Shown here: piece after piece, positions 1 through 35,183 of the stretch | Layout: each line of letters starts with the position of its first letter | Position numbering within the stretch: the stretch's first letter is position 1 | Virus record (IMG/VR): IMGVR_UViG_3300032297_000628 | Span: 1-35,183 of that record | DNA from: a virus | DNA length: 35,183 nucleotides | Direction: 5' to 3' (one strand) | Notes under the pieces: model-generated | What the model was told of the DNA's origin: nothing | Database searches by the model: none | The model's input: only the letters and a program-made list of their open reading frames with translations | Program-made: the position numbers and the translations under genes

Positions 1-2
1 AG

Positions 3-926
3 TTGTCAAACATTGCCGCAGACTATGCCGCTAATCAAATTCTTAAAGATGAGCGTATCGGTGAAGTGCCAAAGTTCATTCAAATTTTCCAAGACAACAA
101 ATATCGTGGTATGAGCTATGAACAGATCTATGAAGATCTCGAAAGCAAGGCCGTTAAGATTGATCTGAGTCAATTAGGCGAGTTGTTGGACGATCATTTA
201 GACGGTGAAGGCGATAGCGACGGTGATGGAGATGGAGATCAAGAAGGTAATGGCAAAGGTCGACCACGATTAACTGCTGAAGAAAAGAAACAGATCCGTG
301 ATGAGATCAAAGAAGCCATGGTAGCGGCTGCTCAGGCAGCAGGCGCCGGTCGTGTTCCGGCAGGTGTTCAGCGTATGATCAAAGACTTTACTGAACCTAA
401 AATGGATTGGCGCCAACTGTTGCGTATGAGCATCCAAAGCATTGTTAAAAGCAATTACAGTTTTAGCCGCCCTAATCGCAAGAGTCAGCATTGTGGTGCT
501 ATCTTGCCAGGCTTGATGAATGAAGAAACTATTGACGTATCAATTGCCATTGATATGAGTGGTAGTATTTCTAACGCACAGGCCAATGATTTTATCAGCG
601 AAGTTAAAGGCATTATGGATGAATATGTTGACTTTAAGTTAGACATCTGGTGCTTTGACACAGACGTTTATAACTATGCTCAGTTTACGGGTGACACTGC
701 CGGAGATATTGTAGAATATCAAGTTACAGGCGGTGGCGGTACTGATTTTGATACTAACTTCCGTTTTATGAAAGACAACGATATTCAACCTAAAAAGTTT
801 ATCATGTTTACAGACGGATATCCTTGCGGTAGTTGGGGAGATGAAGATTACTGTGATACATTGTTTGTAATTCACGGCAATGATTCTATAGTTTCTCCAT
901 TCGGTCAAACTGCATATTATAAATAA
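3..926 (+). CDS. Metallopeptidase-like / VWA domain protein (DUF2201 type), 5' end cut off
   Basis: Only the C-terminal 307 residues or so are in the window. The apparent TTG start at base 3 is very probably internal, because the first residues (NIAADYAANQIL) look like the end of the DUF2201 metallopeptidase-like half, whose HExxH motif would lie upstream. A very acidic Asp-Gly linker follows (about 63-85, partly coded by GATGGA repeats at 225-239), then the segment typical of the family (PKMDWRQLLRMSI, 132-144). Next comes a von Willebrand A domain from about 178, with an intact metal-binding MIDAS: DMSGS at 184-188, T247 and D271. Such proteins usually work with MoxR-type AAA+ ATPases as metal-dependent protein-remodelling factors. 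That a MoxR gene lies just upstream is a guess. The function in a phage is unknown. The gene leads a tightly packed plus-strand cluster ending in td. Confidence 0.82.
   Translation: MSNIAADYAANQILKDERIGEVPKFIQIFQDNKYRGMSYEQIYEDLESKAVKIDLSQLGELLDDHLDGEGDSDGDGDGDQEGNGKGRPRLTAEEKKQIRDEIKEAMVAAAQAAGAGRVPAGVQRMIKDFTEPKMDWRQLLRMSIQSIVKSNYSFSRPNRKSQHCGAILPGLMNEETIDVSIAIDMSGSISNAQANDFISEVKGIMDEYVDFKLDIWCFDTDVYNYAQFTGDTAGDIVEYQVTGGGGTDFDTNFRFMKDNDIQPKKFIMFTDGYPCGSWGDEDYCDTLFVIHGNDSIVSPFGQTAYYK
918..925 (+). promoter_or_regulatory. T4-type late promoter element, exact TATAAATA
   Basis: TATAAATA on the plus strand is an exact match to the T4 late promoter -10 element. It overlaps the last codons of the VWA gene and ends 12 bases before the ATG at 938. 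By T4 spacing, the transcript would begin near 931. The overlap with coding sequence (Tyr-Lys-stop) means chance cannot be excluded. Confidence 0.45.
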
Positions 927-937
927 GTAGGTAGTTA

Positions 938-1237
938 ATGTCATTAAACCGAGGCAAGTTAAATCCACTGAGTGTGCTGGAACAAAGGAAATTAAACTTT
1001 ATTCCAGAACACTTTAGTAAGATTACAGTAAACAAAGTAGTCGATTCCAAACTTCTCGATCACTGGCTTAACTTTAACTTAAATAGCAGGTATGCCTTTA
1101 AAAAGAGTCTAGTACTCGACCATAATAAAAGAATGGTAGAAGTATTAGAAATTGGACTAGAAGATCCCAAAGAGATACTGGTTCTTACTTTAGGTTGTAC
1201 CTTGATACATGGACATAACGAAAAGGAAATAATATAA
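938..1237 (+). CDS. Hypothetical protein, 99 aa
   Basis: I do not recognise this family. The 99-residue product is basic in its first half (RGKLNPL, EQRKLNF) and has a central amphipathic stretch (residues 30-60), with no membrane segment, signal peptide or metal motif. The ATG at 938 has a modest ribosome site (TAGGTAG, 928-934). The stop codon TAA (1235-1237) shares its last A with the ATG of the next gene, so translation is probably coupled. It sits 12 bases after the VWA gene in a compact operon-like cluster leading to DHFR and thymidylate synthase. That argues it is a real gene, but says little about function. Confidence 0.7.
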   Translation: MSLNRGKLNPLSVLEQRKLNFIPEHFSKITVNKVVDSKLLDHWLNFNLNSRYAFKKSLVLDHNKRMVEVLEIGLEDPKEILVLTLGCTLIHGHNEKEII

Positions 1238-1485
1238 TGGACTCACAAGTAATTTCAGAACAAGGTGTTGAGGCTCCTGCCGCTCCACAACCAGAATTGA
1301 GTGTTGCAGATCTGCAAAACTTACGCACTGTCTTAGAGGTCGCTAGTCGTCGTGGCGCTTTTGCCGCTGGCGAAATGAGCTCTGTTGGTGCTGTATTTGA
1401 CAGACTAGACAAGTTCTTGGCTGCTGTAGCACCGGCTGCGCCTGCACAACAACCTGCTGATTCTACAGAAACACCAGCAGCCTAA
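1237..1485 (+). CDS. Small conserved phage protein, 82 aa
   Basis: The 82-residue acidic protein has a central predicted helical core, LSVADLQNLRTVLEVASRRG followed by AFAAGEMSSVGAVFDRLDKFL (residues 21-61). Pro/Ala-rich flanks lie at both ends (EAPAAPQP; AAPAQQPADSTETPAA). From memory, the core with RGAF..GEMSSVGA resembles a small protein recurring in T4-like and other aquatic phages, with no assigned role. The start is set by the overlap of its ATG with the previous stop and by AAGGAA about ten bases upstream. The flexible ends around a short helical core suggest a small adaptor, but that is inference only. Confidence 0.75.
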   Translation: MDSQVISEQGVEAPAAPQPELSVADLQNLRTVLEVASRRGAFAAGEMSSVGAVFDRLDKFLAAVAPAAPAQQPADSTETPAA

Positions 1486-1486
1486 T

Positions 1487-1492
1487 AGGAGA
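1487..1492 (+). promoter_or_regulatory. Strong ribosome binding site for the 209-aa protein
   Basis: AGGAGA lies 5 bases before the ATG at 1498. It is one of the best Shine-Dalgarno sequences in the plus-strand cluster and fixes the start of the 209-aa gene. Confidence 0.7.
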
Positions 1493-1497
1493 ATATC

Positions 1498-2127
1498 ATG
1501 AAGCACGTGGGAAAAATGAAAAACAATGGGGCCAAAGTAGTAGTTGTATTTAGGACACTGCCCGGTGATCCACATAATGCTCTAGTACTAGGTACTGGTA
1601 ACCTTGGTGAATCTTATCACGATGCATTGATGACTCTCATCCAGGATCCTAGTGGACAACAGGCCTATGAACTAGGAGAAATTTTAGCAGTAAGGAAATT
1701 TCCAGATGGTAACACAATGCTAAATTGGTTACATTCTAGGAATCATCTTAAAAAGATTCCTACCAATATGGTTATTATGACTCCTACTACAAATGATTCT
1801 CTTCCACTCGATGAACTTAATAAGTTGATTGCAGAGCAAAGAGGGTTAACCTTGGAAGAGCTTGCAGTACAAGAAGATGTAGAAAAGCCAAGTGCAAAAT
1901 CTAAAAAATCTTCAGATGAGGTTGCTAAGACCACATCCAAAAGTGTAAGCGGAGACCTTGAAGATCTAGGAATTGTTGTTCCAGAAGAAACTGAACAGTT
2001 AACTCCGGCTCAACTACGTTCGAAGGCAGACAAGTTGTTTAAAGAAGCTCAAATGTTGCGTAAACAGGCAGATGAAATCGATCCGCCAAAGAGTAAGAAG
2101 AAAGAAGTTGTAGCCAACGTCGAATGA
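1498..2127 (+). CDS. Conserved T4-like phage hypothetical protein, 209 aa
   Basis: The N-terminal 120 residues form a compact domain opening with MKHVGKMKNNGAKVVVVFRT. It contains LPGDPHNALVLGT and a later LAVRKFPDGNTMLNWLHSR segment. I recall this as a conserved uncharacterised family in aquatic T4-like phages. The rest is low-complexity and highly charged (Lys/Ser-rich about 130-150, then a Lys/Glu helix about 170-190 with KADKLFKEAQMLRKQADEID), a likely coiled-coil segment. A strong AGGAGA site sets the start. The last codons overlap the DHFR start by an ATGA junction at 2124-2127, so it is probably cotranslated with the folate genes. No catalytic motif is visible, and the function is unknown. 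Confidence 0.8.
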   Translation: MKHVGKMKNNGAKVVVVFRTLPGDPHNALVLGTGNLGESYHDALMTLIQDPSGQQAYELGEILAVRKFPDGNTMLNWLHSRNHLKKIPTNMVIMTPTTNDSLPLDELNKLIAEQRGLTLEELAVQEDVEKPSAKSKKSSDEVAKTTSKSVSGDLEDLGIVVPEETEQLTPAQLRSKADKLFKEAQMLRKQADEIDPPKSKKKEVVANVE

Positions 2128-2600
2128 TCAACTGTTTAGTAGCAGTAGAAAAGAACCAGGGCATAGGATTTAATGGTCAGATGCCCTGGCCTCGCCTTAG
2201 TGGTGATATGAATTGGTTCAAACAAATGACCACAGGTCAGGTTGTTATTATGGGATCAACTACCTACGATAGCTTAGGTAAACCATTGCCCAATCGTATC
2301 AATGTAGTAATAAGTAGAAAACGTCCGCTAGGCGATCATACTTTTATGGATTGTGGTAGCGCACTAGATTATTGTGCTGTAGAATATCCCGATAAAGAAA
2401 TATTCATCATAGGCGGAAGTGCCATTTATGAACAATATTTCGATATCATTGATAGATTTTATGTAACCGAAATTGATGCAGACTACGAGTGTGATAAACA
2501 TTTCGATTTAACCTACGTAAAAAATCACTTTACAAAAGTTAAAGAACATGCTACATTTAATGAACCAGTAAAATATACTATAAAAGAATATAACTTATGA
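2124..2600 (+). CDS. frd: Dihydrofolate reductase
   Basis: Reduces dihydrofolate to tetrahydrofolate with NADPH, regenerating the cofactor used up by thymidylate synthase, whose gene follows directly. At 158 residues it has normal DHFR length. Visible landmarks are the N-terminal strand LVAVEKNQGIGFNGQMPWP, then L25 and the catalytic acid D28 in LSGDMNWF, VIMGSTTYDSL for cofactor binding, LPNRINVVISR, and the second nucleotide-binding loop IFIIGGSAIYEQY near 92-104. The ATG overlaps the previous stop, and the stop overlaps the td start (ATGA at 2597-2600). No strong Shine-Dalgarno sequence is visible, so translational coupling is likely. All key residues are present, so the enzyme should be active and serve phage dTMP synthesis in the host cytoplasm. 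Confidence 0.97.
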   Translation: MINCLVAVEKNQGIGFNGQMPWPRLSGDMNWFKQMTTGQVVIMGSTTYDSLGKPLPNRINVVISRKRPLGDHTFMDCGSALDYCAVEYPDKEIFIIGGSAIYEQYFDIIDRFYVTEIDADYECDKHFDLTYVKNHFTKVKEHATFNEPVKYTIKEYNL

Positions 2601-3481
2601 CACATCCAGAATACGAATATCTTAATGCATTAAAAAACATTTTAGAAAACGGTGATCAACGACCAGATCGAACAGGCGTAGGTACAACAAGTATCTTTGG
2701 TCTTCAAATGCGCTTTGATCTAACAGAAGGATTTCCTGCAGTCACTACTAAAAAGTTAGCATGGAAAGCCTGTGTCAGTGAACTGCTATGGTTCATCGAA
2801 GGTAGTGGAGATGAAAAACGTCTTAGAGAAATATTGCACGGTGAACGCTATACTGAAAAAAGAACTATCTGGAGTGATAATGCAGAAGCTCCATATTGGG
2901 TCAACAAAAAACTTCGACGCAATGAAGGCGACCTAGGACGTATTTACGGAGTACAATGGCGCAGATGGCGTAAACCTTTAGTGCGTATCAACAAGGTTGT
3001 ACTTCAAAATCACGATCAATTATTAGAATTAATTGCAGGTATCAAGGAAGATCCTTATAGTCGTCGACATATCATTACAGCTTGGAATCCAGGTGAACTT
3101 GATTTAATGGCATTGCCTCCTTGCCATATGATGGCACAGTTCTATGTTAATAATGGAAAGCTGAGTTGTCAGATGTATCAGCGTAGTGCAGATATGTTTC
3201 TTGGAGTGCCATTTAACATTGCCAGTTACGCATTGTTTACGCATCTAATAGCACAGGTCTGCAATTTAGAAGTCGGTGATTTGATTATTACAATAGGCGA
3301 TGCTCATATCTATAATAATCATATTGAGCAGGTACAAGAACAATTATCTCGTAAACCTTTACCATTACCTAGTTTAAAATTAAATCCAGACGTCAGTGTT
3401 ATCATGGATTTTGATATGAGTGATATCGAATTGGTAGGCTATGAAAGCCACGATGCCATCAAGGCACCAATGGCTGTTTAA
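2597..3481 (+). CDS. td: Thymidylate synthase (ThyA type)
   Basis: Methylates dUMP to dTMP using methylene-tetrahydrofolate, which is oxidised to dihydrofolate and recycled by the adjacent DHFR. The 294 residues are close to T4 Td (286). Recognisable elements are RPDRTGVGT (R25 as the phosphate-binding arginine), the folate/structural segment ELLWFIEGSGD, YGVQWRRW, the dimer arginines in YSRRHIITAWNP, the catalytic cysteine C176 in LPPCHMMAQFYV, QRSADMFLGVPFNIASYA, and GDAHIYNNHIEQ. The reading frame is continuous, so the group I intron of T4 td is absent. Start and DHFR stop overlap as ATGA. The 3' end converges with the last fibre gene, sharing bases 3478-3481. Confidence 0.98.
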   Translation: MTHPEYEYLNALKNILENGDQRPDRTGVGTTSIFGLQMRFDLTEGFPAVTTKKLAWKACVSELLWFIEGSGDEKRLREILHGERYTEKRTIWSDNAEAPYWVNKKLRRNEGDLGRIYGVQWRRWRKPLVRINKVVLQNHDQLLELIAGIKEDPYSRRHIITAWNPGELDLMALPPCHMMAQFYVNNGKLSCQMYQRSADMFLGVPFNIASYALFTHLIAQVCNLEVGDLIITIGDAHIYNNHIEQVQEQLSRKPLPLPSLKLNPDVSVIMDFDMSDIELVGYESHDAIKAPMAV

Positions 3482-4632
3482 ATTACTAAAACTTCAATAA
3501 CTCCAAAGCCCTCGGATTGACTTCCTAGGGCTTTTCCTATGATAGTTCCGGCTGCTGGATTAGTTCCAACGGTTGCGTAACCTGGATAACCACTTGTTAT
3601 CAATAGATCACCTTTAGCAATAGTACCAATAACTTTGCACGGAACACGACCTTTTAAGGCAATATAGGGGTGAGTTTCATCGTTTCCAGCCTCAGAATTC
3701 ATCATATAGGCTGGATTTATACTCACTACACCCGCTACCCTTGTATCAGCATATTTGTCAGTAACTGTGACTTCTTTTTCGCCACCAATTACTAGGACTG
3801 TGCCAACATCATAGACTGCATCAGCTTCATATCGTTCAGCCAAATCAGCATAACGAGAACTAGAAGCAATACCAATAAATGTATTAGCAAACAAATTACC
3901 ATTTACATCACGTTGCGCTATGGTACCTGCTGTGGTTGCAGTAGAAACATTTGATACTGTAAGAGCTGTTGTAGCTGTGTTTGAATAAAGAGCTTCTGCG
4001 GCAGTACCCCAAAAGTAATATCCAGAAGCAGTAGTTGAACCTCTTGCATCAGCACCCGGTAATGTAACACCTTTCTTTACTACATCAAAATCAGTGTCAA
4101 GATCGCTGCCGCTAGGAGTAAAGTTTTGATTGGCAACTGTAATTGTAGGGTTAGTACCGATCAAACCTTTTAAAACAGTGATAATACTGTTTGGATCTTC
4201 TAAAGGAACAATGTCCGAAGAGGTCCAAGATGATTTATAAGCACTAGACTGAGGAGGTCCAATTAAGACAAATACACTTCCGTCAAAACTTTTTAATTGT
4301 TTGTTAACAGTATCCCACCATAGATCACCTCTGGCAGAATTTCTAGGAATAGTACTTTGGATATATACATTGGCGATACCTTTATAAGCAGTACCATCAT
4401 ATACATTTAATGCCTTTGTAGAATTGTTGAACCAAAGTTGCCCTTGAATAGGATTTGCTGGTTGACTAGAAGAACTAAAATTTTCTAAAAGTTTAACAAA
4501 GTTTTGATTTACAACTTGCCCGTATCCAGAATAATTTTTGCCAACTAAGGACAAGTCTGTGGTAGTATCTAATGCGGCATCATCGATGGTTGTTAATGTT
4601 GTTCCATTAGTCTTTTTAATGATATAGGGCAT
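3478..4632 (-). CDS. Tail fibre-like structural protein, family copy 4 (384 aa)
   Basis: Last gene of a tandem family of four. Residues 1-125 form the shared head: a MPYIIKKTNGTTL opening, LVGKNYSGYGQ, QNFVKLLENF, then two related motifs, GQLWFNNSTKALNVYDG (64-80) and GDLWWDTVNKQLKSFDG (102-118). The middle (about 130-250) is unrelated to the siblings. Residues 256-384 (SSRYADLAERYEAD, VGTVLVIGGEKEV, VAGVVSINPAYMMNSE, ALKGRVPCKVIGTIAKGDLL) form a tip shared only with the neighbouring 339-aa copy. A phage fibre or fibre-adaptor protein is the best reading from position and the beta-rich, Thr/Ser-rich composition. No enzymatic motif is seen. It meets td tail to tail. A TATAAATT sequence lies 13 bases upstream of its start. 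Confidence 0.8.
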   Translation of the reverse strand: MPYIIKKTNGTTLTTIDDAALDTTTDLSLVGKNYSGYGQVVNQNFVKLLENFSSSSQPANPIQGQLWFNNSTKALNVYDGTAYKGIANVYIQSTIPRNSARGDLWWDTVNKQLKSFDGSVFVLIGPPQSSAYKSSWTSSDIVPLEDPNSIITVLKGLIGTNPTITVANQNFTPSGSDLDTDFDVVKKGVTLPGADARGSTTASGYYFWGTAAEALYSNTATTALTVSNVSTATTAGTIAQRDVNGNLFANTFIGIASSSRYADLAERYEADAVYDVGTVLVIGGEKEVTVTDKYADTRVAGVVSINPAYMMNSEAGNDETHPYIALKGRVPCKVIGTIAKGDLLITSGYPGYATVGTNPAAGTIIGKALGSQSEGFGVIEVLVI

Positions 4633-4645
4633 TTTTTAATCCAAT

Positions 4646-4653
4646 AATTTATA
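4646..4653 (-). promoter_or_regulatory. Weak late-promoter-like element (TATAAATT)
   Basis: The minus strand reads TATAAATT, seven of eight matches to TATAAATA. It overlaps the stop of the 339-aa gene and lies 13 bases before the ATG at 4632. Seven-of-eight matches also occur inside coding regions here, so this is weak on its own. Confidence 0.22.
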
Positions 4654-5668
4654 ATATAATAGCTTCAATGGTATCTTTGGTACCATCACTGTCTTCTAGA
4701 GCAATAGCAAACGCTTCAGGTGAAGGTCCGAATCGAGCAATGGCCACTGCTCGACCGTTGTCGGCTGCAATCAGTCTTTGTTTTCTATGAACTGGTCCAA
4801 CTACCTTAACTGGCACACGACCTCTTAAAGCAATGTAGGTTCCTCCTTCGAGTTCGCTATTCATCATATATCCCGGATTTCCACTAACAACACCAATTGC
4901 TAGATCTCCCTGAGAACAAGCAGTTACTTCTCTTTCACCACCAATTGCTATAACAGTACCAATTGGATATTCTTGATCAGCAAGATATTTTTCAGCAAGG
5001 TCAGCATACCTAGAACTCGATGCAGTACCGTTTCCAATATTATACCAAATATTTCCACTGCTATCTCGGGCAACTACCTTCTGACCAGTAGCTACCTGAG
5101 GATTGCCTGTGTCTACAGACCATGCTCTAGCAGTTGAACCATCAAAAGAACTTCCAGAAATATAACTTCCTGCAGCCAAAGAATATGTAGTACTTGCTGT
5201 AATAGTAATGTTAGAAGTTCCATTAAAACTTACACCATTAATAGTTCGAGCAGTAGTTAAACTATCAGCACTACCTGCGGAAGTAAAAGGCCCAACTGAC
5301 AGATATCCGCTGGCTGTTCTTACCTTTAAAACACTGTTAGTAGTGTCAACCCAAAGATCTCCGGGTTTCTGATTTGAGGCACTGGTTCCGTAGGTAACAG
5401 AAGGAATTTGATTCCAATTTGCTCCATCATATACTTTTAATCTTAATGTATCGGAATTAGAATCAAACCAAACTTGTCCAGGAATAGGACCCGGAGGGCT
5501 ATTTGTATTAGCAAAATTTTCTAATAATCTTAAAAAATTAGTATTCTGATAAGAACCATAGCCTACAAAGTTTTTACCCACAAAAGTAAGACTGGTCGAG
5601 TTATCAATAAACCCTTCATCCAGGATTACCTGTGTACTTCCGTTTGTTCTTTGTAAGTCATAAGACAT
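4649..5668 (-). CDS. Tail fibre-like structural protein, family copy 3 (339 aa)
   Basis: Third member of the tandem family. The head (1-130) starts MSYDLQRTNGSTQ and shows FVGKNFVGYG, NTNFLRLLENF, GQVWFDSNSDTLRLKVYDG (64-82) and GDLWVDTTNSVLKVR (103-117). A Ser/Thr-rich middle (130-215) contains short strand-like repeats such as TINGVSFNGTSNITI. Residues 216-339 form the RYADLAEKYLAD / GGEREV / GVVSGNPGYMMNSE / ALRGRVPVKV tip also found in the 384-aa copy. The two tips are clearly related but well diverged, suggesting an old duplication rather than a recent one. A fair ribosome site (AGGAA) precedes the ATG within the 14-base gap (5669-5682). Role as fibre or fibre adaptor is inferred; the receptor or partner is unknown. 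Confidence 0.8.
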   Translation of the reverse strand: MSYDLQRTNGSTQVILDEGFIDNSTSLTFVGKNFVGYGSYQNTNFLRLLENFANTNSPPGPIPGQVWFDSNSDTLRLKVYDGANWNQIPSVTYGTSASNQKPGDLWVDTTNSVLKVRTASGYLSVGPFTSAGSADSLTTARTINGVSFNGTSNITITASTTYSLAAGSYISGSSFDGSTARAWSVDTGNPQVATGQKVVARDSSGNIWYNIGNGTASSSRYADLAEKYLADQEYPIGTVIAIGGEREVTACSQGDLAIGVVSGNPGYMMNSELEGGTYIALRGRVPVKVVGPVHRKQRLIAADNGRAVAIARFGPSPEAFAIALEDSDGTKDTIEAIIL

Positions 5669-5682
5669 ATTCTATTCCTCAA

Positions 5683-6684
5683 TTAATTTACAATATTTGT
5701 AGCAGTGGTTTGATTGGCCCAATAATAAACAGACTTATCTCTCCAGATTTTTTGAGTTGTATTAAATGGATTAATATCAACATGAAATCTACGAATCTGG
5801 TAGCCAGAAGTTGATGCAGAATCCAATTTGCTGAATTGACATATCACACGAGCTTCTGATCCTATAGGAAATCCTAGATCACTTTTTGCAGTACTTACGG
5901 CTGGTGGATACATCAGAGTCAAAAGAGATTTGATGTCATTATTTTGTGTTGTTATATTACCGTTGACAATGTTAGTCCAAGTTCCGCTGGCATCGTTGCT
6001 ACTGCCAGTCACGGATGGTAATACATCAATGTTCACAGCCATAGAAAGATTTTTGTTAGTTATTTGGCCACTGAATTGAATGTCGCCGACTACTGTTAAT
6101 CCTTTAACTACAGTAGTAGTTGTAACTGCACCTAGATAATTAAAAGCATCTGTAGCATCCATGGTAAATGCTGTATTACTCATTAGTCCAAGTGTTGTGC
6201 CATAATTTCTTAACAAGCCAACCTGCTGAGCATTTAAATTACTGTCTTTAATAGCAGTTGTTGGCAAATACCAACCTGTTGCACCAACGCCTTTTGGAAT
6301 TGCAGGACCAACAGTATAAAGGACATTGTTTACAAAAACTTTTAATTGATTATTAGTTGTGTCAAACCAAAGGTCTCCTGTAGAAGCAGTAGGAGTTGTA
6401 TCAGATACTAACGCACCACTAATTGATTTAAATCCGTTATCATAAATTTTTAATCGTTGCGCAGTAGTGTCATACCAAAGCTGTCCTTTGAGAGGATTTC
6501 TAGGAGGATTACCAGATGTATTTGCACTATTAGCTAATAGAGTGATAATGTTGTTATTCAGATATTCACCATATCCGTTAACATTTTTTCCAACTAGACT
6601 TAGACTAGTTGTAACCTGATCCACTGTTCCATCTGCTAGCAGTAACAGTGTTGTACCATCTGTATTTAAAATAGTGTATGACAT
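5683..6684 (-). CDS. Tail fibre-like structural protein, family copy 2 (333 aa)
   Basis: Second member of the tandem family. The head (1-130) has MSYTILNTDGTTLLLLADG, SLSLVGKNVNGYGEYLNNNI, GQLWYDTTAQRLKIYDNG, GDLWFDTTNNQLKVF and a closing YTVGP. The C-terminal two thirds is not shared with its siblings. It has a helix-prone stretch around NITTQNNDIKSLLTLM, then GSEARVICQFSKLDS, and ends in an aromatic, charged segment (QIRRFHVDINPF, KIWRDKSVYYWANQ). This tip therefore probably binds something different from the RYADLAE tips downstream. The start lies one base after the stop of the 615-aa gene, so expression is probably coupled. The structural role is inferred from family membership and position only. 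Confidence 0.77.
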   Translation of the reverse strand: MSYTILNTDGTTLLLLADGTVDQVTTSLSLVGKNVNGYGEYLNNNIITLLANSANTSGNPPRNPLKGQLWYDTTAQRLKIYDNGFKSISGALVSDTTPTASTGDLWFDTTNNQLKVFVNNVLYTVGPAIPKGVGATGWYLPTTAIKDSNLNAQQVGLLRNYGTTLGLMSNTAFTMDATDAFNYLGAVTTTTVVKGLTVVGDIQFSGQITNKNLSMAVNIDVLPSVTGSSNDASGTWTNIVNGNITTQNNDIKSLLTLMYPPAVSTAKSDLGFPIGSEARVICQFSKLDSASTSGYQIRRFHVDINPFNTTQKIWRDKSVYYWANQTTATNIVN

Positions 6685-6685
6685 A

Positions 6686-8533
6686 TTAAATCTTTATAAT
6701 ATATTGTATATAGGTAGCTGACGTTCCAATCGTTGAAGTTGTAGCCCTTGTTAAGTTTGGAACGCTGAATGTTAATCCGGTACCTGTACTGTAGGCAAAT
6801 TGGATTACCTGGAACAAATTGTAATATGTCGAAGTACTAGATGTTGGCACAGCGAAACTTGAACCATCACACCATAGCCAACCAGTAGGTGCATTGTTGT
6901 TTGGTAGAAGAGTGTTTATATTTCCACCATAGGCTGTGATCATACCTGGGGGAAACAAACCTTCCAAGAAATTAGATTTAGTAACTTGACGTAAATCACC
7001 GTACTCATTGATCAGCATAGTAGCTGTAGAAGTGGCACTGGTCGCTACAACTTGATCTGTTATAGCACTAGGATGTAATGTAGCCGTAAAAGTAGCCTGT
7101 GTTGACTGACCGTTGTACAAGAACGATGTTGCTGTAACCTGTCCTTGCAGTTTAAAGTTTGTACTGGCAGCTAATCTTAGAGCCGAACCTTGAAGTGTAC
7201 CGTAATATGTGGTAGCTGTTGTACCTACCCGTTGAGCATAGATACTCTTGAAAGGAACAGCGGATGTACCAATATCATACGTACCAGTATTAGATGCTAA
7301 AATACCTGCACCTAATATAGGAGCTCCATTGTTATCGACATAATCAATGTATAGTTGACCTTTAACTGTGACATCATCATAGGCAACAATAGTTGCACTG
7401 GTAACAATGTTTCCACTAATTGACGCACCGCCTTTGACATCTAATGCTGTATTTTCTGTAGAAGTTACAGTTAAAGTGTTTAAAATTCTAGTACTACCGT
7501 AAACATCTAATGTTGCCACTGTGGTAGCAGTATTGATACCCACAGAACGAGCATCGGCTGTAACAATGTCAACTAACCCCGATCCTAGCCCAGAAGTAAT
7601 GCTGGGCTTGACTTTTAAAATAATTTTACCAGCTTGTGTATTATTTAAAAGCAGTGCATCGTTGCCATATTTGTACATCTGAATATATTCAGCAGAGTTA
7701 GGAGTAGCACTATTGGTAATAACAATACCGTCACGACCTTGACTGCCTGCTTGATTGGTAGGAGTCTGCCATAATACTCTTCCGGTTATTAACTGATTAT
7801 AAGCACCTGCATCATCTTTTCTTAGAAATTTTTCAGCACCAAATTTCTGTGTGCCGATAGTCAACGACTTAGCAGTATCGGCTATTCCGTTTAATACTGT
7901 ACTGTTAGATGATAGATTGATACCAGGATATAAAACTGTAAAACCGTCAATAACAACTCTAGGTGTAAAATTATTATAAGCTACAATGGCAACAACTGTT
8001 CCACCTACCCATAATTTAATAATAGGATATTCTACAGGAGGAGTTGAGATATCATCAATGTAAACACTCTCGGGTCCTGTTTTCTCGCCACCGCTGGCAA
8101 TTACTGGGCCTACAACAGTCCAGTCGTCACTGCTAAAAATTTTAAGTTGATTATTTGTTGTGTCTACCCAAATGTCGCCAGTCTTAAGACCGCTGGTAGA
8201 TGTATCTCTAGGATCTGTGCCTTGCTGATATATTCCATTAGCACTAGGCCAACGTACACTACTGGCTGTACCATCCATGATACGTAGAACTTTATTAGTA
8301 GGATCACTGGTATCATACCAAAGTTGTCCCTCAATTGGATTCTCTGGAGGAAGGGCGCTGGAAAAATTTTCTAATAAACTTAGAAAATTCTGTGCAATCT
8401 TTTGACCATAATTAGGATAACCTTTGCCCACAAGGCTTAGGCTAGTATCTAGTGTGTTAATGCCAGGCGGCATGTCAGGAACAACAACTGTTTCTGTCTT
8501 AGATGGATCTGAAAAGTTTAATGTATATGACAT
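6686..8533 (-). CDS. Tail fibre-like protein with C-terminal tail-collar domain, family copy 1 (615 aa)
   Basis: First transcribed and longest of the four paralogues. Residues 1-150 carry the shared head (LVGKGYPNYGQ, QNFLSLLENFSS, NPIEGQLWYDTSDP, KTGDIWVDTTNNQLKIF). The long middle holds strand-rich segments of fibre shaft type, including VGINTATTVATLDVYG and a run of short valine/threonine repeats near 340-390. The last 93 residues (523-615) are a phage tail-collar domain: PPGMITAYGG, NNNAPTGWLWCDGSSFAV, LFQVIQFAYSTGTGLTFSVP. This domain occurs in short tail fibres such as T4 gp12 and in microcystin-dependent-protein homologues. The collar ending makes a fibre function firmer here than for the other three copies. 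It starts one base after the 221-aa gene. Confidence 0.85.
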   Translation of the reverse strand: MSYTLNFSDPSKTETVVVPDMPPGINTLDTSLSLVGKGYPNYGQKIAQNFLSLLENFSSALPPENPIEGQLWYDTSDPTNKVLRIMDGTASSVRWPSANGIYQQGTDPRDTSTSGLKTGDIWVDTTNNQLKIFSSDDWTVVGPVIASGGEKTGPESVYIDDISTPPVEYPIIKLWVGGTVVAIVAYNNFTPRVVIDGFTVLYPGINLSSNSTVLNGIADTAKSLTIGTQKFGAEKFLRKDDAGAYNQLITGRVLWQTPTNQAGSQGRDGIVITNSATPNSAEYIQMYKYGNDALLLNNTQAGKIILKVKPSITSGLGSGLVDIVTADARSVGINTATTVATLDVYGSTRILNTLTVTSTENTALDVKGGASISGNIVTSATIVAYDDVTVKGQLYIDYVDNNGAPILGAGILASNTGTYDIGTSAVPFKSIYAQRVGTTATTYYGTLQGSALRLAASTNFKLQGQVTATSFLYNGQSTQATFTATLHPSAITDQVVATSATSTATMLINEYGDLRQVTKSNFLEGLFPPGMITAYGGNINTLLPNNNAPTGWLWCDGSSFAVPTSSTSTYYNLFQVIQFAYSTGTGLTFSVPNLTRATTSTIGTSATYIQYIIKI

Positions 8534-8534
8534 G

Positions 8535-9200
8535 TTACATTCCGCTGGTTAAACTTTGTATTCTAACTGTATAATCAATTTGAATCATTCTGTTCAATGA
8601 CTTTTGAACAGGGTGAAAAATTACGTGAGTTAATAGATCTCCCTCACCAGGACCGTCGGGACTATAGGCTTTTAATCCTATTTCATCAAATACAAATTCT
8701 CCGTCAGTGTTAGCTGCATTATCAAATGCTTCTTGACCGTACGGTTCGCCGAAGTCTAATAAACAACTGACTAAGACATCTGCATAAGGAGTACCGGCTA
8801 CGTGACGCACTTCCATAAAATTACGACTTGGGTCTAAATCATAGCTTTGTTTTGCATCAACAGTCTTATAATATGTTTGATTGTACAAGGCTGCGCTTGT
8901 TCCTACAGTATTTGGAGTAAGATAAGTGATAATACCAGTTTGATCAACACGAGTGCCGCCGTTGCCGAATGCCATGTCGGCAATGAATCCGTATCCTTGA
9001 TTGCTAACACCTCTGGCTAGAGCAATAGCAAAATTCTCGTAATGAATAGCATTACGTTTGTCTAAGAAGACCTCTTTGGTTTTTGGGTCAAATATCTTTA
9101 AATGGCCCTGAATATGCACAGAACCTTGCTCGTTTGGCTTGGGTTGAGGGGCCTGACCCTGCGGATAAGTTTGGCTTTTCATGTTATCATTTTTTTCCAT
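8535..9200 (-). CDS. Conserved phage protein, probably virion component, 221 aa
   Basis: I do not recognise a named family. A short Gln/Pro-rich N-terminus (about 7-27) precedes a domain with HIQGHLKIFDPKTKEVFLDK and AIHYENFAIALARG, followed by IADMAFGNGGTRVDQTG. The C-terminal third contains GEFVFDEIGLKAYSPDG and a strand-rich end (THVIFHPVQKSLNRMIQIDY). The pattern recalls proteins found beside tail-fibre genes in T4-like phages, and a structural role is inferred from its place between the collagen-like gene and the fibre family. An in-frame alternative start (Met7, base 9182) is plausible: a CATAAATA late-promoter-like element ends 5 bases before the ATG at 9200, so a T4-spaced transcript would begin at that ATG. 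Confidence 0.72.
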   Translation of the reverse strand: MEKNDNMKSQTYPQGQAPQPKPNEQGSVHIQGHLKIFDPKTKEVFLDKRNAIHYENFAIALARGVSNQGYGFIADMAFGNGGTRVDQTGIITYLTPNTVGTSAALYNQTYYKTVDAKQSYDLDPSRNFMEVRHVAGTPYADVLVSCLLDFGEPYGQEAFDNAANTDGEFVFDEIGLKAYSPDGPGEGDLLTHVIFHPVQKSLNRMIQIDYTVRIQSLTSGM

Positions 9201-9205
9201 AATGG

Positions 9206-9213
9206 TATTTATG
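9206..9213 (-). promoter_or_regulatory. Late-promoter-like element (CATAAATA)
   Basis: The minus strand reads CATAAATA inside the 18-base gap between the collagen-like gene and the 221-aa gene. It matches the NATAAATA late-promoter consensus of T4-like phages. The distance to the ATG at 9200 is only 5 bases, so either the message is leaderless or the start is at 9182. Confidence 0.4.
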
Positions 9214-9218
9214 CGAGC

Positions 9219-9599
9219 TTAAAATGCACTGGCATTGAATCTACGCCACGTATTTGTGGCCACACAGATATAAACATAGGTGCTATCATAGGCTATCTCT
9301 CCAGTATTACCAGCACTGGTGCTAGATCTAGGAGCTGTGACTACGGTAAAGCCTGTACCAGCCGGGCCACTCGGACCACTTGGTCCACCGCTCGGTCCAG
9401 TAACTCCACTTGGACCGCTTGGTCCTCCATAGGGGCCAACTGGACCAGTTGGGCCTTGTGGTCCTATAGAAATATCGCCGAGTAATTGTTGTTTTAATTG
9501 ATTAAAACTATATCGTTTTGTCAATCTTGAATCTGACACCACAAAATAAGTTTGTTCTGTGGCTGTCGAAATTGTTGTAAGTTGAGAAATTTGTGGCAT
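9219..9599 (-). CDS. Collagen-like fibre protein, 126 aa
   Basis: A short N-terminal domain (1-45: MPQISQLTTI, TYFVVSDSR, YSFNQLKQQLLGDI) resembles the attachment ends of phage fibre proteins. Residues 46-83 are a Gly-X-Y collagen-like run, Pro- and Ser-rich, with two places where an extra Gly breaks the triplet register. The C-terminal part (GEIAYDSTYVYICVATNTWR) is a small beta-strand ending common in phage fibre proteins. Such Gly-X-Y segments form a homotrimeric triple helix, so this is probably a short trimeric fibre or spacer linking a baseplate site to something distal. The ATG lies one base after the stop of the giant gene, so it is probably cotranscribed and translated by re-initiation. 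Partner and target are unknown. Confidence 0.85.
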   Translation of the reverse strand: MPQISQLTTISTATEQTYFVVSDSRLTKRYSFNQLKQQLLGDISIGPQGPTGPVGPYGGPSGPSGVTGPSGGPSGPSGPAGTGFTVVTAPRSSTSAGNTGEIAYDSTYVYICVATNTWRRFNASAF

Positions 9600-9600
9600 T

Positions 9601-12600
9601 TTATGGTCCTAGTAAAGGTTCATCATTTTCGGTTAGCAACGGTGTACCGTTTTCTGATTCAATTTGATTGTCACCGCCGTAGTAATAATTGTCAGGTAAT
9701 TCAGCATGTCGTTCCTGCAAGAACTGAGCCTGAGCTGTGGTACTATCAAGTATACTCTTAGTTTCAATACTGCTGACAACATCGTTCCAGACATCGGAAC
9801 TATCAAATTCTTTCTTGGTAATAGTTAATTTAACATTGTCACTGACGCCTTGTTCTATCAACAATTTAACAGCGTGAGTAGTTGTACTACTAATACTAAA
9901 TTCAGGTCCTGACCAATTTAATCCTCTATAAACAAATCCGTTAACTGCATCTGTGTTCACAGAATTAGTGTAAACCCAAACTTTGTTTGTATCTTCAACT
10001 ATGTAGGCATCGCCGATAACATTTGTAGAAGTAAACGGTAATCTAGAATATGTGCTGGTTGTACCTACTAAGGTAAACTCTGGGCTATCGTAGGCTACTG
10101 TAGTATCATGATAGAAGATACCAGTCTTTCTAAGCAAACGTCCACCATAGGTTACTTGAACTTGATCTGCTAAGGAAGCACCTACTAAATTGCTAGATAA
10201 CGTAATACCGTCACCATATAAAACATTGGTAACTGTTGTCAAAGTACTGATTACATAAGTGTCAGTAGTAGAAGTTGTAATATGATTCTGAACCAATTTA
10301 CGTTCTGTAAAAGGCACAGTTTGATTTACACCATAGTCAATGACTTTGGTGCCAGCTTCGCAATACTGACTTGGGCTTGTACCTAATGTAGCTCTACGTA
10401 ACTGCTTAAGGACATTTCCCTGTGTTTTATAGAACTCAATACGTTCACCGTCAATTAGTATAACTCCAGGAATTTTCTTGCTAGGATTAGGCTGTGTTAA
10501 TACTGCGGAATTTGCTACATGAATTTCTGTATCTGTGAAACTCAATGGCTGAGATAATATTGTAGAATCTTCAGTGCTTAGTCTCTTAAAGGCTGTTCTT
10601 CCAAAGATATCATTGAATACTCTATAACCTACTATACCAGCATTGTTTACCTGATTGCTTACGCTCATGATAACAATTTCATCGTTAGCATCAATTGGCA
10701 CAGAATCACTGACCTGTATTGTTACACCGTCGCTGAGTACAGAATATTCAATTTTGTTTACTAACGGCATGCCATTTACAGATACCCAAACATAATTTGT
10801 GTTTAGTACTTGACGACTAATCTTAAATTTCTTTAAGACATTACCCAAGAATCTTTCTGTTCTAATTAACATTTGATCAGAATCATTGAAAGAAATAATC
10901 TTAATTAATCTGCCAATAGGAACCGGAGCGGCCAATACCAATGTAGTACCAATGATATCATAATCCCATTCACCTGTTAACTTACTCAAAATAGCTACAA
11001 CATCACCTGCTTGTAAAATTCCATTAGCGATAGTTACTTCATCTGTGGTATCATTAACAGAGTAATCAAAACCAGGACGGATAGATATTCCATTGACGTA
11101 CACTCGAACATTTTCAATAGAATATGTAGGATTTACACGAGGTCTACGGAATTCAATGGCAAACGTTCTATTTCTTGGATTGCTGACATTATAGTAGGTA
11201 GTATATGGAGGTAGCAATCTTCTATATCCAACACCAAATTCAGAACCTTCATTAACTTCAACAATATATTGAGGTGCCAATGGCCCTAATGAAGATACAG
11301 GACTGTTAGTATCTAATGCTATTGCTGTTGCGCCATCAGCTGCTTCAAGTTGTTCTCTGATATAATTGTATTGTTTCGCAACATTATTCAAGAAATATGC
11401 TTGAACTGTGCTAGTCGAAAACTGACTCAAATTATAAACATTAACCGCGGCTCGTCCATTGGTAGGACCTGCACGAGTTAATTCATAATAAGCTATACCA
11501 ACAGTATTTGTATTAGCGGTAATTGGATTACCATTTACAGTCACAAAAGCATCTTTAATATCAGCAAAGGCTGCACGACTTTCTACTTGTGTGCTGGTGC
11601 TATAAGAACTGTAAACGATGGAGTTGTCAATGACTCCTTCACCGCCTACTGTTACTATGGTCCAACCTAGTACACCCGGAGAAGATTGTCGACCGAGTCT
11701 AATTAAATTGTTGTCCCAGTCAACGGTATAAATTTCATCGTCGATGCCAGGTGGAAACACATCTTCAGCATAGTATTCATAGATCTTACCGTTGAATGTT
11801 ACAACCAAACTGTTAAAACTAGGAGGAACTATGCCCAGAGGAGCTTCAGTATATTGATTTGCATAGACGTTAGTGTATCCGGAATAAACCAAAGGAGCAC
11901 CAGATGCTGGTCGAGTATACACACTGATACCAATAGCATCTGCACTTTCTCCTGGTACAAATTCTTCTGGACCAAAGCTAGTATTAGGTGTATAGAATCC
12001 ATCGCCATCGACGATAACGTCTTCTGGATTAATTCCTAATGCATCCATTAGTACAGGACCGTTAGTTCCTGAACTCCAATAGCCGCCATCGATTGCAGTA
12101 TCAAGAATGTTGAAATTAGAGTTGTAAGACCAAAACTCTACAACACTGCCTGTAGATAAATTAGTTACCAATGGAGAACTTACAGTAATCTGTCTCGAAG
12201 CAGTATTAATAGCAGTTACTGTAACTTCATTGTCTGCAAAGGCATTAGTAACTGTATTAATAACGTTAACATATTGATACAATGAAATACCAGATGTAGT
12301 AGTTAATGTCAATACCTTTGAGGTTGCAGTTGAACTAGCACCTAATGTTGTTTCAACATAACCACTTACATCGTCAGCCCAAGAAGTTTCGCCATATGTG
12401 CTGGTTTCTAAATCCCACTTTGTGGTATAATCAAATTTAAGCGTTTGAAGTTGAGTTCTTGGATACTCTAAGCCAGTCATTAACTGCGGCATATCTAAGC
12501 CCGGCATTCCACTGGTAGCCGTATAGTAAGACAAAATTCTTTCGGCGGCATGTAATGACGATACTGCCTTCTTATACTTCACAGACAATGTTTGATAATT

Positions 12601-15600
12601 TGCAGGAGCATAATTTAAGAAAGATACTTTACTGTATTTCTTATCATAGCCGTTGTAAGTTTCTGTGTAATACTTAATGGTATAATCAGATTTTAGAATG
12701 TATCTACCATTGAGTTTAACTTCAACCGAGGCCTTATCTGGATCAGCTAGCCAGTTTAGAACAAAGTCAGTTTGAATGCCGTTGCAATTGAATTCATCAT
12801 TGACTAAATTACCACCTGTTTGATTATAACCAGAAATTCTATCAAACTTCATTCCAATTTTATTAACACGGACTTTTTCGTTGGCTAGTTGTGCATATAC
12901 CACAGCAGGAACAATGCTACTGTCACCGCCACCAGTTAATACCACTAGTGGTGCTTGTTTGTAACCCTGACCTTTATTTGTAACAACGATCTGTGATACT
13001 GCACCAGAACTGATATAAGCCTTTGCAGTAGCACCAAAGCCGTCATCACCGTTGACTGCGACAATCTTAACATCAGGAGCCAAGACATAACCAGAGCCGC
13101 CAGAGCCAACTGAGATGCTACCAACTGAATAGGTGTGATTATCTTTCCAGCCTTTCCAAGGATAGGTATTGATTAAATCAGAATTTAGTGTAATAGGTTG
13201 GAATTGCTCAACATCTTTATTGTAATAAGCCGGCAAATCAAAGTCAGTTGTGTAACTTCTAGTAGGTTCTAGAACACTGTGATTAACTGTAAATGCTCTG
13301 ATCTGTGTATGATAAGGTTTAACTTCTTTTAAGAAGTCTTCATAATATTGAGTATTTTGCAGTTTGTAAACCGGACGTTGATCTAAATCTCCAGCATAGT
13401 TAGTTACATTAATAAAGGATGTCTTAAATGCCCAGTCAATGAGTTTTTGTTCACTTAGGGCATATTTTACAGCCTTGAAGAAGAACAAGTTCCAATTTAT
13501 TTTAAATTCATTGATAAAGATATCTTTTTTCAGACCTTTGAGCATGTATTCAAGTTCAAGGTCTACAGTTTGATCAAACAAGGTTTGGTCGTAACTGTTG
13601 TTGCTGTCAAAAGCAGTTCTACTTTCAACAGTATTCCAAACACCGTCGGAGATCTGTATAGTACCGTTTTGTTTATAGACTAGATTAAAATCGTCGTCAA
13701 ATGTTCCAACTTCTCCTGTGGCTGTTTTCTCTAATATAATAGCTAGTCCATCACCGCTGTTTTTAATTCTAACATAATCACCTTCTACTAAATCTAGTAG
13801 AGTGTTAACTTGATATAATTCGTCAACTGTATAAGCATAGTCAATGAATTTATTATAATCATCGCTGGTCCAATCTATATAGCGCCAGTATAGAGGAACA
13901 TTGTATTTTTGTGTTCTAACTCTGTCCCAAGCAGCAGTATCAACATTCCATGAAAATACAGTCCACTTGCCATTATACAAATTATCAGCTAGAACAATAA
14001 CAGTATAAGGGCGTACAGTCAACTCAGGTGGAGCACTGTCGCTGTAACCTTCTCCGGCATCGACAATATTGGCTTTTATAACTTTACCAAAAGCATCAAT
14101 CTCTGTAGAAATTACAGCTGTCTGATTTGAACCAACAATTTTTACTGTAGGTGCTACCTTGTAGGCGTTACCAGTTTTGACTATAGTAACTCCTCTAATT
14201 TTACCATTGCTAACTGTACAAGTCAATTCAGCTTGCTCTAAAAGAGTAGTATCTATTAACAGTAGACCTTCATTGTCTTCAATTAATTCGTCCCACTCGT
14301 TTAGTGCTTTATCTGGATATGATTCTTGAGCCAAGAAATTTTCAAGATTATAATTACCAGTCAACTGTTCTTTGATCAACTTGCTGTTGGTAAATTCAAT
14401 TAAATTACGCAGAGCTTCTGATCTATTTTTAAACAGAGTCTGTTGAGGTCTAATGCCTAGACCATATTTTACTCTATCAGACAAAGAAGGATCAGGAACT
14501 AGATTACCTAAACTATCTCTGCCAAGAAGACTGTCAAATAATTTTTTCTCTAACAGTGTAGTAGGTCTACTGTCAGCGTCACCTTCTTGTATCAAGATCC
14601 ATTCAGTATGACGAGGAATCTTATTGTTAACAATGTCTGTGGCAATATTAATATTAATACGGCTACCTATCAACGTATTTCCTACGTTAGACAATGATAG
14701 TGCATCGCTGTCTAAGAAGGCAGCGTACTTGTATCCATAACTAGTCGGATCTGCAATTAGGCTGGCAACTTGATAAGAACTAATGCGTCTATTGGCGACA
14801 TTAGGAATTAGAACACTGTTTTTAACCCAGTAATAGTAGAAATTTCTATAGGATCTAGTAGAACTATCAAATGTCTGTTTTACAGAAACTACACTGTTGT
14901 CTACATACTTAGGCTGGCCACTGATTCCTTCAGTTAATCCGGCAGGTGTATCAGCTAGTACACTCCACTCACTAGGTAAGTATTCGCTCTTAACCCATTC
15001 GTAGATGTCAATGGTTGCACCTGGGAATATCTTGCCCCAATTATTTTTTCTATAAATTAAATCGCCTTGTTCATACCACAAGAATTTAACTGCACTTAGG
15101 TCCCACCATAGTTCGCCTACGTGTTCTTCAATCCAACTAGTATCAGTGTCAACTGTGGTATTGTTGTTGCCGACAGAGTATACCGCAGGGTCAAAATTAG
15201 ATTTATAAGTAATTTCCTGTTCAGCAAGACCGGCAATTTTACCTTTTAATGGATCAATTACATCAAGATAGTCAAGCACTTTATCATTGAATGAATCATA
15301 TAAAGAAATCTTTTGGAATTGATCAATATCAACACTGTTGTCTTGATATCTAAAATTATCCCAGACTTCTACGTTAGGATCAATTTCGCTGAACTGGTAC
15401 CATGCACTGGCTGTTGAAACATTGCTGAACGCACTGGCACCAACATAAATTGCATCATCGTTGGCTACCACAGTTCTACCATACTCTACTCCAGAAATAT
15501 TAGAATCAGGAGAAAGTTTATCACCTAGAACAAATTTCTGATCTTTACGAGAGTATAGATAAACACGACCAGTATTTTCTAATGTGCTATGGAAAGTAGT

Positions 15601-18600
15601 TGCCCTAGCGTCAAAAGTTGTAGCATCACCATCAAAGGTGATAGGAATAGTATTATCTAAACCAACAGCACTGATAACCAATGTATCAGTAGCTGTAGTC
15701 ACATCAACAGCAAGACCGAAATTCAAACCAGGTCCTGGAACTGGGTTAGAAATAATCTGCGTTAATACAAATTGTCCGCTTTGTTTGTTATATATTGCTA
15801 CCTTACCGTAGGCCAAATCTTCAGACTTAGCATATGGAGCAGAAACAAATAACTTGTCACCATAAGGGGACACTTTTACAGTGTGTCCAAATTGTCCAGT
15901 TTTATCAAACGGAGAATAAATGACCTGCGATGGCGTTACAAAATTTTCATTTAAAAATACTGAAACAAATCCTGTACCAGTATGCCATCCTGGTGCTCCT
16001 ATAGCAATGGTATTAGCATCATAAGAACCACTGATACTTTGTCCCCATAAGCTACCAACATTTAATGTCACTGGAGAATTAATTTCTATGCCGGTTGGAT
16101 GGGCTGAGATATTTGTAGAAGTGCTGGTGCTAGACAATCTATAAGCATAGACATGTCCGGTTCCAGTATTTGATGTTCCAGGAGCACTGATTAATAATGT
16201 CTTAACACCTTGATTTTTTTCTACGTACAATGTAGATCCAAAACGGTTATAATTTGCAGGAGTAGGATCTAATAAAAGTAACTCAGTTACTTCTGTTTGT
16301 AATAAAGTATCAATGCTACTAATTTTAACTAGACCTGCTTGAGTTAATGTACTAGCTGCTTCTGTACCTGTTGAATATCTTACACCACCAGAACCTGATA
16401 AAGTTCTACCTTTGGTATTGCTAACAGCAGGTGCTCCGCTGATAAACAATCCGTAGCCAGTGCTGTTAAATTCATAATCGTCATAGACAACACTGAATCC
16501 TAACTCTGTAGCACCGTTGCCAGTGTAATAAGTTTTATCGTTGGTGTTTACACCATAATTGAATATAGGTGTTATTTCGGTGCCGTTTACTGAATATGCA
16601 AACACACGACCGAGATCTGAATCTCTACTGTAGGTTGTAGCTCCCACCATGGCAATGTTGCTGTCATTTAGTTTAGATATGCTCCAACCTAAATTTTGAT
16701 TGCTAGGTGATTGACTGCTACTTAATTTACGAGAATTATAATTTGCAGTCTTTTGATAGACAGTCCATTTACCTGTGCCGTTATCATCTACCCATAATTT
16801 GCTGCCATAGGGCATTTTTAATAACGCAGAATCAGACGGGATATCATCAAATTTAGCAAACCGCTTGCTGTTAAATTTAAATAATAATCCTGGATTTACC
16901 AATCCTGTATCTTGAATGAAAGTAGCCTCGGTAGAAACACTGAACTTATTATAGTCAATTATTTCTTTGACTCGATATATTCCATCGATTTGATCGCTGA
17001 ATTGAATGATGCTTACTAACTGATCCTTGTTTAGATTGTGAGGCAAATCCGTAGTAATTACCATGTCCACACCCGGATCATTGATATATACTCCCATGAC
17101 TCGAGCATAGGCACGTTCATATCTCACTACATCCCAATCTGTTGCGGATTTAAATCCAATCCAGAATGTTTCACCTTCATTGATTGATCTGTTGTTGGCA
17201 ATATCTAAAATACTGAATTCATTGTAGGCTGTAACATCAACATCATCTAAGCGAACATATCCTGCTGTGTTTAATTCATATTCAACATCGGCAAATGTTT
17301 CGTCTTTGGTAATAAAACTAGAACTAGCAGAATAATCTTGAGGTTTGATTACAATTGCAGAAGACGTAGTATAGCAAATTAAATCATTGCTAATCACAGG
17401 TTTAGTATCAACAATTCTAATTGTCTGTGGATTCTCAATAAATGTGCCTTCGACTAGAGGAAACTCTAATTCTTTGTATGTCTGGTATGAGCCATAGAAT
17501 CCAGTTCTAAATGCCCACTCTTCAGTGAATCCAATTTGGCCTTGTTTATTTTGTAAAGTTGCCTTGGCAATTTTATCTACAGCGTTCTTTGTACCTTTGT
17601 CTTTGATAAAGCCTTGGTAGAATTTATATTGACTAATCGGGTCAATGATAATATTGTTTAGATATACACGAGGAGTATAACCGATTAAGTGTTGTGCCAT
17701 CTTTTGTTGGGCACTGTCAAAGTTGTCAATGTCTAAACTATAGAAATCTTCAAACTGATTGATCTTATAATCAAAATTAGGGATAAGTTCAGATGTAGGT
17801 TTTCCGTCAAGGATTACCCATCCATCGGATACATTAAAATCTTTTTTGCCAGGAATACCAAATTTAGCTGAATAGTAGTTTCCAGTAACCCTTACCACAT
17901 CTCCGTATTTGTAATCAACAAATTTTGTCCAAGTTTGAACCTTGGCGGAGTCATATACAAAACCTGGACTAAAATAATCACCATTCCAATTGGCTGTTTT
18001 AAATCCAACTAATCTCATTCGTCTCTGACGATAACCTGTTTCAATGTCAAAAATAACGTCATTGAAGATTGTCTTATTATCAAACACCATGCCGTGCTCT
18101 TTTTGCACAGTTCTTATGTTAGCATAATAAATGCCATCAGTTGTGTTTACCGCAGAAATAATACATTCTGTTTCTTGACGATTAACACTGATGTTTTGTT
18201 TTGCTAGTGGAGTACCGTCTGCTTTCAACAAATTATATTCATAATAATTATTGAACATGTTGTCTACAACAGAGGTAGAAGAAATAAATTTAATACTTTC
18301 TGCAAAAGGGCTCAGAGTAATAATACTACCGTCTGACCAATTTTGAGTTGTCCAATATAAAAATTCTTTGGCTGTAAAGTCCCAATCTATTACAGAGTTG
18401 AGTTCGGCATTAAATCCATCAAACACAAATCCTTGAACAGTTAGATAATTTCCATACCCAACAATAAAATCATAGACTTCTTGAATTGAGTTGAAGAATG
18501 ATCCGTAAGGAACATTGATAACATCGTTGGTAAATCTACCAACACTTTGTACCACGGCGCCGCCTACAGTAGGCAGATAAGGTAACTGTGAGTAATATGC

Positions 18601-21600
18601 AGGATTAAATGTTGCTTCAGATCTATGACTTACTGCTACTCTATAAAAATTATTACCATACTTGACTATCTGACCTTGTTGATAATAATTTCCAGTTGGA
18701 GCAGAACTAGCACTGACTTGATCAATCGCTGATAAACCAGTAGCACCATTTGTTGCAGAATAATTCCATGTAACATAAGGCTCACTGATTCCTCCTACAG
18801 TAATCGTTGGAGTATTTTCATTTCTAGAAATTCCACTGATTTGGAAATAAGGACTGTATCTATTATATCCCTTAACTGAAAATTTACCGCTTAACTTTTG
18901 AATAACAATACCAGATATAGAAATAGATCCATTAGGATTGCTAGAGTTCAAAATTAAATTGTAATTTTCAGGAGGCAATAAACTACCAGGATCAGTGGAC
19001 TGCGGAGAAATTGCGTCAATAACAACTCTCAGTTTATCTTTGCTGATAAATCCACCAACTTTATGGAACAAATTAAAATTTAGATAAGCAAGATCATTCT
19101 TTAACTTACTGACATAATTTCTATTTTTTTGTACTCCAGACTCGACTACATAGACACCATAGCCTGCGGCTAAGATTCCATTGTCTGAATGTATTTCTAA
19201 ATTTTGAGGATTTAAAAATTCATTTAAATCACCATAACTCCATTGACCTGCAATATTTTTTGTTATTCTGCTGGTGTCAAACATTAGAGAACAGTACTCA
19301 GCAGGTCTAGTCAATGCTAGAAGACGTTGAACAACAAACGGCCAGTAGCTACTACGGCGCCAGCTTGCTTCAACTGGTCCTACATCTCCAAAAGTCCAAC
19401 TTTGTCTTTGATCTGCATTGCCAGAATTTGAAATAATAAATCGAGTAGGATCAACCAGATTACCTTGATTGTCTACAGGAAGGCAAGTGCTCAAACCTGG
19501 ACGAGCATATAAAGGATTTATTCCTTGGCGGTTACCTTGACGTATTACCCCTGCTTCAATGTCATCCCATAAAATCTCATTGCCGCTGGTATAAGGAGCT
19601 GGACCGTACTCATCTTCCCACCACGTTGGCTTATCTGAAAAGCCTAACATTTCCCAAGGCTTCAAATGCGGTGCTTCGGAATCGTAAAAATACTTGTAGA
19701 TGGCTCTCCAACTACCGAATAATGTTTGAGTAGTTAGGTTGCTATAAGTACCTGCATAGTTCCATGTGAAAGGATCTTCACTGTCAAAAGAATCATTTGT
19801 TTGATAATCAATGCCAAAAATTCCCGCCCATTTAATGAAATCGATTTCAAGGATCTGATTTATTTCTGTAGCAGAATAACCAGTTTTTCTAAAAGCACCT
19901 GGAATTACAGAATGATAGTCAAATAAGTTATTTTTGTATTCAACTTTGATATTATTATAAATTCTTTTTTCAAGTTCTAATACAATGTTATCTCTGTAGT
20001 CGCCATAGGCTAACATTATACTACCATCGTGACATTGTATTACTGATTGAGGTCCAGATACAAACGTGTCGTCAACATATAATGTTGGTCTAAATTTTGG
20101 ATATAGACCCAGCTTGCTAGGAGTTGACGGAACATAACAACCTTCAGTGGTTTCATAATCAACAACAGTGATCACATCACCTTTTACTAACGGTACTAAA
20201 AATTCTACAGAACTATCAGTTTCTAAAAATATGTAATCAAGATTGTACAATGCTTGAACACCGTTGATATAAACTAACACAGACCTCAAACTTAGATTAT
20301 TCAAATTATAATCTGATGTTATAGGATATATGATATTACGACTATCTGTAACGGTCCAAGTTCGGACATTTTTATTTTGTCCGTAGGCAACCATGTCACT
20401 GTAAAAATATGGTGAAGTTAGATTTTTATCGTTGTTTATTTCTTTGAGAATTACATCAACTGCTGTAATAAAATCTGTGGCATTTGAATATTCAGATGCC
20501 TTTCTCAAGAACGCAAATTTAAATTGATTATAATCGTCAGATGCTTGTTGTATAGCTGCGATTGCATTATGTTCTACATTGCCAATAAACATAGAAGCAA
20601 ATGCTATAGGATTAGCATTGGCAATTAATCTAGTTCCATAAGAGTCTATTGCGGGCAAATCTCTTACATTACTTGCACCTGGAAACACTCCTGCCCAATC
20701 TGAATCTCGATTGATCATTGTGTTTAAGTGATCACTGACTTCACTTAATGTCAAACTGGCAATATTTCCGTTCAAAGGATTATTTGTTAAGCCTAAGGGA
20801 ACTTCATAATATCCGTTACTGTTAGCAGGTTTATCGGTATAGAGTTTGAACAACACATCGCTGTTAACTGCAACTTCGTTGACAAAGCTGACAAACAATT
20901 TTCCATTTTTCTCTGTCAATGAAAAATCATCTTGAAGTAATTTTACATCATCGACATAGATATCTAAAGATACGTTAGATTTTTTAGGACCATTAATAGA
21001 GTTAATTTCTATTTCAGATGTTGCAACAGTGGTCGATTGAAATTGCAGAACTGGTATTTTATATTGTTGAGAAACAGTCCAAATATTGACAAATCTATCG
21101 CCGGTACTTTCAGAATATTTTAGATATGATGCAGATGTGGGAATAGTAATCGACTGAGCAGTTGTATCATTGCTGTTTACATGAATAAATTCTTCTGTGG
21201 CAAAATAATTCTTGAATAGGTAGCTGCCTACTCCTACACTATTTTTATACTTTAAAGGAAATCCTAGAACACTGTCCGGCTTGCCTGTACCTACTTCATA
21301 TCCAAATATTTGATTTCCAGCAAAACTGGTCAGGTGATAATCTCTATCACTGTAACTGTCTCCGGCATTATCAAATAAATCAAATAAGGGAGGTTGATTT
21401 AATGTTGTATGTTGTTGTGCATATATCCATTCGCTGCCATTAAACCACCAGCTAGTTCCAGAATAAGTATCACCTAGGTTAACACTTATAGATGATTTTT
21501 TAGCTGGAAATTCTGTATCCACAGCTAATAACTGAACTCGACGTTTTTCATTTATGATAAGAAAATTAACTTCATAAATTTTACCGCGAACCGAAGGGTC

Positions 21601-22989
21601 AAAATCAGCATTAAAAATCACACGCTGACCTTGTTGTAGTTTTATTCCGTCAACCCAATATCCGCCAGACCCTTCTACAATGCTAAACGCATCGGTGGTA
21701 TCTGTGTCTATCAAATCAACGTTAGGTGCCGCTACATTACCAAAATTGTATAGATGGAGATTAGCATTAAATTCTATAATAGGTCTTTGTGCTCTTTTAT
21801 TTGCAGGATAGACTGCTTCATTGCCGTTGGCCACAGCAGATGCAAAAATTATATCAGAATGTACCCATCTATTGTATCGAGTCCAGGGATTAAGATCTCG
21901 ACTGCCTCTATTAATGGTAATGTATTCTGGATTGATAGGTAATTTTTTAAAGTTGTCAAACGGATAATCGTCGAAATCATTAGCATCAAAGTTTTCATTA
22001 AACTGTGTAGCTATATTTGTTTGACCTGTTAGTAATTCAAAATCAATTAGCTGGATAGACTGTCCAACACCTTCAACAAAAAATTCTTTGCCTTGATATT
22101 CTGCAGGCAATACTGTTCCTAGGAATCTAATTTTCATTCCATTAGAAAACTTTACACCATTACCTGAAGTATAATTCTTTTTACCAATAACGTCTTTTTC
22201 AATATCGATGGTTGTATTTTCATCTGCGGCTTTGACTACTAACTTACCATAAAATGCAGGATCATCCGATGCATAATATAAAGTTGCAGGAGTATTTGCA
22301 TCAACTACAATTTTAATTGTTCCTGTAGATGTACCGTTATTGGTAGCAGGATATAAATCAGCCGACGCTAGACTCGGAGCTGTTTTAATGTATAAATTGT
22401 TAATTGAATTAATTTGGAAATAATAAGTGTTGCCTCTGTACAATGTAACCAAGGGATTGCTGGTTAATCCGTCTGGAGAGAAAACAAATGCCGTATTAAT
22501 TTCATTGTCGGTTACCTGATATGTACTGGTACTGTTTTTAGGAGCACCTGTTACAGAAATTGTATCGGGGCCGTTAACCAGCCAATAATATTGTTGATAG
22601 TTAACAAACTTATCTATGTCAATCTGTGGATCAAATGAATAATGTTCCGAACGATATAATCTATCAAGGTTATCAACGATACCACCTTGAAGAGCGATTT
22701 GATTTGTTAGATCATCAAATGCAACAACTTTTTGAACTTCGGTGCCTGTATTATAAACAACCAATGCAGGTTCTAAATTGTAATCTCGGCGCAGGTTTAA
22801 AGATTCAGGAATATAAACATCACTGGTATTATTATAAGTCGGAGTAAGTTTAGAACCAATATAACCGTCAACACGTTCTAATTGAGCTGGTTGTAATAAC
22901 TGGTCAATAGTGCTAGACAGAAACTTTTGATTTTTTTCTGTGCGTAAAATTTCGGGCAATAATTTTACAGACTTAATATTTTTTGCCAT
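9601..22989 (-). CDS. Giant tail/baseplate structural protein, 4462 aa, in the gene 7 position
   Basis: A single uninterrupted frame takes up about 38 percent of the window, starting one base after the gp6 stop, where T4 has gene 7 (1032 aa). The N-terminus (KSVKLLPEILRTEKNQKFLS) is followed by a degenerate cupredoxin-like segment (178-253). Small modules of the type V-x-V-x-x-NG-x-x-x-x-x-x-DY recur near residues 675, 900, 3420, 3730, 3816, 3963 and 4070. Seven FG-GAP-like repeats at about 2098-2535 should form a beta-propeller, and paired GxGY...AP repeats lie near 2925-2990 and 3290-3355. The C-terminus is hydrophilic (ENGTPLLTENDEPLLGP). I see no signal peptide, transmembrane span or catalytic motif. 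A very large wedge or peripheral baseplate/fibre protein is the likeliest role. Equivalence to gp7 is positional inference, not a visible match. Confidence 0.72.
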   Translation of the reverse strand: MAKNIKSVKLLPEILRTEKNQKFLSSTIDQLLQPAQLERVDGYIGSKLTPTYNNTSDVYIPESLNLRRDYNLEPALVVYNTGTEVQKVVAFDDLTNQIALQGGIVDNLDRLYRSEHYSFDPQIDIDKFVNYQQYYWLVNGPDTISVTGAPKNSTSTYQVTDNEINTAFVFSPDGLTSNPLVTLYRGNTYYFQINSINNLYIKTAPSLASADLYPATNNGTSTGTIKIVVDANTPATLYYASDDPAFYGKLVVKAADENTTIDIEKDVIGKKNYTSGNGVKFSNGMKIRFLGTVLPAEYQGKEFFVEGVGQSIQLIDFELLTGQTNIATQFNENFDANDFDDYPFDNFKKLPINPEYITINRGSRDLNPWTRYNRWVHSDIIFASAVANGNEAVYPANKRAQRPIIEFNANLHLYNFGNVAAPNVDLIDTDTTDAFSIVEGSGGYWVDGIKLQQGQRVIFNADFDPSVRGKIYEVNFLIINEKRRVQLLAVDTEFPAKKSSISVNLGDTYSGTSWWFNGSEWIYAQQHTTLNQPPLFDLFDNAGDSYSDRDYHLTSFAGNQIFGYEVGTGKPDSVLGFPLKYKNSVGVGSYLFKNYFATEEFIHVNSNDTTAQSITIPTSASYLKYSESTGDRFVNIWTVSQQYKIPVLQFQSTTVATSEIEINSINGPKKSNVSLDIYVDDVKLLQDDFSLTEKNGKLFVSFVNEVAVNSDVLFKLYTDKPANSNGYYEVPLGLTNNPLNGNIASLTLSEVSDHLNTMINRDSDWAGVFPGASNVRDLPAIDSYGTRLIANANPIAFASMFIGNVEHNAIAAIQQASDDYNQFKFAFLRKASEYSNATDFITAVDVILKEINNDKNLTSPYFYSDMVAYGQNKNVRTWTVTDSRNIIYPITSDYNLNNLSLRSVLVYINGVQALYNLDYIFLETDSSVEFLVPLVKGDVITVVDYETTEGCYVPSTPSKLGLYPKFRPTLYVDDTFVSGPQSVIQCHDGSIMLAYGDYRDNIVLELEKRIYNNIKVEYKNNLFDYHSVIPGAFRKTGYSATEINQILEIDFIKWAGIFGIDYQTNDSFDSEDPFTWNYAGTYSNLTTQTLFGSWRAIYKYFYDSEAPHLKPWEMLGFSDKPTWWEDEYGPAPYTSGNEILWDDIEAGVIRQGNRQGINPLYARPGLSTCLPVDNQGNLVDPTRFIISNSGNADQRQSWTFGDVGPVEASWRRSSYWPFVVQRLLALTRPAEYCSLMFDTSRITKNIAGQWSYGDLNEFLNPQNLEIHSDNGILAAGYGVYVVESGVQKNRNYVSKLKNDLAYLNFNLFHKVGGFISKDKLRVVIDAISPQSTDPGSLLPPENYNLILNSSNPNGSISISGIVIQKLSGKFSVKGYNRYSPYFQISGISRNENTPTITVGGISEPYVTWNYSATNGATGLSAIDQVSASSAPTGNYYQQGQIVKYGNNFYRVAVSHRSEATFNPAYYSQLPYLPTVGGAVVQSVGRFTNDVINVPYGSFFNSIQEVYDFIVGYGNYLTVQGFVFDGFNAELNSVIDWDFTAKEFLYWTTQNWSDGSIITLSPFAESIKFISSTSVVDNMFNNYYEYNLLKADGTPLAKQNISVNRQETECIISAVNTTDGIYYANIRTVQKEHGMVFDNKTIFNDVIFDIETGYRQRRMRLVGFKTANWNGDYFSPGFVYDSAKVQTWTKFVDYKYGDVVRVTGNYYSAKFGIPGKKDFNVSDGWVILDGKPTSELIPNFDYKINQFEDFYSLDIDNFDSAQQKMAQHLIGYTPRVYLNNIIIDPISQYKFYQGFIKDKGTKNAVDKIAKATLQNKQGQIGFTEEWAFRTGFYGSYQTYKELEFPLVEGTFIENPQTIRIVDTKPVISNDLICYTTSSAIVIKPQDYSASSSFITKDETFADVEYELNTAGYVRLDDVDVTAYNEFSILDIANNRSINEGETFWIGFKSATDWDVVRYERAYARVMGVYINDPGVDMVITTDLPHNLNKDQLVSIIQFSDQIDGIYRVKEIIDYNKFSVSTEATFIQDTGLVNPGLLFKFNSKRFAKFDDIPSDSALLKMPYGSKLWVDDNGTGKWTVYQKTANYNSRKLSSSQSPSNQNLGWSISKLNDSNIAMVGATTYSRDSDLGRVFAYSVNGTEITPIFNYGVNTNDKTYYTGNGATELGFSVVYDDYEFNSTGYGLFISGAPAVSNTKGRTLSGSGGVRYSTGTEAASTLTQAGLVKISSIDTLLQTEVTELLLLDPTPANYNRFGSTLYVEKNQGVKTLLISAPGTSNTGTGHVYAYRLSSTSTSTNISAHPTGIEINSPVTLNVGSLWGQSISGSYDANTIAIGAPGWHTGTGFVSVFLNENFVTPSQVIYSPFDKTGQFGHTVKVSPYGDKLFVSAPYAKSEDLAYGKVAIYNKQSGQFVLTQIISNPVPGPGLNFGLAVDVTTATDTLVISAVGLDNTIPITFDGDATTFDARATTFHSTLENTGRVYLYSRKDQKFVLGDKLSPDSNISGVEYGRTVVANDDAIYVGASAFSNVSTASAWYQFSEIDPNVEVWDNFRYQDNSVDIDQFQKISLYDSFNDKVLDYLDVIDPLKGKIAGLAEQEITYKSNFDPAVYSVGNNNTTVDTDTSWIEEHVGELWWDLSAVKFLWYEQGDLIYRKNNWGKIFPGATIDIYEWVKSEYLPSEWSVLADTPAGLTEGISGQPKYVDNSVVSVKQTFDSSTRSYRNFYYYWVKNSVLIPNVANRRISSYQVASLIADPTSYGYKYAAFLDSDALSLSNVGNTLIGSRININIATDIVNNKIPRHTEWILIQEGDADSRPTTLLEKKLFDSLLGRDSLGNLVPDPSLSDRVKYGLGIRPQQTLFKNRSEALRNLIEFTNSKLIKEQLTGNYNLENFLAQESYPDKALNEWDELIEDNEGLLLIDTTLLEQAELTCTVSNGKIRGVTIVKTGNAYKVAPTVKIVGSNQTAVISTEIDAFGKVIKANIVDAGEGYSDSAPPELTVRPYTVIVLADNLYNGKWTVFSWNVDTAAWDRVRTQKYNVPLYWRYIDWTSDDYNKFIDYAYTVDELYQVNTLLDLVEGDYVRIKNSGDGLAIILEKTATGEVGTFDDDFNLVYKQNGTIQISDGVWNTVESRTAFDSNNSYDQTLFDQTVDLELEYMLKGLKKDIFINEFKINWNLFFFKAVKYALSEQKLIDWAFKTSFINVTNYAGDLDQRPVYKLQNTQYYEDFLKEVKPYHTQIRAFTVNHSVLEPTRSYTTDFDLPAYYNKDVEQFQPITLNSDLINTYPWKGWKDNHTYSVGSISVGSGGSGYVLAPDVKIVAVNGDDGFGATAKAYISSGAVSQIVVTNKGQGYKQAPLVVLTGGGDSSIVPAVVYAQLANEKVRVNKIGMKFDRISGYNQTGGNLVNDEFNCNGIQTDFVLNWLADPDKASVEVKLNGRYILKSDYTIKYYTETYNGYDKKYSKVSFLNYAPANYQTLSVKYKKAVSSLHAAERILSYYTATSGMPGLDMPQLMTGLEYPRTQLQTLKFDYTTKWDLETSTYGETSWADDVSGYVETTLGASSTATSKVLTLTTTSGISLYQYVNVINTVTNAFADNEVTVTAINTASRQITVSSPLVTNLSTGSVVEFWSYNSNFNILDTAIDGGYWSSGTNGPVLMDALGINPEDVIVDGDGFYTPNTSFGPEEFVPGESADAIGISVYTRPASGAPLVYSGYTNVYANQYTEAPLGIVPPSFNSLVVTFNGKIYEYYAEDVFPPGIDDEIYTVDWDNNLIRLGRQSSPGVLGWTIVTVGGEGVIDNSIVYSSYSTSTQVESRAAFADIKDAFVTVNGNPITANTNTVGIAYYELTRAGPTNGRAAVNVYNLSQFSTSTVQAYFLNNVAKQYNYIREQLEAADGATAIALDTNSPVSSLGPLAPQYIVEVNEGSEFGVGYRRLLPPYTTYYNVSNPRNRTFAIEFRRPRVNPTYSIENVRVYVNGISIRPGFDYSVNDTTDEVTIANGILQAGDVVAILSKLTGEWDYDIIGTTLVLAAPVPIGRLIKIISFNDSDQMLIRTERFLGNVLKKFKISRQVLNTNYVWVSVNGMPLVNKIEYSVLSDGVTIQVSDSVPIDANDEIVIMSVSNQVNNAGIVGYRVFNDIFGRTAFKRLSTEDSTILSQPLSFTDTEIHVANSAVLTQPNPSKKIPGVILIDGERIEFYKTQGNVLKQLRRATLGTSPSQYCEAGTKVIDYGVNQTVPFTERKLVQNHITTSTTDTYVISTLTTVTNVLYGDGITLSSNLVGASLADQVQVTYGGRLLRKTGIFYHDTTVAYDSPEFTLVGTTSTYSRLPFTSTNVIGDAYIVEDTNKVWVYTNSVNTDAVNGFVYRGLNWSGPEFSISSTTTHAVKLLIEQGVSDNVKLTITKKEFDSSDVWNDVVSSIETKSILDSTTAQAQFLQERHAELPDNYYYGGDNQIESENGTPLLTENDEPLLGP

Positions 22990-22990
22990 C

Positions 22991-25900
22991 TTAACTTCCG
23001 GTACTTGTAATAATGTTTGTTGTATTGATCTGAGACGCAGTTAATGCGTCAATGATTTCAATGTCTGAAACTGTGGCGCCGCTGATAAAAATTTCATTGG
23101 TTAAACAGGTTACTTCGTATAAACTACCAAAATTATTAACTTTAGGTACAATTACAAAGTTAGTGATATAAGGAGTCAGTGAATTCATAACATACGTAGA
23201 TAGTTCACTGAAATTAAATGTTTGTCCAAAATCCCAGTTTTCTAGGGCAAAGAAATTATTAATAGCATCTAAGATTTTAGTTTTTAAATCATTATCACTG
23301 GTAGGAATTGTTGAATTTCTTACTGCCTTAAATGTAGCTTGTAAATTAATGTTTGCTTTGCTGCCAAAAAGAACTTTATACTTAACAGGTTGGAAAATAA
23401 TTTCATCGCTGATAGTTTTCATCGATTCTAAATCACTGGAATAACTGTTTTCTAAACTTTGACTAGTGGGTGACAAAGGCTCTATACCTGTGCCAGCTGT
23501 GAGCCAACTTCTATATTGACTATCATAATCTGCGGTTAACATATAGATGTCAACAATATTGCTCTTGCTAGGATCTATTCTACGATCTTCTCCACTGTTA
23601 TGTACATAGTGGAATTTTAATCCACTGCGACCAGGATAGGCAAAATAGTCAGGTTCATAAATCCAAGGAGTTTTACCGGCTGCTAAGGTAGCAGTTGAAT
23701 AACTTTTTACGGCATTTGTATCTTGATTGTAGAAATAAAATAATTCACCGTCGGCAGGAGTAATATTAACTTCTGATTCAGAAGGATAAGCTAAAATATT
23801 TGTTGCAGTTAATTGATAGCGGAGACCGTCTGACATCTTTTTAAAGTAAACAAACTTGTCTCTATACCCAGTATAGGTACTGGTAGATACTGGTTCTACA
23901 ACATTATTAAACGCATCTGGGTTAGATATTTTGCCGCCGCTGTTAAAATCATAAAAACTAATTTTAACTTTTTTAGGTTCTACGTAGCCATCTTCTTCAA
24001 TGACTGCATCATCAATTTGCCATTTGTAATCAACGCCTAGACTTCCGTATGTAGAAGTGTTTACAGCGCCTAAAGGATTAAAAGCTGTATTAATTGACAA
24101 TACATCAATTTGATCTTTGATCACTGTATTGTTTACATAATCAAAATTGATATTATTCTTTTCGGCATAAAACGCAGTTTCTTGTTCACTTTCAAAAATG
24201 TAATCAGTTAAGCGATATCTAACTTTATAGTTAATACCAGACCACACAAATGCCAGCAACCAGCTTGCATCGCGGCCAGTGTTGGAAACATCCCCTTGAT
24301 ACTCTAAACTAAAATTGTTGATAAGATTTAAATTTGTATCAGCAATAATAGTCCAAGAACGAGAATCTGCATCAAAAGCAAGACCAAAATTTCTTTGTGC
24401 AAGACACAGGTCTGCAATTTCACTTTCTAATGCATAAGAAAATATGTTTACAAATTTAGGAATAATTTCAATAGGTACTGCATCAGATGGTACAATGTCA
24501 GCTAACACTATAGGACCAGTACCATCATCTAATAAGCCCTTGCCGCTGTTGGATCCATCACCAACTACCTGTGATACTTTAGACCAAATATAGGTTTTAG
24601 AAGTTTGACTCTGGTTAGATACTATTGTGCCTTTTGATGAAAAATAACCCGATGTTGTTGTAAATTTTATCAACGAGCCAGCATTCAAATATTTTAAATT
24701 GTTGCCTGTAAATGCGCCTACTTGCACAGGCGACTGCGTAGAAGTACTGTAAAAATAACCTCTGCTATTTGTAGAATTTTTACTGGCCTGTACCCAAGAT
24801 AGGCTCAAATAATCAAGAGTAGGACGCTCATACTGATCAAGATAGAATGACCTCATAGACGAGCTAGCCACGATAGGCTCTATGGTATCTTTGAGAACAC
24901 TGAAAATCTCGTTTCTATTTTGGAAACTAAATTCAAAAACTTCTTCTTTGTTGTCTTGATAAATGATTCCGTCATTGGCAAAAATATTTGTTTTACTGTA
25001 CTTGCCGCTGACATCGCTTAGATCAAAGTATTTGCTAAGGCCGCTGGTAATTCTGTTAACTGATTTAACTTTGAGAATGTTATTGCTCAATGTCAAAGGA
25101 GCAATATTATAATCTTCAGCAGTTACCATTCTATTTTGTGTGTAATAGGCCTGTGGTGCTTTGCTTTGAATATCAGCATTAGATTCTGCGCCAGCACTGT
25201 TGCTAACTGTATACTGCAAACTTAGAGTTACATTTAAAACGTGTTGTTGACCTATTTTATTGTAGTAAGGAATTTCAATGGCTATACTGCCCATTTGCTG
25301 AGGCTTGATAGTATAAAATAATCCATTACTTTGTCTATAAATTAATCTGAATTGACCTTTAGGCAAATTGCCGAAGCTGCCGTCTGCAAAATTTAAATCA
25401 ATTTGATCTAAGTTTCTAGAACTAACACTATAGATATTTCTTTCATCTTTGTTAAGACTATTATAAATGATGTTGTTTCCAGTAACACTAGGAACTTTGG
25501 TCCACAATGTAGAATAATTACCGTTGTTATCTAACTGCCATAACCATACATCGCTGTCGTTGATGTTGGCTGTGTTGATGCCAACAATCTCGTTAGGAAC
25601 AGGATTATCAATTGAGAAACTCGATAATCCTAGTGCACCTTGTCTAAAGTGGAAGAAAAATCCTGTGTTGCTACTTCCCGAACCCTGATTGTCGTTTTTA
25701 TAAACATAACTAAAAGAATTTCCAGGTTTAGGAGCTTCTTCATAAATCGAAGTTTTACCAAAGAAGCTACAGCTTGTAACTTCAAAAGGCATGCCTGTTC
25801 CGCCAATATTTTTCAAAAAGCTATAAATGGGTACGTCGGAGTTGGCGCTGTTGATTCTATATTGCTCAGTTAAAATTCCATCTATAGTGTCTCGACCATA

Positions 25901-26416
25901 AGGTTTTCCAAAAACATAAGCACCAGACATGGTAGAATTCATTATAGATACAAACTGCTGATACCAATTACTGTTTGTGCTGTCGTTCCAAGCAACCACA
26001 GTATTTGCCAGATTTGTTCCGTTAGAATCATAGACAGCATCAGTTGTTGAAACTGCTGTAATTTTTAAAAAACCGCTGGCAGGAACATTACGAGTAGGGC
26101 TATAACTGACCAACTGTGCCAAACGTAGAATACTGTCACGGCGCTGTGCTGTTTCTAAGAAATTTTCACGAGCATTTAAATCAATTCGGAAACTTAGATT
26201 TTGTCCCAGATAAGCAATTAAGTCAATAAGAGCAATATACTCACTGCTCTCAATAAAATCATTGAAGTCTTCAGGATAATTTTCCTGAAGGTATTGAATC
26301 ATTACACGACGGATCGTTTCAAAGTCGTAGCTTTTGAAATCGGCATTGCGGTAGCTTTGGTAGATTTTCTTCCAATCCTCTGCTACTAATAGTTTACTGT
26401 TGGTTGATGGAATCAT
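22991..26416 (-). CDS. 6: Baseplate wedge protein gp6-like, 1141 aa
   Basis: In T4, gp6 dimers form the inner ring joining the wedges around the hub. The N-terminus here is characteristic: LLVAEDWKKIYQSYRNADF, YDFETIRRVMIQYLQENYPE, SSEYIALIDLIAYLGQNLSF, RENFLETAQRRDSILRLAQL, SYSPTRNVPASG. The family's central motif appears in VTAEDYNIAPLTLSNNILKV. The C-terminal end (residues about 1045-1110, with NDLKTKILDAINNFFALENW and NFSELSTYVMNSLTPYITNF) matches the J-like end of gp6. The protein is about 480 residues longer than T4 gp6 (660), with extra beta-rich sequence in the middle. The gene follows gp25 in transcription order, and an AATAAATA late-promoter-like element lies 20 bases upstream of the ATG. 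Identification is strong. Confidence 0.92.
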   Translation of the reverse strand: MIPSTNSKLLVAEDWKKIYQSYRNADFKSYDFETIRRVMIQYLQENYPEDFNDFIESSEYIALIDLIAYLGQNLSFRIDLNARENFLETAQRRDSILRLAQLVSYSPTRNVPASGFLKITAVSTTDAVYDSNGTNLANTVVAWNDSTNSNWYQQFVSIMNSTMSGAYVFGKPYGRDTIDGILTEQYRINSANSDVPIYSFLKNIGGTGMPFEVTSCSFFGKTSIYEEAPKPGNSFSYVYKNDNQGSGSSNTGFFFHFRQGALGLSSFSIDNPVPNEIVGINTANINDSDVWLWQLDNNGNYSTLWTKVPSVTGNNIIYNSLNKDERNIYSVSSRNLDQIDLNFADGSFGNLPKGQFRLIYRQSNGLFYTIKPQQMGSIAIEIPYYNKIGQQHVLNVTLSLQYTVSNSAGAESNADIQSKAPQAYYTQNRMVTAEDYNIAPLTLSNNILKVKSVNRITSGLSKYFDLSDVSGKYSKTNIFANDGIIYQDNKEEVFEFSFQNRNEIFSVLKDTIEPIVASSSMRSFYLDQYERPTLDYLSLSWVQASKNSTNSRGYFYSTSTQSPVQVGAFTGNNLKYLNAGSLIKFTTTSGYFSSKGTIVSNQSQTSKTYIWSKVSQVVGDGSNSGKGLLDDGTGPIVLADIVPSDAVPIEIIPKFVNIFSYALESEIADLCLAQRNFGLAFDADSRSWTIIADTNLNLINNFSLEYQGDVSNTGRDASWLLAFVWSGINYKVRYRLTDYIFESEQETAFYAEKNNINFDYVNNTVIKDQIDVLSINTAFNPLGAVNTSTYGSLGVDYKWQIDDAVIEEDGYVEPKKVKISFYDFNSGGKISNPDAFNNVVEPVSTSTYTGYRDKFVYFKKMSDGLRYQLTATNILAYPSESEVNITPADGELFYFYNQDTNAVKSYSTATLAAGKTPWIYEPDYFAYPGRSGLKFHYVHNSGEDRRIDPSKSNIVDIYMLTADYDSQYRSWLTAGTGIEPLSPTSQSLENSYSSDLESMKTISDEIIFQPVKYKVLFGSKANINLQATFKAVRNSTIPTSDNDLKTKILDAINNFFALENWDFGQTFNFSELSTYVMNSLTPYITNFVIVPKVNNFGSLYEVTCLTNEIFISGATVSDIEIIDALTASQINTTNIITSTGS

Positions 26417-26436
26417 AATTTTGGTCGTCTTACCCT

Positions 26437-26444
26437 ATTTATTT
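26437..26444 (-). promoter_or_regulatory. Late-promoter-like element (AATAAATA) before gene 6
   Basis: The minus strand reads AATAAATA in the 47-base gap between gp25 and gp6, matching NATAAATA. T4 spacing puts the start of transcription near 26431, giving a 15-base leader before the ATG at 26416. This is the best-placed late promoter candidate on the minus strand. Confidence 0.5.
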
Positions 26445-26463
26445 GAAAGATTATCCTAGCATA

Positions 26464-26901
26464 TTATTGCACGGTCAACCCAACTTTTTGGTCAAATGTT
26501 AGTCGCATATTAGACGATTGGTTAGTTCCGACTAATTGTAAAGTTATCTCAATTAGAAATCCTGAATCATATTCCACAACATCAAGTTGTGTAGGAACTA
26601 CTCTAGGATCAAAATTACAAATAGCTTCAATGTCTTCTTTAAGAATAGTTCTAATTTCTTCAGTCAATGGTTCCATTAACAATGACCATATAACACTGCC
26701 GAAACCGGGATTCATAACACGCTCGCCTTTGCGTGTGTTAAAATGATTTAAAATATCTTGTTTGATAATATCAAAATCAAAAAGAGTGTTTTCAGATCTT
26801 GTAGGATCAACTGTGCTGAACCCTTTATAGAACTGACTTTGTTTTAGTGCAGATTGTTGTACTACCTGCTTTTCACCGATTTCAATATTTTTGTATGGCA
26901 T
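26464..26901 (-). CDS. 25: Baseplate wedge protein gp25-like
   Basis: The product is a GpW/gp25 family protein, which in T4 anchors the sheath to the baseplate wedge next to gp6 and gp53. The 145 residues compare well with T4 gp25 (132). Signature segments are the N-terminal FYKGFSTVDPTRSENTLFDF, the core IKQDILNHFNTRKGERVMNP, then GFGSVIWSLLMEPLTEE, IKEDIEAIC-like KEDIEAICNFDPRVV, and a closing strand pair ending FDQKVGLTV. The conserved ExxxR-type motif near KGERVMNPGFG is intact. No clear Shine-Dalgarno sequence precedes the ATG; instead an AATAAATA element lies 7 bases upstream, in the gap after the gp5-like gene. Gene 25 directly before gene 6 makes sense because both proteins are in the wedge core. 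Confidence 0.93.
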   Translation of the reverse strand: MPYKNIEIGEKQVVQQSALKQSQFYKGFSTVDPTRSENTLFDFDIIKQDILNHFNTRKGERVMNPGFGSVIWSLLMEPLTEEIRTILKEDIEAICNFDPRVVPTQLDVVEYDSGFLIEITLQLVGTNQSSNMRLTFDQKVGLTVQ

Positions 26902-26908
26902 AGTGTAA

Positions 26909-26916
26909 TATTTATT
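26909..26916 (-). promoter_or_regulatory. Late-promoter-like element (AATAAATA) before gene 25
   Basis: The minus strand reads AATAAATA in the 21-base gap between the gp5-like gene and gene 25. By T4 spacing, transcription would begin near 26903, leaving a 2-base leader before the ATG at 26901, which is unusual. Confidence 0.4.
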
Positions 26917-26922
26917 GCTGTG

Positions 26923-29013
26923 TTATGCTACGAAAGTTCCGCCGGCTTGTTTGTAATAACTGACAGCTTCAGCATATCGTTTTGGATTCTGTCCATAAGG
27001 ACTGCCTGGAAGACTGGCCCAAACATTTTTACATTTTTCAACTGCTTTTGTAAAGTTTCCAGCTTTAACATCAGTTAATGCGCCTCTCCTTTGAATCAAG
27101 TATATGGCTGCTTTGTCTTGATTAGGAGGACTAAAGTCTGTTAGAGCCAATGCACGTTTGCACTCATTCCATGTAGAATATAAGAACTGATAGGCTCCTG
27201 CCGCAGTTGATGTCACTGGCTTACCGTTAATCTTAGCAGTATTAGCTATGTTGGGATGTTCAGCATAGCTACTAAACAGTTTACCTGTGTACATGGTCTT
27301 GAAACCATCTGATGTATACGTACCTTCACAGACTCGAATCATCCACAGGAATGCGGCAATGTTATCTTGCTCTACATTGCCTGTTGGATCAGGTGCAGTT
27401 CCTTTGGTTGCTGGAGGATTTTTATAGGTCACTGATATTGTTTGAGGAGTAGAATTATCTAAATTTACTTCTGAAAATGCATTTGGTGCAACATTTTCAT
27501 GATGATCCCAAGGCTCATGTGTGGGTACACGACGCATGGTACTTACTATGTCATCTGCTTTATAAAACTTACCGTCACTCCATCCTGCAGAAGATTCTCT
27601 GTTTGGTAGAGTATATGTATTAAGTCTAGTGCCTTCTTCAGCGGCATCGGCTGCTGTGGCAGCAACAGCTTTGTCAGCAGTAGGACCATTCATATGAATC
27701 CTTGAAGCAGTTTCATAATAGATACCACCTGCGTTAACATGGAAGTCACCACCAGAAGACTGTTTGATTTTTCCATCAGATTTTAAATCCATATTTCCTA
27801 CACTGGTCTGATAAGAGTTTGCACCGGAATTAATGTGCAGATCTGCGGCTGCTGTTTGATGCATTTCACTCTTGGCATTTAAATGTAGATTACCGTCTGC
27901 CTGAAGTCTAAGTTCTGATCTACCTATGATGTTACCGTTATTTCTAAAATCTATTTTTCCATCTTTATCACAGATGAGAGTAAAATCTTCAACACAATTA
28001 ATATCTACGGAGCCAAAACTGTTGATGTTTACACTGCGGCCGGCTTCGATGTTTACGTCGCGATCTGCTCTAAAATTAAAATCTACCTTGCTGTGTATGC
28101 TTACACTGTCTTCAGCATAGATATCAATCTTTCCGTTGCCGGTTAATTCGATCCAAGCAGTTCCTTGACCGTTGGCAATGTAAATTAAATCGTGACTGTT
28201 GTGTAACAGTATCTGATGACCTGTTCTAGTTCTAATTCTTACCAGCTCGCTTTGACCGTTAGAGTCGCCATCATCCATGACAAATGTGGTTCCACCAAGG
28301 CGACTCACCGGTGCTCTAATTCCCCCATTTTTTGTGCCGATGGTGCCGTGTTTGGCTCCATCGCTGGTATCTTTAGGTCCCGGAGTACTAATACCAAATA
28401 CTTGGCTAGGCGTCTCACGTCTTGCACCACTGGTTGTTACACCTCTAATAGTGTCTGCAATAAGACCCTGTGCCAGCAATCTTTCAGCAAAAGGATGCAC
28501 AGGCTTAGATATTCTATTAGGGTTAGGTATTTCTAACTTCTCAGTAGATTTGTTAAATTCTGCCACAGGCAGCATTGTAGTTCCGTATTTTCTTTTTTGT
28601 TCAGGAGTGATAGAAGCATTTTTAGTGGCTGCTATCCCCGGTACCATATGATTTTGGAATTCATCTTGAACGCAACCGATCCAATAACCTTGATTAGGAT
28701 CTCCGTCAACAAATATGACCATCACAGTAGAACCGTAGTCTGGTGGTACCATCCACATACCATAGCTTTTTTGTACGTCATTGAAGTCGCTGGAATTGTT
28801 TCCTTCAAATTTAATTGAAGTTACACCGTAGAAAGGACTTAGATATCTCACAGGTAAGGCGGCACCTTGTAATACTGTAGATCCAGTAATACCTTGTTTT
28901 AATACTACTTCTAATCCTCCCATATATGTAGGATCAAGATGGTTTGTAACCACTGCTAAGAATGGTCCTGATTTTCCTAAATTACCTAAAACTCTTTTTT
29001 GTATGCCTGACAT
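26923..29013 (-). CDS. 5: Baseplate hub spike gp5/VgrG-like protein with C-terminal lambda-R-type murein transglycosylase
   Basis: Likely the central spike that pierces the outer membrane and opens the peptidoglycan during infection. Residues 14-125 are an OB-fold hub domain (FLAVVTNHLDPTYMGGLEVV, VPPDYGSTVMVIFVDGDPNQ, GYWIGCVQD). Residues about 240-445 are a gp5/VgrG-type beta-helix with short repeated strands (DIYAEDSVSIHSKV, DVNIEAGRSVNINSFGSVDI). Residues about 548-696 resemble the phage lambda endolysin R: E563 in VCEGTYTS (lambda SEGT), LFSSYAEHP, STAAGAYQF, ALTDFSPPNQD, IQRRGAL, CKNVWASLPGSPYGQ. In T4 gp5 the lysozyme is a different fold and lies between the OB domain and the helix; here the enzyme is at the end. 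The catalytic Glu is kept, so activity is expected. The start is 3 bases after the previous stop. Confidence 0.9.
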   Translation of the reverse strand: MSGIQKRVLGNLGKSGPFLAVVTNHLDPTYMGGLEVVLKQGITGSTVLQGAALPVRYLSPFYGVTSIKFEGNNSSDFNDVQKSYGMWMVPPDYGSTVMVIFVDGDPNQGYWIGCVQDEFQNHMVPGIAATKNASITPEQKRKYGTTMLPVAEFNKSTEKLEIPNPNRISKPVHPFAERLLAQGLIADTIRGVTTSGARRETPSQVFGISTPGPKDTSDGAKHGTIGTKNGGIRAPVSRLGGTTFVMDDGDSNGQSELVRIRTRTGHQILLHNSHDLIYIANGQGTAWIELTGNGKIDIYAEDSVSIHSKVDFNFRADRDVNIEAGRSVNINSFGSVDINCVEDFTLICDKDGKIDFRNNGNIIGRSELRLQADGNLHLNAKSEMHQTAAADLHINSGANSYQTSVGNMDLKSDGKIKQSSGGDFHVNAGGIYYETASRIHMNGPTADKAVAATAADAAEEGTRLNTYTLPNRESSAGWSDGKFYKADDIVSTMRRVPTHEPWDHHENVAPNAFSEVNLDNSTPQTISVTYKNPPATKGTAPDPTGNVEQDNIAAFLWMIRVCEGTYTSDGFKTMYTGKLFSSYAEHPNIANTAKINGKPVTSTAAGAYQFLYSTWNECKRALALTDFSPPNQDKAAIYLIQRRGALTDVKAGNFTKAVEKCKNVWASLPGSPYGQNPKRYAEAVSYYKQAGGTFVA

Positions 29014-29016
29014 AGT

Positions 29017-32000
29017 TTATGTTGTATATTTTAATAATGGGTTTTCCGAAGATTTAGACCCTAACTTCAACGGTGCTGAACTTGCAAGATTAGCTCCTGT
29101 GGCCACTGTTTGTCCTACAATGTTTTGTACTCCAGAAAGATTTGCTTCAACTGAAGTTTTAAGACCTGTTATATTTTGATATTGTTGACTGTTGGCTAAT
29201 AACTTACCGCCTTGAGCTGCGGCATCGGATAAACTCTTGATAGGTAAAGAACTTAGAGGGTTAGTTAATTTATTAGCGGATGATAGTATATCTGCTTTAA
29301 GATTTGCAGGCACCGCTGAACCAGGAAGTTTATCTAAACTATTAACTCCAAAAGCCATTGCAAGGGCCAGTGGGCCACCACTCTTAACTAAATCTGCCAT
29401 GTCTGTTTTATTAACCTGAGGCAAAGGTGCAGTAACGTTAGGAGCCGTTGCCGGCAAGTTTGCCAATCTAGCTGAAGGAATATCTAAATTTAAACCTCGA
29501 TTCATAGCCGATGACAAATTAACATTTTGCGGAATAAGTTTGGTTGCACTGTCTACTTGATTTAAAAGGTTACTGACTTTATTAGAAGACAGGCCAGATA
29601 GTTGACTAGGATTAATTCCCAGCCTATTAGCCAATGCTTGTGTATCGCTGGGCAAACCTCTGGTAATTCTACTGGTTTGTGCCGCAATAGAATTAACTAG
29701 ATTAGCTGAACCTACTGTAGATCCTGCGGCTGCTAACAAATTATTTGTTTCACTGGCAGAGGCTGCTTGAGTTAAAGGACTAGATTGTGTGAACAAAGAT
29801 CTAGGTCCTGTTAGACTAGATCCTTCACCAATTCCTGAACCAGCTACTGCAACTTGATCAGTTACTGCCGCAGCCTTAGATTGTATTGAAGATGCTACCG
29901 CAGAAGATCCATTATTGAGATTAGTAGCATCACCTAATTGATTGATCTGCCCAGATGTTCCTAAATTAGTGGGAATAATCCCTGCAGTCTGTAATCGTAT
30001 ACCACCGGCTGATTGATCAGTACCACCAGGTATAGAACCCCCAAACACACTGGCTGCACTGGTTATTTTTCCAATACCGTTCGACACTCCACCACTGACC
30101 TGTTTTAATAAAGCCAGTGCAGTAAGTCCACCTCCTGCAACAGCGGCAAAGTTTCCTAGAGAAGGTAATCCTCGAGATAACCAACTAGGTAATGTTGCTT
30201 CATTTGCTCTTGAGCTAGGTGCATCAGCAGGAGAAGTATCAGGAGTTGTTTCGCTGCCCGGTTTAGTTGTTATCTCTCTGTTAGATACAATATCAAGAAT
30301 ACTAGATGTTTCAGTGTCTTCTGTTTCTAATTTTCCAGGAACCCTAGCTAATTGTAATTTTTGTTTAAAGGCACCTTCTCTAAAAGTGCTGACACATTTA
30401 AACATTCTATAGATGCCACTGAAGGGCACTTTATATTTTGAAAATTCTAACGATCCACCTTTTTCTAAAGGCAGGATATCTACAGGGTTTCTAAATGTAA
30501 TACTAATAAACTGTTCACCATATAATGGATTAATTTCAGCATCAGAAGTTTCACCGTTGTCCTTCGAAGCTAGTTTAGGATTATAATTACCCATACCAGC
30601 TGTTCCTAAGTATAAAGGATCACCTACAATTTCTACGTCGCAGGTTGTTAGAGCTTTGGCAGAATTAACAATAGCATTGTGCATATTCCTTGCTAATACA
30701 AAATACTGATCGTCTAACATTTGGCCGCCACTGCCGCCGGCGGGCTGTTGACCGTGTATGGATGTATCGGATAACCTTACAGCAATTGGATTGGGTTGAT
30801 ATAACTCAGAGAGTATATCTCCTTTAAATTTTTCTTGTGTTTTTCCTTCTTTGGCTGCGCCGGATTGTGCTGATACTTGATTACTTGTTCCGCCTGCAGG
30901 AGGAAGAGACTCATAGTAAAGGTTATTGTACTGAAGATTGAAAGTTAATATGTCTGAATTTTGTCCAGAATATAGATATTTGTAGTCTCTATGAGTAAGT
31001 CTTAATAAATTTGAAAGATTGGTTTCTTTTGATTTAAAATTAGGAATAGATGTAAAATGTACTTTCCAAGGAGTAATTACGTATCTATATTTTACAGGGT
31101 ACCTACCAGCAACAGGGTCCCATTGATCTTTAATTTCTGTTTCAATTCTACATAAGAAATAATTTACCAGTCCAAATCTGTTCATAACTCCAGGAACTTT
31201 GTTAGATAAATTTTTCAATAGGTCTCGACCAAATTCACTGTCTCTAATAACTGCGGCAATAAGAGCGTGTATTTGTGCAGACTCTTTAAACTGAATTGTT
31301 TGTTTTGAATTTCCTGTTCCAGGGGTTAATTTTAAATACTCCGGTTGGGCTTCTTTTTGATCGGCTGTAGGTTGTTTTTTACCCTGCTCGTTATAACCGG
31401 TAGCGGGAGTATTTGGATCAGCAGGATCAGGAAATTTGTAATTATTTTTATCTTTTAATATTTCCGATACTTTGGCTGCGCCCAATACATTAGGGTTGTT
31501 TTTATCGACTACCCATCCTTTGTCAGGATCAAGTTCAGGAAAAACAATTTCATATTCATCAAAAACTTTTACACCTGCTTTAATAGCCGATTCATTGGTC
31601 GTTATCTGTTCATTGAGATTTACCATTAGATCTTCTAATATTTCTTTAACTGTGCCACCGGTGATATTCACCGGTTGCTTGAGTTGATTAGAAACTCCAA
31701 ATCCTGTTTCGTTGAGTGGCGTGCCTGTTACACTGTATCTAGTACCACGTTCAGAAACGTCTACATCTATTGTATTAATTTGAAAAGGAATATATCGTGT
31801 AGTTCCTTCAATTGTTCTCGGTTCAGGAAAACTAGTTTGATCATTATCGAGATATCCTTTAAATTCTACAGCTAAAAGATATCGACCCTGAGTATGATTA
31901 GGGTAACCTGCAGATACTGACGCTACATTCAATGCTTCAATAAATCCGTTTACACTGAAAGGCTCAATTACTTCGAACCTAATTTGATTGGGCAAGGATG

Positions 32001-32436
32001 TGCTAGATTCTTGACTGAATCCTAGAAATGATGTAATTTCCAAAGCATCCATATACATGTCAAATCTACCAGGGCTATATTGATTAAAGCCAGTCGATGC
32101 ACCCAATGAATTAAAAGAAGATTTTGCAGCCGAAACTGCTTCAGTGGTAGGTTCAATATCAGTTGTGTATAAATCAGTGTATCGTTGTTGGGCTGCGGCA
32201 ATTGCCTCTGGGGAACTTGTTGACATTCCTTTAAGGCCTTTACCTCCAGATTTTAAAATTATGAATTCAGGATTAGATTTTCTATAGAGTGCAGGATTAT
32301 TTGCTTCACTGCGTTTAATTGAACTCAGAGTAAAGCCATAGGTATAAGATCTATAATTGTGTAAAACATTTTGTTTGACAGATTTTGATTTGGGTGATCT
32401 TTTACTTGTAACTACTAACTGAGCTAAATCACTCAT
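29017..32436 (-). CDS. Large baseplate hub/tail protein, possible gp27 analogue, 1139 aa
   Basis: I do not see a named T4 homologue with certainty. Residues about 1-705 are a folded structural region: FEVIEPFSVNGFIEALNVAS, YLLAVEFKGYLD, then VNYFLCRIETEI, YRYVITPWKVHFTSIPNF, LTHRDYKYLYSGQNSD, TTCDVEIVGDPLYLGTAGMG, and FSGIYRMFKCVSTFREGAF. This pattern, with the IVGDPLYL motif and the gene directly before the spike gene, suggests a gp27-type or late-control-D-type hub. After a Pro/Ser/Thr linker (about 705-755), residues to 1139 are low-complexity Ala/Ser/Leu/Asn-rich, with one hydrophobic glycine-rich segment (AAVAGGGLTALALL, near 765). A good ribosome site (AGGAG, 32443-32447) sets the start. 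Alternatives are a gp48/54-like or novel hub protein. Confidence 0.7.
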   Translation of the reverse strand: MSDLAQLVVTSKRSPKSKSVKQNVLHNYRSYTYGFTLSSIKRSEANNPALYRKSNPEFIILKSGGKGLKGMSTSSPEAIAAAQQRYTDLYTTDIEPTTEAVSAAKSSFNSLGASTGFNQYSPGRFDMYMDALEITSFLGFSQESSTSLPNQIRFEVIEPFSVNGFIEALNVASVSAGYPNHTQGRYLLAVEFKGYLDNDQTSFPEPRTIEGTTRYIPFQINTIDVDVSERGTRYSVTGTPLNETGFGVSNQLKQPVNITGGTVKEILEDLMVNLNEQITTNESAIKAGVKVFDEYEIVFPELDPDKGWVVDKNNPNVLGAAKVSEILKDKNNYKFPDPADPNTPATGYNEQGKKQPTADQKEAQPEYLKLTPGTGNSKQTIQFKESAQIHALIAAVIRDSEFGRDLLKNLSNKVPGVMNRFGLVNYFLCRIETEIKDQWDPVAGRYPVKYRYVITPWKVHFTSIPNFKSKETNLSNLLRLTHRDYKYLYSGQNSDILTFNLQYNNLYYESLPPAGGTSNQVSAQSGAAKEGKTQEKFKGDILSELYQPNPIAVRLSDTSIHGQQPAGGSGGQMLDDQYFVLARNMHNAIVNSAKALTTCDVEIVGDPLYLGTAGMGNYNPKLASKDNGETSDAEINPLYGEQFISITFRNPVDILPLEKGGSLEFSKYKVPFSGIYRMFKCVSTFREGAFKQKLQLARVPGKLETEDTETSSILDIVSNREITTKPGSETTPDTSPADAPSSRANEATLPSWLSRGLPSLGNFAAVAGGGLTALALLKQVSGGVSNGIGKITSAASVFGGSIPGGTDQSAGGIRLQTAGIIPTNLGTSGQINQLGDATNLNNGSSAVASSIQSKAAAVTDQVAVAGSGIGEGSSLTGPRSLFTQSSPLTQAASASETNNLLAAAGSTVGSANLVNSIAAQTSRITRGLPSDTQALANRLGINPSQLSGLSSNKVSNLLNQVDSATKLIPQNVNLSSAMNRGLNLDIPSARLANLPATAPNVTAPLPQVNKTDMADLVKSGGPLALAMAFGVNSLDKLPGSAVPANLKADILSSANKLTNPLSSLPIKSLSDAAAQGGKLLANSQQYQNITGLKTSVEANLSGVQNIVGQTVATGANLASSAPLKLGSKSSENPLLKYTT

Positions 32437-32437
32437 A

Positions 32438-32737
32438 TTAGACTCCTAACACAGTTTCGATAGTAGACATTTTTGGCAGATAGATTTGAATTCCAGCTTC
32501 TAAATCATAAACTGGATCTTTGATCACAGATTTATTTCTAACAGCAAACACCCACCATAGGTTAACATCACCATACAAATCGTAGGCCAACAAATCAGGA
32601 CGATGCTCATAGTTGCTGGTTACTTCAAATAATATATCGTCGACAAAGACTGGCAGATCTACATAAGACCAAGTATCAAGATATCCATTATCTTGACTGG
32701 TTTTAAAATAAGGACTGGTTCTGTTGTAATTGGCCAT
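32438..32737 (-). CDS. 53: Baseplate wedge protein gp53-like, 99 aa
   Basis: In T4, gp53 clamps neighbouring wedges together during baseplate assembly, binding gp6, gp7 and gp25. The conserved core is present here: HRPDLLAYDLYGDVNLWWVF, AVRNKSVIKDPVYDLEAG and a final IYLPKMSTIETVL. The N-terminal RTSPYF..SQDNGYLDTWSY also fits. The protein is about half the length of T4 gp53 (196), keeping the core domain and lacking the C-terminal extension; short versions are also seen in other T4-like phages. Its ATG shares the A of the preceding stop (TAATG), and AGGA lies about ten bases upstream, so it is coupled to the 285-aa gene. Confidence 0.86.
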   Translation of the reverse strand: MANYNRTSPYFKTSQDNGYLDTWSYVDLPVFVDDILFEVTSNYEHRPDLLAYDLYGDVNLWWVFAVRNKSVIKDPVYDLEAGIQIYLPKMSTIETVLGV

Positions 32738-33594
32738 TATAGGAATCCTGATCTTCTAACATCTTTATTTTTCAACCATCCGTTGACATAAAACTTCTGT
32801 GTTTCTGCACGGCTATACATTGGGAGCAAACTAACCGTAATACTTGAATAAGTAGGAACTGAAGTTAGGTCATACCTGGAGGTAGCGACTCTAGAAGCTT
32901 TGCCCAATGTATAATAATCTACTCCTTCTGGAAGTTCTTGTCTAAAACTGTTTACTACCACAGGAACATTGTCTAACATAAAACTACCATAGGCATCTAA
33001 TCGGCATACAGGAGGCGGGTTGCCGCTTAGTGCACCATCTCCGTCAACACCACCCGATCTCATTTTAGTCAATGCTCTTAATAGGTGTACTGTAGCAATA
33101 TAAACGCCAGCATCTTTTTCGTTTTGTACTGTAAATTTTCCAGTAATCTGTATAGGACTAACTGTACTACGCTGATAAAAATACTGTGTGTAGTTACTGT
33201 GCATTGGTTGTAATGTAGAATACTCTGCTCTGTGTTCTAGAGAAATTTGAGGAGTATAAGGAAATATAATTCCTCCTAGATTTTTAATTTCGCCTTCAAG
33301 GCCTTGGGTAAGTGCTCGAAGATAATCACCAGGCACCCGAATTTTAACTCGAGTGTCTAAATTAATCTGCTCATTTCTAATGTTAGTGAACTTAACGTCA
33401 GCTGGTGAATTTTCAAGCTGTTGAGCACCTTGGGGCAATTCAACTGGACGGCCATCAACTAGGCGACGATAGCCCTCAGAGGTGGCTGCTTCATTTGGTG
33501 AATCCGTCTTACCAAAAATTCTTCCGATTCCCTGTTTTAGCGAGTTCAATTGCTGAAATTGGGGTAAATTGGTTATTGCATCTGATAGTGCCAT
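32737..33594 (-). CDS. Probable baseplate/tail-tube cap protein (gp48/gp54-type role), 285 aa
   Basis: First gene of the long minus-strand late block. The N-terminal 60 residues are polar and probably extended. The rest is a compact structural domain with GGIIFPYTPQISLEHRAEYS, SNYTQYFYQRSTVSPIQITG, FTVQNEKDAGVYIATVHLLR, GNPPPVCRLDAYGSFMLDNV, PVVVNSFRQELPEGVDYYTL, VPTYSSITVSLLPMYSRAET and a C-terminal GFL. The fold pattern and position before gene 53 suggest the gp48/gp54 class that joins baseplate to tail tube, but I cannot see enough identity to choose between them. AAGGAA at 6 bases before the ATG sets the start. A GGTAAATA element lies 18 bases upstream. Confidence 0.68.
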   Translation of the reverse strand: MALSDAITNLPQFQQLNSLKQGIGRIFGKTDSPNEAATSEGYRRLVDGRPVELPQGAQQLENSPADVKFTNIRNEQINLDTRVKIRVPGDYLRALTQGLEGEIKNLGGIIFPYTPQISLEHRAEYSTLQPMHSNYTQYFYQRSTVSPIQITGKFTVQNEKDAGVYIATVHLLRALTKMRSGGVDGDGALSGNPPPVCRLDAYGSFMLDNVPVVVNSFRQELPEGVDYYTLGKASRVATSRYDLTSVPTYSSITVSLLPMYSRAETQKFYVNGWLKNKDVRRSGFL

Positions 33595-33612
33595 AATTGT
33601 TCCTTCATAGCG

Positions 33613-33620
33613 TATTTACC
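33613..33620 (-). promoter_or_regulatory. Imperfect late-promoter-like element (GGTAAATA) for the baseplate block
   Basis: The minus strand reads GGTAAATA, six of eight matches to TATAAATA, 18 bases before the ATG of the first gene of the minus-strand block. The position suits a late promoter with a leader of about 12 bases that keeps the AAGGAA ribosome site. The match is poor, so confidence is low. Confidence 0.3.
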
Positions 33621-33622
33621 CA

Positions 33623-33630
33623 GATAAATA
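33623..33630 (+). promoter_or_regulatory. Late-promoter-like element (GATAAATA) facing gene 55
   Basis: GATAAATA on the plus strand matches NATAAATA and points toward gene 55, 74 bases before its ATG and upstream of the sigma70-type promoter. If real, gp55 would also drive its own gene late in infection. Confidence 0.35.
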
Positions 33631-33652
33631 ATGTACTCAGTTAATCATTCGG

Positions 33653-33680
33653 TTGACAGGCTTAAATTCTGTGTTAAAAT
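33653..33680 (+). promoter_or_regulatory. Sigma70-type promoter for gene 55 (TTGACA / TGt-TAAAAT)
   Basis: A perfect -35 box TTGACA (33653-33658) is followed after 16 bases by TAAAAT (33675-33680), five of six matches to TATAAT. The extended -10 dinucleotide TG lies at 33672-33673. Transcription would start near 33687, just before the gp55 start. This is what a gene needed before late transcription should have: recognition by the unmodified host polymerase. Confidence 0.72.
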
Positions 33681-33704
33681 TACAACAGAAGGATCAATAA
33701 TAAG

Positions 33705-34637
33705 ATGACGACAGCGCCACTAATACCAACAACCCGAAAAGTAAAATACTTAAACAACCGAGATTTGCTAGCAGAAATACATAAAAGTAAATGCTCGTTT
33801 AGTAGTTTTGCCAAACCAGAATACAGCCAATACGACATTATTTTACCTAACATAGATAAAATCAATATCCGCACCGTAGCCGATGCTAAACGCAACAAAG
33901 CTAAACGTCTAGGCTTAGAAGCATTTAACAAGGCTCGTGCAATAGGGGATAAAAAAGTTAAATTGTTAGATGTAACTCCAGATTATACAACCATTGCTAA
34001 AACAGATGTTGTTATCCGTATAATGACCTTTGATCATATTCCTCTTTCTCCGGGACGCAAAAAAACAACCAAAACCACAGCCGATGCACACGATAAAGTG
34101 AACTTTCCTCCTTTCCAACATTGGAAATATAACGATGCAGGCGAACTAGAGTGTGTGGGTAAAAGCCACTGGAAGGGACCGATCGAAACTGGAAAGTTCA
34201 GTAAAGATCATGGACGCATCACAGAAAACTTGGGTAAGATGTATATCAAACTCAGTGAACGGTATGCACAACGTAGCAATTGGCGTGGCTATACCTACAT
34301 CGATGAAATGAAAGGTCAGGCTATCCTGCAATTAAGTCAAATTGGTCTACAGTTTGATGAATCAAAATCAGATAACCCATTTGCCTATTACACAGCCGCA
34401 GTAACAAACAGCTTTACCAGAATTCTAAACATTGAAAAGAAGAGTCAAAACATCCGTGACGACCTGTTAGAAGAAGCAGGACTAGCACCAAGTATGACTC
34501 GTCAAAACAGTCATTTATACGCCGAAGACATTGCCCGACAGGCAGAGATATACAAAAACATGCGGATGCCCAAGAGTGAAGAGGACATCGAAGATACCGG
34601 CGAAGAAGAAGTCGCAGATGATGAAAGTGGGACTTGA
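33705..34637 (+). CDS. 55: Late transcription sigma factor gp55-like, 310 aa
   Basis: In T4, gp55 replaces sigma70 on the host RNA polymerase and recognises TATAAATA late promoters. The N-terminus here has KVKYLNNRDLLAEIHKSK (12-29), comparable with the T4 gp55 N-terminal motif. The sigma region-2-like core is at about 164-248: GRITENLGKMYIKLSERYAQ, WRGYTYIDEMKGQAILQL, FDESKSDNPFAYYTAAVTNS, FTRILNIEKK. Between them is an insertion of roughly 110-125 residues not seen in T4 gp55 (185 aa total). The C-terminus is acidic (SEEDIEDTGEEEVADDESGT), and I see no hydrophobic clamp-binding motif like the T4 one. AAGGA lies 11 bases before the ATG, and a sigma70-type promoter is immediately upstream. 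Confidence 0.9.
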   Translation: MTTAPLIPTTRKVKYLNNRDLLAEIHKSKCSFSSFAKPEYSQYDIILPNIDKINIRTVADAKRNKAKRLGLEAFNKARAIGDKKVKLLDVTPDYTTIAKTDVVIRIMTFDHIPLSPGRKKTTKTTADAHDKVNFPPFQHWKYNDAGELECVGKSHWKGPIETGKFSKDHGRITENLGKMYIKLSERYAQRSNWRGYTYIDEMKGQAILQLSQIGLQFDESKSDNPFAYYTAAVTNSFTRILNIEKKSQNIRDDLLEEAGLAPSMTRQNSHLYAEDIARQAEIYKNMRMPKSEEDIEDTGEEEVADDESGT

Positions 34638-34662
34638 CTTTTAATATTGTGCCTGCTAAACT
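34634..34662 (+). promoter_or_regulatory. Sigma70-type promoter for gene 47 (TTGACT / TGc-TAAACT)
   Basis: TTGACT (34634-34639) and TAAACT (34657-34662) are 17 bases apart, with the extended -10 TG at 34654-34655. It overlaps the last codons of gene 55. The architecture is the same as that of the gene 55 promoter. Gene 47 starts at 34684 with AGGAG (34670-34674) 9 bases before the ATG. Confidence 0.6.
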
Positions 34663-34683
34663 CGTAGTTAGGAGAATATTTTA

Positions 34684-35183
34684 ATGCCCTTATTCAAAAA
34701 GGTAGCCTGCTTTACTGACATTCATTTTGGACTTAAATCCAATTCAGCAACACACCTACGTGATTGTGAAGAATTTGTAGATTGGTTTATTGAAGAAGCT
34801 CAGAAGGAAGGTTGTGAAACTGCAATCTTCCTCGGAGACTGGAGTCATAATCGGAACAGCTTAAACTTGTTCACACTTGATTCTAGTCTACGCTGTTTGG
34901 AAAAACTAGGCGCTGCCTTTGAGCAGTTTTACTGGTTTCCAGGTAATCACGATTTGTTCTACAAGGACAAGCGAGACATCCATAGCAGTGCGTTCGGACG
35001 CCACATTCCCGGCGTAACTGTCGTAGACTCTGTCACCACTCTAGGCGAAGTCACCCTTGTACCGTGGTTAGTAGGTGATGAGTGGAAGGCCATGAAATCA
35101 CTGACCAGCAAATATGTATTTGGGCATTTTGAACTGCCCTTGTTCTACATGAACGCAATGGTACAAATGCCCGACCACGGTGA
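34684..35183 (+). CDS. 47: Recombination endonuclease subunit gp47-like (SbcD/Mre11 family), 3' end cut off
   Basis: The gene runs off the window after 166 codons. The product is a calcineurin-like metallophosphoesterase. Metal-binding motifs appear in the right order: TDIHFG (11-16), FLGDWSH (49-55), PGNHDLFY (86-93), and GHFEL (147-151). The spacing and the surrounding sequence (VPWLVGDEW, KYVFGHFELPLFYMNAMV) fit T4 gp47 better than a general phosphoesterase. In T4, gp47 is the nuclease of the gp46/gp47 complex that resects double-strand ends for recombination-dependent replication; the gp46 ATPase gene is expected just downstream. The start has AGGAG 9 bases upstream and its own sigma70-like promoter overlapping the end of gene 55. 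Confidence 0.94.
   Translation, partial: MPLFKKVACFTDIHFGLKSNSATHLRDCEEFVDWFIEEAQKEGCETAIFLGDWSHNRNSLNLFTLDSSLRCLEKLGAAFEQFYWFPGNHDLFYKDKRDIHSSAFGRHIPGVTVVDSVTTLGEVTLVPWLVGDEWKAMKSLTSKYVFGHFELPLFYMNAMVQMPDHG

Follow-up and report, generated by a model that had tools for sequence, protein, structure and literature searches.

A putative lambda-R-type murein transglycosylase at the end of a contractile-tail spike, and the exchange of such modules among its relatives

Known spikes and the spike of the window

The usual picture of the cutting enzyme of contractile phage tails comes from T4, where a single lysozyme is fixed midway along the spike. T4 gp5 comprises an OB domain (residues 1-129), a lysozyme (174-339) and a helix (389-575), with gp5.4 as PAAR tip (PMC4576200). 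A C-terminal arrangement has also been described. RaK2 gp078, published in 2013, has a beta-helix followed by a lysozyme; mass spectrometry of RaK2 virions did not detect it (PMC3622015). CBB_240, with an OB domain, a C-terminal lysozyme and a possible M23 domain, was found in CBB virions, and CBB encodes a separate endolysin besides this hub lysozyme (PMC5259590). In addition, the baseplate hub protein gp15 of cyanophage A-1(L) contains a lysozyme-like domain (8KEA; PMC10966104). That lytic and baseplate proteins of phages are in general mosaic has already been published (PMC10684548). Within the open-access literature, the scope of our search, we found neither an account of family-wide murein hydrolase exchange at the spike tip nor a description of a spike carrying a GH104 enzyme.

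Our analysis concerns a 35,183-nucleotide virus record (the window), whose spike gene has the following features.

26923..29013, minus strand: hub-spike (gp5-like) gene, stop included; 696 aa, ATG start, intact ORF
28663..28968, minus strand: OB-fold hub domain, about residues 16-117 (Pfam Phage_base_V; Foldseek)
27604..28296, minus strand: beta-helix spike, about residues 240-470 (Pfam DUF2345; pLDDT about 80-94 from residue 280)
27493..27531, minus strand: conserved end motif RVPTHEPWDHHEN, residues 495-507 (alignment of 58 relatives)
27379..27492, minus strand: linker, residues 508-545 (low pLDDT; linker comparison)
26926..27378, minus strand: putative lambda-R-type (GH104) murein transglycosylase module, residues 546-696 (1AM7/3D3D match; fold model)
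27325..27327, minus strand: E563 codon; this residue is the predicted catalytic acid, equivalent to lambda E19 (alignment to lambda lysozyme)

As in central spikes of the gp5/VgrG type, an N-terminal OB domain is followed by a beta-helix. Phage_base_V matches residues 83-115 (E = 1.6e-4, just under the curated Pfam cut-off), DUF2345 identifies a VgrG-type beta-helix at residues 285-421 (E = 1e-5, likewise under the curated cut-off), and residues 16-430 match phrog_13211, 'baseplate hub subunit and tail lysozyme' (E = 5.8e-45). The full-length AlphaFold model, a monomer of mean pLDDT 72 with low confidence in the OB domain and in the region 118-240, has T4 gp5, VgrG and extracellular injection-system (eCIS) spikes among its Foldseek matches (E 1e-7 to 1e-4). 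The closest isolate relatives are jumbo myophages, namely Paride and PA5oct at 38% identity (for the hub of Pseudomonas phage Paride, over residues 16-444) and RaK2, 121Q, GAP32, CBB and others at about 25-31%. Searches of Pfam and PHROGs gave no lysozyme or other enzyme family between OB domain and helix, the place where a T4-type gp5 has its GH24 lysozyme. The window spike is a member of a jumbo-phage hub-spike family that lacks an internal enzyme and carries murein hydrolases after the beta-helix. It is probably the protein with which a contractile-tailed phage, itself probably a jumbo phage, punctures the cell at the centre of its baseplate.

This placement changes the main comparison drawn in the initial annotation, which was right in substance and had presented the enzyme as standing instead of T4's internal lysozyme. 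T4 gp5 shares with the window spike an OB fold, a beta-helix and a tail-borne murein hydrolase, but its enzyme has the GH24 fold and lies between OB domain and helix, whereas that of the window is of GH104 type and lies at the end. Closer in layout are RaK2 gp078, CBB_240 and 121Q gp587, which have a homologous OB and beta-helix core and a C-terminal murein hydrolase; in 121Q and CBB that enzyme is a T4-type (GH24) lysozyme after an M23-like domain, in contrast to the GH104 module here. With C-terminal lysozymes already known on RaK2 gp078 and CBB_240, the window spike is best described as bearing an interchangeable tip enzyme rather than as a T4 spike with its lysozyme replaced. In phage 121Q, a stand-alone T4-type lysozyme gene (L083:8659-9159) directly follows the spike gene, whose own product also ends in such a lysozyme.

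The C-terminal module and its tether

The assignment of the spike C-terminus to the lambda R type is borne out by sequence and fold comparisons, with matches well beyond chance expectation. The last 185 residues match lambda lysozyme (1AM7/3D3D) with E = 5.8e-27, and with the whole spike as query residues 554-693 match the same gene R product with E = 6.7e-26; the module also matches phrog_90, 'endolysin' (E = 4.6e-46). Pfam and NCBIfam have no family for the module itself, a negative that is overruled by the PHROGs, PDB sequence and fold comparisons. An AlphaFold2 model of the module, built from 13 environmental sequences (mean pLDDT 92), lies nearest to lambda lysozyme 3D3D (Foldseek E = 3.5e-11, TM 0.80 by query and 0.85 by target, rmsd 1.8 A). 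Neither of the outcomes that the initial annotation had named as refuting, a profile search unrelated to lambda R or a structure lacking a lytic transglycosylase fold at 548-696, was therefore obtained. Pfam, PHROGs and PDB matches agree with the proposed order of OB domain, beta-helix and lambda-R-type enzyme, and every motif pair that the initial annotation listed (SEGT/CEGT, STGAGRYQ/STAAGAYQ, DFSP, RGAL, WASLPG..YGQ) is present in the alignment to lambda lysozyme. Its numbering of E563 was also correct; this residue aligns with lambda E19, and the catalytic glutamate and surrounding motif are kept in 16 of 16 aligned GH104-type tails. The boundaries required adjustment, as the span first given, 26923-27370, is not a whole number of codons, and the module that does lie there corresponds to residues 546-696, nucleotides 26926-27378.

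Homology over the whole catalytic domain, the lambda lysozyme fold and the catalytic glutamate, on which assignment to GH104 rests, are all present. In addition, pairs of such modules in relatives have dN/dS values of 0.04-0.14, and the GH104 module is under strong purifying selection in these relatives. We infer catalysis from these features and treat the module as a putative virion-borne murein transglycosylase.

Before the module, the spike ends in a highly conserved segment. R495, P497, E500, P501, H505 and E506 are invariant in 58 relatives, and RVPTHEPWDHHEN as a whole is nearly invariant even in relatives that end shortly after it, a pattern of conservation suggesting that the needle may structurally end there. 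In the full-length model, the spike part and the enzyme are both confidently predicted, with pLDDT below 50 in between, at residues 503-536. Read most simply, 35-40 residues beyond the helix form a probable flexible tether. The enzyme likely sits at the needle tip, past the helix. The linker closes with GTxPxxTGNxEQDN (GTPPxKTGNxEQDN), a sequence common to GH104-bearing spikes.

The place of the enzyme at the tip also raises the matter of PAAR proteins, for which no gene was found in the window. Among relatives, PAAR tip genes occur directly downstream of spike genes with and without a C-terminal enzyme (L252:2044-2358; L259:5805-6110; L267:2777-3082), and the enzyme is therefore not a simple stand-in for a PAAR tip. 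Displacement of the PAAR tip by the enzyme was considered and rejected, as the GH19-labelled spikes L259, L260 and L267 and their near-copies L262 and L263 all have a PAAR gene just downstream and the two can thus coexist.

Other tail proteins carry related domains in different settings. After lambda lysozyme, the nearest fold to the module is A-1(L) gp15 (8KEA; Foldseek E = 1.3e-5), in which the lambda-lysozyme-like domain lies near the N-terminus (56-265) and shares the chain with endoglucanase and peptidase domains, unlike the window spike. Pectobacterium phage ZF40 gp57 is, like the window spike, a tail protein with a GH104 domain; it was rejected as an earlier spike-GH104 fusion because its N-terminus matches tape-measure and tail-fibre families. 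The hubs of Agrobacterium phage Atu_ph07 and Sinorhizobium phage Phosso are more alike, with a C-terminal lambda-R-like domain that keeps the catalytic glutamate, but their cores are only 27-28% identical to that of the window and, unlike in the window, a trypsin-like domain follows GH104 (Pfam Trypsin_2 in Atu_ph07; by similarity in Phosso). This domain ends both proteins (L082:5905-8499 and L084:5914-9045, respectively), in Phosso after a very long Gly/Ser linker, and possibly serves self-processing. No description of this order of GH104 and trypsin-like domains was found in the Atu_ph07 paper (PMC6102473).

Exchange of modules after the end motif

Our comparison covers 151 distinct relatives, drawn from four IMG/VR scans and four isolate loci. 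The core and the (H)EPW..HEN end motif are conserved across about 150 relatives, and the sequence after the motif varies. By HMM label, this position holds a GH19 module of type a (48 relatives) or type b (7), an SLT-type transglycosylase (26), a GH104 module (15, one of them mislabelled) or no module (26), with combinations of modules as single cases; several further relatives were relabelled on reading the sequence. The mislabelled GH104 case, L239, reads as SLT-like plus CHAP-like. About 20 relatives on other contigs carry the spike-GH104 fusion. Searched against the PDB, the GH19 module profiles hit endolysins of the GH19 type (E = 1.2e-16 and 3.4e-25) and the SLT profile a lytic transglycosylase (E = 6.4e-51); the 121Q spike has M23-like and GH24 domains after its core. 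Several relatives lack any module, and the module is therefore not universally needed. The possibility that module-less relatives encode the enzyme as the next gene was rejected, as no stand-alone module gene was found beside them and the next gene was gp25 in nearly every case.

The trees point to exchange rather than descent. A tree of 108 cores requires at least 18 changes of module type, and a careful tree of 44 cores loses 121 log units when the GH104-bearing cores are forced into a single clade (p-AU 0.0003). The window itself provides an example, as its core is most like that of a GH19-bearing relative, L012, with identity falling from 62% (residues 1-444) through 51% (445-507) and 32% (508-545) to 19% (546-696). 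Against the GH104-bearing relative L003, identity is 53% over residues 1-444 and 63% over 546-696. The position just after the end motif is an exchange point at which different murein hydrolases, or none, are mounted. As relatives carry other enzymes or none there, the needle looks like a mount for interchangeable cutting tools. The initial annotation had spoken of replacement by a non-homologous enzyme; the data instead show that modules were exchanged repeatedly at the C-terminus, rather than one being substituted where T4 has its lysozyme. Lambda R and T4 lysozyme are, moreover, commonly assigned to a single superfamily of lysozyme-like proteins.

The exchange extends to a second scaffold, represented by three short gp5 homologues with an OB domain and the GH104 cassette.

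L286:2596-3489: short gp5 homologue, OB plus GH104 cassette
L287:1243-2151: short gp5 homologue, OB plus GH104 cassette
L288:2605-3489: short gp5 homologue, OB plus GH104 cassette

These proteins lack a beta-helix, and the linker and GH104 module known from the beta-helix spikes follow immediately on an OB domain of T4 type (Pfam Gp5_OB, 4.8e-16). A hub gene adjoins, and their modules fall beside that of L003 on the tree (99/98). The common linker and module on OB-only and beta-helix spikes indicate that a linker-plus-enzyme cassette moved between scaffolds. A tree in which the GH104 modules of beta-helix spikes form one clade apart from the OB-only ones is allowed by the AU test (p = 0.21), and the transfer could therefore have run in either direction. 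The hub gene neighbouring the short gp5 homologue of L286 has a C-terminal peptidase-like region.

Some spikes carry further domains. In L058 (4555-5709), an SGNH-hydrolase-like domain lies inside the spike GH104, between the segment with the catalytic glutamate and the HP segment; similar domains follow GH19 in L071 and SLT in L074, and by reading lie mid-spike in L246 and L248. In L058, L071 and L074 the SGNH motifs are intact, with Pfam matches that are weak and below cut-off (best 6.5e-5); one guess is that the domain is an esterase partner for wall cutting. By reading, the 1170-aa spike of L242 has two GH24-like domains plus SGNH, and L241 has a lysozyme-like module of no assigned family.

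Setting of the spike gene and the proposed role of its enzyme

The spike gene lies within a baseplate operon in the order gp53-like, hub, spike, gp25, gp6-like.

32438..32737, minus strand: gp53-like baseplate wedge gene (Pfam Phage_gp53 E = 1.1e-4; phrog_7145 E = 2.8e-25)
29017..32436, minus strand: probable hub partner, 1139 aa (phrog_11190, E = 3.6e-27)
26464..26901, minus strand: gp25-like baseplate wedge gene, immediately following the spike gene (Pfam GPW_gp25 E = 2.7e-12)
22991..26416, minus strand: gp6-like baseplate wedge gene (Pfam Gp6-like_1st E = 0.004, below cut-off; position)

We consider it highly probable that the product is a central spike with a GH104 transglycosylase tethered at the needle end as an exchangeable cassette, and that it serves entry. 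A flexible linker would attach the lytic transglycosylase to the far end of the beta-helix needle and, with three chains per needle, up to three enzymes could be present at the tip. Sheath contraction would drive the needle through the outer membrane and place the tethered enzymes in the periplasm, where they would meet murein and cut its glycan strands, opening the way for the tube. The module of the window would be one copy of a cassette, made up of linker and GH104 domain, that spikes have passed among themselves.

The module could alternatively be catalytically dead, or act mainly as a murein-binding or plug domain, and no report of activity was found for the hub lysozyme-like domain of A-1(L) (PMC10966104). 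We regard this as quite unlikely given the strong purifying selection on the module in relatives and the retention of E563 and its motif in all 16 GH104-type tails; moreover, binding alone hardly explains the recurrent choice of hydrolases with intact active sites. It is likewise quite unlikely that the module is a lysis endolysin made as a spike fusion, freed by proteolysis or internal initiation and used chiefly for late lysis. The isolate sequence relatives of the module are mostly lysis endolysins, and T4 gp5 itself is reportedly cleaved during maturation. However, the spike gene is inside the baseplate operon, spike GH104 modules form a group (98/95) to which lambda R, P2 K and other free endolysins do not belong, and the same position can hold modules from other fold families; CBB, moreover, has its separate endolysin besides the hub lysozyme (PMC5259590). 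This phage's own lysis endolysin was not seen, the record being a 35-kb fragment.

The framing of the initial annotation, in which a T4-like spike without its original lysozyme recently captured a prophage endolysin in a single event, draws on the close similarity of the module to lambda R and on the internal position of the T4 lysozyme (PMC4576200). It appears very improbable beside the roughly 20 relatives elsewhere that share the fusion, the grouping of their GH104 modules with a common linker, and the GH19 carriers without GH104 among the nearest cores.

An entry spike with an exchangeable cutter would work like an evolved VgrG of type VI secretion, in which an effector domain after the beta-helix is likewise exchangeable among relatives; the comparison is one of function, not of family membership. 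Evolved VgrGs are bacterial weapons whose toxins have immunity proteins, whereas the window family carries virus entry enzymes, and the window, as a virus record, has genes of a phage baseplate and is no type VI secretion locus. More tentatively, and with a probability below even, the site after the end motif may be dedicated to the exchange of wall-cutting cassettes across unrelated scaffolds (jumbo-type beta-helix and T4-type OB) and tuned to host wall chemistry. The cassette carried would then help to determine which envelopes can be pierced, and such spikes would be the viral equivalent of evolved VgrGs. In this large and mostly uncultured phage group the spike stays while the cutter changes, with at least four families of glycan-cleaving enzyme in use and esterase-like or protease-like domains added occasionally. 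The variation amounts to a natural experiment for comparing how cutters suit host walls. No relative was found in 84,980 bacterial and archaeal genomes, which therefore give no hint on the host.

A relative of the window's hub family (phrog_11190; L335:1039-3429) has a GH104 domain at its own C-terminus, so that the hub partner is another possible carrier of the enzyme. Beyond its baseplate genes, the record holds a late sigma factor and metabolism genes. Its tail region includes a 4462-aa ORF (9601-22989, minus strand), and genes for dihydrofolate reductase and thymidylate synthase (2124-3481, plus strand) adjoin the tail genes.
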